From a virus, in the IMG/VR virus record IMGVR_UViG_3300037089_000656, positions 1 to 64,000 of that record: a DNA stretch of 64,000 nucleotides; one strand, 5' to 3'. The notes under the pieces are model-generated. The model was not told the DNA's origin. It did no database searches and saw only the letters and a program-made list of their open reading frames with translations. A program made the translations under genes and the position numbers. Below are positions 1 through 64,000 of the stretch, in pieces; position 1 is the first letter of the stretch; every line of letters begins with the position of its first letter.

Positions 1-1
1 A

Positions 2-811
2 GGGGCCCGCCTCATTAAAGACAGCCTTCTTATGAAGCCTTTTATTATCGTTGCTGATAGTGTGTCAGCAATGACTCCTAAACAAATGTTAGAGGGTGCT
101 GTTGATGAAGCTACGGGGATTGGCTTGCAGGCTCGATTGATGTCTTATTTTTTAAGCCATATAAGTAAATTTCTCAAGGAGAGTAATACTTGCCTTCTTT
201 TTACTAACCAACTTCGATCGGTTATTAAAAAAACCAAGTTTGATGGAGGTCCTGATGAGGAATCAAGTGGTGGTCGTGCTTTAAAATTTTACGCCTCGGT
301 ACGTCTACTCCTCAAAAAGAGTAAAGTTGAAAGATTGAATGTTAAAAGCAGACTTACTGGTGCAGAAGGTAAGGAGCCTATTAACGTTACGATAAAGGCT
401 ACTGTTGTAAAGAATAAGATCGATAAGCCATATCTCTCAGCTCCAATTTACATTCGGTTTGGAGAAGGTATCGATAATGTGATCTCCCTTATTAGGCTTG
501 CTGTGAATACTGGTTTGATCAAGAAATCAGGTTCTTTTTTCACTTACTCTGAAGGGACCGAAGTTTTACTTAAGATTCAGGGTGAAGATAAACTTCGTGA
601 TGCTTTACTTGATAATGAGAAATTACTTAACAAGATCCAAGGCAATATGAGTATTAAAGAGGATGTAGCAGTTAAAGAGGCTTATGAGGCTCTTGGTGAG
701 GAACTGCCCTCTGTAGATGAAATGGATGCAATGTTTAATCAGGTATCCACTACGTACATCGAGGATCAGAAGGATAAAAAGAAGAAAAAGGAAGAGAAAG
801 AAGAAGACTAA
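2..811 (+). CDS. recA: RecA recombinase, 5' partial
   Basis: This is the C-terminal part of a RecA-family strand-exchange ATPase; its 5' end lies before the window, and the frame is open from base 2. Visible RecA landmarks, in order, are the Walker B strand IIVADSV, the stretch GLQARLMS, the switch strand TNQLR, a DNA-binding L2-type loop ending GGRALKFYASVRL, and the late motif VVKNKIDKPY followed by FGEGID. The protein ends in a very charged tail of Lys then Glu/Asp, as in many RecA proteins. It would pair and exchange strands during phage recombination and repair. It sits directly upstream of the Rad50-like gene with no gap, so the two are probably co-transcribed. The order of motifs fits bacterial RecA better than T4 UvsX. 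Confidence 0.9.
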   Translation, partial: GARLIKDSLLMKPFIIVADSVSAMTPKQMLEGAVDEATGIGLQARLMSYFLSHISKFLKESNTCLLFTNQLRSVIKKTKFDGGPDEESSGGRALKFYASVRLLLKKSKVERLNVKSRLTGAEGKEPINVTIKATVVKNKIDKPYLSAPIYIRFGEGIDNVISLIRLAVNTGLIKKSGSFFTYSEGTEVLLKIQGEDKLRDALLDNEKLLNKIQGNMSIKEDVAVKEAYEALGEELPSVDEMDAMFNQVSTTYIEDQKDKKKKKEEKEED

Positions 812-1993
812 ATGACGACGGAAATCTCTATTAAGAATTTTCAAAGTGCGAAGGACGTTAGTCTGGTTGTTGATGGCTTTACAGTTGTTGTTGGCCAAAA
901 CAACATTGGAAAAAGTGCTATTATAAGGGCTGTTGATGCGGCCCTTATAAATAGAACAGGTGACGGTTTTATTCGAGACGATGAGAAGAACACTGAGATA
1001 AAGATTAAACGGGAAGGCTTTACCCTTGAATGGAAAAAAGGGGCAAAGGCTTCCTATAAAATTAATGACACAGAATCTTTTACAGCTCTTAATAGAGATA
1101 TTCCTCAACCCCTTATTGATGCAGGTTTCGGTAGGATGGAGATAGGGGATAAAAAAGTTAGCCCTTTAATTGCTCATCAGTTTGAACCCTTGTTTTTAAT
1201 TAATAAGGGAGGATCGGTTGTTACCGAGGTCTTGGCCGGGATCTATGATTTAGATTCTTTGAGCATTGCTGATGATATGTGTCAGAAGGATTTGAAGGCT
1301 CAGAAATCAATGCTCAAGACCAGGGAAGGGGATTTAAAAGGATTACAAGGTAAGTTAGAAGTTTATACGAATTTTGAAAGTATAAAGGAAGAAGTTAAGG
1401 CCCTCGTAGAAAAGGATAAGGCTTGTCAGGATCTTCAGGCTGAGATAGCCTTACTCTCGGACTACTCTGACCAATTGATAGCCCTATCTGCTTCTCTGGA
1501 AGTTTTAAAAGGCATCAAAGGGGTTAAGGTCCCTGATACGTCTGAGTGTGAAAAGCTTGTAGAAGAAAATTCTTGGCTTGATGAAAAAATACAAGAGCTG
1601 TTTGTTCTGGGAACTAATATTAAAAAATTTAAGATTGTTCAGGATATAAATATTCCTTCAGCAGAGGGTTTTGATAGCCTGACTCAGGATGTTACCCAGT
1701 TAAGTGAGTGGTCTGATCAATTAGAGATATCTCAACGATCTGTTGCGGAATATGAGAAAGTTTTAAATCTTCTTAACCCGGGAATTTTAGAATTAGAGAA
1801 GCTTATCCCTAAAGCGTCAGACGCTCTAAACTCCTTTACTGAAATTTCTGATTTCGAGCAAAACTTTATATCTACAGTAACTTCTACTAAAGCAACCCGA
1901 GATGAGTTAAAAAAAGTAACTGAAGAATTAGAAATTAAAAATAAAGAGTTATCTGAAATTAAAGTGTGCCCGTTGTGTGAAAGGCCTTACTGA
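812..1993 (+). CDS. Rad50/SbcC-like ATPase, N-terminal half ending at the zinc hook
   Basis: This 393-aa protein is the N-terminal half of a Rad50/SbcC-type ATPase. A Walker A motif GQNNIGKS lies at residues 28-35 and a Q-loop-like stretch IAHQFEP follows. From about residue 150 the protein is predominantly coiled coil. It ends with CPLCERPY, a CxxC zinc hook at residues 386-389, only four residues before the stop. Full-length Rad50 continues through a returning coil to the signature motif and Walker B; those elements are absent here but occur in the separate gene at 6214-6822. The two halves would assemble with the SbcD-like nuclease to process DNA ends. The gene starts right after recA. The family call is firm; two-piece function is inferred. 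Confidence 0.85.
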   Translation: MTTEISIKNFQSAKDVSLVVDGFTVVVGQNNIGKSAIIRAVDAALINRTGDGFIRDDEKNTEIKIKREGFTLEWKKGAKASYKINDTESFTALNRDIPQPLIDAGFGRMEIGDKKVSPLIAHQFEPLFLINKGGSVVTEVLAGIYDLDSLSIADDMCQKDLKAQKSMLKTREGDLKGLQGKLEVYTNFESIKEEVKALVEKDKACQDLQAEIALLSDYSDQLIALSASLEVLKGIKGVKVPDTSECEKLVEENSWLDEKIQELFVLGTNIKKFKIVQDINIPSAEGFDSLTQDVTQLSEWSDQLEISQRSVAEYEKVLNLLNPGILELEKLIPKASDALNSFTEISDFEQNFISTVTSTKATRDELKKVTEELEIKNKELSEIKVCPLCERPY

Positions 1994-1994
1994 T

Positions 1995-2084
1995 ATGTCA
2001 TCGAGATATGATATAATACTTGGAAAAACATCTAAGAAGATTAAAAGATTAATTAATCCTCAAGTCCTTCTATCGAGGTTTTAG
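1995..2084 (+). CDS. 29-residue mini-ORF with RYxIxLGK N-terminal motif
   Basis: A short ORF (ATG 1995, TAG 2082-2084) lies between the Rad50-N and SbcD-like genes. Its first residues, MSSRYDIILGK, closely match the starts of the two capsid-locus ORFs at 20709 (MDRYSIALGK) and 20953 (MDRYSIVLGK). The rest is basic (KTSKKIKRLI). A modest AAAGG lies about 12 bases upstream inside the preceding gene. It may be a genuine small protein, a remnant of a larger gene, or a chance ORF; the shared motif is the only argument for coding. A TATAAT hexamer lies inside it, so the same stretch could also hold a promoter for the nuclease gene. Confidence 0.35.
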   Translation: MSSRYDIILGKTSKKIKRLINPQVLLSRF

Positions 2085-2123
2085 CGGCGTAACTGGAATA
2101 GGTTTTTAGAATGAAGGTATTTA

Positions 2124-3110
2124 ATGACTGAGTTTACTTTTGTTTCAACGAGCGATATACATATAAGTGATGTTAATCCTCCAAGTCGTTTAGATAATTT
2201 TAAAGAAGCTATTTTCGATAAAATTTCTCAAATGCGGGTGGCATGTAAAAAGCTTAATGCTGATGCTGCGTTAATTGCTGGTGACTTATACAATATTAAA
2301 CAACCAATGAAAAATAGTCATGCTTTAAACCAGCAGCTGATTGCTGAATTTCGACAATTTCCTTGTCCTATTTATATGATTGAGGGAAATCACGATCTAA
2401 CTGCAAATCGATTAGAGAGTCTTAAGGACCAACCCCTTGGTGTTCTTTTTGCAGATAAAACCTTACTTCAATTACGTCATGAGATCATAGAGAAAAACGG
2501 TAATAAGGTGTCTTTGGTAGGTGTTCCATTTATAGATGATCTTGATTTAGATACCCTCGTTATACCTGATAAAAATGATGCGAAGATACAGATCTGTTTA
2601 ATGCATCTCTATGCTGGTATGAAGGCTGGGATGATGTATAAGGAACGGCTTTATGGCTATGATGAATTGGCAAAGTTCTCACCGGATATATTCGTTTTAG
2701 GCCATTACCATGTGGATCAGGGGATTTACGATCTTAATGGGAAATATTTTATCAGCTTAGGTTCAATGTCTCGGGGAACGATGCATGAGGAAAATACTGA
2801 GCATCAACCTCAGCTTGGGTTTATTCGGATAACAGTTGATGACGAGGGTAATGTCGAGAAATCCTTACGCTCTATAAAGCTTCGAGTTAAGCCTGCTATT
2901 GAAATTTTTGATATGGATAAAAAGGCTGAAGAGAAAAAAGAGAGTGAGGCCATTAAACTGTTTGTTGAAAAACTGGCCACGGAAGCCGTTGCTATGAATG
3001 TGCAGAAGGGTGATGTTGTAGAAAATATTATCGAGCAGATGAATGTGGCTTCTGTTATTCAGGATAGAGTTTTACATTATATCCAATTAGCAAGGTCTCA
3101 AAAGAAATGA
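2124..3110 (+). CDS. SbcD/Mre11-like exonuclease subunit
   Basis: This 328-aa metallophosphoesterase is of the SbcD/Mre11/T4 gp47 type. All the metal-binding blocks are visible: SDIHISD (D11, H13), AGDLYN (G53-D54), EGNHD (N89-H90-D91), the histidine in LMHLYAG (H161) and GHYHVD (H194, H196). The C-terminal ~70 residues are helical and charged and probably form the dimerisation or Rad50-binding region. With the split Rad50-like halves it would trim DNA ends or hairpins during repair, recombination-dependent replication or packaging. AAGG seven bases before the ATG serves as ribosome-binding site. Its stop overlaps the next start (ATGA at 3107-3110), which suggests translational coupling. Confidence 0.88.
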   Translation: MTEFTFVSTSDIHISDVNPPSRLDNFKEAIFDKISQMRVACKKLNADAALIAGDLYNIKQPMKNSHALNQQLIAEFRQFPCPIYMIEGNHDLTANRLESLKDQPLGVLFADKTLLQLRHEIIEKNGNKVSLVGVPFIDDLDLDTLVIPDKNDAKIQICLMHLYAGMKAGMMYKERLYGYDELAKFSPDIFVLGHYHVDQGIYDLNGKYFISLGSMSRGTMHEENTEHQPQLGFIRITVDDEGNVEKSLRSIKLRVKPAIEIFDMDKKAEEKKESEAIKLFVEKLATEAVAMNVQKGDVVENIIEQMNVASVIQDRVLHYIQLARSQKK

Positions 3111-3394
3111 AGCAGTTTATCCATAAATCTGACTCTCGAATGAAAACGGTTGTCTGCGGTGGCCCTGCTTTTGAAGATAAAAAGGCTGATTTTGTGTGTG
3201 ATAGCTCATCTATAAAACTTAAAAACATAAGATTGCTGACTATGTTGCGCCTTTTAAAAATTTTTTTAAGGTATGGAAATGCTGAAATTTATTATCATAT
3301 TTGTGGAAGTTATGGTGAATGGGATGTCCCAATGGATGCTGAGAACGTCGAAGTGAGACACACTCTTACAGGCCCACATGTAACTATTTGGTGA
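3107..3394 (+). CDS. unknown 95-aa protein
   Basis: I do not recognise this protein. It overlaps the SbcD-like gene by four bases (ATGA), so it belongs to the same operon. It has scattered Cys and His residues but no clear metal-binding spacing, and a central basic helical segment (LLTMLRLLKIFLRYG). The C-terminus resembles a small beta-rich fold (ICGSYGEWDVP, then HTLTGPHVTIW). No signal peptide or membrane segment is evident. Confidence 0.6.
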   Translation: MKQFIHKSDSRMKTVVCGGPAFEDKKADFVCDSSSIKLKNIRLLTMLRLLKIFLRYGNAEIYYHICGSYGEWDVPMDAENVEVRHTLTGPHVTIW

Positions 3395-3405
3395 AAGGAT
3401 TTATA

Positions 3406-3657
3406 ATGCCAGAAATCGAAAATATTAAACCTATGAGAAGAAAGTATTGGAGTGAACTTACTGATTCAGAACGTGTTTTGAAATTACAGGAGGAGCTTTC
3501 ACGGACCCAGCATCAGGTAGCAGATCTCTGTAAGTATGTTGGTAAATTAATGGAGCATGCACATTACGAAGGTCGTATAGTTTCTAATATTCAAAGGCCT
3601 AATGAAGAATCTTATGGTGGAATTTATTTTCGTGTGGAAGATTTTAAGGATAAATAA
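3406..3657 (+). CDS. unknown 83-aa protein
   Basis: This is a small, mostly helical protein with no recognised domain. The frame is open from a TTG at 3388, but AAGGA at about 3395-3399 sits eight bases before the ATG at 3406, so I take MPEIENIKP as the true start. The middle (ERVLKLQEELSRTQHQVADL) looks like a short amphipathic coiled coil. The stop overlaps the next start (TAATG). Confidence 0.6.
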   Translation: MPEIENIKPMRRKYWSELTDSERVLKLQEELSRTQHQVADLCKYVGKLMEHAHYEGRIVSNIQRPNEESYGGIYFRVEDFKDK

Positions 3658-3893
3658 TGAGTTGGTTATCAAGGATAGATGTGAAAAAAGAATACCTAAC
3701 TACCCGGAAGAAAATTAATAAAGAGACAGATAAGTTACTGTTCCCGTGGTATCAAAGGTTATGGCAGTTATTTAAAAAAAATAAGCCAGAGGACCCGTAT
3801 AAAGGAAATCCTTTTAGATGTCCTAAGTGTGGGCACTGCCTTGCTTGGGCTTATGGCACTTGTGCTTATTGTCTTGATGGAGTGCCAAAATGA
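3657..3893 (+). CDS. small zinc-ribbon protein
   Basis: This 78-aa protein has a basic helical N-terminal half and a C-terminal zinc ribbon: CPKC at residues 55-58 and CAYC at about 70-73. It probably binds one zinc ion and may act as an adaptor or nucleic-acid-binding protein; no specific function can be given. It is coupled to both neighbours by overlaps (TAATG upstream, ATGA downstream), which places it between the Rad50/Mre11 genes and the RecB-type nuclease. Confidence 0.65.
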   Translation: MSWLSRIDVKKEYLTTRKKINKETDKLLFPWYQRLWQLFKKNKPEDPYKGNPFRCPKCGHCLAWAYGTCAYCLDGVPK

Positions 3894-4720
3894 GAATTAG
3901 TTATCACGGATGGAAGGCTTATAAGGAATGTCCTAAGAAATTCTTTTTAGGCCATATTCAAAAGGCCCCTCCTACGGTCCCTGTGAATCAGTATTTTACT
4001 TTATACGGCAGGCTCGTTGAAAATTTTTTCACCTTATTCTCGAATATATGGAGATTCAAGACCCCTTATATTTTTCCTGAGGTAATTCGAGAAAGACTGC
4101 AGGTTCTATATAACGATATTCTTATGGCAAGCACAGTGAACTGGGCTGCTCCTTTTGTTAAGTATACCCAGAATGGTATATTCGAACAGGCTTTTGCTGA
4201 TGTTTGTTTGATTATGGACTCAATGGAACAGAATAACTTTCTCAGTACCAAGGCCGAGGTCGGGATCGAGTTAAAGCTTAAGGATAACACAGAACTTACA
4301 GGACGTCTGGATTTTATACACACATTCCCCTTATCTAAAGAAGTTTTAATTTTTGATGGCAAGGGAACAGATGTTATAGGTAAGAATGTGTCTAATGATC
4401 AGCTTCTTTTTTATGCCTTACTTTATTTTTTTCAATATAAGAAACTTCCGAACAGTCTGGGTTTCTTCTATTACAGGTTTAATACCTTAATCCCTGTGCC
4501 TATTAATGAGTTCTTATTAAATGATTTTAGGGCACGTATTTCTCTTGATATAAAAACAATGACTTCTGATCAAAAATTTACAGCTACTCCATGCTCTAAA
4601 TCCTGTAAGTATTGTGATTATGCACGGGATTGTCTGGAAGGGCTACAGTCAAAGGGAACTCGGTCCAGGAAATCTAAACTTAAGTTCGAAGGTGAAGGCT
4701 TTGTAGAATTCGGATTTTAA
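3890..4720 (+). CDS. Cas4/RecB-like PD-(D/E)XK nuclease with probable Fe-S cluster
   Basis: This 276-aa protein has the RecB-type nuclease motifs in order: TGRLDFI (D141), FDGKG (D156-x-K158) and QLLFYALLY (Q171, Y175). A cysteine near the N-terminus (C14, in ECPKKFF) and a C-terminal group (C239, C242, C248, with C235 nearby) match the arrangement that holds a 4Fe-4S cluster in Cas4 and AddB nucleases. It would degrade or trim DNA ends. There is no helicase domain and no CRISPR locus in the window, so a recombination role beside RecA and SbcCD is more likely than adaptation. It overlaps the zinc-ribbon gene by four bases. Confidence 0.8.
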   Translation: MRISYHGWKAYKECPKKFFLGHIQKAPPTVPVNQYFTLYGRLVENFFTLFSNIWRFKTPYIFPEVIRERLQVLYNDILMASTVNWAAPFVKYTQNGIFEQAFADVCLIMDSMEQNNFLSTKAEVGIELKLKDNTELTGRLDFIHTFPLSKEVLIFDGKGTDVIGKNVSNDQLLFYALLYFFQYKKLPNSLGFFYYRFNTLIPVPINEFLLNDFRARISLDIKTMTSDQKFTATPCSKSCKYCDYARDCLEGLQSKGTRSRKSKLKFEGEGFVEFGF

Positions 4721-4792
4721 TTGTGTGAAAAATAAAATAATATGGTATTAAATCACATAAAATCAATATTATAAGAAAAGATTGGGGAGTAT

Positions 4793-5056
4793 ATGGATGA
4801 AACAGTTGAGAGAGTGATGAAGATTAAGGAAAAGGTTGCAGATCTTTCCAATAAAAAGATACGAATTGAGGAAAGGTTTAAAAGCGAAAAAGCTAATCTC
4901 GAGAAGCTTATTGAAAAAATTACATCAAGTGGCTATGACCCGAAAAAGCTGACCGAGATTAAAAAGGAGAAACAGGATCTTCTTAAGAAAGCCTTGGAAG
5001 AAGTTGAAGAAAAGACTAAAGCTGTTGAACAAAAACTTAGCTTGATAGAGGTTTAA
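4793..5056 (+). CDS. small coiled-coil protein
   Basis: This 87-aa protein is almost entirely charged heptad-like helix (Lys/Glu rich, with Ile/Leu spaced as in a coiled coil) and one break around SSGYDPKK. A strong GGGGAG lies just before the ATG. It follows a 72-base AT-rich gap that probably carries a promoter and lies two bases before the sliding-clamp gene. Function is unknown; a structural or adaptor role with the clamp or Rad50 is possible but not shown. Confidence 0.6.
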   Translation: MDETVERVMKIKEKVADLSNKKIRIEERFKSEKANLEKLIEKITSSGYDPKKLTEIKKEKQDLLKKALEEVEEKTKAVEQKLSLIEV

Positions 5057-5058
5057 AT

Positions 5059-6213
5059 ATGATTGAATTTATTGCTACTACCGTAAATTTGAAAAAAGCT
5101 CTCTCGATCGTGGCCTTGGCCACAGGGGATAATGTTGAAGATATCCATGGGCATGCTTTATTCAGCTCCGATGAAAATGGGGTTACTTTGTATGCTACAG
5201 ATGAAGACAAACTTGCCACGGCTTATCTTCCTGTTGAAGGATTAGATTCTGGTGTGAAAACGAGATTTACTCTGGAACCTAAGAAACTGCAGGCTTTAAT
5301 AAACACATCTAAGTCTGATTCGGTTAAGTTTTCTTATGAGGATGAAACTAAGACTCTTAATGTTTATGCCTCAGAAGATTCCGATGCTTTTGTATCTTTC
5401 CCTTCTTTTGATCCAGATAGTTTCTTAACTTTTCATGAAGACTTGTTCTCGGCGAAAGAGGTTAAGACTGTAGAGGCCAATGTTATTACAACCTCTCTTA
5501 AGTTTATTCAAGGATTTTTGAGTGATGATAAAAATAAGAAATACTCGAATGTTTATATTGTCGATGGGAAGATTTATGGGGCAAACGGGTCATCAAAAGT
5601 AGGTGTTTTTATTAGCCCTTGTTTCGAGGGAGTGAATCTTGTTTTACGGCGTATTATGCTTTCATCTATAAATTCTTTTATCGAGAAAGCCGGTATCCCG
5701 GAGATTACAATAAAAGAGACGGATAAGATTGTTATTGTTTCTGGTATTAAGGGGTTGGATAATTTTGCTTTTAGAAAATCCGTTATTGAAGTTCCTAAGC
5801 TCCCTATTTCTACAAGTGTCCCTCAGTCGGCTGGTTTTGTGATCGAACGGGGAACCTTTCTTAAGAAGCTTAACCGCCTTTTTCTAACTCACAATCAACG
5901 TAATGCTGAGTTTGGTTTAAAGGTCAATATCAAAGGTAAGGATATTGTTATTGAGACTATTGCGGATAGGAAGTCTGTCGAAAAGATATCTTGCGAAAGG
6001 GTTGCAGGAGAGGATCCTTTAGATTTTACTATTGATTGTATAAAGTTAAGGGAAGTTCTGGGACTTTTCCAGGCGGATAAGGTTGATTTTTATATCGAAA
6101 AAGGTAAATGCTCGATATACAGTGATGCTGAAGTGGTGATTAGAGAAGAAAACCCACCAGTGACCAGTCCCTTCGTTTCAATAGGCTTAGTGACTTTAGC
6201 AAAGGTTGTGTAA
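5059..6213 (+). CDS. dnaN: DNA polymerase sliding clamp, beta (DnaN) type
   Basis: The 384-aa length and three repeated alpha-beta units match bacterial beta clamps. Typical pieces include the N-terminal LKKALSIVALATG, the strand LFSSDENGVTLYATDEDKLATAYLPVE around residues 35-60 (compare the usual I.i...g.l.l.atd.e), the domain-2 segment YSNVYIVDGKIYGANG, and the domain-3 segment around FTIDCIKLREVLGLF. The clamp tethers the replicative polymerase to DNA; the polymerase itself is not in the window, but the clamp-loader subunit DnaX is at 17072. Sequence similarity is remote, so the call rests on length and pattern. The stop abuts the GTG start of the next gene. Confidence 0.75.
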   Translation: MIEFIATTVNLKKALSIVALATGDNVEDIHGHALFSSDENGVTLYATDEDKLATAYLPVEGLDSGVKTRFTLEPKKLQALINTSKSDSVKFSYEDETKTLNVYASEDSDAFVSFPSFDPDSFLTFHEDLFSAKEVKTVEANVITTSLKFIQGFLSDDKNKKYSNVYIVDGKIYGANGSSKVGVFISPCFEGVNLVLRRIMLSSINSFIEKAGIPEITIKETDKIVIVSGIKGLDNFAFRKSVIEVPKLPISTSVPQSAGFVIERGTFLKKLNRLFLTHNQRNAEFGLKVNIKGKDIVIETIADRKSVEKISCERVAGEDPLDFTIDCIKLREVLGLFQADKVDFYIEKGKCSIYSDAEVVIREENPPVTSPFVSIGLVTLAKVV

Positions 6214-6822
6214 GTGCTCTCTGTTATAGAACTGCAGCGTAAGACTGATCAAATTGAAGGGTTTTATCGAGCCCTTCAAAATCAGGAATCATCTCTTAAG
6301 GATCAGATCAGCTCAATTAAAGAAGAGATCGATATACTGACTAAGACCAGTACGGTTTTAAAGCATTTACTTGATGTGATGATTAAGGATGAAATCATTC
6401 CTATGGCCAGTCTTATTACTTACGGTCTAAAGACTATATTTCATGATCAGAATCTTAGTTTTATTCCTAAGATGATGAAGAAGAACGAAAAAATGCATAT
6501 TGAGCTTAAGACCGAGGTTGATGGGAAGGAAAGAGACTTCGAATCTTTCGGTGGAAGTGTGGCCGTTATAGAGAGCTTTTTGTTGAGAATTTTATGCATG
6601 CTCAAGAAAAACTATGCTAAGGTCTTATTTTTAGATGAGACCTTTGCGGCCGTGGGGGCTATTTATATCGCTAATACCTGCAAATTTATAAATGAGCTTT
6701 GTAAAAAACTTAAAATGGATGTACTTTTAGTTACCTGGCAGAATGAGTTCGAGAGTGGCGCCGACCATGTGTACAAGGTAAAAAAGACTTCCAATGGAAT
6801 AACAGTGGAGAAAACCAGATGA
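6214..6822 (+). CDS. Rad50/SbcC-like ATPase, C-terminal half
   Basis: This 202-aa protein supplies what the protein at 812-1993 lacks. An N-terminal coiled coil (residues ~5-55) is followed by an ABC signature-like segment SFGGS at 111-115 and a Walker B strand KVLFLDE at 136-142. After LLVT the residue where ABC/SMC ATPases normally carry the switch histidine is Trp (VTWQ, W175). There is no Walker A and no zinc hook, so it cannot be a complete ATPase alone. GTG is the start codon, touching the clamp stop codon. The simplest reading is that it associates in trans with the N-terminal half; a gene-fission origin is inferred. Confidence 0.8.
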   Translation: MLSVIELQRKTDQIEGFYRALQNQESSLKDQISSIKEEIDILTKTSTVLKHLLDVMIKDEIIPMASLITYGLKTIFHDQNLSFIPKMMKKNEKMHIELKTEVDGKERDFESFGGSVAVIESFLLRILCMLKKNYAKVLFLDETFAAVGAIYIANTCKFINELCKKLKMDVLLVTWQNEFESGADHVYKVKKTSNGITVEKTR

Positions 6823-7409
6823 GCGACCAAGCAACATTTTTACAGATTGATCTTCAAACACTTTTTTACGAGGCCCGTAATCTTGGGCAAAAAATAGACT
6901 TTGAGAAAATATGGAATTACTTTCATACCCGGGAAACTGAGAATTTGATAGGAGCTAATATTTATTTGGTTCGAAGTGAAGAGCTCGATAGTCAGAAATT
7001 TGAAGCTAAGTTACAATCCATAGGGTATAAAATTTGTGCTAAGACGGCCGTATTGAAGGAAGGTGTTCCTGTTTATCGAGGTGTTCGTCACGATATAAAT
7101 ATTACTATAGATTGTTTCGATAAAATGGATCTTTTTAATAAATGGATCCTGATGTCGACCAATGATAGTTTTGCCGATCTTTGTAAGTATCTTCGTTTTA
7201 AGAATAAAAAGATCGAGATTTGGAATTTTAGAAACAGCTACAGTTCCAAGTTTGAAGCTTATGCGGATAAGATGAGTGTTATCGGGGATGATTTCTTTTA
7301 TAAGAAACCTAAAGTTACTGTGTTCGGATTTAATAGTGATCCAAGCTCGAGGTTTAATAGTGACTCGAGTTCGGCCTTATCTGATTCTTTTAAGAACGGA
7401 CCAGAATAA
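6819..7409 (+). CDS. NYN (LabA/PIN-like) domain protein, putative RNase
   Basis: This 196-aa protein has the NYN-domain pattern: a first strand FLQIDLQTLF (D11), a stretch GVRHDINITID holding acidic residues D92 and D98, and STNDSFADL (S113, D116, D120) followed by LRFKNKKIEIW. These acidic residues would bind a divalent metal for RNA cleavage, as in LabA/DUF88 proteins. The last 30 residues are Ser/Asp rich and look disordered. It overlaps the Rad50-C gene by four bases. The substrate cannot be predicted; RNA turnover during infection is one possibility. Confidence 0.7.
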   Translation: MSDQATFLQIDLQTLFYEARNLGQKIDFEKIWNYFHTRETENLIGANIYLVRSEELDSQKFEAKLQSIGYKICAKTAVLKEGVPVYRGVRHDINITIDCFDKMDLFNKWILMSTNDSFADLCKYLRFKNKKIEIWNFRNSYSSKFEAYADKMSVIGDDFFYKKPKVTVFGFNSDPSSRFNSDSSSALSDSFKNGPE

Positions 7410-7876
7410 TGAAAAATACTCGTGCTGTTTTTTTAAAGCTGCGAGAGGTGAAATACTACCATCTTACACAACTTTATAAGAGGTATCTTAAAAGGATGCC
7501 TGAGAATTGTAAGTACAATTGCCCATACAGGTTTTCTTCAAATGGGGGAGCTGATACAGAAATTCGTCTGTGCTTGTTACATCAACCTCATCTTGATTTA
7601 AAGATGGGTGTGTTTCCTCATTTGGTGGACCTTTGCCAGGAGACCTCGCATTGTATTAATTGCAATGCTTTTATTTTGAGACATACAAAAGAATCGGTTA
7701 AGAATATTTTTGAATTGGAATTGAAAAATCAGGCTATTAAACAGAAAAAGTATCCAGATATTTGTGCCTTAGAATGGGTTATGGAGCAGTCGGTGGTAGG
7801 CTTAAAGCCTTTCTCTTTTCTTGTAAAAATTTATTATAAAATAAAATCAATAATAGCACAAAATAGAATTCTTTAA
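7409..7876 (+). CDS. unknown Cys-rich 155-aa protein
   Basis: I do not recognise this protein. Its start overlaps the stop of the NYN gene (TAATG). Cysteines are clustered in two groups, CKYNC near residues 33-37 and CQETSHCINC around residues 87-96, with further Cys and His between them; together these could bind zinc. The C-terminal third is a basic helical segment. A nucleic-acid-binding or structural zinc protein is plausible. Confidence 0.55.
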   Translation: MKNTRAVFLKLREVKYYHLTQLYKRYLKRMPENCKYNCPYRFSSNGGADTEIRLCLLHQPHLDLKMGVFPHLVDLCQETSHCINCNAFILRHTKESVKNIFELELKNQAIKQKKYPDICALEWVMEQSVVGLKPFSFLVKIYYKIKSIIAQNRIL

Positions 7877-7891
7877 AAAGGAATCGCCCTC

Positions 7892-8173
7892 ATGAGTAAT
7901 ATAAGAAAGATAGATTTGTGCGATCGTATAGCAAAAAGGCTTGAAGATAAATCTACGGAAGAGGTCAAGCTAGTTGTAGATACATTATTTGAGGAAATTT
8001 TAAGAATTCTTTCTGAAGACTTACGTATAGAAATTCGTGGTTTCGGAACTTTTAAGGTAAAACGCCGTAAAGCAAGGATAGGCCGAAATCCCAGAACTGG
8101 TGAAACCGTTTCTATCCCTGCCCACAAAGCCCCTATTTTTAAATTTTTCAAAGATGCACAAGATATTTTTTAA
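7892..8173 (+). CDS. HU/IHF-family DNA-bending protein
   Basis: This 93-aa protein matches HU/IHF over its whole length: two N-terminal helices (DLCDRIAKRLEDK and VKLVVDTLFEEILRIL), the turn IEIRGFGTFKVKRRKARIG, and the DNA-contacting arm RNPRTGE at residues 65-71 followed by IPAHKAPIFKF. It would bend and compact phage DNA, helping replication, recombination or packaging. AAAGGA upstream of the ATG is the likely ribosome-binding site. It appears to end its transcription unit, since a 114-base gap follows. Confidence 0.93.
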   Translation: MSNIRKIDLCDRIAKRLEDKSTEEVKLVVDTLFEEILRILSEDLRIEIRGFGTFKVKRRKARIGRNPRTGETVSIPAHKAPIFKFFKDAQDIF

Positions 8174-8287
8174 GTAATATACCCACTTTTGCCAGTGTTT
8201 TAATAATACTCTCTTAATATGATTACCAGAAAGGAATAGGAAAACCATTTCCTGGCTTATTTTTACCTTTCGAAAGAGAGCTATTTT
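8174..8287 (+). promoter_or_regulatory. AT-rich intergenic region, probable promoter and leader
   Basis: This 114-base gap contains no ORF. It holds AT-rich stretches suitable for a -10 element (TAATAATACT, TTAATATGAT), an imperfect hairpin (CCAG...CTGG around 8226-8255) and a small palindrome CTTTCGAAAG just before the ribosome-binding site of the next gene. No element is strong enough to name with certainty. Confidence 0.3.
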
Positions 8288-8818
8288 ATGCAAATTACTG
8301 TTGAGACGTGTAGTTCTATATGCATCAACACTCTTCAATCCACTATTAAACGAATCATTAAACAGGACTATCCTGATTCGAATCAGGAAGAAACCTATAA
8401 GCACATGCAGGATGAACTGAAGAAGTTTAATGTTGATGGCCAGACGTTTGAGTATATCGCTTTAAAGAATTATTTGGGTGGGCATAGGTGGTTTTTCCTT
8501 TGTCCTAAGTGCCAGCAGAAAGCCAATAAATTATTTTTACCTCCATTAGGGTGTAAAAAAGAACATGTTTATGCTTGTAAGGCCTGCCATCGATTAAAAA
8601 ACCAATCTGCAATTATGGGTCAGAATAGTATGTATAAGTTAGTGACCCGGCCTTTGAAGAGGATGAAGGAGATAGAAGATAGGTTGGCCCATGGTCATAT
8701 GAAGAGTGAGTTAGTTCAGCAGCTCCTGGATGAGTATGAGAAATTGGAGAAGCAGTTGAAGGATTCTCCCGAGTTTCGACTTTTTTCATTTAAGAAAAAA
8801 CACAACCTTTTAGTTTGA
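8288..8818 (+). CDS. zinc-ribbon protein of unknown function
   Basis: This 176-aa protein has a central four-Cys zinc ribbon: CPKC at residues 72-75 and CKAC at 97-100, set in the pattern GGHRWFFLCPKC...YACKACHRL. A similar block occurs in many uncharacterised bacterial and phage proteins. The N-terminal part is helical; the C-terminal ~60 residues form a charged coiled-coil-like helix. DNA binding is plausible but not shown. It heads a short run of genes ending at the terminator at 9635. Confidence 0.6.
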   Translation: MQITVETCSSICINTLQSTIKRIIKQDYPDSNQEETYKHMQDELKKFNVDGQTFEYIALKNYLGGHRWFFLCPKCQQKANKLFLPPLGCKKEHVYACKACHRLKNQSAIMGQNSMYKLVTRPLKRMKEIEDRLAHGHMKSELVQQLLDEYEKLEKQLKDSPEFRLFSFKKKHNLLV

Positions 8819-8827
8819 GGGGACAAA

Positions 8828-9289
8828 ATGGTCAGTATTATTTCTCCTAATAAAGATTTTCCGCCTTTTAGGAAAAGCCTTTTCCTTGCAGGTACAATAA
8901 CTGGATCCAAATTTGATTGGCAAGGCCAGGTCACCGAGGCTCTTAAAGATTTTGATGTGGTTATATTTAACCCACGGCGAGATAAGAATCCTGAAGATAT
9001 TGAGGATATTCGAGAGCAGATTGCTTGGGAATTTGAAATGCTTAGAAATGCAGATGTGATTTCTTTTTGGTTTGGTAATGAGACTATAGCTCCCATAACT
9101 TTATTTGAACTTGGGAGCTGGTCCATGACTCAAAAGCCCCTTGTTGTGGGAGTAGATCCTGAATATCCAAGGAAATTCGACGTTGAGGTTCAGCTTAAAC
9201 TTGTTCGGCCGGAAGTTAAAATTGTTTATTCTTTAGATGCTTTGTCTAATGAAATTTCGGAGACTTTGAACTTCCTTTTTCAGATGTAA
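8828..9289 (+). CDS. nucleoside 2-deoxyribosyltransferase-like enzyme
   Basis: This 153-aa protein resembles the nucleoside 2-deoxyribosyltransferase-like family. Characteristic pieces are the opening strand SLFLAGTI, the segment VVIFNPRR, EQIAWEFEMLRNADVISFWF and APITLFELG. In the enzyme superfamily the Glu/Asp residues in such segments bind the deoxyribose and act in glycosyl transfer. It may salvage or modify nucleotides, or cleave a nucleotide-derived signal; the substrate cannot be told from sequence. GAGGGGA precedes the ATG. Confidence 0.75.
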   Translation: MVSIISPNKDFPPFRKSLFLAGTITGSKFDWQGQVTEALKDFDVVIFNPRRDKNPEDIEDIREQIAWEFEMLRNADVISFWFGNETIAPITLFELGSWSMTQKPLVVGVDPEYPRKFDVEVQLKLVRPEVKIVYSLDALSNEISETLNFLFQM

Positions 9290-9315
9290 TTATCTTTAAA
9301 TATTTGTTTTTAGCT

Positions 9316-9636
9316 ATGCAAAAGGTAGCAATTCGTCTTCGATTAAAGCCCCCTGTACGTCGATCTCCTAGTCAGCGTCTTAGAGGACGCCTTTATTATA
9401 GGCGTAATAGGGCGAAGATTAGAATGCAGAGGAGACGTTACTTAAGAAGCCATAGGAGTATTATTAAGCATCGTAAGATGTTTATGCGATACAAGCCTAG
9501 CTGGTTTAAAAAGCCTAAAAAGCTTCACCATCAAAAACCTAAAAAATTCAAATTGAAGGTTCCTAAGATGGTAAAGCCTTTAAAGCCGAAAACATTCAAG
9601 CCTCCAAAGCCTTTGTTTCACACAAAAAAATTCTAA
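9316..9636 (+). CDS. very basic Arg- then Lys/Pro-rich protein
   Basis: This ~106-aa protein is exceptionally basic. The N-terminal half is Arg-rich (RLYYRRNRAKIRMQRRRYLRS), while the C-terminal half is built of Lys-Pro repeats (KPKKFKLKVPK, KPLKPKTFKPPKP) and recalls histone H1-type tails. It has almost no acidic residues. DNA condensation, or entry into the head with the DNA, is a reasonable inference. The frame also opens at a TTG at 9304, but ATG 9316 is the first good start; neither has a clear ribosome-binding site. A terminator follows immediately. Confidence 0.6.
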   Translation: MQKVAIRLRLKPPVRRSPSQRLRGRLYYRRNRAKIRMQRRRYLRSHRSIIKHRKMFMRYKPSWFKKPKKLHHQKPKKFKLKVPKMVKPLKPKTFKPPKPLFHTKKF

Positions 9637-9658
9637 GCCACATAGGGTGGCTTTTTTT
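9635..9658 (+). terminator. rho-independent terminator
   Basis: A perfect 7-bp stem (AAGCCAC at 9635-9641 with GTGGCTT at 9647-9653) and a five-base loop are followed by a run of T. It overlaps the stop codon of the basic protein gene and ends the 8288-9636 transcription unit. Confidence 0.9.
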
Positions 9659-9673
9659 ATTTAAATAAAACTC

Positions 9674-9702
9674 TTTTGAAAGATCCGAAAAACTTGTATA
9701 AT
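9674..9702 (+). promoter_or_regulatory. sigma70-type promoter
   Basis: A perfect TATAAT at 9697-9702 has two overlapping -35 candidates: TTTTGA at 9674 with a 17-base spacer, or TTGAAA at 9676 with 15. It lies just after the terminator and about 45 bases before the ATG at 9748, so it should drive the next unit with host sigma70-type RNA polymerase. Confidence 0.7.
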
Positions 9703-9747
9703 AGACTATACGGAACGACTAAGTGTAATTTTTAGAAAAAGAGTACC

Positions 9748-10137
9748 ATGGACTTACAAATTGTTGACATTAACAAGGATTGGGTTAAATGTGACACTTG
9801 TGGAGCTAATATTGTAGATCTTGCTAATTTTGTTTATTCAGGTAAAAGCGACTCCACCGCGAATGATAGGAAAGAATATTGTATGTGTAGAAAGTGCTCT
9901 ACACCATTTATTCTTCATTATGACATGTTTGATCCTCAAGGTCATATTTACCCAAGTATTTTTATCGAGGATATTAATAATCCTTCTTGTAATTGGCCCG
10001 ATAATCTAACAGAAGAACAGAAAGAGGTCGTATCGGCACATTTAGAAAATTGTCAGATCTGTATGGATAGATTAACCCAAGAGCTCCTTACTGATGCCTG
10101 GCTTAAGGATTTTATTGCCAGCAGGAAGGGAAAGTAA
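9748..10137 (+). CDS. small double zinc-binding protein
   Basis: This 129-aa protein has two Cys clusters. The first is CDTC (residues 15-18) with CMCRKC (~46-51), a zinc-ribbon-like four-Cys site. The second, HLENCQIC near residue 97, resembles the HxxxCxxC motif of anti-sigma zinc-binding domains, though the flanking sequence is too short to assign that family. It is the first gene after its own promoter and terminator, which would suit a regulator. The stop overlaps the next start. Confidence 0.6.
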   Translation: MDLQIVDINKDWVKCDTCGANIVDLANFVYSGKSDSTANDRKEYCMCRKCSTPFILHYDMFDPQGHIYPSIFIEDINNPSCNWPDNLTEEQKEVVSAHLENCQICMDRLTQELLTDAWLKDFIASRKGK

Positions 10138-10325
10138 TGCCTCGATTATTGAAAGAAGAAAGAGAACTTAATGCTAAGAAGATACTTTGTTTGAATTATA
10201 AACAGGAGATTCTTCGACTTATCGAGGTTGCTAAAAGTGATTGTTCCCAACACAATTGGGAGAAATTAGATTTAGTATTAGATCTAATTCATGAAAAAGT
10301 CTCTAATAGTGTAATGGTCGTATAA
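10137..10325 (+). CDS. unknown 62-aa helical protein
   Basis: This small charged helical protein has no recognised motif. It begins in a TAATG overlap with the preceding zinc protein gene and ends just before the ATG at 10326, so it is a coupled operon member. Confidence 0.5.
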   Translation: MPRLLKEERELNAKKILCLNYKQEILRLIEVAKSDCSQHNWEKLDLVLDLIHEKVSNSVMVV

Positions 10326-10739
10326 ATGCATATTGAATTATTTGATTATATTTCTGGAAATTCCCTGGGAGTAACTCAGGGAGTTGATTTTAAAGATGTC
10401 ATTCAAAATCAACATTGTGTTAAACCGATCGTTTTGAAATTTGTTCGGGATGTAGAAACCCCTATATTTGATTTTATTCTGTTTCTTGAAAATAAAGGAC
10501 AGAATAAGGAATCAAACTTTTTTTATTATATCGATCCTCTTTTTAGACCTTCGCTTGAGTCTGGAAGTAATCTCTTTCAGACCTTTATTGAAGTCCCTAA
10601 TGCTATTCAAACCTCTTATCCGGGTGGAGTCCACATTGGTACGGATGGAGATACCTCGTATTATGTTTGGCTTGATGTTCAATCCCTAAACCAAATAGGG
10701 GTAAACATTCCTAATTTTAGGCTGTTCTTCGATTTTTAA
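10326..10739 (+). CDS. unknown 137-aa beta-rich protein
   Basis: I do not recognise this protein. Its sequence alternates hydrophobic strands with loops and is rich in Phe, Tyr and Gly, so it is probably an all-beta domain, possibly a small virion component. There are no Cys clusters, signal peptide or membrane segment. It starts directly after the stop of the preceding gene. Its stop is followed by an AT-rich gap that may hold the dnaJ promoter. Confidence 0.55.
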   Translation: MHIELFDYISGNSLGVTQGVDFKDVIQNQHCVKPIVLKFVRDVETPIFDFILFLENKGQNKESNFFYYIDPLFRPSLESGSNLFQTFIEVPNAIQTSYPGGVHIGTDGDTSYYVWLDVQSLNQIGVNIPNFRLFFDF

Positions 10740-10780
10740 AAAACCCCTTTATTTTTTTGCCTGATTAATCTATTATAGTC

Positions 10781-11722
10781 ATGACCTATTATGAAATTTT
10801 AGGTGTGCCTTTAGGTGCATCTAAGAAAGATATTCAAAGGGCATTTCGTCTTTTAGCCGTCAAATACCATCCGGATAAGAACAAGGACCCAGGTGCGGTT
10901 CAAAGATTCGCTGAAATAAAGAAGGCTTACGAACATCTTAAAAATGAGACAAAAAGAAAAGTTGAGGAGAATTCTGCCCCTGTAGGAGAGCCCCTTTATA
11001 AATCTGATTTAAGGGTCTCAATAAAGGTCAAGATCCAGGATTTGGTCTCTTGTATTAAAAAGAATTTGAAAATAAAGAGAAAAAATTCATGCTCGGTTTG
11101 TGCAGGAACTGGCTCCGCTTCTAAGAAATTCACGAAATGTGTGTATTGCGATGGTACCGGCCTTGAGGGGTATTCTTTAGTTCTTGGTAAGAAAAAGGCT
11201 TGTGGGTATTGTAAAGGGTCAAAAACTACCCCTGTTGGTGACTTATGTTTAAAGTGTAAGGGATCAGGATTGGCGGTAGAAGCCTTTATGTATCAGCTGG
11301 CTTTGAACCCTTATTCAGAAAGTTATAATATTCCTGGATTAGGAAATTTTGATGTAGGTGTTAAAAAGGCTGGAAATTTAATTATCGATGTAGAAGTTGA
11401 GCAGGATGTAAGATTTAAAGTTAAAGGCTTGAATGTTTATAGTATTATAGAAATAAGTCCTGCATTGGCCGTCTTGGGTGGGGATCATCCCGTAGATGTT
11501 TTTGGGAAAAAAGTTATAGTGAAAGTTCCTCCTGGGACTAGTCATGGTCAGGTAGTGGAAATAAGTGATGGTGGTATAAGATATGAGCATTGTGTGGGAT
11601 TTTTTAAAGCAACATTGAATATTAAGATCCCAGCGATTCTTACTGAGAAAGAATCAGAACTCTATAAAAATCTTTTAGATCTTGAAAGGAATTTCTCATG
11701 GCCGACAATACTGAGCTTCTAA
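10781..11722 (+). CDS. dnaJ: DnaJ-type (Hsp40) co-chaperone
   Basis: This 313-aa protein has an N-terminal J domain (residues 1-60) with HPD at 30-32, a zinc-finger region made of four CxxC(x)G repeats (CSVCAGTG, CVYCDGTG, CGYCKGS, CLKCKGSG), and a C-terminal substrate-binding domain with the typical PPGTSHGQ segment. The usual Gly/Phe-rich linker is almost absent and the protein is somewhat shorter than bacterial DnaJ. It would stimulate the host DnaK ATPase, perhaps for virion assembly or replication-complex remodelling. There is no ribosome-binding site, and a TATTAT hexamer ends four bases before the ATG, which suggests a leaderless message. Confidence 0.93.
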   Translation: MTYYEILGVPLGASKKDIQRAFRLLAVKYHPDKNKDPGAVQRFAEIKKAYEHLKNETKRKVEENSAPVGEPLYKSDLRVSIKVKIQDLVSCIKKNLKIKRKNSCSVCAGTGSASKKFTKCVYCDGTGLEGYSLVLGKKKACGYCKGSKTTPVGDLCLKCKGSGLAVEAFMYQLALNPYSESYNIPGLGNFDVGVKKAGNLIIDVEVEQDVRFKVKGLNVYSIIEISPALAVLGGDHPVDVFGKKVIVKVPPGTSHGQVVEISDGGIRYEHCVGFFKATLNIKIPAILTEKESELYKNLLDLERNFSWPTILSF

Positions 11723-11949
11723 CTTTAAAAGTTAATCAGCAGACCCAGATCCTTGAGCAGTATCGGATGGATATCTACAATATGGAACTACGCTTTTCCT
11801 TACTTGTTAAGATGGTTGAAGAAAAGGGGATTTTTGCTGGGGGAGAGTTTGAAAAAAGATGGCCTTTATTCCTGAAAAATGATATTGGAGCTATGGGCCC
11901 AGGGGGAATTATGGAAGGTTCTTTGAAAACTCACTTCTACAACGTATAG
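11698..11949 (+). CDS. unknown 83-aa protein
   Basis: This small protein overlaps the end of dnaJ by 25 bases in another frame. AAAGGAA about eight bases before the ATG supports the start. The N-terminal half is a helix (EQYRMDIYNMELRFSLLVKMVEEKG) and the C-terminal half is Gly-rich (GAMGPGGIMEG). Function is unknown. Confidence 0.5.
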   Translation: MADNTELLTLKVNQQTQILEQYRMDIYNMELRFSLLVKMVEEKGIFAGGEFEKRWPLFLKNDIGAMGPGGIMEGSLKTHFYNV

Positions 11950-11966
11950 ATAAAAAGGAGCATTTA

Positions 11967-13475
11967 ATGCGTATAGTGGATGTTACAAAAGCTTTTGTAA
12001 ACGCTGGATTAAATTTTGAAGCAGGTCATAAATATGTCATGGCTGAGGATGTTGAGGGCCAGTATAGATCTACTTTTGGGGATAAGTTAGGCATGTCTTA
12101 TCCATTTGAGACCGCTTATAAAAAATATAACGGACAGGATCTAACTAATAAGAGGATAATGACATTTAGGACGGGAGGCATAGGGGATTTGTGCTTTGTC
12201 AATCCAGTTTTTAGGTATCTCAAGAAAAAGTATCCGGGATGTTTTATTAGAGTAGCTTCTGGCTGTAAGCAACCTTTAGAAAATTTGCCCGACATTGATG
12301 AATTGTACGATATGCCTTTTGATGCTAAACTTCTTGAAGACATGGATTACCATTTAATGTTTCAAGGAATTATAGAATCTTCGAATGAGCAATCGAAGAG
12401 GATGCATGCAACTGATATGTTTTTTAGCTATTTTGGCATAGACAGTTTGCAGTTCCCTAATGAGGATAAAGTACCTCGATTGTTTTTTAAGAAAGAAGAA
12501 TTTGATTGGCTCAAACCAATTCTAGTTAATATGGGTATAAAGGAAAGTGATTATGTGGTTGGGCTACAGATAGAGTCCTCGTCTCCTTTAAGAAATTTTC
12601 CAAGGGATAAAATTAAAATCATCGTTGATTTATTGGCTCAGGAAGAGAATACAAAAGTAGTCCTTATTGGAACTGAGCAACATGAGATTACAGGTCAGTA
12701 TTATAAAGGTAACAGTCCCAATGTTCTTCTCGCAACAAGATTTACAGTTCGTCAGGCCTTTGTCCTGGCCACCAGGTACGATCTTGTTATATCCCCTGAT
12801 ACTTTCATGGTCCAAGTTGCAGGAGCTCTTGATAAGCCCTTGGTAGGCCTTTATGGGCCTTTCCCCAGTGAAGTTCGTATGAAATATTTTAAAAATGCAA
12901 TAGGCTTAGATCCCAGTGTGGCTTGCAGTCCTTGTTTTAAGCATGATTTTAGGCCCTGTGTTAAAGGTAATCCTTCTCCGTGCTTTTCACAAGTAAACAT
13001 TGAAGATATTTTGCAGGCTATCGACTATCTTAAGAATAAATTTACTGGAAGTCATTTTAAATATATGATTCCTTTTTTAAGAGAGCCTAATCTGGCAGAA
13101 GTTGAAAAGTACATGATGTCTGCAGATAAAGGCCTTGCATTTTTCCCTAAGTATTTCAAGCATCCGAATGTTTTTTCGGTTGACACAAACCCTTATGTAA
13201 AAGCGGATATTTCTGACTTGAGTATGGCCTTTAATAGAGAGGCATATCCTTTTGTCCTGTATTTTAATGAGATTCAGCCGAAGTACATTAATTTATTCAA
13301 TAATTCTAAAGGGTTTGTTCGTCCTGGAGGCTACTACATTGTTTACCGTGATAATGCTAACGAACAATTTTTTGATGAGATTAAGAAGGATCTGGGAAGA
13401 AATTTCGTTCTTATGTTTTCTAAGTTTGATCCTAGTACTCGGGTTGCCATTGTTGTAGGTAAGAAAAACTATTAA
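11967..13475 (+). CDS. GT9-like glycosyltransferase with methyltransferase-like tail
   Basis: This 502-aa protein is a glycosyltransferase of the GT9 (ADP-heptose transferase-like) kind. It shows FRTGGIGDLCFVNPVFRYLK at about residues 53-72, the middle strand VVLIGTEQHE, and ISPDTFMVQVAGALDKPLVGLYGP in the donor-binding domain, followed by a Cys group (CSPCFKHDF, CVKGNPSPC). The last ~130 residues differ: VDTNPYVKADISDL then VRPGGYYIVY resembles the second half of a SAM methyltransferase without its first glycine-rich strand. It is paralogous to the C-terminal module of the protein at 46671 (both have YPGCFIR/FPGCFIR). It probably modifies phage or host surface glycans. Confidence 0.75.
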   Translation: MRIVDVTKAFVNAGLNFEAGHKYVMAEDVEGQYRSTFGDKLGMSYPFETAYKKYNGQDLTNKRIMTFRTGGIGDLCFVNPVFRYLKKKYPGCFIRVASGCKQPLENLPDIDELYDMPFDAKLLEDMDYHLMFQGIIESSNEQSKRMHATDMFFSYFGIDSLQFPNEDKVPRLFFKKEEFDWLKPILVNMGIKESDYVVGLQIESSSPLRNFPRDKIKIIVDLLAQEENTKVVLIGTEQHEITGQYYKGNSPNVLLATRFTVRQAFVLATRYDLVISPDTFMVQVAGALDKPLVGLYGPFPSEVRMKYFKNAIGLDPSVACSPCFKHDFRPCVKGNPSPCFSQVNIEDILQAIDYLKNKFTGSHFKYMIPFLREPNLAEVEKYMMSADKGLAFFPKYFKHPNVFSVDTNPYVKADISDLSMAFNREAYPFVLYFNEIQPKYINLFNNSKGFVRPGGYYIVYRDNANEQFFDEIKKDLGRNFVLMFSKFDPSTRVAIVVGKKNY

Positions 13476-13483
13476 GGAACTAA

Positions 13484-13900
13484 ATGCAAGATCTAAATGA
13501 CCTTAAGGCTGGGGATTTAATATTTCTTACAAAAGCTTTTGATGACTACTTACATCAGAAGAATCCTAAGATGACAGTCTCGGCCGTGAATCGCCTTGCC
13601 AAGCTTGAAGAGGTGATTGACTGGAAAAGCCCTAAAGGTAAGATGATAAAAGACATGAGGCTTAAGACCGGGAAGTGGAAAGGCCTTCCTCTCGAAGATA
13701 ATAAATATATCGTATCTATTTATTATCATGATCTTGTAGGGAGGAAGGGAGAAAGAGGTGTGGTTGAACGTGGTGTGTCCATGTTTAGCCACCATCCGAA
13801 GAATCCGAAAGTTGCTTTTTTCGAGAAAGCTCCAGATTGGATTTATAAAGAGATCATGAAAAAATGCGAATCTTTTGACGTTGTGTTAGAAGATAAATAA
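13484..13900 (+). CDS. unknown 138-aa protein
   Basis: This basic soluble protein is of no recognised family. AAGGA precedes its ATG. Its middle (KYIVSIYYHDLVGRKGERG) looks like a beta-hairpin, and the C-terminus is a helix rich in Lys. It stands just upstream of the primase gene and may be co-transcribed with it. Confidence 0.5.
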   Translation: MQDLNDLKAGDLIFLTKAFDDYLHQKNPKMTVSAVNRLAKLEEVIDWKSPKGKMIKDMRLKTGKWKGLPLEDNKYIVSIYYHDLVGRKGERGVVERGVSMFSHHPKNPKVAFFEKAPDWIYKEIMKKCESFDVVLEDK

Positions 13901-13913
13901 GATAGAATAAAAT

Positions 13914-14657
13914 ATGTTCCTTGATCGAATAGTAAAAAGCTGCAACAGCTCTATCCATAACTATCCCGAGACCTTACGGTATTTACAATCCCGCCTTGTC
14001 AGTCTGGATGATGTTAAGAAATATGAAATTGGTTACAGTAGCCTTTTTATAGTCCCCAAGGACTCGGGCCCAGACTGGGAACGATTTAACGATTATTCTT
14101 TTAGAGGTAGAAAGTTTGAAAACAAACTGATATTTCCTCTTAAAAATGCTATGGGAGAAAATGTAGGCCTTGGAGGTCGAGCTATCAGTTCTAAAGATTT
14201 TAAAATATTTGCTACTGATGAAGCGAAATTTACAGGATTCTTTTTTGGGTTTTTCGAGGCTCTACCATATATCTATAAAGAAAATAAGGTCTATGTTGTT
14301 GAAGGGTTCTTCGACTTACTTGCAATGCAAAAAATTTATCCGAATACAATTGCTGCTTTAACTGCAAGCTTGAATAACGTACAATATCAGCTACTAAGAT
14401 TCTATTGTGATAACATAATAGTGTTTTTTGATTCAGATAAAACTGGGGATAAAGGTCGAGACAAGGCCATGGCCAGGAATCAGGAAGGGTCTGTCGATCT
14501 TATGACAAAGCAAAATGTTCGATCGATATGTTTGCAGTCTTCTTCAGGGTTTCAAGGTTATAAGGACCCTGCTAAGTATTTGGAAATGTTTGGACTAAAA
14601 GCTTTTAAAAATTATATGCAGAAACAAATTGATTCGGTTCCACCTTTTCTTCTTTGA
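13914..14657 (+). CDS. DnaG-type primase core with TOPRIM domain
   Basis: This 247-aa protein matches the RNA-polymerase core of DnaG. It has an N-terminal part with KLIFPLKNAMGENVGLGGRA (residues 71-90), a short linker where DnaG has its 'K...lyg' segment (FTGFFFGFFEA), and a TOPRIM domain with VVEGFFD (E130) and FFDSDKTG (D173, D175) for metal binding. There is no CHC2 zinc-binding domain at the N-terminus and no helicase-binding C-terminal domain, so it is much shorter than bacterial DnaG (around 600 aa). It would make RNA primers if a partner supplies template recognition. Another TOPRIM activity cannot be excluded. Confidence 0.78.
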   Translation: MFLDRIVKSCNSSIHNYPETLRYLQSRLVSLDDVKKYEIGYSSLFIVPKDSGPDWERFNDYSFRGRKFENKLIFPLKNAMGENVGLGGRAISSKDFKIFATDEAKFTGFFFGFFEALPYIYKENKVYVVEGFFDLLAMQKIYPNTIAALTASLNNVQYQLLRFYCDNIIVFFDSDKTGDKGRDKAMARNQEGSVDLMTKQNVRSICLQSSSGFQGYKDPAKYLEMFGLKAFKNYMQKQIDSVPPFLL

Positions 14658-14661
14658 GGAT

Positions 14662-14928
14662 ATGATGGATTTAACAACGTTGATGTCAGGTAGAGGTTTT
14701 GTATTTACCTGTCTTATGGGTACAGGGGAGAATGCTGTATACGACTTCGTGACTCCCGATAATGTTCATTGTGAGATATGTATTAAAGATGAAAGTTTCA
14801 TTCTTAGTTATGTGACTGATTCTTATCATGTGTTAAAGGCCGGTAAAGCAAGTCCTTATACGAATGATAAGCATTTTAAACGTTTATTTACTAAATTCAT
14901 GGTTGATGTGAATAAATTGAGAGGGTAG
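14662..14928 (+). CDS. unknown 88-aa protein
   Basis: The frame extends upstream to 14629, but GAGGA at 14656-14660 directly before two successive in-frame ATGs (14662 and 14665) sets the likely start after the primase stop. The protein appears to be beta-rich, with no recognised domain. It is followed within two bases by the next gene. Confidence 0.5.
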   Translation: MMDLTTLMSGRGFVFTCLMGTGENAVYDFVTPDNVHCEICIKDESFILSYVTDSYHVLKAGKASPYTNDKHFKRLFTKFMVDVNKLRG

Positions 14929-14929
14929 G

Positions 14930-15256
14930 ATGAATAAAGAACCAATAACAGCACAGAGCTATGTTCTTTATACTGACGGAGGACAGTGGCTCGGCCAGGT
15001 TGTTTTGACTAGTAATGGGATGTACGCTTCGGTTACGGATTGGGGAAATTACTCTTTCGCTTGGACAAGTATTGGAGATCGTACTTTTAAAGAGTTTTTA
15101 TTGAGTATTGATGAAGGGTATTTTGCGACTAAGATGTATACTGGTATGGCTTATCTGGTTGCTACAAAAAAGATTGAACAAGCCTGTAATAGATACGCCA
15201 ATCATATTCTTCCAGCATTGAAAAAGGTTTTGATAGAGGAGATGAATCATGTATAA
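14930..15256 (+). CDS. conserved phage-type protein of unknown function
   Basis: This 108-aa protein has a pattern seen in uncharacterised phage proteins as I remember them: QVVLTSNGMYASVTDWGNYS, then FAW, FKEFLLSIDEGYFATKMYTG and a final helix ACNRYANHILPALKKVL. The function of that family is not known to me. GAGGGTAGG precedes the start, and it overlaps the following gene by eight bases. Confidence 0.55.
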   Translation: MNKEPITAQSYVLYTDGGQWLGQVVLTSNGMYASVTDWGNYSFAWTSIGDRTFKEFLLSIDEGYFATKMYTGMAYLVATKKIEQACNRYANHILPALKKVLIEEMNHV

Positions 15257-15554
15257 GTCTTTTAAAGAATTTATATACGCAATGAGGGCTCATTCCTGTT
15301 TAAATAAAAATCTGATTCCTGCTGACGATCCTAGTAATGATATATGGTCAGCAAAGGCTGAAGAAAGGGAGCCTCTAAAATACCCTTCCATGGGTTATCT
15401 TTGTCAAGGGTGTGAAGAAGATTTTAGAATAGAATTAAGAAATTGTAAGTCTGATGATGAAGAATTTGAACCTGTATTAAAAGATACCTTAAAGAGTGGT
15501 GATAGAGTTAAACTAAGAAATTATTTGAATGATTTTAATAAAACGATTCAATAA
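15249..15554 (+). CDS. unknown 101-aa protein
   Basis: The start is supported by GAGGAG upstream, inside the previous gene. Two pairs of cysteines (C17, then CQGC in the middle) are too few for a clear metal site. The C-terminal half is acidic then basic and helical. No function can be assigned. Confidence 0.5.
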   Translation: MYKSFKEFIYAMRAHSCLNKNLIPADDPSNDIWSAKAEEREPLKYPSMGYLCQGCEEDFRIELRNCKSDDEEFEPVLKDTLKSGDRVKLRNYLNDFNKTIQ

Positions 15555-15564
15555 AGGAGATAAA

Positions 15565-22889: not shown

Positions 22890-24117
22890 GATTTCCTCCT
22901 ACTGGTATTCCTTCAAGATAGCCTAATTTATTTCCTTTGAGATTGTTGAATCCTGCTGAAGCATATTTTTCGAACTCTTCTTGAAAAATAAAGTAAAGTC
23001 GAATTATCCCAGTAGGTTTATTTTCCCAACTTTCAACAGTAAATTTACTCTTTTCAACCTGTTGCTTTATTTGGGCACCTGCTCCGATTCCTACTTCTCC
23101 TCTGAAATCCCTTCTCTCACGTAGAGGGAGGACCATTGCATTTGAAAGTTCAGCTGAACTATAAAAACAACTTGCAGAAGCAATACCTTCTATATTTGAT
23201 TCAGAGGTGCTAAAAGAATCCATAGTGGCCATATTTAAAGATTCTCCTATACTGGCACCTCCAGCACAGATAGGACCACCACTTGAACTGGTATAAGTAA
23301 TTGCTGGTTCTGAGGGCATAGATGATGCACTCCCTAACACTGAACTTTCTAGGCTCTTGCATCTGTGTATACCTCGTACACCACGATAACCAGGTACTCC
23401 AGAGGGGCCATGATAACCATAAACTCCACCTATTCCAGTAATGCCACTAATGGACTGTCTAAAATCAAAATTTATAGGGAATTCATTTTTATGGTGCTTT
23501 CCACCTTCCCATATTTGAGTGTATTCCTTTTGTTTATAAAAACAAAATCCAAAGGCTGGAACTGTATCTTCTTTTCCAATACAAAGTTCAGGAACAGATT
23601 TCGCCATGTCCTCGGTGAAGTAAAACTGTCTTACTCCTTCAGGAGTTAGGAAACCATCGAGATAAAGTTTATTTGGTTGGGAAAGGTAGTTTTGAGCTGG
23701 CCATTTAAACCCACATTCAGTGCATAGTCTACCTTTGCTAAAAGGCTTATGGTGTATTGGGCATTCGTCCTGGTACTCTTCTATACCATAACCCTCGATC
23801 CTCTGTCCTGTGAGGGGATTCATGCCTTTAACGGAAGATAGTACTGCAGTATTATTAGGGTTATTCATTGTCCAGTTAAACCATATACCCCATTCGGAAT
23901 CTACTGGACATACATAAGACCCTTCTCCTCCGATCCAGTTCTCGGGATGAGCTTTTAAAAAGTCGACTGGGAGAACTGGGATAGGTATTCCTGGGGGAAG
24001 TTTGCCGTTGTCATTGGTCTTTTTTTCTGCTCTCATAATAGATGCGAAGAAACCATTGATATTCATAACCCTTTGCATATAAGGAGTTATAGAAAATCCT
24101 AATATATCTCTATACAT
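22882..24117 (-). CDS. unknown 411-aa vWA-partner protein
   Basis: I do not recognise this family. The N-terminal ~130 residues include WIGGEGSYVCPVDSEWGIWFNW and a zinc-binding group (CPIHHKPF, CTECGFKW). A middle section is Gly-rich with a short collagen-like GYHGPSGVPGYRGVRG stretch and Ser-rich low-complexity sequence. The C-terminal ~100 residues (LPLRERRDF..., GIIRLYFIFQEEFEKYASAGF) look folded. It overlaps the vWA gene and probably forms a complex with it. AAAGG precedes its ATG. It is transcribed against the surrounding late genes. Confidence 0.6.
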   Translation of the reverse strand: MYRDILGFSITPYMQRVMNINGFFASIMRAEKKTNDNGKLPPGIPIPVLPVDFLKAHPENWIGGEGSYVCPVDSEWGIWFNWTMNNPNNTAVLSSVKGMNPLTGQRIEGYGIEEYQDECPIHHKPFSKGRLCTECGFKWPAQNYLSQPNKLYLDGFLTPEGVRQFYFTEDMAKSVPELCIGKEDTVPAFGFCFYKQKEYTQIWEGGKHHKNEFPINFDFRQSISGITGIGGVYGYHGPSGVPGYRGVRGIHRCKSLESSVLGSASSMPSEPAITYTSSSGGPICAGGASIGESLNMATMDSFSTSESNIEGIASASCFYSSAELSNAMVLPLRERRDFRGEVGIGAGAQIKQQVEKSKFTVESWENKPTGIIRLYFIFQEEFEKYASAGFNNLKGNKLGYLEGIPVGGNHD

Positions 24118-24142
24118 AAGATTGCCTTTCTGATATAGTGGT

Positions 24143-24162
24143 GGCTCCCTCCGTAGGGAGCC
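24143..24162 (-). promoter_or_regulatory. strong intercistronic hairpin without T-run
   Basis: GGCTCCCT-CCGT-AGGGAGCC forms a perfect 8-bp stem with a four-base loop between two minus-strand genes. Neither side has a T-run, so it is not a classical terminator. It may stabilise or process the mRNA, giving unequal expression of the 342-aa and 411-aa proteins. Confidence 0.6.
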
Positions 24163-24170
24163 TGTTATAG

Positions 24171-25199
24171 TTAGTCTAAACCTTTAACATGAAAAGGATC
24201 TGCTGGTTTTGAACTTGGTAGGTTCTTCCTGACTATTAATCGAGGAAGATCATTTATAAGGACCAATTCATCATATTTTTTAGCAGCTTGAGGCCATGTT
24301 TTTCGAAGATCCTCGAGCCCTTTACTGGCACTTGCTAGTATAGCTCTTCGATCGGATTTATCGTAACTTTTTATTCCAGTAATAAGTTTGATAAAGGCTT
24401 TGATATTACTGTCCATGCCACTAAAATCTGAATTGCATTCTTCACAATATCCTTTGTATAAAGAACTGCCACAGAAAGGACAAATCTCAATGATTTGATC
24501 TTCTGGATTGAGCTCCGTAATGCGGTAGACATTAACAAAGGCATCACCTTGGCGAACTATAGAGGGGTTAACCATTCGGCGGGATCTTTTGAGAAGATCT
24601 AAACTCATTTCGATATCAATAGCTTTCTTTCCCACACTTTTATGTGTGTCGAACACTAAACCACAGGGTTTTAATACAATAAAGTGTTGGAAATTAGCTC
24701 GACGATGAAGTTCTTGTTCAACTTCATAATCTCGGTCCATATCATACATTTCCAATAATTCTCGATCTTTCATTTGTTTAGGATCGCGGAGACCCTTTGT
24801 AAGTTCAACGAATTTATTGGCTATGATAGTTCCGTCCACGACCAGGGCTGGGGAATTTGAGGTCGTGTTTGTTGTGTTGAGGACCCATGGACTAGGTTGT
24901 TTTGGGTCTATTTCATTTGAGATCTCGGCTTTTGGCTCTGTTTTTTTAAAAGGGTCTTTGCCTTTTAAAATAGATGCCAGAGCTAATCTAGCAAGTTTAG
25001 GGTAAGTGTAATCCTTAAAAGTATTAAGGATTATGTCTTCCGTTGTGGTCTCAGCGTCGAGAAGTGCAAGTCCATCCGCATCTGGTTCAATACCAAATTC
25101 AATTTTTAAGGCTTGCAGGAAATCAGATTCTTTGATCTTGAGAAGTTTTGAAGCTTGCTGAACGCGGGACTCAAATGTGGGGAAAGATACGGTATCCAT
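24171..25199 (-). CDS. unknown zinc-ribbon protein of the minus-strand cassette
   Basis: This 342-aa protein is the first gene of the minus-strand cassette. The frame is open to 25295, but AGAAGGAG six bases before the ATG at 25199 sets the start (MDTVSFPTFE). Residues 1-90 are helical. A mid segment carries VLKPCGLVFDTHKSVGKKAIDIEM, and near residue 240 there is a zinc ribbon CPFCGSSLYKGYCEEC. The C-terminal part is helical with conserved-looking basic patches. The zinc ribbon suggests an adaptor or nucleic-acid-binding role. I cannot assign a family. Confidence 0.6.
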   Translation of the reverse strand: MDTVSFPTFESRVQQASKLLKIKESDFLQALKIEFGIEPDADGLALLDAETTTEDIILNTFKDYTYPKLARLALASILKGKDPFKKTEPKAEISNEIDPKQPSPWVLNTTNTTSNSPALVVDGTIIANKFVELTKGLRDPKQMKDRELLEMYDMDRDYEVEQELHRRANFQHFIVLKPCGLVFDTHKSVGKKAIDIEMSLDLLKRSRRMVNPSIVRQGDAFVNVYRITELNPEDQIIEICPFCGSSLYKGYCEECNSDFSGMDSNIKAFIKLITGIKSYDKSDRRAILASASKGLEDLRKTWPQAAKKYDELVLINDLPRLIVRKNLPSSKPADPFHVKGLD

Positions 25200-25462
25200 A
25201 ATGGACTCCTTCTGGTGACGTTTCATCGTCAACCTGTTTTGATCCGTTTTAAAAAGCAGTAGGATCTTCTGCTCGAGTCTTGAAAGGGGACTCACCCTCG
25301 TATGCTTTTCTGGCCTGCATACTTCGGCTCACTAAAATAAAGAATATTGATAGATTATTAAAAGGATCCATTTATAGTACATGTCCAATTGAAACATAAA
25401 CTTAATTATCTTTTAATACAAACCATTTCTCCAAGTTGTCTTTCCTTTAAAAGGACTATTAT
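25200..25462. promoter_or_regulatory. divergent intergenic region
   Basis: These 263 bases separate the minus-strand cassette from the + strand late genes and must hold promoters for both. On the + strand TTGAAA at 25389-25394 and TTTAAT at 25412-25417 are spaced by 17 bases, a fair sigma70-type promoter for the gene at 25463. For the minus strand I see only AT-rich sequence with no convincing pair. No ORF or repeat stands out. Confidence 0.5.
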
Positions 25463-26026
25463 TTGTTGCGTAAATTAGCAGATTCAATCTTTCACCCTCC
25501 CTCTGGAAGTAATGTTCCAGGTAAGGAAGACGCTAACGTTTATATGAACACTCCTCCAGATGATATACGTAAGTTATTGGAAACCGAGGAGGATGAGGGT
25601 GAAATTCTAAAGATGAAGAGTGCTCTTAAACAATGGGAACGGATCTACCAGGATCCTGGGTTTCCTTGGAAAAAGACAGCTGATAGTTTGAGGGTGATAG
25701 CAACTCGGTTAATTTTATCTGAAATTGAAAATCCTCCAGAACAGGTAACTTATTATTACGATAATGAAGTTCCATCTGGAACGGAAGAGATTCTTGAAAG
25801 TTTAGAAGGTCTTTACGATAATTACGACATGGTACGAGATGATATCCCCAGGCAGGGGGAAAGACCTGTTAGAGATATAGATATAGGTAAAGGGGATTTT
25901 AGTGCCCCTCATGATCCTATTGTTACAGATGTTAAACCGAGGGGTGACGGCCCTGATCCTGATGGTCTGGAATGTGAAGAGCCTCCTACTGGAGGAGACA
26001 TCGGTGGATGGCCGGACGGACTTTAA
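25463..26026 (+). CDS. unknown acidic 187-aa protein, TTG start
   Basis: The start is TTG (25463, or the adjacent TTG at 25466), supported by AAAAGGA seven bases upstream. The protein is acidic; the first two thirds are helical (ILKMKSALKQWERIY, KTADSLRVIATRLILSE) and the last third is disordered and rich in Asp, Pro and Gly. It opens the late operon leading to TerL, so a minor head or scaffold-related protein is possible. Confidence 0.55.
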   Translation: MLRKLADSIFHPPSGSNVPGKEDANVYMNTPPDDIRKLLETEEDEGEILKMKSALKQWERIYQDPGFPWKKTADSLRVIATRLILSEIENPPEQVTYYYDNEVPSGTEEILESLEGLYDNYDMVRDDIPRQGERPVRDIDIGKGDFSAPHDPIVTDVKPRGDGPDPDGLECEEPPTGGDIGGWPDGL

Positions 26027-26038
26027 AGGAGATATTTT

Positions 26039-26317
26039 ATGGAAGAACCTACCTGGGATATGATGTATGAGACTCTTTCGAAAGATGCTAATTCGATCAA
26101 GCATGAAGTAGAAGCTTGTGGTATGGATGAATATCTTAATGGTAATAAGATTAAGGTTGCATCCTTAAGTGACCTTTCGAGTTTTTTTCGAGTAAGCACT
26201 GATACCTTGGTACATAAGGCCGAAAAGGACTTATGGAGAATTAGTGAGGATACAAACGGGAAAGTTGTTATAGAACGTCTTTTTAATCCAGACACTAAAC
26301 AGCCTCTTAAAATATAA
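26039..26317 (+). CDS. unknown 92-aa protein
   Basis: AAAGGAG is placed well before the ATG. The protein has a helical N-terminus and a small alpha-beta C-terminus (VASLSDLSSFFRVS, LVHKAEKDLWRI, KVVIERLF) that could be a winged-helix-like or other compact fold, but no family is clear. It lies in the late operon. Confidence 0.5.
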   Translation: MEEPTWDMMYETLSKDANSIKHEVEACGMDEYLNGNKIKVASLSDLSSFFRVSTDTLVHKAEKDLWRISEDTNGKVVIERLFNPDTKQPLKI

Positions 26318-26328
26318 GGACCATTAAT

Positions 26329-26886
26329 ATGGCACGACAGAGATTTACAGATAATCCAGAATTAATGAAGACTGCAGGGGCTTCCCTTCGACGTGAGATC
26401 CCTGAGGATTTTACGTACAATCCTAAGAAATTAAAGCATCTGAAGCATATTCTCCATAATGTTAGTATTGCTTTAGGTACGTTAACTTCAGCTCTTAATG
26501 AATTCTCTCGTGTAAAAAGCCCTGAAATAAGCCCTGATGGAAAACTTGGAGGCATTGGCTATGTTATTCCAGTCAATGAGATCAAGCAGGCGATTAATAC
26601 GTCAGTTCATTCGTTGAGTAATGTTGCTGATTGTATTGCAGATGAGCTTACTAATCCTCGTTGGAATGCCGAGAAGGATTCTGAGGTTAAAGAGCTTATT
26701 AAAGAGAAGGATGATGCTGTAGATAAAGTTGAGGAAACACCGGCCATAGATGATGACATTAACTCAGAGGATATAGTTACCCTTGAAGACGAAAATAAAC
26801 CAGAAGACAATGAGAAAAAAGCTCACGGTAGTCAGGTTTTAGCCTCTGCAGTAAAACAGTCTCTGGTTAAATATTTTCGAAATTAA
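26329..26886 (+). CDS. unknown 185-aa helical late protein
   Basis: The N-terminal 110 residues are helical with basic surfaces (NPKKLKHLKHILHNVSIALGTL); the next 50 are very acidic (SEDIVTLEDENKPEDNEKK), and a final helix ends in KYFRN. The acidic linker and basic ends are common in phage scaffolding-type proteins, but that is only a suggestion. It is in the late operon between short intergenic gaps with AAGGAC upstream. Confidence 0.5.
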   Translation: MARQRFTDNPELMKTAGASLRREIPEDFTYNPKKLKHLKHILHNVSIALGTLTSALNEFSRVKSPEISPDGKLGGIGYVIPVNEIKQAINTSVHSLSNVADCIADELTNPRWNAEKDSEVKELIKEKDDAVDKVEETPAIDDDINSEDIVTLEDENKPEDNEKKAHGSQVLASAVKQSLVKYFRN

Positions 26887-26902
26887 AAAAAGGAGTCTTA
26901 AT

Positions 26903-28453
26903 ATGTTAGGCGATCTTCCCCAAGATATCATTGGTACAAATCCGACGTATCCTTCTGTGGTAAATCATGATTGGTTGACCCCGGATCCTGCTTCTTACGA
27001 TAATTACCCCTCTGATAATAATTCAGTTCGGGTTCTTCCCAAGCTTGCAGATCTTTGGGGAACTAAAGAGAGCACAGGTATTAATCTTGTTCCTAATACA
27101 GGAGCTCAGCCCCTTGCATGTTATGCTAAGGAAGAGAAGAAAGATACCGAAGTAGTTGACGAGGTTGTTCGTGATGCCAAACAAGCTATGATGCTTGGAT
27201 ACAAGGGCAAGAACTTTGTTGACCATCTACGTTCTCGACATTCATCAGATAGTATCCTAAAGGCTAAAGAGGCCCTTGGAAAGCTTTCAAGTGAACAAGG
27301 CTTATTGGGTAATGTTTATATCGATGCTTCTGCCTTTTCTTCAGCTCGAGAAGCTGAAGAATTTTTGAAGCTCCACCGTACCCGTCTTGCTCGTGAAATT
27401 GTAGTCAATGCAAGTAAGGTTAATGGCGACGTTATTAGTTTATTGGCTTCAAAGTTTCGTAAGAATGTAGTAGCAAGTGTCACCTATAATGAGGATCTTT
27501 TTGCTCAGTATAAGACTCATCTGGTAGAAGCTGGTCGAATCAGTAAAGATTTTATTATTGATTCAAAAGAATCTCTCCGTCAGGCTTTCTTGCATGTTAA
27601 AATTAAAGAGGCGACAACTAAGGTTGCTAAAGGCCCTGTAAAGATCAGTGCTGAGGTTGCTAACAAGGAATTGAATTTAAAAGGCGAGAAGCTTGCTAAT
27701 ATCGATAAACTTGTTAAAGAAGAACTTGGGTTTAAGACTGTTCGACCAATTATTACTTTTGCTCGGGAACAGCTAGCAAAAGGAAAGTCTCGTAGCGATC
27801 TTAAAGAGATGCTTGGGAAAAAGTATGCTGTTGAAGATCTAAAACAATCTGCAAAATATCTTGCCATGGTAATATCTACTGACGGTCTTATTCCTGAGAA
27901 TGTGGATAAACTTGTTACTGCGAATGAGATTCCTGATTCTATTGGAGAAGAACTGAAGAAACTTGGAAAAAAGAATCCTATTAAAGAGGAAGAAGAAGTT
28001 AAAGAGAAATCAGCTCGTTCGATCGGTCAGCAAGGTTATTTCTATAATCTTACAGGAAAACCTGTTACTTCTGAGCATCAGGCTTCTGCATTAGAATCTT
28101 TGAGAAAAGGTGATAGTATCAGAAATGTGGCTCAAATGCTTGCAAGTAAACTCCCGATCGACCAGGCAAAAAATGTTTTGGCCAGTGCTTTGACTGCTTT
28201 CAATGCTTCACCTATTGGCGTAAAAGCTAATGCTCCAGTTAAAGTTGAAAAAGAAAAAGCTCCTGAACTTAAGAAAAAAGAGACTCTTCCTGATCCTAAG
28301 ACTATTGAAGCTAAGAGTCAGGAAATACTGAGCTTTTTTGAAGGTTCGAATAGTGGAGATATCGACATTGATTTGAGTCCTGTTGTTGAAGGTAATTTAG
28401 ACATTGGTGATTTAAATCATCGCTCAGGTCTCGACGTAACCATAAGTGGGTAG
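26903..28453 (+). CDS. large Lys/Glu-rich late protein, possible virion component
   Basis: This 516-aa protein has an N-terminal Pro/Asp-rich extension (~70 residues), then repeated helical segments with charged surfaces (KQAMMLGYKGKNFVDHLRSR, KEALGKLSSEQGLLGNVYIDASAF, REQLAKGKSRSDLKEMLGKKY). Short related pieces recur, such as GKSRSDLKEMLGKKY and RKGDSIRNVAQMLASKL, which suggests an internal helical repeat of about 100 residues. The C-terminus is acidic and Pro-rich. No enzyme motif is visible. Its place near TerL suggests a head or internal virion protein; it lacks portal hallmarks. Confidence 0.5.
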   Translation: MLGDLPQDIIGTNPTYPSVVNHDWLTPDPASYDNYPSDNNSVRVLPKLADLWGTKESTGINLVPNTGAQPLACYAKEEKKDTEVVDEVVRDAKQAMMLGYKGKNFVDHLRSRHSSDSILKAKEALGKLSSEQGLLGNVYIDASAFSSAREAEEFLKLHRTRLAREIVVNASKVNGDVISLLASKFRKNVVASVTYNEDLFAQYKTHLVEAGRISKDFIIDSKESLRQAFLHVKIKEATTKVAKGPVKISAEVANKELNLKGEKLANIDKLVKEELGFKTVRPIITFAREQLAKGKSRSDLKEMLGKKYAVEDLKQSAKYLAMVISTDGLIPENVDKLVTANEIPDSIGEELKKLGKKNPIKEEEEVKEKSARSIGQQGYFYNLTGKPVTSEHQASALESLRKGDSIRNVAQMLASKLPIDQAKNVLASALTAFNASPIGVKANAPVKVEKEKAPELKKKETLPDPKTIEAKSQEILSFFEGSNSGDIDIDLSPVVEGNLDIGDLNHRSGLDVTISG

Positions 28454-28460
28454 GTAAGTT

Positions 28461-28991
28461 ATGGCGACAACACAAATTAGTCAGTTAAATCTCGATATTC
28501 TTGAAGCTGTGAAAGGACCGGATATGATTTCGGTCCCTACCACACTTGAAGAGGTTTCTGTCACGCCTGCTGAGGAGCTGTCTAATGACGAGATTTGTAT
28601 TGCCATTAGAGATGATGATTCTCCTGACACGGTCTTGAAAACAGTTCTAATGGGTCTGGCAGAAGAACAGAATTCTTTGAAAGACCTTCGTGTTAAAAAG
28701 GGTAGAGATGGTAAGGATACTTCTTTTATCTCTTTGAAACGCGGAACTCTTTTAAAATACATGTCTGAAACCCTTATTCAGAAGCAGGCCCTGGTAGGGA
28801 CTTCAAGTGATTTGGATCTTAGAGGCCCTAAGTTTCGAGAAGTATTTAAATTGTTTTTACAAATAATATCCAATACATTCGATGAAATAAAAATCCCTGC
28901 GGAATATAGGGAGATGTTTTTTCATGCTTTTAAGAAGAATCTCGAAGGCTGGGAGTTGAAGGCCGAAAAGCTTGCTAAAACAGTTATGTAA
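28461..28991 (+). CDS. unknown 176-aa protein upstream of TerL
   Basis: This acidic, helical protein has GTAGGTAAG before its ATG. It lies in the position where a small terminase subunit is often encoded, directly before TerL, but no helix-turn-helix is evident and the sequence (ILEAVKGPDMISVPTTLEEV, YREMFFHAFKKNLEGW) matches no family I know. Calling it TerS would be guesswork. Confidence 0.5.
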   Translation: MATTQISQLNLDILEAVKGPDMISVPTTLEEVSVTPAEELSNDEICIAIRDDDSPDTVLKTVLMGLAEEQNSLKDLRVKKGRDGKDTSFISLKRGTLLKYMSETLIQKQALVGTSSDLDLRGPKFREVFKLFLQIISNTFDEIKIPAEYREMFFHAFKKNLEGWELKAEKLAKTVM

Positions 28992-29007
28992 ATAGAAATA
29001 AAATAAA

Positions 29008-30915
29008 ATGAGTATTTCTGATCTATGTACTACCTTTATAAACTCTGCTAAGTTAAAGGATGATACAGAGCGGAACATTATTGAATTTGCTGAGGCTCCA
29101 TGGGGCCTCGGTCTTGGTACTGCAGGTATTCCTCCTCTTTTTCCTGTTCAGAAATTCATCTTCAATTGTTATTACAATATTCCTCTGGATAACACCGAAA
29201 AAAGAATCCGAATTAAGGATAAGTTCAATGAACAGGATCGTTACCATTTTACAGAAGTAGAGTATTTAAATTTCTTATATAATGAGGGTCGCTGTAATGT
29301 TAATGAAGTCACAGGTGACCCTAAAAAAAGTCGATCTAATCTCCATCTTGTTATTGGGCGCCGTGGTTTAAAAACAAGCAGTATTGCTGTCTTGGTTGCT
29401 TACGAAACATATAAACTTTTGAAAAAAGTCAGTCCCCAGGAATATTATGGGGTCATGCCTGATGATGAGATACGAATTTCCTGCCTTGCTACGAACCAAG
29501 AACAGGCTTCGGAACTTTTCCGAAGGATTGCAGGTCATCTTGAAAGCTCCGATTATTTCCGAAAATTTAGAAATAAGCCCACACTCAGTTATATGCAGTT
29601 AAGCACTCAACGTGATATAGATAAATACGGGGAAAGTGGCCGGCCATCGTTGCGAATTGTTGCAGCTCCTTGTAGTGGCAGAGGTCTCCGTGGACACAAT
29701 AATATTATTGCAGTCATGGATGAAATGGCTTATTTCTTCGAGAGTGACAGCTCCGTGGATAAATCGGATGAAGAAATCTATAATGCAGTTACGCCTTCCA
29801 TTATAAGGTTTAATCGCCCGGACGGGGAACCTGATGGACGTATTATTTGTATTTCTTCTCCTGCCGCCAGGACAGGAAAGTTTTATGAACTTTATCAGAA
29901 ATCCATGGATAAGGAATGTACCAATTTATTAATGATACAGGCGCCGACCTGGGAGGTTGATTATACCCTATCTCCTAAAGCTTTGCGATCGGCTTACATC
30001 GATAATCCGATTTCTTATATGTGTGAGTACGGGGCTCAGTTTAGCGATCGTGTTTCAGCATGGATTGATAATGAGCAAATTCTCAGAGTAAATATCGTAC
30101 CAAATCTTAAAGCTAAAAAAATGAGTTATGCTCGAATACCTCATTTTATGGGAATTGACGTTGGTCTTAAAAATGACGGTACGGCTATTGCAATTTGCCA
30201 TATAGCTAAACAATCTGTTGATGGGGCTTTGCGAGATTTTATTGAGTTAGATTTTATTGATGTTAGGTACGCTTCAGATGAAGGCAAGGAACATTTTCAA
30301 CCAGATGAAATGGCTAAATGGATTGCGGAGTGTGCCAGCAAATTCTTTATTTGTAAGGGTATGATGGACCAATATTATGGATTGGCAATGCTTCCTGTTC
30401 TTCATGATAAAGGGTATAAACAAATAGAGTCTGTTCATTGTAGTAGGGAATTTAATTCAAAGATCTATCAAAATTTAATGACAAAGATGTTAGATGCGAC
30501 ATTAAGAATTCCCGAAGACGAGCCTCATCTTATTGATGGAAAAATGTCTAAAGATTTGCCTTTGATTACTGAGATGTTAAGACTTCAGGCTGTAATTCAT
30601 TCTAAATATATGATTTCTGTTCAAGCCCCTGAGCTAAAAGGTCATCATGATGATCTTTCCGATGCTTTTGCTCGAGCTGTTTATTTGGCTACTGATTTTA
30701 TGACCAGTGGTGGAATGGTTGCTAATAAAATTGTACAATCTACTTCCGAGTCATCTGGTTCCTATCGGCAGTATTATCTAAAACAGAAAAAGACTGCTTC
30801 TTATACTATGAGACCGACGGCTGCGTATCAAGCAGAGTTGGCTCGAAAGTCCGCCGGATCTATGCTGGACAGACATTCTTTGTCTCGTCTGGGAACTCCT
30901 GGTCGATTCCGTTAG
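29008..30915 (+). CDS. terminase large subunit (TerL)
   Basis: This 635-aa protein is the packaging motor. The ATPase half has a variant Walker A GRRGLKTS at 117-124 and Walker B IIAVMDE at 233-239 with the coupling segment ISSPAAR (near 283-289). The nuclease half begins FMGIDVGLKNDG (D384), the first metal-binding Asp of the RNase H-like fold, and near the end has HHDDLSDAF with further metal-binding acids. The ~65-residue C-terminal tail is Ser/Tyr/Arg rich, possibly portal-binding. The start lacks a clear ribosome-binding site; AT-rich sequence precedes it. Confidence 0.93.
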   Translation: MSISDLCTTFINSAKLKDDTERNIIEFAEAPWGLGLGTAGIPPLFPVQKFIFNCYYNIPLDNTEKRIRIKDKFNEQDRYHFTEVEYLNFLYNEGRCNVNEVTGDPKKSRSNLHLVIGRRGLKTSSIAVLVAYETYKLLKKVSPQEYYGVMPDDEIRISCLATNQEQASELFRRIAGHLESSDYFRKFRNKPTLSYMQLSTQRDIDKYGESGRPSLRIVAAPCSGRGLRGHNNIIAVMDEMAYFFESDSSVDKSDEEIYNAVTPSIIRFNRPDGEPDGRIICISSPAARTGKFYELYQKSMDKECTNLLMIQAPTWEVDYTLSPKALRSAYIDNPISYMCEYGAQFSDRVSAWIDNEQILRVNIVPNLKAKKMSYARIPHFMGIDVGLKNDGTAIAICHIAKQSVDGALRDFIELDFIDVRYASDEGKEHFQPDEMAKWIAECASKFFICKGMMDQYYGLAMLPVLHDKGYKQIESVHCSREFNSKIYQNLMTKMLDATLRIPEDEPHLIDGKMSKDLPLITEMLRLQAVIHSKYMISVQAPELKGHHDDLSDAFARAVYLATDFMTSGGMVANKIVQSTSESSGSYRQYYLKQKKTASYTMRPTAAYQAELARKSAGSMLDRHSLSRLGTPGRFR

Positions 30916-30997
30916 CAATAATCTCTTAATTTTCAAAATTAATTACCAGTTATAGCTAAACCGGCCTTTTACATTTGTTTTAAAAAAGGTAGTTAAA

Positions 30998-33900
30998 ATG
31001 TCTGAGACTTATAATGGTCAATATGCCCCTGAATTATTTAATGAAGATAAGAGATACTATCTTTTACAAGCTCAAGAGTTAGCCAACCTTACCGACGCCG
31101 AGCTTAGAGACCTTCATCACATATCAAACACATTCAATCGGAGATTTATCCAGGCTCAGGTTGGGGACAGTGCTATTGACAATGCATTTAAGATTGTCCA
31201 GAATCCTTTAGATAGCGTAAATAATTTTAGGGTTACGGGTGGAGATGGTACTACTCCTGCAGTGATGCACCTTGAAGGTTTTCGTCTGTATTTAAATGGT
31301 AATATTGCTTACAAAGACCAGACGAGTACAGGACCTTTAACTCGAGATGGCTATACAAAAACCACTTTGCCTGCGTTGACTGTTCCGAATGGTCCTACAT
31401 ATACCATTACTGATTTAAATTTTCAAACCCCTACTCTTGCCCTTACGAATTTAAGTACTACTTCTCCTTTCTTTTCTTCTCAAGATTATGGTCGAAATTG
31501 GTTGAGTTCAGATGCCTCGACAAACAGTCTTTATGGTGTTTCATTTTTTGATTCGAATAATGGATATGCCGCAGGATCTAGTGGGGCGGTGCTCCAGACA
31601 ACTGACGCAGGATTAAATTGGACTCCAGTGACTACAGGCCCTGTTACTAGTTTGAATTTTTTAGATACTGATTTTATATCTAATTATGGTTGGGTTGTAG
31701 GAGAATCAGGAACAATTCGAGGTTATAATTTAAGTTGGTTTACGGCTACTCCTGTAACTACTTCTGATTTAAGTGGCGTAACGATTATTGATCAGTTTAA
31801 TTCCTGGGCTGTTGGATCTTCTGGTGTAATATTAAATTGTGACGATGGAATTAACTGGTTTCAGCAAGCGAGTCCTGTTGGAACCGGAGATCTTGCCCGA
31901 GTTTTTGCTTTAAATGCTAATCTTGTTTTTGCTGTTGGTGATAATGGCGTAGTAGTAAAAACTGTGGATGGTGGAAATAATTGGTATTTCCCAGGCCCTA
32001 CAGGTACTAACGTAGATTTACATGACATCTTTTTTGCTGATGTTCATAAAGGTTGGGCTGTAGGTTCTAATGGTGTTATAATTCAGACAGATAATGCAGG
32101 TACCACTTGGTTTGATAGTACGATCGCTCCAGGAGTGGACCTAAATGCTGTTATATTTAAAGATACAACAGGGTTTGTAGGTGGAACGAATGGTGCTATA
32201 TATAGAACACTTGATGGGACAAATTGGGAGCCTTACCGTACTGACTATGTTTATGTAGATTTTCATCTCGGTGAAGTATCAGCTGATACCAGCAGCGAGT
32301 ACCGTGATCCTGCTTTACTTGATATAGTTGTAGGGTCTCCAAGTGCTAATCGGCTTCGCATTGTCTCCGATATTAAAGTATCTGAAGGTTTCCCGAATCC
32401 TTCTGATTATTCTCCTGATGGGACAGTTCAGAATCTCACACTTAATATAGCAAAGTTATTAAGACCTGTTGGTCAGTCGAATATTTTGTCGACAATGATT
32501 ACAGATACTCGAAAAGTGGTTCGAACTATTTCTGAAATTGATGCCTTGTTTTCTTCTGGTGGAATTGATAGTTCGGCTATTGCTGATGGTGCTGTAACGC
32601 CTTCAAAGCTTGATATTACGGCTGATTATACTGTGGGCAGCTTGCAGGTTATTAATGATGCAGAGATCCATGGGGATTTGACCGTAGATGGTGAACTCTT
32701 TGTTACAAATATGTCGGCAAGTTTGATTGTTGAGAATCTATTAGTAGATGGGAATTCTCAACTTGGTGATTCTACTGCCCCTTATGAAGATAGTGTTAAA
32801 ATTTATGGTAGTGTGAATCATTACCATGACACTACAACACCTGCATACAGCATTGTAGTTGATTCTACCTCGAAAGATGCTCCTGTTTTTAATATAACTT
32901 CGACTGGTACTGGAAGCATTTTCCATATTGAACGTAATTCCTTGGATTCTACTAAGTTTTTGTTTGATGTTACAAACTTAGGAAAAAGTTATGATTTTAG
33001 TATAAATCATCTTGGGACTGAAGGTGGAATATTTAAAATTCGAGATGATGCTAGTCGAGATTCTATCATTATCACTAAGAATGCTCCAGGATTCCTTGGT
33101 TCAGTTTTAAATATTCAAAGTAATAGCGTAAGTCCTTTATTTAATCTTTTTAATCAGGCTTCTTCTCCTTCTGTTACGATAAGTGTAGATCAAACCTCAG
33201 GAACAATGGTTCGGTTAAATACTAGTTCTGATGCCTCTGGAGTGGTTATTACCTCTCAGGGAGTTGGAAGAGATTTAGTAATTAATCATCAAGGAACTGC
33301 AGGCATTCCTATTGATGTATCCAGTTCAAGTCTTCAAGGATCTGTAAACATTGTTAATACTGCAGGACCTGCTGTTACGATTTTCCAAAATGGTGCAAGC
33401 CCAGCCTTGTCTGTTAATAAAGACAGGACAGGTCTCTTAGGTGTCGCTCTTGAAGTTTTTAATTGGGGTGATGATGTAGGGTTAGGGGTTTATAATACAG
33501 GTTCAGGAGTTGCTCAGTTAATCTCTCATGTGGGTGACAGCGTTGTTGTTGGTCATGATACAACTAATCCAGGATTAGATATTTTTGTAGGCGGGACCGA
33601 GACAGGTCCTGCTCTTCGAATAAATAAAGCTAATGATAATTCTGGTGAGGTGGTACGGTTAATAAATCAGGGGTTAAGTGAATCCTTATTTATTACTCAT
33701 GACAGAACCGATTCCTCAGCTTCGATGATTAGATTGGATAATAAATCATCGGGTTATGATGTAAGTTCAAATTATTGGTGGATAGATAATAAAGGAAATT
33801 TCTTCACTCTTGGTGATGTTTCTACTTCATTAGTTGCTTTTGATACAACTCATTATTTTAGTGCCCAGAAAATATGGCTCGATTATACTGGTTTTGATTC

Positions 33901-36430
33901 TTCAAATCCTGGCATTGCAGGACAAGCCTTTATAGAATCAGGGTTTTTAAGAATAAGTGATGGTAGTGCAACATTACCTCCAATTGCTGGAGCTACGGGA
34001 GCGACAGGACCTACGGGAGCGTCTGGAACCAGTGGCATTACAGGAGTTCAAGGTTACACTGGAGTATCGGGATCAAAAGGATCTACTGGAGTAGGATTTA
34101 TTGGTTCAACAGGAGTTCAAGGTCCTTCGGGTTCAACAGGAGTTCAAGGAATTATAGGAATTCCAGGCCCTGGCGGCTCAACAGGAGTTCAAGGTGCAGG
34201 ATCAACTGGATTACGTGGAACAACAGGATTGCAAGGACCAACTGGACTTATGGGCCCTACAGGAGTTCAGGGCTTAACAGGACCAGCAGGTGCAGGATAT
34301 ACTGGAGTTCAAGGTGGTACGGGACTCTTTGGTCCAACAGGAGTTCAGGGCTTAACTGGAGTCCAAGGGCTTGGACTTACTGGACTTCAAGGAATAACGG
34401 GAGTACAAGGTACAGTAGGTTTAACTGGAGCCCAGGGTGCAGGTTTTACAGGGGTTCAAGGACCAGTAGGTTCGCAAGGAGTTACAGGTCCAGCAGGTGC
34501 AGGTTTTACAGGAGTTCAAGGCATCGATGGTGTAACTGGCCCTCAAGGTGCAGGTTTTACTGGATTACAGGGATTGACTGGAGTTCGTGGATTACAGGGC
34601 ATACCAGGAGTAGGTCTTCAGGGTGTAACTGGCCCTCAAGGTTTAGGGTCAACAGGAGTCCAAGGAACATCTGGTATACAGGGATCCACAGGAGTTGGTA
34701 CGGAAGGTCAGACTGGTGTTCAGGGAATTCAAGGCCGAACTGGAGTCCAAGGATCTCAAGGAGCCCCGGGTATAGGTATTCAAGGATCAACTGGAGTTCA
34801 AGGTTTAGGAGCCACAGGAGTTCAGGGATTAACTGGATCTCAGGGAGCCACAGGAACAGGTAGTGGAGGAGTTTCTTATGCGGACTTACTTCCTTTAGGA
34901 TTGCCTACTGATGGGACATTTACTATCGGTATATTCCCTTTTGATGCTAGCACTATAACAACAGATGCAATAGATGATCTTAATGGCCTTTTATTGGCAA
35001 TTGCTCCTGCTGCTCCAGGGCCCCTTGCTGGAAGTTTGACTTTAGTAGGGGTTACGAAATACAGTGCTCTTCTTCCTACAGGTTTATCTTCAGCGCTTTG
35101 GTATCAAGGTGGGGCAACGCCTGGAACCTTGATTTTTGATTACGTTGTAGGTAACTCTTATCAACTTATAACTCCAAATTTAGGAACCACTTTTAAATGT
35201 GGGAGTACTTTTGGTGGAGATGTTGGAACACTATCCCATATTGATGATGGTACTGTAAGTTTTTCACGCTTATTAAGTTCTGGTACGGGAGCAACTGGAG
35301 ATCTTCAAGTTACTTCGATTAATGTTTATAATTCTATATGGCATAAAGCTAATGCTCAGATTTTATATACTCAAACTACTCCTGGTTATGAAACTCATTC
35401 GTTAAAATATACGGTAGGAGCTTCCGTGCAACAAACTTCTGATTCCTTATTTTGGTATGATAATAGTGACCTTGCTCCAACTTTCCCAGTACCATTAGTG
35501 GTTGCACAGAATTTTATATCAAGTTCTCGTTATGTGTCGGGAGTTAGATATTACTCTACTGGAGATCTATTTAATTTCGGTGCTCAAATAAATAATTTAG
35601 CAAATCAGGCCATTAGACCTGCAAATCCAGTCTCTTATTCGATGCCAGGATTAAATAATGTCGATCTTACGATAAATGGAGCATCATTTGCCTACAATCA
35701 GACTTATCTCCTGGATCAATCGAGTATAGCTCTTAATGCTTCTAACGTTTACAGTATAAATGCAAGAGCCACAGTAATTGGACGTAAGCCAGATGGTGAT
35801 ACTTCCTCTAATGTGTCGCTCGCAGTGAATCGTTTGATAAATACTTATAGTACGACATATAGCACTAATGGAAATATTACGATGTTTGATGAGAACTACC
35901 GTTTCCCATTATCTACTGATTTCTCATTGATTCCTGGAGCACTGACAGGAAACTGGACAAGTTCAACTCCATTATCGAATGGTGATGCATTACTTTTTAA
36001 CTCTGTATGGGCTTATCCTTCGATCAATTTTACAACAGGTTATTTACCTGTCCAGGTAGGAAATGATTATTCTGCTTTTTCAGGGGATCAAACAGTTGTA
36101 TGGGGAGTCAATATTGGTCTTGGCTTTTCGAATATGCAAATTGCCTTTACAGGAATGAATTATACGAATATTTCTCCCGATAACACGGGAAATTTAAATG
36201 TTGATGTAAGGCTTCCAACTGCGACTGGCTGGCTTGATGGTGGTCGTGCTTTTGGGAGTGTTTTTGGAGATAGTACTGGTTGTCAGCTTGGAAGTTCTTC
36301 CGGAAGTACTTTACAATTAACTTTCGGGACCAGTTCTTCTTCTTACTCGTCTGGAGTAGTTTTTGTACGGGTCGTATTGAAAAATGGATCTGCTGCTCAG
36401 GCTTCTCAAATGGTTATAACGGGATTTTAA
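30998..36430 (+). CDS. giant fibre protein: YCF48-like propeller, collagen-like stalk, C-terminal knob
   Basis: This 1810-aa virion protein has several modules. Residues 1-110 ([14 protein letters not shown]..., NNFRVTGG) look like a baseplate-attachment region. Residues ~150-410 hold about six repeats of the YCF48/BNR-like type ([20 protein letters not shown]), a beta-propeller. Residues ~530-980 are repeated beta-strand segments with recurring [17 protein letters not shown]-like patterns, probably a trimeric shaft. Residues ~998-1290 are collagen-like G-x-y triplets (GVQG-x-TG). Residues 1290-1810 form one or more C-terminal domains that would bind the receptor. It follows TerL by 82 bases and opens the fibre region. 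Confidence 0.8.
33989..34868 (+). repeat. collagen-like triplet repeat tract 1
   Basis: About 290 codons of uninterrupted Gly-x-y triplets dominated by GVQG, GLTG, GPTG and GAGF. At the DNA level the words GGAGTTCAAGG and GGATTACAGGG recur in many near-identical copies, so the tract can slip or recombine. Confidence 0.9.
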
Positions 36431-36445
36431 AGGAGCGTTGTTACT

Positions 36446-39400
36446 ATGCCATGGACTAAAGAAGATAGGTCATTTAAGACCTTAATAAATAAGCGAACTA
36501 CTTCATCCAATAAAGCCTACTATAGTGAGATTGGGGATAATACTCTTAATCTTAGCTTTGGTGAGGTATGGACGACTCCTATACCTAGTGACCCGTCTCA
36601 AGCGGTATCTCAAGGTGTGGCAGAGCTGAGAACCTTATTTGTCATGACTGAGGATATTACTGTCCCAAACCAACAAGCATATTACGCTTTTTCTGGCGTT
36701 AATCTTGAAGGATGGGTTAGTGACAAGTATGGGTCTGGTTATGCTGTTCATCTTTATCAGAATAATGGTACCGAGATATTTCCTACTGACGCCTCTCAGT
36801 GGTTTTTTGATTATCAGACAGGGATACTGACTTTTAATGGGAGTACCGCAGCACTTTCAAAACCTTTTAAGATAACAGGGTATCGTTATCTTGGAAATAA
36901 AGGTGTTATACGTATTAGTGATATGACGTCTGTGACACCTAATCAGGTGTTATATGGGTCTCCTGCTGGAACTTTAGCTCAGTCCTCTAAATTTACTTAT
37001 GATGGGACCTCCTTTAATCTTTCAGGTGTTGACGGAACCATTAGTTTTAATGCTTCTAGCCCCCTTATGGTAAATGTAGCAGGCAATCTTGTTGCTGTAG
37101 TAAAAGCTTATAGCACATCTCCTTTTTTCTCTGGAGGATTTACAGCATATAATGATTTGACTTCAAATCCTGCACAGATATCTATTATATCAAGAGGGTC
37201 CACAATGTCTGGGACTTATTTTGGTTTTAATAATCCTAATGTGGTAGCACTTACTGCATCCTATTCTTCTCATTTCATAATTGGAACAAATAATTATACT
37301 CCTATTAGTTTTGGTTATGATAGCACTATAGTTTCTCAATTAGATAGTACTAGATTAACTGTTTATGGGGATATCGACGCGACGACTGGAAAAGGGTTTA
37401 CTATTGGAGGATCTGCTCCTGTCGGTCATATTCTTATTGGAGATGGAACAAGATACGTAGATGGTACGAATAATGCTGCCATATCAGGTTTGACTCCAAA
37501 TCAATTTCTTTATGGGTCACCTACAGGAACTATTGCTCAGGATCCAAATTTCGTTGTGAGTGATGGTACTGGTGTGTCATTTGCTAAGACTGCAGTAATA
37601 GGTGATACTTCTAATGGTATGAGTTCTACTATTACTCCGACACCGTACATTGATTTCTCGGCCAATACGGGTACACAATACACTATAGCAAATACTTGGT
37701 GGGCATTTCAGTTTACAACTCCTTCGTCTCCCGCTAATTACACCCTGAGTGGAGCTCAGATTCAACTTTACGCTTCTGCTTCTTCTGGGTGTACTAATCC
37801 AAATATATCATGGCATGGTAATATTTACACAGATAATGCTGGCAGTCCTGGGTCGTTACTCGCTACCATACCTAATGGAACTGGGTTAGCAGGTATTCCT
37901 TTTGGTTGGGTTTTTAATACTATCTCATCGCTTCCTGTAGTAAATAAATTAGAGTCCTTTGGAGCTAAGTTATATGCGAACACTACTTATTGGCTCGTAT
38001 TTAATGCTTCTCAATTACCTGCAGGAGTAACCCATTATTTGGATACTACTTCAAGTACTAATGGGGGTGCTGTTTCTAATGATGGTATTAATTGGTCGCC
38101 TATAAATTACTCTTTAAGCATGGTTTTATATGGGGCCACTGGATATGCTTTTTTAGGTACTGCACGATACACTAATTACGCTTTATACGGAATAAGTTAT
38201 TCGGGAACAGGTGTAAATGGCGGCTCTATTGCCAGTGTTGGTGTGAACGCAACTAGTATAGCTAGTACCGCTCTGGTTGGTTATTCTCAATATGGTTATG
38301 GTGCATATCTTCATAGCTTATGGTCTAAAGGTACCAGTATATTAACTGCCAATGGTCCTGGAGCGACTATATATCAATCAGGTGGAACTGTAGATAATGC
38401 TAATGATGTTTTATGGGTCGAGAGAAGCGTCAATAGCCATAATAATAGCGGTAATTTAATAGTTGTGTATGATTACCCAAATGGGGGTATTAACTCAGGT
38501 GCAATTTTATCAGCTAAACTTGGTACTACAATAAATAATGTTGTTGAAAGAATCCGTTTTGACCCTCGTGCTTTAGATAGTTCAACCGTTAACTTTTTTG
38601 ACACTTTTAATACACTTACTCTTCCTTCTTCTAAGTTGCTATCTTTAAGAAACCACGGAACAGAAAAACTTTACGTGGATTGCTCTGGAAATCTTAGTAG
38701 TGCAAGTGTTATTGATACCTCGACAGGTTATACAATTGGACAAACCGCCCCTGTTGGTCATTACCTGCGAGGAGATGGCATACATTATGTAGACAGTACA
38801 TTAATGTCTAGTGATATGTCAGGATTGACTGCCAGTCAGCTTCTTTATGGTAATTCTTCTGGTGGAATAAAACAGAGTTCAATGTTTTATGTAACCGATG
38901 CTTCTCCGGTCGGTGGGGCGGTATATTCAAGTGGGTATGGATCTCAATCTGTAGGGTATTCTGCTAAAAATACCAATTCGGCCGGATATACTCTTGTTTC
39001 CCAATCCAATGATAGATCCACCGGTATTGTGTATCTAAATTCATCAGTTTATGGAAGTACCAGTGCCCTAACAGTTTTTGGGGGTTCCCATCCTGACAGT
39101 GCTACGATAAAAGCTTCCGGATCGAACCTGGCGGGCTTTCTTATTGGAACATCCGGTGCTGACATTCCTATAAACCTGTATGTTAACGATAATTTACAGG
39201 CAACTCTGTCCTCTACAAATTTAACGGTAGCAGGTGGCATTGACACCTCCTCCGGATTTACGATCGGTATGGGAGCGCCTACCGGACATTTTTTAAGAGG
39301 TAATGGTACTCGGTATGTTGATGGTACCATTGCAGGCAGTGACTTATCTGGACTGACTACAAATCAAATACTTTACGGTAGTCCCTCAGGAGGTATAGCT

Positions 39401-42400
39401 CAATCTTCTTTACTGTCCTTAAGTCCTAATCAAACCAGTTTGTTATTTGCTAGAACAGTACCCCTTAATGATACCACAGCAGGAATTTCTTCGACTTTAA
39501 GCCCTACTCCTTACGTGGACATGTCTTCCAATTCAGGTACTGATTATACTTTAGCAAATACTTGGTGGGCATTTAAGTTTACAACTCCAGCAAGTCCAGC
39601 CACTCAAACTTTATCAGCCATAACCCTTGCTATAAAAACTTCTTCTGGAACTATAACCAATAAAGGGTCTGGCTGGAGTCCTTATATTTACACAGATAAT
39701 TCTGGATTTCCTGGGACATTGAAAGGTGGTTCCCCTAACGGAAATTTAACCCCTAGAATTTATTATGGTTGGGTAATAACTAGTTATCCTAATTTTCCAA
39801 CATCTAGAATATCTGTTAATACTGGTACTCAGTTAGCTGCGAGCACCTCCTACTGGCTTGTGTTTAATGCAGCTTCTGGGTTGCCTCAAGGCGTTACTCA
39901 TATAGTTGATACTACTGTAAGCACTAATGGTGGAGCTTTTTCTTCTGATGGAGTCAACTGGACAAATATAAATAATTCTTTGAGAATGGTTGTCTATGGC
40001 TCAATGGGTTCTGCTATTATAGGTAATTCAATGACAGGAATTGGAGTAAACGCTGCTGGTTATTACGGTAATGCTATTCAAGCTACTTCTTTCACTGGAA
40101 ATGCCATATCTGCTACAAGTACGGAAGGTATAGGTTTAAACGTCTCATCTCAATATGGAACAGGTATTTCTGCTTCAACTAATTATAATGGTTGGGCGGG
40201 TCAATTCATATCTACCGGTGGTGGAGCTATCGATGCTGAACAGTACAACCTTACAGGTAGTGCCTACGATTTGTTATCGATGGAAAGAAGTTATTGTATT
40301 GATCAGACTCAAAGCATAATTGCTATGTATGAATACCATAACTCGGGTAAACAAGGTCCGATATTTTCGGCTTGGTCAGCCTTCTATTATTATGACATGG
40401 TGGAAAGGGTGCATTTTAATACCCATGTTGTGGATGGTTCTAGTTCCTCTGTAGCACATTGGTTTGATACAGATAACGTTTTAACAACTATGGGGAGTAA
40501 ACTTTTCTCAATAAGGAATTCCAGTTCGGAAAAGTTTTACGTAGATTGTTCTGGAAATCTTAGTAGTGCAAGTGTTGTTGACGCTTCAACTGGTTATACT
40601 ATTGGGCAAACGGCTCCTGCTGGACATTATCTACGAGGTAATGGCTCTTTTTATGTTGATGCAACGATACAGCTTTCAGATCTTCCTATTGGAGCAGGAG
40701 GTACTGGTGTTCAAGGAACCACAGGAGTTTCTATACAAGGAGTAACAGGAGCAGATGGAGAAGAAGGGCCGCAAGGAATACAAGGATTTACAGGGGTTTT
40801 AGGAGTTCAGGGAGTGACGGGTCCCACTGTTGGCAATACTGGTCTTCAAGGACCAACAGGGGTTGTGGGAACTCAGGGCGTTACTGGTGCGGCTGGAGCA
40901 GGTTTCACAGGACTTCAGGGGATAACTGGAGTTCAAGGCGTAATGGGCGTTACTGGCCCTCAAGGAGCAGGTTTTACTGGATTACAGGGATTGACTGGAG
41001 TTCAAGGTATTGATGGAGTTACTGGAGTCCAAGGATTAGGCCTTACAGGAGTTCAAGGAAATACAGGAGTTCAAGGACAGACGGGTTTGCAAGGAATTGG
41101 TCAGGGTGGAGCAACACTCTTCCCAAATGATAGTACCAATTCTGATTTAACTTCTGCAGGTTATTCTGTACTACAGTCTAGCCCTACTTCATCAACCTTA
41201 TCAACACATACTCTAACTCTTAATAGTGGTTCTGGATTAACTGCTTTTGATTCTACTGGGTATGCTACAATTTCCACCTTTCCTAATATTAACTTGATAC
41301 CTGGTGGAGATTGGGGTTTTGATGTTTTTGCAGCAACAAGTAATACAGATGGTTCCTCTCAAGTTATAACTAAGATTTATAAACGGGATACATCAGGCGT
41401 AGAATCATTTTTATTTGACGCTACCCAGTCGATTACGTCAAATACAACAGCAGAATTTGATTATGATATTGTTCAGCCAGATATTTCATTAAATCCCACG
41501 GATAGGTTGGTTGCTAAATATTACGGCTTCGTATCTGGAGGGGCAAATAGAACAATAGCGTATACAACTGGAGCAGCTAATAGTTGGTCTCATATACACA
41601 CTCCTATCGCTTTAACCATTCAAGGTCAAACAGGAATTCAAGGAGTGACAGGATTACAGGGACCTACTGGAGTTCAAGGTCAAACGGGAATTCAAGGATC
41701 CACAGGAGTCCAGGGTCAGACAGGATTACAGGGACCTACTGGAGTTCAAGGTCAAACGGGAATTCAAGGATCAACAGGAGTCCAGGGTCAGACAGGATTA
41801 CAGGGACCTACTGGAGTCCAGGGTCAGACGGGACTTCAAGGATCAACAGGAGTCCAGGGTCAGACAGGATTACAGGGACCTACTGGAGTCCAGGGTCAAA
41901 CTGGTATTCAGGGATTAACTGGAGTCCAGGGTCAAACTGGTATTCAGGGATTAACTGGAGTTCAAGGTCAGACAGGATTACAAGGTCCCACGGGAGTTCA
42001 AGGTCAGACAGGGCTACAAGGGCCCACAGGAGTCCAAGGTCAAACAGGGGTTCAAGGTCAGACAGGACTTCAAGGGCCAACCGGAGTTCAAGGTCAGACA
42101 GGTCTTCAGGGAAGAACAGGAGTTCAAGGAACTACTGGGTTGCAAGGACCCACAGGAGTCCAAGGAAATACAGGAATTCAAGGATTAACGGGGGTTCAAG
42201 GAAATACAGGATTACAAGGTCCTACAGGAGTTCAAGGAACACAAGGAAATACGGGAGTTCAAGGAAATACAGGTTTGCAGGGACCGACAGGAGTTCAAGG
42301 TCAGACTGGTCTTAAAGGAGTAACAGGAGTTCAAGGAAATACAGGTCTTCAGGGACCCACCGGGGTACAGGGACAGACTGGTTTAAAGGGAGTTACTGGG

Positions 42401-43135
42401 GTTCAAGGTAATCAAGGAGCCACAGGAGCTCAGGCTGTTGGAGGTATAACAGGAACTTTGACCTCCGGTGACGTTGTTGTCGCTACAGGAACAAACACTG
42501 TTGGTGTTAGTACAATTTTAATGTCGGGGAGTACTTTTGAGAACTCAGTAAATATAGGAGGAAGTTGTGAGGTTTTAGCTTACAACCCTCATGATGATGG
42601 TTGGGCTTCAATAAAAGCTTCTACGGCAGGAGATAAAATTTTTGATATGCTCTCTTGTGGAGTTAATTACGACACCGATTATGGTCACATATCTGGAGTT
42701 AACTCAAGTCTTTTGAATGATTTGTGGTCTTCTGGTTCAGCTCTTATGCTTGAACAGCAGGGCAATAACCCCATGTATCTTGTGACGCAAGGTAATACTC
42801 GTGTAGGAATTACTGGTGATGGGGCAGTTTATGTTCCAATTTGTTTAACCGTAGGTTTTCCTGGAACTTATGCAACTACAGGTAATTTGATGGTTAAGGA
42901 TAGAGTTACTTGTGGAGGCCATTTGAGAGTCGGGGATTCAACTGCGGATAATGCTAGTTATACATTTTCCGTAAATTTTCCTTCGGAAGATACACAGTGG
43001 GCTGATGCGACTGCTATACATGCTACAAGTTCGACTATTTCTGGAGCCTCAGGTTGGATTAAACTTTGGGTTAACCATCCTACTGATGGTTATGTTCAAC
43101 GGTACATTCCAATGTTTAATACCGTAACAACCTAA
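36446..43135 (+). CDS. giant fibre protein with duplicated adhesion modules and two collagen-like stalks
   Basis: This 2229-aa protein starts after AAAGGAG. The N-terminal ~150 residues resemble a tail-attachment domain (PWTKEDRSFKTLINKRTTSS...). Five copies of a linker unit (SDLSGLT-x-NQ-x-LYGSP-x-GGIAQSS and GHYLRGNG-x-x-YVD) separate larger domains. Two copies of a jelly-roll-like 'choice-of-anchor R' type domain (ANTWWAFQFTTP..., YIYTDNSG, STSYWLVFNA) lie at ~400-570 and ~1020-1190, each followed by a similar ~250-residue tract, marking a long internal duplication. Collagen-like stalks at ~1415-1555 and ~1725-1998 flank a globular domain that is also present in the protein at 59592. The last 230 residues form a C-terminal tip. 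Confidence 0.8.
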   Translation: MPWTKEDRSFKTLINKRTTSSNKAYYSEIGDNTLNLSFGEVWTTPIPSDPSQAVSQGVAELRTLFVMTEDITVPNQQAYYAFSGVNLEGWVSDKYGSGYAVHLYQNNGTEIFPTDASQWFFDYQTGILTFNGSTAALSKPFKITGYRYLGNKGVIRISDMTSVTPNQVLYGSPAGTLAQSSKFTYDGTSFNLSGVDGTISFNASSPLMVNVAGNLVAVVKAYSTSPFFSGGFTAYNDLTSNPAQISIISRGSTMSGTYFGFNNPNVVALTASYSSHFIIGTNNYTPISFGYDSTIVSQLDSTRLTVYGDIDATTGKGFTIGGSAPVGHILIGDGTRYVDGTNNAAISGLTPNQFLYGSPTGTIAQDPNFVVSDGTGVSFAKTAVIGDTSNGMSSTITPTPYIDFSANTGTQYTIANTWWAFQFTTPSSPANYTLSGAQIQLYASASSGCTNPNISWHGNIYTDNAGSPGSLLATIPNGTGLAGIPFGWVFNTISSLPVVNKLESFGAKLYANTTYWLVFNASQLPAGVTHYLDTTSSTNGGAVSNDGINWSPINYSLSMVLYGATGYAFLGTARYTNYALYGISYSGTGVNGGSIASVGVNATSIASTALVGYSQYGYGAYLHSLWSKGTSILTANGPGATIYQSGGTVDNANDVLWVERSVNSHNNSGNLIVVYDYPNGGINSGAILSAKLGTTINNVVERIRFDPRALDSSTVNFFDTFNTLTLPSSKLLSLRNHGTEKLYVDCSGNLSSASVIDTSTGYTIGQTAPVGHYLRGDGIHYVDSTLMSSDMSGLTASQLLYGNSSGGIKQSSMFYVTDASPVGGAVYSSGYGSQSVGYSAKNTNSAGYTLVSQSNDRSTGIVYLNSSVYGSTSALTVFGGSHPDSATIKASGSNLAGFLIGTSGADIPINLYVNDNLQATLSSTNLTVAGGIDTSSGFTIGMGAPTGHFLRGNGTRYVDGTIAGSDLSGLTTNQILYGSPSGGIAQSSLLSLSPNQTSLLFARTVPLNDTTAGISSTLSPTPYVDMSSNSGTDYTLANTWWAFKFTTPASPATQTLSAITLAIKTSSGTITNKGSGWSPYIYTDNSGFPGTLKGGSPNGNLTPRIYYGWVITSYPNFPTSRISVNTGTQLAASTSYWLVFNAASGLPQGVTHIVDTTVSTNGGAFSSDGVNWTNINNSLRMVVYGSMGSAIIGNSMTGIGVNAAGYYGNAIQATSFTGNAISATSTEGIGLNVSSQYGTGISASTNYNGWAGQFISTGGGAIDAEQYNLTGSAYDLLSMERSYCIDQTQSIIAMYEYHNSGKQGPIFSAWSAFYYYDMVERVHFNTHVVDGSSSSVAHWFDTDNVLTTMGSKLFSIRNSSSEKFYVDCSGNLSSASVVDASTGYTIGQTAPAGHYLRGNGSFYVDATIQLSDLPIGAGGTGVQGTTGVSIQGVTGADGEEGPQGIQGFTGVLGVQGVTGPTVGNTGLQGPTGVVGTQGVTGAAGAGFTGLQGITGVQGVMGVTGPQGAGFTGLQGLTGVQGIDGVTGVQGLGLTGVQGNTGVQGQTGLQGIGQGGATLFPNDSTNSDLTSAGYSVLQSSPTSSTLSTHTLTLNSGSGLTAFDSTGYATISTFPNINLIPGGDWGFDVFAATSNTDGSSQVITKIYKRDTSGVESFLFDATQSITSNTTAEFDYDIVQPDISLNPTDRLVAKYYGFVSGGANRTIAYTTGAANSWSHIHTPIALTIQGQTGIQGVTGLQGPTGVQGQTGIQGSTGVQGQTGLQGPTGVQGQTGIQGSTGVQGQTGLQGPTGVQGQTGLQGSTGVQGQTGLQGPTGVQGQTGIQGLTGVQGQTGIQGLTGVQGQTGLQGPTGVQGQTGLQGPTGVQGQTGVQGQTGLQGPTGVQGQTGLQGRTGVQGTTGLQGPTGVQGNTGIQGLTGVQGNTGLQGPTGVQGTQGNTGVQGNTGLQGPTGVQGQTGLKGVTGVQGNTGLQGPTGVQGQTGLKGVTGVQGNQGATGAQAVGGITGTLTSGDVVVATGTNTVGVSTILMSGSTFENSVNIGGSCEVLAYNPHDDGWASIKASTAGDKIFDMLSCGVNYDTDYGHISGVNSSLLNDLWSSGSALMLEQQGNNPMYLVTQGNTRVGITGDGAVYVPICLTVGFPGTYATTGNLMVKDRVTCGGHLRVGDSTADNASYTFSVNFPSEDTQWADATAIHATSSTISGASGWIKLWVNHPTDGYVQRYIPMFNTVTT
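40691..41109 (+). repeat. collagen-like triplet repeat tract 2
   Basis: About 140 codons of Gly-x-y repeats, less regular than later tracts, with several GVQG and GVTG triplets and two short breaks. It leads into a globular domain (41110-41620). Confidence 0.85.
41621..42441 (+). repeat. collagen-like triplet repeat tract 3, 36-base periodicity
   Basis: The DNA is a near-perfect tandem array with a 36-base period encoding GVQGQTGLQGPT (and GIQGST variants). Third-position differences are scattered between copies. This is the most regular of the tracts and the most prone to copy-number change. Long antisense and shifted frames stay open through it because of the periodicity. Confidence 0.9.
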
Positions 43136-43143
43136 CGAAATAA

Positions 43144-43177
43144 ATGGAGTGTGTTCTCAAGCACACTCCATATTTTT
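43144..43177 (+). terminator. rho-independent terminator after the fibre gene
   Basis: A perfect 10-bp stem (ATGGAGTGTG at 43144-43153 with CACACTCCAT at 43162-43171) and an eight-base loop are followed by ATTTTT. It ends the fibre transcription unit. The next gene starts directly after it, so that gene needs its own promoter or readthrough. Confidence 0.85.
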
Positions 43178-43666
43178 ATGAAAATCATACAGGCTTATGA
43201 AGGTATAATTCCCGAAAAAGATTTAAAATGTATTGAGAATATTAGGGTTAATAAACCTGGTAATGTCGAATACGAGTTTATTAATTCGATTCCTTTTTTA
43301 AATAATTACGAAGACCCTAGAATAGCTTCAGATATTTTTAGATTCCAATTACTCAGTGAGCATGATGATCTTCTATGGTTGGATTGTGATGTTGAAATAG
43401 GCAAATTTGGTTGGTATGATTTCATAGAAAAAGATAAACCTTATTTTGCTTCTATTGTTGGCCATGCTGATGTGTGGGCTATTTACAATAATGGGTTTAA
43501 AGATTACTTTAAAAAGTTATTAACTTTGGCGAAAGAGGGTTATTTTTGTTGGTACTGCCCTTATTTAAGACAGAATAGAGATAGTTACCATCTTATACCT
43601 GAAGGGTATTTTAATCACTACTGTTCCTACACACGTTCTAAAAGTAAAAATAACTTTAAAAAATAG
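43178..43666 (+). CDS. small GT-A-type glycosyltransferase
   Basis: The frame opens at 43151, but that start would lie within the terminator; ATG 43178 is preferred. The ~162-aa protein has LLWLDCDVEI, a DxD motif for nucleotide-sugar binding, with upstream NSIPFLNNYEDPRIASDIFRF, and resembles sugar transferases with a DXD motif (GT32-like). It is short and lacks a long acceptor domain. It probably acts with the neighbouring glycosyltransferases on phage structures or host surface sugars. Confidence 0.65.
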   Translation: MKIIQAYEGIIPEKDLKCIENIRVNKPGNVEYEFINSIPFLNNYEDPRIASDIFRFQLLSEHDDLLWLDCDVEIGKFGWYDFIEKDKPYFASIVGHADVWAIYNNGFKDYFKKLLTLAKEGYFCWYCPYLRQNRDSYHLIPEGYFNHYCSYTRSKSKNNFKK

Positions 43667-43697
43667 TGTTCCAGAAGTATTATTAATAAGGCTTTAA

Positions 43698-44315
43698 ATG
43701 AATCCAAAAATAATAATACCTGTAAGTAATGAAACTGCTTTATGCGATGAGTGCTTAAAGAGCATTGATCTAATGAGGCTTGAGGGTTATAAGGTTGTAA
43801 CACCTAAAAATATAAATCCTGCGGTTGGGATGATTTCAGAGATAGATCTGAACTATAAAGCCCATTTATTTATGGACTCTGATATTGCTGCTACAGTTAA
43901 ACATATTAAACAACTTGAGAATTCTGGCTATCCTGTTATTTCTGGGGCCTATACTAAGACGGTTGTTAATGGGGAGCTTGTTGGTAACACTCTTCATAAT
44001 AATGCTTTTGTGGCGGGGATATGGGGTTCGAGTGTCGGTTTTATAGGAGGTGTCGTTCCCTGTGATCAAGTCGGTATAATACCTGTTGATTGGAGTGGCA
44101 CTGGATTTCTATATGTCGAGACTTGGGTTTTATCTGATATGGTTGAGAAATGTGATGATCCAATTTTTTATTATAAGACTATGACGGCACCACATTTGAG
44201 GTTCGGTAAAGAGCAGACATCTTATGACTTAGGTTTTGCTATTAATTGTAGGAAAATAGGTGTTCAAATGTACCTTAATTGTGATTGTAAAGTAATACAT
44301 TTGTTTCGAGAATAA
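43698..44315 (+). CDS. small GT2-like glycosyltransferase
   Basis: This 205-aa protein has a GT-A fold pattern: IIIPVSNETALCDECLKSI at the start, AHLFMDSDI as the metal-binding DxD-type site, GYPVISGAYTK, a tryptophan-bearing loop (IPVDWSGTGFLYVE), and EQTSYDLGFAINCRKIGVQMYLNCDCKVIHL at the end, as in many phage glycosyltransferases. It likely transfers a sugar from a nucleotide donor. It lies between two other unit members, with an AT-rich spacer (TATTATTA) before its ATG. Confidence 0.75.
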   Translation: MNPKIIIPVSNETALCDECLKSIDLMRLEGYKVVTPKNINPAVGMISEIDLNYKAHLFMDSDIAATVKHIKQLENSGYPVISGAYTKTVVNGELVGNTLHNNAFVAGIWGSSVGFIGGVVPCDQVGIIPVDWSGTGFLYVETWVLSDMVEKCDDPIFYYKTMTAPHLRFGKEQTSYDLGFAINCRKIGVQMYLNCDCKVIHLFRE

Positions 44316-44340
44316 AATTTAATAGAATAGGAGTTGTGCA

Positions 44341-44838
44341 ATGAAAAAGAAGATATCCCGTAAAGAGTTGCAAATGGTGTCGGAGATTATCACTTATTAT
44401 TTACAAGAGATTGAGAAACTTCCTAATAAGCCTAAGCTGCCTTTCGAGTTCTCTTATGGATTAAGCCGTAATGAGTCCCGAATGGAAGAAGAAGTTAAGG
44501 CTGTTAAAGAAAGTTCTAAATGTCTCCAAAATAAAGATTTTAGAGAAAAAGAATATGCTTTGGTTCTGCAGTATTGTGCTAAAGATGAAAATAACAAGCC
44601 TATATCCAAAGATGGCCTGTTTCAATTTAGTGTCGCAAACGCCAATTCATATTATAGTGATTTAAGGAAATTGAAAACGGAAGAATTTCCTGAGATACTC
44701 GAATTTGAAGCATTTCTTACTCAGGAAGTTGAGATAGATTTTTTTCCTGTTAAGTTAACCCCAGATATTTTGAAATTAGATGTTACTCCGTCTTGGGTAA
44801 AACTTATGTCGAAGTATTTGATTGCTGATGAGGCTTAA
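44341..44838 (+). CDS. unknown 165-aa protein
   Basis: AGGAG precedes the ATG. The protein is charged and mostly helical (KKISRKELQMVSEIITYYLQEIE) with a C-terminal beta-containing part (EIDFFPVKLTPDILKLD). No domain is recognised. It is the last + strand gene before the convergent helicase gene. Confidence 0.55.
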   Translation: MKKKISRKELQMVSEIITYYLQEIEKLPNKPKLPFEFSYGLSRNESRMEEEVKAVKESSKCLQNKDFREKEYALVLQYCAKDENNKPISKDGLFQFSVANANSYYSDLRKLKTEEFPEILEFEAFLTQEVEIDFFPVKLTPDILKLDVTPSWVKLMSKYLIADEA

Positions 44839-44844
44839 AAATAT

Positions 44845-44915
44845 AGGTCATCACCGAACCAGTCTGGAGGCTCCAATAGGATGACCAATAGCGCGGGAAG
44901 ATGACCTTATTTTTT
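44845..44915. terminator. bidirectional terminator / alternative hairpin between convergent genes
   Basis: AGGTCATC at 44845-44852 can pair with GATGACC(T) at either 44880-44886 or 44900-44907; the distal partner gives eight pairs and is followed by TTATTTTTT on the + strand. On the minus strand the mirrored hairpin is followed by TATATTTTT. It therefore can stop transcription from both the 44341 gene and the helicase gene. A smaller GGAG/CTCC hairpin lies in the loop. Confidence 0.6.
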
Positions 44916-44992
44916 AGAACAGCTATTGATAAATAAATAGCTTGGTTGAACAACTATTTGTTGCCCTCTATAAAGACGGCTTTTTGAGTAGC

Positions 44993-46615
44993 TTACATTA
45001 AGATATCGTTTCGACCTAGTGCAAGCCACAAAAAAAGCCGATCTTCTTCTGTGGTATCTAAAGATCTAGAATGTGGCCATAGATCTTCCTCTACTCCTAC
45101 TACGAAGACTCTATCAAATTCAAGACCTTTACTCGCATGTGCAGACATGAGCTTAACGCCATATCCATTATCCTGTTCTACAAAGGTACTATTAAGAATA
45201 AGATCTTCAATAGTTTTAAAACCTGAGGCCACGTCCAGGAAAGACTCTATCATTGTTAGGTCGGATTCTTTATCGAGCATTTTACGGTAATCTGTTCTAT
45301 ACAGTACTTCTTGTATGGCTTCTAATGGGGTTTTATGTTGAATATCATTTAAAAGAGTAATTAAAAATCTAATAGGAGGCATTTCTAAGGATATTTCTTC
45401 GAGATAAGCCCAACCTTCTTGCAATAATTTCTCTTGCTTAGCTTCACCGAATCCTCGTTTAGGGGTATTCACTATTCTTGCTAAACTTTTTACGTCCGAT
45501 CGATTTAAGGAAGCCTTACAATAGGCGAGTAAGTCTTTTACTACTTTTCTTTGATAGTAAGCAAGAGCTCCGACAATTTTATAGGGGATTTTTCTTAGGG
45601 CAAAGGCTCTTTCAAATAATAGAGATCTACTATTCACTCTAAAGAGAATAGCTGTATCTTCGTGATTATTCATGGTTAATAGGGCCTCTGCAATTTTATT
45701 GGCTTCATCTTCTTGGCTGAGGAATTGAGTGAAAGATATTTTTCCTACTGTGTTAGACTTAGGCACCATGGGCTTACCAAATTGTAGAAATTTATTTGCA
45801 TGAACTATGATCTCGGGGCATGATCGGTAGTTATAGGTTAGGAACATTGCTTGAGCTTTGTGGTCTTTTATGAATTTATCTACATTTTCCGGTTTGGCAC
45901 CGCGCCAACTATACACTGACTGATTCGTGTCACCTACAGTAAATAGGGTTGACGTGCTTGTTGTGTACATTGAGAGAATGATTTTATATTGTAGTGTGGA
46001 AGTGTCTTGAAACTCATCTACTAAAATATGGCGCCAAAGGTTAGAATAGTAAGTTTTGCAATCTTCGTGTTGTAGGCAGTCATGGGCCAAGGTAAGTAAA
46101 TCATCAAAATCGCAGGCATTGTTTTGTTTTAGTATTTCTTGGTATGTGTTGTAGACTAATAAAAAGTCATCCTCAACAGGTTTTTCACATTCGGATTTTG
46201 CTCGACTGATGATGCTTAGATATTCATAAGGATCTCCTATGAGGTTCCTCGATTTAACAATAGTTTTTATAATAGATAATTGTTCGCTGTCATCATAGAT
46301 TGAAAAAGGTGACTTCAGGTGAGTGTGCTCAACAAATTTTCTGATGATACGCATGCACATGCTGTGTATTGTGCTTACCTGCATATTGGTTATGTCAGCT
46401 TTGATCGCTAAACGATCTTTCATCTCCTTAGCTGCTTTATTGGTAAAGGTGATGGCCAAAATATTTTCTGGTTTTACTCCAGTCCCTATGAGGTAATGTA
46501 TTTTGGCTATGAGGCATCGAGTCTTACCGCTTCCGGCCGAGGCATTAAGATAGATCGGTGAAGGGGCAAGAATGGCTTTGAGCTGTTCGTCGTTTAATCC
46601 GTAGTTATTATCCAT
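44993..46615 (-). CDS. UvrD/Rep-family (SF1A) DNA helicase
   Basis: This 540-aa helicase has the SF1 motifs in order: NDEQLKAI (Q motif), ASAGSGKT (Walker A, 25-32), TFTNKAAKEM, ILVDEFQDT (Walker B), GDTNQSVYSWRGA (motif III), NYRS (motif IV), SAHASKGLEFDRVFVVGVEEDLWPH (motif V) and a degenerate motif VI LALGRND. It ends directly after motif VI, whereas UvrD normally runs on for more than 100 residues, so it lacks the C-terminal extension. It is encoded alone on the opposite strand between + strand genes. It would unwind DNA in repair or recombination, or displace RecA. Confidence 0.92.
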   Translation of the reverse strand: MDNNYGLNDEQLKAILAPSPIYLNASAGSGKTRCLIAKIHYLIGTGVKPENILAITFTNKAAKEMKDRLAIKADITNMQVSTIHSMCMRIIRKFVEHTHLKSPFSIYDDSEQLSIIKTIVKSRNLIGDPYEYLSIISRAKSECEKPVEDDFLLVYNTYQEILKQNNACDFDDLLTLAHDCLQHEDCKTYYSNLWRHILVDEFQDTSTLQYKIILSMYTTSTSTLFTVGDTNQSVYSWRGAKPENVDKFIKDHKAQAMFLTYNYRSCPEIIVHANKFLQFGKPMVPKSNTVGKISFTQFLSQEDEANKIAEALLTMNNHEDTAILFRVNSRSLLFERAFALRKIPYKIVGALAYYQRKVVKDLLAYCKASLNRSDVKSLARIVNTPKRGFGEAKQEKLLQEGWAYLEEISLEMPPIRFLITLLNDIQHKTPLEAIQEVLYRTDYRKMLDKESDLTMIESFLDVASGFKTIEDLILNSTFVEQDNGYGVKLMSAHASKGLEFDRVFVVGVEEDLWPHSRSLDTTEEDRLFLWLALGRNDILM

Positions 46616-46620
46616 GTTAA

Positions 46621-46649
46621 ATTATACAGTTTTTGTTTTAATTTCTAAA
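46621..46649 (-). promoter_or_regulatory. promoter of the helicase gene
   Basis: On the minus strand TTTAGA (46644-46649) and a perfect TATAAT (46621-46626) are separated by 17 bases. The -10 element ends only five bases before the helicase ATG, so the transcript should start at or next to the start codon, giving a leaderless or nearly leaderless mRNA; no ribosome-binding site is present. Confidence 0.6.
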
Positions 46650-46670
46650 GTTATTTGAGTATTATTATTT

Positions 46671-48914
46671 ATGCAGTGCCCAATTTGTAACAATAATATA
46701 TTTATTCCTTTCAATAAGCTACCTGCTTATAAGATATGCCCTTTCTGTAATTTTTATCTACAAGAAGGTTTTAAGCTTGGTGATATGATTGCAGGTATTG
46801 CGGATAGTGTGAAAGATACTCCTGGAATTGTTATACGCCTACCAAATGTAGATGTTACTGGATTTGAAAAAACATCTTGTCCTTATATGTTCTCAAATCA
46901 AAGTGTGTCTATTTTAGCACTTAAAATGGGTTGGGAGGTATGTAAGGTAGTTAATAGAGACGGTACTGGTTGTACTGATTTTAATTTCAGAGTAAAAAGG
47001 GGTTCTTCATCTATTTCGGTTTTCATGATAGTGAAAAATGAAGAACAAAATATACTGGATTGCCTGGAGAGTGTAAAAGGAATAGCTGCTGAACTTATAG
47101 TGGTTGATACAGGTTCCACAGATAAGACTAAAGAAGTGGTTTCTAAATACACTGATAATATTTTTGATTTTAATTGGGTTGATGACTTTTCTGCTGCTCG
47201 CAATTTTGCCCTCTCGAAATGTTCGATGGACTGGTGTTTGTGGATGGATGCTGATGATGTTTTGGAGAATCCTGAAGAAATACAGTCCTTGTTAAAACAA
47301 GAGTTTGATGCTTTTAATTTCAATATTAAATATGGTGGTGAATATTATTGCCATGCACGGCTCTTTAAAAATTTTAAGAATATACGTTTTTCAGGTCGTG
47401 TGCATGAGTATCCTGTTCTGGGTCCTAGTCTTCGTCTTAAATCTGAGACCCTTGTTAATGTCATACACAAGACAGAGAAAGCTTGTACGGAAGATCGTTC
47501 TGAAAGAAATTATCGAATTTTAAAGAAAGAGACCGAAGAGGGCCCTAATAATTCTAGAGCTTTCTTTTATATGGCAAATGCTTTAAAAGAGATGACTAAG
47601 TATGATGAGGCAATTAAGACCTATCAACATTATTTGACAATGAATTCCTGGCTGGATGAACGGTGGATGGCTCAAAAGTATATTGGTCAGATTTTGGAAC
47701 GTCAGAAAAAACATGAAGAGGCAATAGAAGCTTTTATACGGGCTATTGAAATAGATGATCGATGGGCTGAGCCTCTTTATTACATTGGAGAATGTTATTA
47801 TTATCTGAATGACTTTAATAAATGTATTGAGTGGATGCTGAAGGCTAAAGATAAGCCAGAACCTTCTTCTCCTTTATGGAAGGAGAAAATTGTTTATAAC
47901 GATGGTCCATACCGTTATTTATCCGCCTGTTATAATCGTATGGGTGATAATGAAAAATCCCTGTATTATTGCAAGATTGCTTCGGAAAAAAGACCTGATG
48001 ATTTATGGATAAAGCAACGTTGTTCATTTTTAGAGAGTAATCTTAAAGCAGATACCAAAATTATTGAATGCTATCGTCAGGGAGCTTTAGGTGATTGTTT
48101 GATGACGACGGCCGCATTAAGGGGTTTAAAACAGAAATTTCCAGGATGCTTTATTCGGTATATCACTCATCCCCATAGTCGACAGGTTTTAGAAGGTAAT
48201 CAATATATTGATGAACTGACTGAGAAACCTGGGGAAAACGCTTCAATGAAGGTGTATTTTTGTTACCCTGATAAGAATTCGACTCTTAGAGACGAAGGTT
48301 ATCCAAATAAACCGCTAACTAGGCATATAGTTGAAATTTTTAATGAGTGTGCGGGATTAACTGAAAATGAAATGGCTCTTGAATGTACTTTGTCTCCTGA
48401 AGAAGATCAAATTGGTCAGGATCTAAAAGCTCAATATAAATCATACTTAACAGTGCATACTACCGCTGGGTGGTCTCCTTATAAGAATTGGTTTGATGAT
48501 AGATGGCAATTCGTTGTTGAAGAGTTATTTAAAAAAGGATACATGACTCTTCAAATAGGTCATTCAACCGATCCTTTGTTACCTAACGCTATAGATTTTA
48601 GAGGACGTACAGTTAAAGAGGCTGTTTCAGCAATTAAATATGCTGAGGTTCATATGGGAGTAGATAGCTTTTCGAGTCACGCTTCTTTTGCTGTTGGTAC
48701 CCCTGCGGTTATTCTTTATGGGAGCACTTCTCCCGTTGGATCTGGTTATTCTAAAAATATTAATCTTTACCATAATTTAGACTGCCAGCCATGTTATAAA
48801 GAGCATAAATGGTCCAAAGATAATAAGGGCTCATGTGGTTATAATAGAAAATGCATGGATTTAATATCTTCAGATGAAGTTTTAGCCTCTGTTTTGAAAC
48901 TCCTTAATAAATAA
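46671..48914 (+). CDS. three-module GT2-TPR-GT9 glycosyltransferase
   Basis: This 747-aa protein joins several parts. Residues 3-26 form a zinc ribbon (CPIC, CPFC). Residues ~115-230 are a GT2 domain: SVFMIVKNEEQNI, VVDTGSTDKT, and WMDADD (193-196) as DxD. Residues ~290-420 contain tetratricopeptide-like repeats (FFYMANALKEMTKYDEAIKTYQHYL; KHEEAIEAFIRAIEIDDRWAEPLYYIGECYYYL). Residues ~460-747 form a GT9 domain (YRQGALGDCLMTTAALRGLK, TAGWSPYKNW, MGVDSFSSHASFAVGTPAVILYGS) with a Cys group near the end. The GT9 part is related to the protein at 11967. TPRs may position an acceptor protein, for example a fibre. Confidence 0.85.
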   Translation: MQCPICNNNIFIPFNKLPAYKICPFCNFYLQEGFKLGDMIAGIADSVKDTPGIVIRLPNVDVTGFEKTSCPYMFSNQSVSILALKMGWEVCKVVNRDGTGCTDFNFRVKRGSSSISVFMIVKNEEQNILDCLESVKGIAAELIVVDTGSTDKTKEVVSKYTDNIFDFNWVDDFSAARNFALSKCSMDWCLWMDADDVLENPEEIQSLLKQEFDAFNFNIKYGGEYYCHARLFKNFKNIRFSGRVHEYPVLGPSLRLKSETLVNVIHKTEKACTEDRSERNYRILKKETEEGPNNSRAFFYMANALKEMTKYDEAIKTYQHYLTMNSWLDERWMAQKYIGQILERQKKHEEAIEAFIRAIEIDDRWAEPLYYIGECYYYLNDFNKCIEWMLKAKDKPEPSSPLWKEKIVYNDGPYRYLSACYNRMGDNEKSLYYCKIASEKRPDDLWIKQRCSFLESNLKADTKIIECYRQGALGDCLMTTAALRGLKQKFPGCFIRYITHPHSRQVLEGNQYIDELTEKPGENASMKVYFCYPDKNSTLRDEGYPNKPLTRHIVEIFNECAGLTENEMALECTLSPEEDQIGQDLKAQYKSYLTVHTTAGWSPYKNWFDDRWQFVVEELFKKGYMTLQIGHSTDPLLPNAIDFRGRTVKEAVSAIKYAEVHMGVDSFSSHASFAVGTPAVILYGSTSPVGSGYSKNINLYHNLDCQPCYKEHKWSKDNKGSCGYNRKCMDLISSDEVLASVLKLLNK

Positions 48915-48929
48915 TCTTTTAATTTATGG

Positions 48930-48962
48930 ATCTAATCATTACTTTTAAAAGGATGATTAGAT
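48930..48962 (+). promoter_or_regulatory. hairpin enclosing the ribosome-binding site and start of the propeller gene
   Basis: A perfect 10-bp inverted repeat (ATCTAATCAT at 48930-48939, ATGATTAGAT at 48953-48962) flanks a 13-base loop that holds AAAAGG, and its 3' arm includes the first two bases of the ATG at 48961. In RNA it would present the ribosome-binding site in the loop but hold the start codon in the stem. Confidence 0.55.
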
Positions 48963-50292
48963 GGCTCCATCATGGGTCCAAATTTGTAGTCAACTAGGTT
49001 CAGAATCTATTATCTGTGCCATTACTTACGGTGGTAGGTTGTATGCAGGCACAGCAGCACACGGAAATTTATATCGACTTAATCTGGCTGGTAATGCCTG
49101 GGAGCAGGTATGTGCTGAGTTTGGAACTTCTAGTCAGATTTTGTCCCTTGCTGAATATAATGGAAAGTTATATGCAGGTCCTGCAGGAGGAGCACTTGGA
49201 GCTGGGTTGTTACGTCTAAATGATGCAGGAAATGCTTGGCAACAAGTATGTCCAAAGTTCAGTACAGAACTACAAATAGTTTCACTGTGTGCTTATAATG
49301 GTAAGCTTTATGCTGGAACTATTAATCATGCTGATTTGATTAGGCTAAATGATACAAATGATGGATGGGTATCAGTTGTAGGTCAGTACAACGCCTCCTC
49401 TATTTTGCATGTTCTTATTGTTTATAATGGGCATTTATATGGTATTACGAATAAAACAAATGGTGGGGCCCTTCTTCGTTTAAATGTGACTAATAATGGT
49501 TGGGATGTTGTTTGTGATCCGATGTACGGTAATGATAATGCCTGTGGAGCTGCCGTTTTTAATGGCCGTTTATATATAGGTTGCGTTAAATCTGGTTCGG
49601 CTCCTACTGGAGCTTGTGACCTTTTAAAATTAAATGATGCTGGCACGGCTTGTGACCTTGTTTGTCCTCAATATGGTGCTGAAGGTGCTATCCGTCCCTT
49701 TGTATCAAATAATCGATTATATGCAGGTACAGGAAGTCTTACGGCTCCTGGAGGGACTGGACTACTTTTAAGACTGAATTTAGCTGGAAATGCTTGGGAA
49801 CAATTATGCTCTCAATTTGCTTCGGAGACCGTTATCCAGGCCATGGCTGAATATAATGGTAGCCTTTATGGTGGAACTAGTCCCAGCGGTCTTTTGTTAA
49901 AATTTCCTATTTCTACAAGTTCTTTTTCGGACAGCACTGTTGCCGATGGCACTTACACGACATCTTTTATTAATCCTGCAAGTTTAGTTTCTACAATACA
50001 GAGTTCTTCCCCAGATAGCTATTTTGACAGCACTGATAAATTGGGTCAAGTTTATGTCTATTACACTCATCAAGACGGTCGGCAACAAAAGCGTTTGATA
50101 CATAATTATGATGGCGCTATTATGCAAGCTCCAGTACACTGGACATCAAATGCTCGTGATGGGACATGGCAAAAGACCAGTATTGTAGTTTATGATAAAG
50201 ATGGTGCATACCATGAATTAAGTCGAAGCGTAATAGGTTCTACCGAGGATCTTGATCATACTTCGGGTAATATTTTTTTAAATGTAGTGTAA
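48961..50292 (+). CDS. beta-propeller receptor-binding-type protein
   Basis: This 443-aa protein has about seven repeats of ~45-50 residues with the signature YNGKLYAGT...LLRLND-AGNAWQQVC, a WD/kelch-like beta-propeller seen in tail and surface proteins. The last ~110 residues form a separate module (PDSYFDSTDKLGQVYVYYTH, DGTWQKT, DLDHTSGN) that is shared with the proteins at 54812 and 56378. It is probably a virion adhesin or fibre-associated protein. Its ATG is inside a hairpin. Confidence 0.75.
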   Translation: MAPSWVQICSQLGSESIICAITYGGRLYAGTAAHGNLYRLNLAGNAWEQVCAEFGTSSQILSLAEYNGKLYAGPAGGALGAGLLRLNDAGNAWQQVCPKFSTELQIVSLCAYNGKLYAGTINHADLIRLNDTNDGWVSVVGQYNASSILHVLIVYNGHLYGITNKTNGGALLRLNVTNNGWDVVCDPMYGNDNACGAAVFNGRLYIGCVKSGSAPTGACDLLKLNDAGTACDLVCPQYGAEGAIRPFVSNNRLYAGTGSLTAPGGTGLLLRLNLAGNAWEQLCSQFASETVIQAMAEYNGSLYGGTSPSGLLLKFPISTSSFSDSTVADGTYTTSFINPASLVSTIQSSSPDSYFDSTDKLGQVYVYYTHQDGRQQKRLIHNYDGAIMQAPVHWTSNARDGTWQKTSIVVYDKDGAYHELSRSVIGSTEDLDHTSGNIFLNVV

Positions 50293-50300
50293 GGATTAGC

Positions 50301-53300
50301 ATGAAAAATTTATGGTTGTTGATTTTATTTTTTTCGTTAAATGTGTTTGCAACGAAACATTACATTGATTACTCGACCGGAGCAGATGGGAGTAATGGTA
50401 CGTCAACATCTACTCCCTGGGGACATTGCCCTGGTGATAGTGCCTTTACTGGTAGTTTTACTCCAGATGCGGTAAATGGAGACACGCTATTTTTTAAAGG
50501 TGGAGTAACTTATCAGGGGCATATTTACTGTAATTATAACGGAATAAGTGCATCGAAATATTTTACTTATGATGGTAATTTATCGGGGTCATGGGGAACA
50601 GGACGATCTATACTTGATTGTGGAAATAAGTATCATCAGGGTTTTTATGATAACTCAAATTCTCGTAGTTATATTGCTATTTATAATTTCGATGTTCGCA
50701 ATGTACAACATCAAAATCCTAGTTGGGAAACTCGAGGAATATTTTTTCATGCCGCGAGTACGGGAATAAAAATAGTAAATTGCTATGTCCATTATATAGG
50801 GAATTGGTCAACCATTAATAGTAGCTGGGGGCAGGATTCTCTTGATGGTTGTGGCATTGCTTTAACATCTCCTACTAATGCCAGGATTGAACATAATACT
50901 TTTGACACTATAGGTGTTGCAATAGGGTTAAGTGGAGCGATAGGATGCCTTATTGATTCTAATGATGTATCGAGTTGTTTTTGGGGAATTGAGATGAATG
51001 GGGATGCTGGCCCTTGTTATAATGACACAATTCGAAGAAATGTAATACATGATTTGTATATGTTTGATGCTACGGGTTCGTCTGTAGCTCCATACTGGCA
51101 AGGAAAACTTGCTGGTGAAGACCCACATACAGATTTTGTCTTTATAAGGCAAGGGAGTGGCACACACCCTGCCCGAAATGTCGTTGAGCAGAATCTTTTC
51201 TACAACAATCTCGATTTTGCGAGTACTGTTGGTGGTACGGCCATGATGTTTCTTTCGTATTCGGATTCTAACACAGTACGCAACAATGTGTTTATAAACC
51301 CTCATTCTTATTATACAATCGAATTTGGCTATGGAAGTTCGTACAATAACATACAAAATAATACGGTATATGCTCCAAGATCACTTTGTGGAGCAATTTA
51401 CTTATATCCCCAGGATGCGGGTAGCCCAACAGAAGGCCCTGGAAATAAAGCTCTTAATAACATATTTTATGTGCCAAAAATACTCGAACTAGACTCGGGT
51501 AACATGATTGGCGCTCAATTTGACTATAATTATTATTACAGTTCTAATGAGTCTCAAGCCTGGCATAGAACAAGTGCTAATTACTATACTTTTGCAGCTT
51601 GGAAAACCTATTCCTCACAAGATGCTCACTCTATTTTTAGTAATGATGCTAATAATTTGAAGTTTATTTCGACCACAGGTTATCCCACAAATTGTACGTC
51701 GATGAATTTGAACCTGCAAGGAACCAGTCCAGCTATTAATGTAGGTACAACTATAGCCTCATTTAACGTTGATTATTTAAATACGTCTCGACCGCAGGGT
51801 GCAGCATGGGATATTGGGGCGTATGAATATCAGAATACAGTGACTATTAAAGCGGGTCAGACCTATACGACTCTTTCTGGTTTAGCAACTGGATACGCAA
51901 ATAAAGATATGGTCGCAGCGTCGATCGATACTTTTAAAATAGTATGTGATACCAACGATTTAGGTGGGCCTGCCGATTTTACCGGCTGGAATACTAACTC
52001 TACACATGGTGTTAAGATATACCCTTCTGCGGGTCGCAGGCATGCAGGAGTATTTGATGCTACAAAAGCTACGCTTTATGGCACAGGATGGTCAGGTTCT
52101 CATTTACAAATACCTATAACTAATTTTACCGTTGATGGCCTTCAATTTGCTTTTGCATCTGGAGGGAATACCTATGCAATAGAAATTTCATCCGCCGTTG
52201 GCAGTAAAAATTATGTCACCAATTGTATTTTTGCGGGTAATGTTAATATGTTTGGTGGCTTGAAGATTGATGCAGCAGTGTGTAGAGTATGGAATAATAT
52301 TTTTTACGATTACACTAGTACGGACGGAAGTTCTGGAGGAATACGAGTCGCGTCTTTTGGGCAATCAGATACCCTTTATGGTTACAGTAATTCTTTTATT
52401 AATTGTTTTGTGGGAATAAATAAGTATGGTTCTTCATTCGCAACCTTTATTAATAATCTTTTGTCTGGTTGCACTACTGATATGACCTCTTCGAGTGGGC
52501 AAACAAATTTATATTGTGCTTCATCAAATAACAACTCGAAGGGCCTTGATCCTGCTGGAACGGGAAATCGATTCTCTCAAACATTTACGTTTGTTGCAGG
52601 TACAAAAAGCTATTTACTTGCTGGTACTGATGCAGGTGCAAGGAATTTTGGATTGGATTTGAGAGCAGATATACATTTACCAGTAACAACTGATATAGTT
52701 GGAAATGTTCGAGGTGCAAGTGCTGATATTGGTGCAAGTGAATATGCTGGTGCTGTAACCCTACCCGGCCCTTTATCTTATGTTACGAGTCCAGCAGTCT
52801 GTACAACCACTGTAGCTTTCTCCCAATCTATCGCAAATGGTGGTGGGGCATGTGATTCTTTTGCTATCACGCCAGTTTTATTTGGTGGCCTTTCATTTAA
52901 TAAAAGTACAGGTGCAATTAGTGGGACTGTCTCAGGTGTAAACGCAAAGGCTGGATTTCTAGTCACTGGCTATAACTCTGCTGGTACCGCAACATGTTAT
53001 GATACAATATCTTCAATTCTTAAACCTGCTAGAACATACTACGTTAGAACTGGTGGTAGTGACGCTCACACTGGGCTTGTTGATAATGATGGTAATGCCA
53101 AATTAACTATTCAGGCCGCAGTCAATGCTGCGGGTGTTGGTGATACTGTAGTAATTCACGTAGGTGATTATTCAGCAGCAGTTCCAACCTTTACTAGTGT
53201 TACAGATGGTGTAACCATTAGAGCATATCCAGGTGATTCTGTTAAGACAGCTCGGATACTTATCAATCATAACAGTATAAAGATACAACGATTAAAAATT

Positions 53301-54809
53301 GATGCTTCAGTGCAAACTTATTATACACCAGGACTTTATTTTGTCGGTAATAATTGTAGAGCTGATTCCTGTATATTCTGGAACGGAGCACAGGGTAATC
53401 CAGGATCTACTGCTTTTCGAGTAGCAGGAAAACACGATACTCTTTCAGGAAGTATTGTTGAAGGGACATCTGGAAATGCTGCCTCGGTTGGTTCAGCTAC
53501 TACAGGTGGAGCAACCATGACTGATGCCGCTCAAAATTGGTCGGTTAATTCATTGATTGGTAAAAAGATCTACAATTATGATTCTAATGCTACCGCTACT
53601 ATCTCGTCAAATACAGCCACAACCGTTACAGGTGTTCTAAGTAGTGGGAAAAGTTGGGGTGCTGGAAACTATTACGTTATTGGATCGACGTATTTTATAG
53701 CTATTTTTATCGCTGGTGATAGTGCCGTGATTAAAAATAATATAATAAGGAATATAAGCGATCCAGAACGATTAATGGAAATTTACGCTATAGGAACTTT
53801 ATTTACTGGCAATGATGTTGGTACTTTTAGCTGGAGCGGCACAGGTGCAATTCATCCAGACCTTTTTCAAATTGTCGGTGATACAATTAGCCAGAATCAT
53901 ATTATTGAAAAGAACTTTTTTCATGATGGGAATATTCAAATTGGATTATTTAACTCTTATGGGGATGGTGTAAAATCAAGTGGCTGGATTTTTAGAAACA
54001 ATATATTTTGCCATATAAATTCGGATGGGTTTTTTGGTGGTAGAAACACTCAAATATATAATAACACTCTGTTTAGATGTGCCATAATTAATAGCTCTCC
54101 ATTCCTTTTTGTTAAGGATGCTGGATCAAATAATGGTACTGGAAGTACTGTATATAATAATATCCTAGTAAGTAATACTGTAAGTGGATCAACTGGGGTA
54201 GTAGATACAGGAGCATACCATTGTCCAGGAGTTACTTATGACTACAATTACTGCTCTTATGTTGATTATAGCACTTGCAGTTACAGAGAGCCTCATAGTA
54301 TCAATGGTGGAGACCCAAAATTCGTAGATACAACAGCTCGAAATTTTGCATTACAGTCTTCAAGTCCTTTAAAAACTGGTGGATTCACCATTCCTGGATG
54401 GGTATCTCCAACTGATTATGCTGGATTATCCAGACCACAAGGATCTACATTTTCTATTGGGGCATATGAATTTTCTTCACCTCTTTCCGATAGCGTTAAA
54501 TCTGTATACCCAAGTAAACTTCGCATTGATCAGGCCCCTGTTTCGACTCGTATGGTGACGGTTAAATTACATGGAGTTGATAAACCTACCGCGAATACAG
54601 TTATATGGTTTGGTGGAATGTCTCTTGGAAAGAATGCTTCTTATACGGACACGTCTGTGACAGACACGGTATTTCGATACCCGACAATGGTTTCAGGGTA
54701 TTATAGGGTTTTTTCTGTAGACCCATCATGGGTACATCAGGTAAGTGATACTTTGCTGAATGGGTGCCAGTTGTTGGTTCCTTCTGGTACAATTACGAAT
54801 CCGAGGTAA
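50301..54809 (+). CDS. beta-helix surface protein with signal peptide
   Basis: This 1502-aa protein begins with MKNLWLLILFFSLNVFA followed by TK, a typical Sec signal peptide with a likely cleavage site after residue 17. Mature parts include parallel beta-helix repeats (for example NTIRRNVIHDLY; NVVEQNLFYNNL; NTVRNNVFINP), three tail-like segments RPQG..DIGAYEY/DIGASEY/SIGAYEF that close such helices, a putative Ig-like He_PIG domain (LSYVTSPAVCTTTVAFSQSIA, GALSGTVSG-like) near residue 830, and further helix blocks. Proteins of this kind bind or cleave polysaccharides. A signal peptide on a gene within fibre genes is unusual for a virion protein. Confidence 0.75.
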   Translation: MKNLWLLILFFSLNVFATKHYIDYSTGADGSNGTSTSTPWGHCPGDSAFTGSFTPDAVNGDTLFFKGGVTYQGHIYCNYNGISASKYFTYDGNLSGSWGTGRSILDCGNKYHQGFYDNSNSRSYIAIYNFDVRNVQHQNPSWETRGIFFHAASTGIKIVNCYVHYIGNWSTINSSWGQDSLDGCGIALTSPTNARIEHNTFDTIGVAIGLSGAIGCLIDSNDVSSCFWGIEMNGDAGPCYNDTIRRNVIHDLYMFDATGSSVAPYWQGKLAGEDPHTDFVFIRQGSGTHPARNVVEQNLFYNNLDFASTVGGTAMMFLSYSDSNTVRNNVFINPHSYYTIEFGYGSSYNNIQNNTVYAPRSLCGAIYLYPQDAGSPTEGPGNKALNNIFYVPKILELDSGNMIGAQFDYNYYYSSNESQAWHRTSANYYTFAAWKTYSSQDAHSIFSNDANNLKFISTTGYPTNCTSMNLNLQGTSPAINVGTTIASFNVDYLNTSRPQGAAWDIGAYEYQNTVTIKAGQTYTTLSGLATGYANKDMVAASIDTFKIVCDTNDLGGPADFTGWNTNSTHGVKIYPSAGRRHAGVFDATKATLYGTGWSGSHLQIPITNFTVDGLQFAFASGGNTYAIEISSAVGSKNYVTNCIFAGNVNMFGGLKIDAAVCRVWNNIFYDYTSTDGSSGGIRVASFGQSDTLYGYSNSFINCFVGINKYGSSFATFINNLLSGCTTDMTSSSGQTNLYCASSNNNSKGLDPAGTGNRFSQTFTFVAGTKSYLLAGTDAGARNFGLDLRADIHLPVTTDIVGNVRGASADIGASEYAGAVTLPGPLSYVTSPAVCTTTVAFSQSIANGGGACDSFAITPVLFGGLSFNKSTGAISGTVSGVNAKAGFLVTGYNSAGTATCYDTISSILKPARTYYVRTGGSDAHTGLVDNDGNAKLTIQAAVNAAGVGDTVVIHVGDYSAAVPTFTSVTDGVTIRAYPGDSVKTARILINHNSIKIQRLKIDASVQTYYTPGLYFVGNNCRADSCIFWNGAQGNPGSTAFRVAGKHDTLSGSIVEGTSGNAASVGSATTGGATMTDAAQNWSVNSLIGKKIYNYDSNATATISSNTATTVTGVLSSGKSWGAGNYYVIGSTYFIAIFIAGDSAVIKNNIIRNISDPERLMEIYAIGTLFTGNDVGTFSWSGTGAIHPDLFQIVGDTISQNHIIEKNFFHDGNIQIGLFNSYGDGVKSSGWIFRNNIFCHINSDGFFGGRNTQIYNNTLFRCAIINSSPFLFVKDAGSNNGTGSTVYNNILVSNTVSGSTGVVDTGAYHCPGVTYDYNYCSYVDYSTCSYREPHSINGGDPKFVDTTARNFALQSSSPLKTGGFTIPGWVSPTDYAGLSRPQGSTFSIGAYEFSSPLSDSVKSVYPSKLRIDQAPVSTRMVTVKLHGVDKPTANTVIWFGGMSLGKNASYTDTSVTDTVFRYPTMVSGYYRVFSVDPSWVHQVSDTLLNGCQLLVPSGTITNPR

Positions 54810-54811
54810 AA

Positions 54812-56362
54812 ATGACGACTATGTACGTAGGTTTGACAGATAATATTACTTGGTCTTTTGTGGATGTCTTAAGTGGTGTGAAAATTGAATTGTCTCGAGA
54901 CAATGGAACTACATGGGAATTAGTAATAGCAGATACTCCAAATACGGGCTCATACTTATGGGTGGTGACTGGTCCAGTTACCTCTTCTGGTCTGATACGT
55001 ATAAGCGGGCTTATTTATACTGACCCTGATGATAATTCTCAGATTGATTTTACGGATATTGTATCCATCAGTTCAACCCCTTTTACTATTGCTTATACGA
55101 CTCCAGGTGTTTTTACAAAGATTTGTGATAGACTTAGTGCTGAATCACAGTTATCAGTTCTGTATGTAGCTCAGGATGGTAGGTTGTACGCAGGTACTCA
55201 AGCTCATGGGTATTTATGGAGATTGCTTCTTGATGAATCTGGGTGGGAACAAATTTGTCCTCAACTTGGTACTGTGCTTCGAATTACTCGACTATTGGAT
55301 TGGAATGGTTGGTTAGTTGGAGCAGGTGCAGGAGGAACAACTCAAGGTTCCTCTTTATTACGAGTTAATGATGCAGGAAATGCTTGGCAAGTAGTAGCTG
55401 CAAAATATCTAACTGAAGCTACTATTCAATATCTTAATGTGTATCAAAGCAGACTATATGGTATGACAGCCTCAGGAAAACTATTAAGGCTTAATGTAAC
55501 AAATGATGCTTGGGAACTTATTTCTAGTGGTTCTTCAGCAGGTTCTATAAATGCTGAAGTTTTTCAAAACCATTATTATTGGGGTTCATCTAGTGGTAAT
55601 TTACTTAAACTAAATGATACTTTTGATGGAAGTGACGTCGTTGTGGTAGGGCCTCCTCCAGGAGCTCTTAGAGTACAATCTCTTTGTACTTTTAAAGACC
55701 AACTTTATGTAACTACTTCTAATAATTCTAGTCTATTTAAAATGAATGCCACAAAGGATGGTTTGATTCCGATACTTCCTCAATATGGGTCTTATACAGT
55801 TATTAACATAGCTGTTTATAATAATAGACTTTACGGACTAGTGAGTTTAACGGGTCCAGGCATTCTTATAAGGTTGAATGAGTCTGAGACTGCCTGGGAA
55901 CAAGTATGTGCTCAGTATGGGAGTGAGACTACTCAACCTAGTTTTGCTGTATTTAATAATAAATTTTATTTAGGAACTTCTGCATCCGCTGTTTTGCTAC
56001 AATTACCCGTACATTCTACCAATACTTTTAATCCAACTCCTCAGAGAGATAGTACCGTTGTTACTTCTGTAATAGATCCAACGGACATTTTAGCAAGAAT
56101 AACGAACGATTCTTATTTTACTGCTGCAAATCAGATTAGTCGAATTGATGTGACTTACACAGCTAATGGCAACAGACAAAAAAAGGTAATTACTCATTTA
56201 CCTGATTCGAGTTCTAATTTTTCAGGCCCTATTTCGTGGACATCCGATTCTACTGCGGGAACATGGCAAAAAACTAAGATAAAAGTACAAGATACCGATG
56301 GAGCTGTTAATTTTCTTAACAGGAATATTATAGGGCCTAATGAGGATTTAACCCTTAGTTAA
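54812..56362 (+). CDS. beta-propeller adhesin with N-terminal Ig-like domain
   Basis: The start ATG at 54812 is preferred because GAGG lies just upstream and the previous gene ends at 54809; the frame extends earlier but overlaps that gene. The ~516-aa protein begins with an Ig-like domain (GLTDNITWSFVDVLSGVKIELSRD, ...SGSYLWVV-like), followed by the same beta-propeller repeat as 48961 (DGRLYAGTQAHGYLWRL, LLRVNDAGNAWQV, LLRLNVTNDAWEL), and ends in the shared C-terminal module (ISRIDVTYT, AGTWQKT, NEDLTLS). It is most likely a receptor-binding or adhesion protein. Confidence 0.75.
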   Translation: MTTMYVGLTDNITWSFVDVLSGVKIELSRDNGTTWELVIADTPNTGSYLWVVTGPVTSSGLIRISGLIYTDPDDNSQIDFTDIVSISSTPFTIAYTTPGVFTKICDRLSAESQLSVLYVAQDGRLYAGTQAHGYLWRLLLDESGWEQICPQLGTVLRITRLLDWNGWLVGAGAGGTTQGSSLLRVNDAGNAWQVVAAKYLTEATIQYLNVYQSRLYGMTASGKLLRLNVTNDAWELISSGSSAGSINAEVFQNHYYWGSSSGNLLKLNDTFDGSDVVVVGPPPGALRVQSLCTFKDQLYVTTSNNSSLFKMNATKDGLIPILPQYGSYTVINIAVYNNRLYGLVSLTGPGILIRLNESETAWEQVCAQYGSETTQPSFAVFNNKFYLGTSASAVLLQLPVHSTNTFNPTPQRDSTVVTSVIDPTDILARITNDSYFTAANQISRIDVTYTANGNRQKKVITHLPDSSSNFSGPISWTSDSTAGTWQKTKIKVQDTDGAVNFLNRNIIGPNEDLTLS

Positions 56363-56377
56363 AGGAAATGGTGTAAC

Positions 56378-57565
56378 TTGGCTACATATTATGTAGATTT
56401 TTCAGTGATAGGGGGAAGCCATACTGGTAGTAGTGGTGATCCTTTTTCTTTAGATGAAGCTAATAACACGTCCAATGGTTTTCCTTCTGGTCAGACATTT
56501 TTATGCCGTGGATCTTTCACAGATTTTGTTCCAACTCAGGGAGTGTTTAATGTATGGGAAAATGTGTGGGATGCTTGGGATTTAAATCTTTATGGCCCAT
56601 GGAGACTGAATCTAGTAACTCAACAATTGTATATTCAAGGTCAATTCTGGGCAAATCCCTCAGGTTTTATTAAATCGGCTATACTAAATTCTCCCTTTTC
56701 AGCTTTTGAAATAGATGGTAATCTAACTTATGAAAATTGTTATTTTGTAGGGGATTTAGATATTATTGATTATATACGGTCTATTTTTAAAGGGTGCATC
56801 ATCTATGGGTCTATAACATCGTCTTATCAATCAGATCCTACTGATTATATGCCGTTTTTTCTAGAGTTCATAGATTCTATAATTCGAGGGACCATAACAA
56901 CAACCTTTGATTTTCCACCTACCGTAACTCTTACAAATACTGTTTTAACTACAACTACTACTTACCCTAAGACTCATTGTCAGGAGAATTGGTCAGCCCC
57001 TGCCTTTCCTGCTTGGAATGCTTCTAAGAGTGCCTTTACTGATCCTTCTTTGTATGCGGGAATTACTTTTCCTCCTAATCCAGGAGATGGATACCCAAGT
57101 TTTACTGGTTACCCAACAGATCTATTTGGTGATGCAAGAACAGGTGTTGGGTTTGGAGGCGGAGGTGGTGGGCCTGAACCCTCGATAACTTCGATTAGTT
57201 ATTTTTTAGTTCCGAGTGTTGCTGATTCTACTTCAGTCACTTCTTATATAAATCAACCTGTTTTGATTACCGCAATTCAGTCCGATTCCCCAGATAGTTA
57301 TTTTGATTCTTCAAATAAATTGGGTAAAGTTTATGTCTATTATACTCATGAACTGGGTCGGGAAAGAAAAAAACTAGTTCATGTTGCTCCTGATTTCCAG
57401 GCCCCTGTGCAATGGTCTCCTTTTGCTAAAGACGGAACTTGGCAGAAAACCGAGGTTAAAGCTTACGATAAAAACGGTGCCGTTCATGTCTTGCTTCGAG
57501 GATCGATAGGAACCGATGAAGATCTTGACCATACTTCTGGATCCACGTCTTTAAATATTACATAG
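56378..57565 (+). CDS. adhesin with shared C-terminal module, TTG start
   Basis: The start codon is TTG (56378) with AAAGGA about 12 bases upstream; the nearby ATG and GTG lead straight to a stop. The 395-aa protein starts MATYYVDFSVIGGSHTGSSG, like beta-helix surface proteins, and has a ~250-residue N-terminal domain with repeated strand pattern. A Gly-rich hinge (GVGFGGGGGGPEPS) leads to a C-terminal ~115-residue module (PDSYFDSSNKLGKVYVYYTHE, DGTWQKTEVKAYDKNGAV, DEDLDHTSGS) nearly the same as that of 48961. It is likely virion-associated. Confidence 0.72.
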   Translation: MATYYVDFSVIGGSHTGSSGDPFSLDEANNTSNGFPSGQTFLCRGSFTDFVPTQGVFNVWENVWDAWDLNLYGPWRLNLVTQQLYIQGQFWANPSGFIKSAILNSPFSAFEIDGNLTYENCYFVGDLDIIDYIRSIFKGCIIYGSITSSYQSDPTDYMPFFLEFIDSIIRGTITTTFDFPPTVTLTNTVLTTTTTYPKTHCQENWSAPAFPAWNASKSAFTDPSLYAGITFPPNPGDGYPSFTGYPTDLFGDARTGVGFGGGGGGPEPSITSISYFLVPSVADSTSVTSYINQPVLITAIQSDSPDSYFDSSNKLGKVYVYYTHELGRERKKLVHVAPDFQAPVQWSPFAKDGTWQKTEVKAYDKNGAVHVLLRGSIGTDEDLDHTSGSTSLNIT

Positions 57566-57780
57566 CCTAATTTGTAGTTCTTCCGTCTATGTAAATTCCC
57601 TTTGAATAATCTTTTAATAAGCACTTACATATAATCAATTTGACCATCCTCAGCGGGACATATCCGGAATTTTGTTGATTCTGGCAAAAAACTGAGAATA
57701 ACGGTCGTCATTATTATTTGATCCTAGGGGATATATCCAGGAATATTACCCGTATTTCTGGCAAAAACTGGGAGGCTTAC
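57566..57780 (+). promoter_or_regulatory. 215-base intergenic region with degenerate direct repeat
   Basis: It holds TATAAT at 57630-57635 (no good -35) and two imperfect copies of a ~55-base sequence, 57646-57704 and 57721-57780, both containing ATCCT...GGGA-ATATCC...GGAAT...TCTGGCAAAAACTG. The second copy runs into GGGAGG, the ribosome-binding site of the next gene. I see no tRNA or ORF. Confidence 0.45.
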
Positions 57781-59583
57781 GTGGCTAAGACTAAGGCAAA
57801 ATGGATCCAGCGTGATCCAACACAACCGGACGCAATTTATTCTAAGAATCTTTATTACGATTCAACCGAAACAATCTATGATGCAATAAATAGAGTTGCC
57901 TTAGGTGTCTTAGGGCCTACCGGTTCTACGGGTCCTACGGGACCAACGGGAGTGACGGGAGTTCAAGGAATAGGGTTTACTGGAGTTCAGGGAACTACCG
58001 GACTTCAGGGCCCAACAGGAATCCAAGGTTTTACTGGAGTACAGGGCCCAACAGGAGTTCAAGGTAGCTTAGGATCTACTGGAGTCCAAGGACAAACGGG
58101 AGTTCAAGGTCGAACAGGTCTTCAGGGATTAACTGGAGTTCAAGGTTTTCAGGGATCGACTGGAGTTCAAGGCCAAACTGGAGTTCAAGGCCTTCAGGGA
58201 TTAACAGGCGTTGGAGCTATAGGGTCAACAGGTGTCGGAGACACGGGATCTACTGGTGTTCAAGGTTTTACTGGTGTCAGTATTCAGGGAGATACTGGAG
58301 TTCAGGGACAGACAGGACTTCAGGGTTTCACCGGTGCTGGAATTCAAGGAGACACTGGTGTCCAAGGAATAACTGGTCCTTCTGGAGGAGTCCAGGGAGG
58401 TACAGGTCTACAAGGACCAACAGGAGTTCAGGGTCAAACTGGCCTTGAAGGTCAAACTGGTCTACAAGGTCAAACGGGAACTCAAGGATACACAGGAGTT
58501 GGTCTCCAAGGAAATACAGGAGTACAAGGAAATACTGGTCTTCAAGGAATAACTGGCCCTTCCGCTGGACCTCAAGGTTCTACAGGAACACAAGGTCAAA
58601 CAGGTGTAGGAGCTCAAGGAACCACAGGAGTTCAAGGATTAATAGGAGTTCAAGGTAATACTGGAGTTCAGGGGAACACAGGTCTTCAGGGACCAACAGG
58701 TGTACAAGGAATTCAGGGTAATACTGGCGTTCAAGGCCAAACAGGGTTACAGGGGCCGACTGGAGTAAAAGGAACCACTGGAGTCCAAGGAGTAACAGGG
58801 GTTCAGGGAAATACTGGCGTCCAAGGTAATACTGGTGTTCAAGGAAGTACAGGTCTTCAAGGGCCAACGGGAGTTCAAGGTTTAACTGGGGTTCAGGGAA
58901 ATACTGGGGTTCAAGGAAATACAGGCTTAAGTGGTTTAAATGCTGGTGTTCAAGTTGAGTTTAATCCAGTTAGCCGTTATAGTGTAGTCACATCTCCAGG
59001 TTCTGAAGTAAAACTTGTCTCGAGCTCCACAGTTTATTCTGGAGTTACCTGGTTCAGGTCTGGAACAAATCTTACCTTATATCGTGCTGCTCATGGTCAT
59101 ACTACTGGAAATAATGTTATAGTTCGAAATACAAATATGGATTATCAAGTTGCTCCGATAAATTTTACGGACACAACTTCTTTTTCTATATTTACTTCAA
59201 ATATTGACGGCACTGGTGGAAGTAGTGCTGCTTATAGTATAGGTTTTACTTATTCACATGTGGGTAATCCAGCGACGGGTGGAGTCCTTTCAGCTCCTAC
59301 TGGAGATCACTCAGATGTGCAACTTCTCTCCTTACACATAAGAACTGGAACAAGACCTGGAACAACTTATGATCTTGTTGTTCCTACGAGCATAGTTAAT
59401 GGTGCTGGAGATGACACAGATCTATCTAGTATCTATATCCCAGATTTTAATGTTCGATCAGACTCAGATAACTTAACTGCAGTTGGAGCAACTATGGTTA
59501 CAAACATAAGTGGCTCTTACTCTACTTTTGAGTTTGGTAATTTAGGTACTGGCTTTTCAAGATTTATTGTGCTGCATTTCTAA
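57781..59583 (+). CDS. collagen-like fibre protein, GTG start
   Basis: The start is GTG at 57781, placed by GGGAGG at 57770-57775; the frame is open further upstream but without a site. The ~600-aa protein has an N-terminal attachment segment (AKTKAKWIQRDPTQPDAIYSKN, DAINRVALGV), a collagen-like stalk of about 340 residues (57913-58935) in GVQG-x-TG triplets, and a C-terminal ~215-residue domain (VEFNPVSRYSVVTSPGSEVKL... ending STFEFGNLGTGFSRFIVLHF) that is probably the trimeric tip. It is separate from the giant fibres and resembles a short side fibre. Confidence 0.8.
   Translation: MAKTKAKWIQRDPTQPDAIYSKNLYYDSTETIYDAINRVALGVLGPTGSTGPTGPTGVTGVQGIGFTGVQGTTGLQGPTGIQGFTGVQGPTGVQGSLGSTGVQGQTGVQGRTGLQGLTGVQGFQGSTGVQGQTGVQGLQGLTGVGAIGSTGVGDTGSTGVQGFTGVSIQGDTGVQGQTGLQGFTGAGIQGDTGVQGITGPSGGVQGGTGLQGPTGVQGQTGLEGQTGLQGQTGTQGYTGVGLQGNTGVQGNTGLQGITGPSAGPQGSTGTQGQTGVGAQGTTGVQGLIGVQGNTGVQGNTGLQGPTGVQGIQGNTGVQGQTGLQGPTGVKGTTGVQGVTGVQGNTGVQGNTGVQGSTGLQGPTGVQGLTGVQGNTGVQGNTGLSGLNAGVQVEFNPVSRYSVVTSPGSEVKLVSSSTVYSGVTWFRSGTNLTLYRAAHGHTTGNNVIVRNTNMDYQVAPINFTDTTSFSIFTSNIDGTGGSSAAYSIGFTYSHVGNPATGGVLSAPTGDHSDVQLLSLHIRTGTRPGTTYDLVVPTSIVNGAGDDTDLSSIYIPDFNVRSDSDNLTAVGATMVTNISGSYSTFEFGNLGTGFSRFIVLHF
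57913..58935 (+). repeat. collagen-like triplet repeat tract 4
   Basis: About 340 codons of G-x-y triplets, mainly GVQG, GLQG, GNTG, GQTG and GPTG, with occasional irregular units (GVGAIG, GPSGGV, GPSAGP). The DNA repeats with 18- and 36-base units. Confidence 0.9.
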
Positions 59584-59591
59584 GGAAACCC

Positions 59592-62500
59592 ATGGCAAGA
59601 ATTATAAATGGAACACTTTTTGTTAGCTCGTTTACTCCCACTGGGAATCCAGGGGAGTATACTTTTACTAATGCTGTGTTCGATAATCAGGCCGATGCTA
59701 CAGGTAATGGCTCATTAGATATACAAATCGGTTTTATCGTCGTTGTTGCTTCTGTTGATCCTAATACTTTTAATCCTGTTCCAGGAGTTGCTCATAGATA
59801 TAAGATAACTTCTATCGTTCCTGGATCGAATACGGACGGGGTCCATATTTCGGCAACAATGCTTTGGGATGAAGATGTTCCTGAAGACGATTTCCCGATG
59901 AATGGCTCTTATGCGTTATTAACTGAAGATACAATTAATAGAAAATACAGTTTACCTCCCTCAGATTTGGTTTATGCAAATCTTCCAGGTGGTATTGTCG
60001 AAGCTGCTTATAATGCAGATATTCGCCATATAACAGATAAAATAGGAGTTACAGGTGTTCAAGGAATTACAGGGCCCCAAGGTCGAACGGGTCTTCAAGG
60101 AGTCACCGGAGTTGCAGGGGGTGGCACAGGTGTTCAGGGAGTTACCGGAGTCGCGGGTGGTGGCACAGGTGTTCAAGGAGTTACAGGGCCCCAGGGTAGA
60201 ACTGGAGTTCAAGGAATCCAAGGAGTTACCGGAGTACAAGGTTCTACCGGAATACAGGGCCAGACGGGTATTCAAGGAGTCACAGGTATACAGGGTCAAA
60301 CTGGCGTAAATATAGCAACTTTTACGATACAGTCTGGTGCTGATACCTGGCTGCATGAGGATTCTTCTAGTACAAATTACGGTTCAGATCCCCTTATGTG
60401 GTATGGGTCTGAATTAACGGATGCAAAAAGATCTTTAATAAAATGGAATCTAAATACAATTGCCCCATACTCGGCTATTGTTGATGCCTCAATAATATTT
60501 TATCAAGGGACTTCTCAGAGTGCTGATGTTGATAGTCTTTTTAGAGTTACAAAAACATGGGTTGAAACAACAGCAACTTGGGTTAGATCCGATTCTTCTA
60601 ATTTATGGTTTACTCCTGGTGGTGATTTTGACACTACCATGCTGGCCTCTTTTGTTGGCAGTGTAGGCCAAAAGATAGTTCCTTTAAATCTTGACGGCAT
60701 AACGGTATTACAAAACATTATTAATGGGACTTATCCAAATAACGGCTTTATAATAGATGCTACTGGCAGTAATAATTCTGATTATTCGTTGTATACTTTC
60801 CAAAATTCAGATACCACAAATCGACCTCGTTTAAGCATTCGTTATTTCCCAGCTGGAGCTCCTGGAACTACAGGAGTTCAAGGTCAGACAGGTCTTCAGG
60901 GGTATACGGGTGCAGGTATTCAGGGCCCAACTGGAGTTCAGGGAACAACTGGACCATTAGGTGGCCCTCCAGGATCTACTGGTGTACAAGGAATAACAGG
61001 AACATCTGGTGGCCCAACTGGAGTTCAGGGAGAAACAGGACTTCAGGGTCTTACTGGACCCTTTGGTGGGCCTCAAGGAGACACAGGTTTACAAGGTCCA
61101 ACAGGAATAATCGGAATACAGGGAGTAACAGGAGCTGATGGTGAAGAAGGTCCTCAAGGAATACAAGGATTAACTGGTGTACTTGGATTAACTGGAGATC
61201 AGGGTACTACAGGAGTTCAAGGTTCGATAGGACCACAGGGTCCTACGGGAGACACAGGTCAGACAGGTATACAAGGAACTACTGGAGTTGAAGGTGTAAC
61301 CGGACTTCAAGGACCGACAGGTGTACAGGGAAATACTGGAGTTCAAGGAAATACTGGATTACAGGGTCCAACAGGAGTTCAAGGAAGAACTGGAGTTCAA
61401 GGATTAACTGGAGTCCAAGGAAATACCGGATTACAAGGTCCCACGGGTTTGATGGGTCCAACAGGAGTTCAGGGGCTTACTGGTGTTCAAGGACGTACAG
61501 GAGTCCAAGGTCAAACTGGATTACAGGGACCAACAGGAGTCCAAGGTCAGACGGGTCTTCAAGGTTATACTGGAGTTCGTGGAGTTGTTGGCTATAACAT
61601 AGGAGCCGCTTATTATCCGCATGATTCTACTGATGTAGATTCGACTGCTTTTTACCAACTACGTAGAACACCTAGTCCCGATCCTGAGGATATTGAATCT
61701 GTTAGTATTACAGCTGGTTCTGGTCAAACACTTTTTAATAGCCAAGCCTATATTAGTCTTTCTAATGACCCTGGAACAGTCATATGGTCTGGAGGAAATT
61801 GGAATTTTTATACCTATGCTTCAGTTGATGATAATTCAGAATATAATGAGGTTTTAATTAAGGTTTTTCGAAGAACTTTTGATGGAACAAGTAATCTTCT
61901 TTTTACTGTAACTACGGGAAATATAACCAGCCTTAATCAGCCCGATCTTTATGTTACCTATATATCAGAACCTGATTTTTCGGGTGCCGTTGATGATAGA
62001 CTTGTAGTTAATTATTACGCTTCGACTCAGTCTCTTTCCCCTGTTACTATATCAATGTTTATTGATGGTACAGATCATGCTTCTCATTTAATGTCTCCTC
62101 TTTCTGTTGCCAGCTTACAAGGGTCAACGGGATTGCAAGGCCCTACAGGGGTTCAAGGAATACAAGGTAATGTAGGTCCAGCTGGAAGTCAGGGAAATAC
62201 AGGTCTTCAAGGTGGAACGGGTCTTCAAGGTCCAACTGGCGTTCAAGGAGTTCAGGGAAATACTGGAGTTCAAGGAAACACAGGGCTGCAGGGATCAACA
62301 GGAGTTATTGGAGTTCAAGGATTAACGGGTGTGCAGGGTAACACTGGAGTACAAGGTCAGACAGGCCTTAGAGGAATTACCGGGGTACAAGGTGTTCAAG
62401 GAAATACTGGAGTCCAAGGTAATACTGGTGTTCAAGGTAACACAGGTCTTCAGGGACCAACTGGCGTTCAAGGAATTCAAGGTAATACCGGAGTTGAAGG

Positions 62501-64000
62501 ACATACAGGATTACAGGGAATCACGGGAGTCCAAGGTCAGACTGGAATTCAAGGGGTCACTGGTGTCCAAGGAAATACAGGTTTACAAGGTCCAACAGGA
62601 GTTCAGGGCCGTACTGGGACTCAGGGAATTCAAGGAGTCACTGGTGTCCAAGGAAATACAGGTTTACAGGGTCCGACAGGAGTTCAAGGCCAGACCGGTT
62701 CTCAAGGTTTAACTGGAGTTCAGGGTCAGACCGGTCTTCAAGGAGCAACTGGAGTTGCTGGTTTCACAGGTCTACAAGGTCCAACTGGAGTTCAGGGTCA
62801 GACTGGCATTCAAGGATTAACTGGAACTCAAGGAAACACTGGAGTCGGAGCGACAGGCTATACTGGATTACAAGGTATTACTGGAGTCGATGGCACGACA
62901 GGAGTACAAGGATCAACAGGAGTTGCGGGCTCTACTGGTCTACAGGGACCTACAGGAGTTGCGGGCTCTACAGGGCTGCAGGGTTATACTGGAGTTCAAG
63001 GATCTATAGGATCTCAAGGAAATACAGGATTGCGAGGCTTTACCGGAGTTCGTGGAGATACCGGGGTCCAAGGTCAAACAGGTGTCCAAGGTCAAACAGG
63101 TGTCCAAGGTCAAACTGGATTGCAAGGACCAACAGGAGTTCAGGGATTAACTGGGGTACAGGGTCAGACTGGAGTCCAAGGAAATACAGGAGTTCAAGGA
63201 TCAACTGGATTACAGGGTCCAACAGGTGTTCAAGGAAATACAGGAGTACAGGGGAATACTGGAGTTCAAGGATCGACTGGTCTACAAGGACCAACAGGAG
63301 TCCAGGGTCAAACCGGTCTACAGGGTCCAACAGGAGTTCAAGGACAAACGGGACTTCAGGGAAATACAGGAGTTCAGGGGAACACAGGAGTCCAGGGTCA
63401 AACCGGTCTACAGGGTCCAACAGGAGTTCAAGGACAGACTGGATTGCAAGGTCCCACGGGTGTTCAAGGTGTGACAGGAGTCCAGGGTCAGACTGGACTA
63501 CAAGGTCTCACGGGAGTCCAAGGTCAGACCGGTCTTCAAGGACCAACAGGAGTCCAGGGTCAGACCGGACTGCAAGGACCAACAGGAGTTCAAGGAATTC
63601 AGGGGAATACAGGGGTCCAGGGTCAAACAGGATTACAAGGACCAACAGGAGTCCAGGGTATTCAAGGTAACACTGGAGTCCAGGGAAATACAGGCGTACA
63701 AGGCCAGACAGGATTGCAAGGTCCAACTGGAGTCCAAGGTGTTCAAGGAAATACTGGAGTCCAAGGCCAAACAGGATTACAAGGAGCTACCGGAGTTCAG
63801 GGTCAAACAGGCCTGCAAGGCCCAACAGGAGTACAAGGTCAGACTGGGGTACAAGGTACAACGGGAGTCCAAGGCCAAACGGGTCTACAGGGACCCACAG
63901 GGGTTCAGGGCCAAACGGGTCTTCAGGGTTCAATTGGGGTGCAGGGCCAAACAGGTCTTCAGGGTCCGACTGGAGTCCAAGGTGTTCAAGGCCAAACAGG
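59592..64000 (+). CDS. giant collagen-like fibre protein, 3' partial
   Basis: This ORF is open from ATG 59592 to the end of the window (about 1470 codons) and continues beyond it. Residues 1-150 form an N-terminal domain (MARIINGTLFVSSFTPTGNPG...). A short collagen-like tract (~152-238) leads to a DNRLRE/CBM96-like domain at ~238-420: ADTWLHEDSSSTNYGSDPLM, KRSLIKWNL, TWVETTATWV, RPRLSIRYF. A second tract (421-666) is followed by a globular domain (~667-840: YYPHDSTDVDSTAFYQLRRT...) that is homologous to one in the protein at 36446. A long third tract runs from ~843 to the window end. No C-terminal tip is visible. Confidence 0.85.
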   Translation, partial: MARIINGTLFVSSFTPTGNPGEYTFTNAVFDNQADATGNGSLDIQIGFIVVVASVDPNTFNPVPGVAHRYKITSIVPGSNTDGVHISATMLWDEDVPEDDFPMNGSYALLTEDTINRKYSLPPSDLVYANLPGGIVEAAYNADIRHITDKIGVTGVQGITGPQGRTGLQGVTGVAGGGTGVQGVTGVAGGGTGVQGVTGPQGRTGVQGIQGVTGVQGSTGIQGQTGIQGVTGIQGQTGVNIATFTIQSGADTWLHEDSSSTNYGSDPLMWYGSELTDAKRSLIKWNLNTIAPYSAIVDASIIFYQGTSQSADVDSLFRVTKTWVETTATWVRSDSSNLWFTPGGDFDTTMLASFVGSVGQKIVPLNLDGITVLQNIINGTYPNNGFIIDATGSNNSDYSLYTFQNSDTTNRPRLSIRYFPAGAPGTTGVQGQTGLQGYTGAGIQGPTGVQGTTGPLGGPPGSTGVQGITGTSGGPTGVQGETGLQGLTGPFGGPQGDTGLQGPTGIIGIQGVTGADGEEGPQGIQGLTGVLGLTGDQGTTGVQGSIGPQGPTGDTGQTGIQGTTGVEGVTGLQGPTGVQGNTGVQGNTGLQGPTGVQGRTGVQGLTGVQGNTGLQGPTGLMGPTGVQGLTGVQGRTGVQGQTGLQGPTGVQGQTGLQGYTGVRGVVGYNIGAAYYPHDSTDVDSTAFYQLRRTPSPDPEDIESVSITAGSGQTLFNSQAYISLSNDPGTVIWSGGNWNFYTYASVDDNSEYNEVLIKVFRRTFDGTSNLLFTVTTGNITSLNQPDLYVTYISEPDFSGAVDDRLVVNYYASTQSLSPVTISMFIDGTDHASHLMSPLSVASLQGSTGLQGPTGVQGIQGNVGPAGSQGNTGLQGGTGLQGPTGVQGVQGNTGVQGNTGLQGSTGVIGVQGLTGVQGNTGVQGQTGLRGITGVQGVQGNTGVQGNTGVQGNTGLQGPTGVQGIQGNTGVEGHTGLQGITGVQGQTGIQGVTGVQGNTGLQGPTGVQGRTGTQGIQGVTGVQGNTGLQGPTGVQGQTGSQGLTGVQGQTGLQGATGVAGFTGLQGPTGVQGQTGIQGLTGTQGNTGVGATGYTGLQGITGVDGTTGVQGSTGVAGSTGLQGPTGVAGSTGLQGYTGVQGSIGSQGNTGLRGFTGVRGDTGVQGQTGVQGQTGVQGQTGLQGPTGVQGLTGVQGQTGVQGNTGVQGSTGLQGPTGVQGNTGVQGNTGVQGSTGLQGPTGVQGQTGLQGPTGVQGQTGLQGNTGVQGNTGVQGQTGLQGPTGVQGQTGLQGPTGVQGVTGVQGQTGLQGLTGVQGQTGLQGPTGVQGQTGLQGPTGVQGIQGNTGVQGQTGLQGPTGVQGIQGNTGVQGNTGVQGQTGLQGPTGVQGVQGNTGVQGQTGLQGATGVQGQTGLQGPTGVQGQTGVQGTTGVQGQTGLQGPTGVQGQTGLQGSIGVQGQTGLQGPTGVQGVQGQT
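60045..60302 (+). repeat. collagen-like triplet repeat tract 5
   Basis: About 86 codons of G-x-y triplets with repeated GVAGGGTGVQGVTG units. It separates the N-terminal domain from the DNRLRE-like domain. Confidence 0.85.
60855..61589 (+). repeat. collagen-like triplet repeat tract 6
   Basis: About 245 codons of G-x-y triplets between the DNRLRE-like domain and the inserted globular domain. It begins irregularly (GPLGGPPGSTG) and becomes regular GVQG-x-TG towards the end. Confidence 0.88.
62118..64000 (+). repeat. collagen-like triplet repeat tract 7, continuing past the window
   Basis: At least 627 codons of near-perfect GVQG-x-TG-LQG-PTG repeats with 18-, 27- and 36-base direct repeats at the DNA level. 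It is the longest tract in the window and has no interruption to base 64000. Confidence 0.9.

What the first reader, a model, noticed from the sequence alone, without database searches (positions are those of the whole stretch)
812..6822. Rad50/SbcC ATPase split into two genes separated by the nuclease and the clamp
The protein at 812-1993 has Walker A (GQNNIGKS) and ends four residues after a zinc-hook CxxC (CPLC). The protein at 6214-6822 has a coil, the SFGGS signature and Walker B (KVLFLDE) but no Walker A or hook. They are about 4.2 kb apart with Mre11-like, Cas4-like and clamp genes between. Rad50 families place both halves in one chain joined through the hook; here each ATP site would have to be built from separate chains, and only one arm carries the hook.
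Basis: partly seen in the sequence, partly recalled or inferred. Interest (0 to 1): 0.75.

Follow-up and report, generated by a model that had tools for sequence, protein, structure and literature searches.

The report
Phage Rad50 split across separate genes
A DNA-repair motor that is normally one protein (Rad50/SbcC) is encoded here as two separate half-proteins, cut exactly at its zinc hook; the same cut recurs in about 90 divergent, mostly uncultured phages, so it looks like an old working design and not a broken gene.

Summary
The 812-1993 product is the Rad50 N-lobe plus an outgoing helical arm that stops 4 residues after a CPLC hook; 6214-6822 is the return helix plus C-lobe. Profiles and AlphaFold models match complementary parts of Rad50: N hits the N-chain and C the C-chain of Pyrococcus Rad50 structures crystallised as two chains. 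Of 94 distinct N-half relatives, 92 end 3-21 residues after a CxxC, one lacks the hook, and one (phage LP65) is an ordinary fused control. No fused ORF occurs in the cassette RecA/UvsX - N - Mre11 - PDDEXK - small coil - clamp - C. Where C was not near N, it was elsewhere in the same contig in 6 of 6 cases. Complete phages (Tunturi_5, Magritte) carry both halves far apart and no intact Rad50 was found in them. Split N-lobes form one clade apart from fused phage Rad50s. The signature motif is degenerate and this member's H-loop His is Trp. I found no report of a split Rad50 in the open-licence literature searched. Pairing of the chains is inferred; no complex could be modelled.

The parts
812..1993 (+). 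Rad50 N-half: N-lobe (Walker A, Q-loop), outgoing helical arm, terminal zinc-hook motif
893..916 (+). Walker A GQNNIGKS (residues 28-35); G28, G33, K34 invariant in 70 homologues
1967..1978 (+). hook motif CPLC (residues 386-389), 4 residues before the stop codon
6214..6822 (+). Rad50 C-half: return helix (2-75) plus C-lobe; GTG start abuts the clamp stop codon
6547..6558 (+). degenerate signature FGGS (residues 112-115)
6622..6639 (+). Walker B VLFLDE (residues 137-142), DE 100% conserved in the family
2124..3110 (+). Mre11/SbcD-like nuclease; phosphoesterase motifs D11, H13, D54, N89, H90, H161, H194, H196 kept in the relatives aligned
4793..5056 (+). 87-aa helix-turn-helix hairpin protein (COIL) conserved with the split halves; candidate third piece
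3890..4720 (+). PDDEXK (Cas4/RecB-like) nuclease of the cassette, with a C-terminal Cys cluster
5059..6213 (+). sliding clamp (DNA polymerase processivity factor) whose stop codon abuts the C-half start
32..811 (+). RecA/UvsX recombinase, 5' end cut off by the start of the record

Best explanation
This is a phage Mre11-Rad50 (SbcCD, gp46/47-type) DNA-end-processing complex whose Rad50 ATPase is made from separate polypeptides. Shown here: one gene encodes the N-lobe, outgoing arm and hook motif; another encodes the return helix and C-lobe; the cut lies at the hook; the arrangement is conserved across a large phage lineage together with an Mre11 gene. Inferred: the first, about 85-residue helix of the N arm pairs with the about 75-residue helix of the C-half next to the head, so that N and C together make one ABC head. 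Two such heads form the ATP sandwich, each site using Walker A from one N chain, Walker B from its own C partner and the signature face of the other C chain. Mre11 binds the base of the coils as in canonical complexes. The hook at the free end of the N arm joins two N chains by zinc (in relatives with extra His/Cys one chain may bind zinc alone). The 87-aa coil protein probably fills in for the part of the return arm missing between hook and C-half. The complex would process DNA ends for recombination-dependent replication together with the neighbouring recombinase, PDDEXK nuclease and clamp.
For: Complementary matches to Rad50: the C profile hits the C-chain of P. furiosus Rad50 (1.4e-10); the N profile hits Rad50 N-lobe and, separately, the zinc hook structures 1l8d/6zff; Foldseek puts the models on chains A and B of the same two-chain structures, e.g. 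9a9j. 92 of 94 distinct N-halves stop 3-21 residues after CxxC. No ORF of the family contains both parts. Of 66 N loci with 9 kb or more downstream, 61 have C and 62 Mre11; C is elsewhere in the contig in 6 of 6 others tested. No intact Rad50 in 12 records of 133-536 kb including complete Tunturi_5 and Magritte. One clade of split N-lobes, support 0.91. Walker A, Walker B and hook residues invariant at about 25% identity.
Against: No physical interaction or complex prediction. Signature Ser and E/Q are lost and this member has Trp for the H-loop His, so ATP hydrolysis may differ. Six contig fragments with C gave no N match. Magritte's N lacks the hook. AlphaFold confidence for the N arm geometry is modest (pTM 0.44). 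The window genome is incomplete.
Confidence: 0.85

Rival explanations
1. The two genes are unrelated partial ABC/SMC-type ATPases that act separately: N as a zinc-motif ATP-binding protein, C with some other partner such as the clamp.
For: N's single best PDB profile hit is an OLD-family nuclease N-lobe; C is translationally coupled to the clamp in most genomes; the signature is degenerate.
Against: Neither has a complete ATP site by itself; matches are complementary to one Rad50; they co-occur even when more than 100 kb apart; N also matches zinc-hook structures.
Confidence: 0.07
2. Gene decay: a broken rad50 left as fragments by a mobile element or frameshift.
For: Bacillus phage vB_BboS-125 carries an AP2-domain gene between N and the coil/C genes, a gene type often mobile in phages.
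Against: The same cut point and invariant catalytic residues across about 90 divergent sequences; separate start codons and conserved order; no remnant between the parts in the window.
Confidence: 0.03
3. The halves are joined after transcription or translation (split intein, trans-splicing, frameshift or bypass).
For: Three relatives carry large insertions with intein-like features in the Walker A motif of N.
Against: Those insertions interrupt N itself; the N end and C start carry no intein sequence; halves can lie on opposite strands or 108 kb apart.
Confidence: 0.02
4. As in the main explanation for N and C, but the 87-aa coil protein is a clamp or replisome accessory and not a Rad50 part.
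For: In most contigs it lies directly before the clamp; in L055's contig it sits with PDDEXK and clamp away from C; its distance correlation with the clamp is similar to that with C (0.28 and 0.31).
Against: It sits beside N in Tunturi_5 (9 bp after N) and in G007 (about 100 bp after N), and directly before C without a clamp in vB_BboS-125 and Mvi-JY20.
Confidence: 0.35

Closest known systems
Phage T4 gp46/gp47 and SPO1-type (Herelleviridae) SbcCD
   Same: Rad50/Mre11 pair in a recombination-replication gene set; hook motif in the middle of the arm; N-lobes of the SPO1 type are the nearest fused relatives
   Different: There Rad50 is one chain (560-639 aa) with 269-313 residues after the hook; here it is two genes and the C-part is about 205 aa
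P. furiosus Rad50 catalytic domain crystallised as two chains (1f2t/1f2u, 1ii8, 3qkr, 9a9j)
   Same: N-lobe and C-lobe as separate polypeptides that assemble one head; best structural matches of both halves
   Different: An engineered construct without the distal arm and hook; the native protein is one chain
Split DNA polymerase III alpha and split RNA polymerase subunits of jumbo phages (PMC7824862)
   Same: A multidomain enzyme encoded as separate parts in large phages
   Different: Different enzymes; the SbcC/Rad50 passages found in that survey do not report a split
PHROG families phrog_16465 ('exonuclease') and phrog_15167 ('ATPase')
   Same: They are the annotation families that match the N- and C-half respectively
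   Different: They are listed as two unrelated families; nothing there states that they are two parts of one Rad50

Membership tests
Rad50/SbcC | N-lobe with Walker A and Q-loop | tested here: met
   G28, G33, K34 and Q123 invariant in 70 N-halves; Rad50 N-lobe matches
Rad50/SbcC | CxxC zinc-hook motif at the arm tip | tested here: met
   CPLC at 386-389; CxxC in 92 of 94 relatives near the N-chain end; profile match to hook structures
Rad50/SbcC | C-lobe with Walker B | tested here: met
   VLFLDE; DE 100% in 81 C-halves; Rad50 C-lobe matches
Rad50/SbcC | Signature motif with Ser and E/Q (LSGGE type) | tested here: not met
   Window FGGS, family [FY]GG[GAS]; fused phage Rad50s have S-x-G-E/Q
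Rad50/SbcC | H-loop His | tested here: not met
   Trp175 in this window; His in 98% of relatives
Rad50/SbcC | Both lobes and both arms in one chain | tested here: not met
   Separate genes in the window and in all relatives of the cassette
Rad50/SbcC | Encoded with an Mre11/SbcD partner | tested here: met
   2124-3110; 62 of 66 loci
Rad50/SbcC | ATP-dependent head dimer and control of the nuclease | not testable with these tools
   Needs multimer modelling or biochemistry

The most novel reading that the evidence does not exclude
A three-part Rad50: N-lobe/arm/hook, a separate helical-hairpin protein that stands in for the distal return arm, and a C-lobe chain translated from the clamp operon. 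The arm tip is a free chain end whose zinc site has in many relatives become a self-contained CCHH/CCHC knuckle instead of a two-chain hook, so tethering and head engagement are uncoupled.
Probability: 0.4. Interest if true: 0.82.

Novelty: new variant of a known kind. Interest (0 to 1): 0.72.

Why it matters
Models of Rad50 and SMC action assume that head opening is transmitted through one continuous antiparallel arm to the hook or hinge. A natural Rad50 whose C-lobe is not covalently connected to the hook or the N arm makes that assumption directly testable: the signal would have to pass through the N arm alone or through a non-covalent third protein. It also gives the crystallographers' two-chain head a natural counterpart, offers separately expressible parts for biochemistry, and would correct the annotation of phage 'exonuclease' and 'ATPase' genes now listed as unrelated.

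Tried and rejected
Single-sequence scans of viral contigs found nothing; alignment queries were needed. Homology of the coil protein to the Rad50 return arm was tested: phrog_77 hits of the coil in two genomes fall after the hook, but comparison with fused phage Rad50s gives only generic coil scores and PDB hits are generic coiled coils, so it is unproven. Distance correlations do not single out the coil's partner. The very long N ORFs of L026, L031 and L071 looked like domain fusions but contain intein-like insertions in Walker A. Post-translational joining and gene decay were considered and rejected (see rivals).

Full report
What is there. The window is almost all of a 65,979-bp viral record that begins inside a recA/uvsX gene. 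The cassette reads recA/uvsX - N - Mre11 - three small genes - PDDEXK - coil - clamp - C.

Each half is a real half of Rad50. By itself N matches phrog_16465 'exonuclease' (4.5e-17) and AAA_23 (7.9e-07); C matches phrog_15167 'ATPase' (1.7e-12) and, weakly, the end of SbcC. Profiles from 70 N and 57 C sequences match complementary parts of solved Rad50s: N hits the N-lobe and, separately, the zinc hook (1l8d, 6zff); C hits the C-chain of Pyrococcus Rad50 at 1.4e-10. AlphaFold gives C at pLDDT 94 (helix 2-75, then the C-lobe) and N at pLDDT 85 (N-lobe, helix 147-232, then helices 244-274, 284-320 and 328-382 leading to the hook; pTM only 0.44, so the course of the arm is uncertain). Foldseek matches them to partner chains of the same two-chain structures, for example 9a9j chain A for N and chain B for C. 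Those heads were made from separate N and C polypeptides, which shows that a Rad50 head can assemble without a covalent link.

It is an old, widespread state. Three phage genomes first showed both halves as separate genes: LR745208.1 (485 kb, same gene order), Tunturiibacter phage Tunturi_5 (108 kb apart, opposite strands) and Microbacterium phage Magritte. Two more were found later: Bacillus phage vB_BboS-125 (N - AP2 gene - coil - C) and Microcystis phage Mvi-JY20 (recombinase - N - Mre11 - coil - C). Alignment-based scans of IMG/VR gave 148 loci. Of 94 distinct N sequences, 92 end 3-21 residues after CxxC; the exceptions are Magritte (no hook) and LP65 (fused control, 313 residues after the hook). 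No ORF in those loci was hit by both profiles. In 66 N loci with at least 9 kb downstream, C is present in 61, Mre11 in 62, coil in 55 and clamp in 60. The prediction that contigs without a nearby C carry it elsewhere held in 6 of 6 tested. For C-only records, N was found in two contigs and in Magritte, while six fragments gave none. In 12 large records, including complete Tunturi_5 and Magritte, SbcC and AAA_23 profiles gave no intact Rad50; hits fall either in an N-sized or in a C-sized frame. The fused LP65 protein matches 3,379 of 50,697 phage records; the split form was seen in about five of that collection.

Evolution. Split N-lobes form one clade (92 sequences, support 0.91) apart from eight fused phage Rad50s and nearest the SPO1-type ones; C-lobes agree (support 0.80). 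Rooted on T4 this suggests one fission of an SPO1-type gene, but the root is an assumption.

Chemistry. The GG (98-100%) and Walker B DE (100%) are kept, but the signature Ser and E/Q are replaced ([FY]GG[GAS]), whereas fused phage Rad50s keep S-x-G-E/Q. The H-loop His is 98% conserved but Trp in this window. Hook tails: 45 of 92 carry two or more further His/Cys after CxxC, against 1.4 expected from composition, for example CPVCGSVLGDDHEH in L087. Those chains could bind zinc by themselves (inference); the window's tail, ERPY, could not, so a two-chain hook is still expected here.

Third piece. An approximately 90-aa protein with a helix - GhDPxxL - helix pattern accompanies the halves: before the clamp in most genomes, next to N in Tunturi_5 and G007, and directly before C in vB_BboS-125 and Mvi-JY20. 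Fused phage Rad50s have 269-313 residues after the hook against about 205 in C, a shortfall about the size of this protein. Sequence homology to the return arm is not shown, and some genomes show it with the clamp rather than with C, so its role stays open. The start of C lies within about 20 bases of the clamp stop in most genomes where the clamp precedes it (0 in the window), whereas N lies with the recombinase and Mre11.

Literature. Searches for a split Rad50/SbcC found nothing. The jumbo-phage survey PMC7824862 describes split Pol III and RNA polymerase; its SbcC/Rad50 passages do not mention a split. The library holds only open-licence papers, so an earlier report elsewhere is possible.

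Verdict. A natural two-chain, perhaps three-chain, Rad50 with its Mre11. Sequence, single-chain structure models, synteny, co-occurrence and phylogeny are shown; assembly of the chains, ATP use and the coil's role are inferred.

Noticed in passing
L026:3376-5622, L031:2662-4782, L071:3635-5842: The N-half gene in three relatives carries an insertion of about 300-340 aa with intein-like features inside the Walker A motif.
   Followed up: partly
L087:9992-11080 and 44 other N-halves: 45 of 92 hook tails have two or more extra His/Cys after CPxC (1.4 expected), suggesting a self-contained zinc knuckle in place of a two-chain hook.
   Followed up: partly
L109:9995-11458: The N arm holds about five tandem repeats of roughly 41 residues with a VPD-type turn; N lengths across the family (308-487 aa) may partly reflect repeat number.
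   Followed up: no
window 6736-6738: H-loop His of the C-half is Trp (TGG) in this phage, His in 98% of relatives.
   Followed up: no
window 17072-18439: The clamp-loader gene shows no ATG/GTG/TTG before its Walker A; the reading frame continues upstream to an ACG at 17072 preceded by AAGGCGG, a possible non-standard start codon.
   Followed up: no
L156:8990-9562: In Bacillus phage vB_BboS-125 an AP2-domain gene sits between the N-half and the coil/C genes, a possible trace of how the gene was split.
   Followed up: no
window 30998-43135 and 57718-59583: Very large proteins with long collagen-like GxTGxQG repeats, probably tail or fibre proteins.
   Followed up: no
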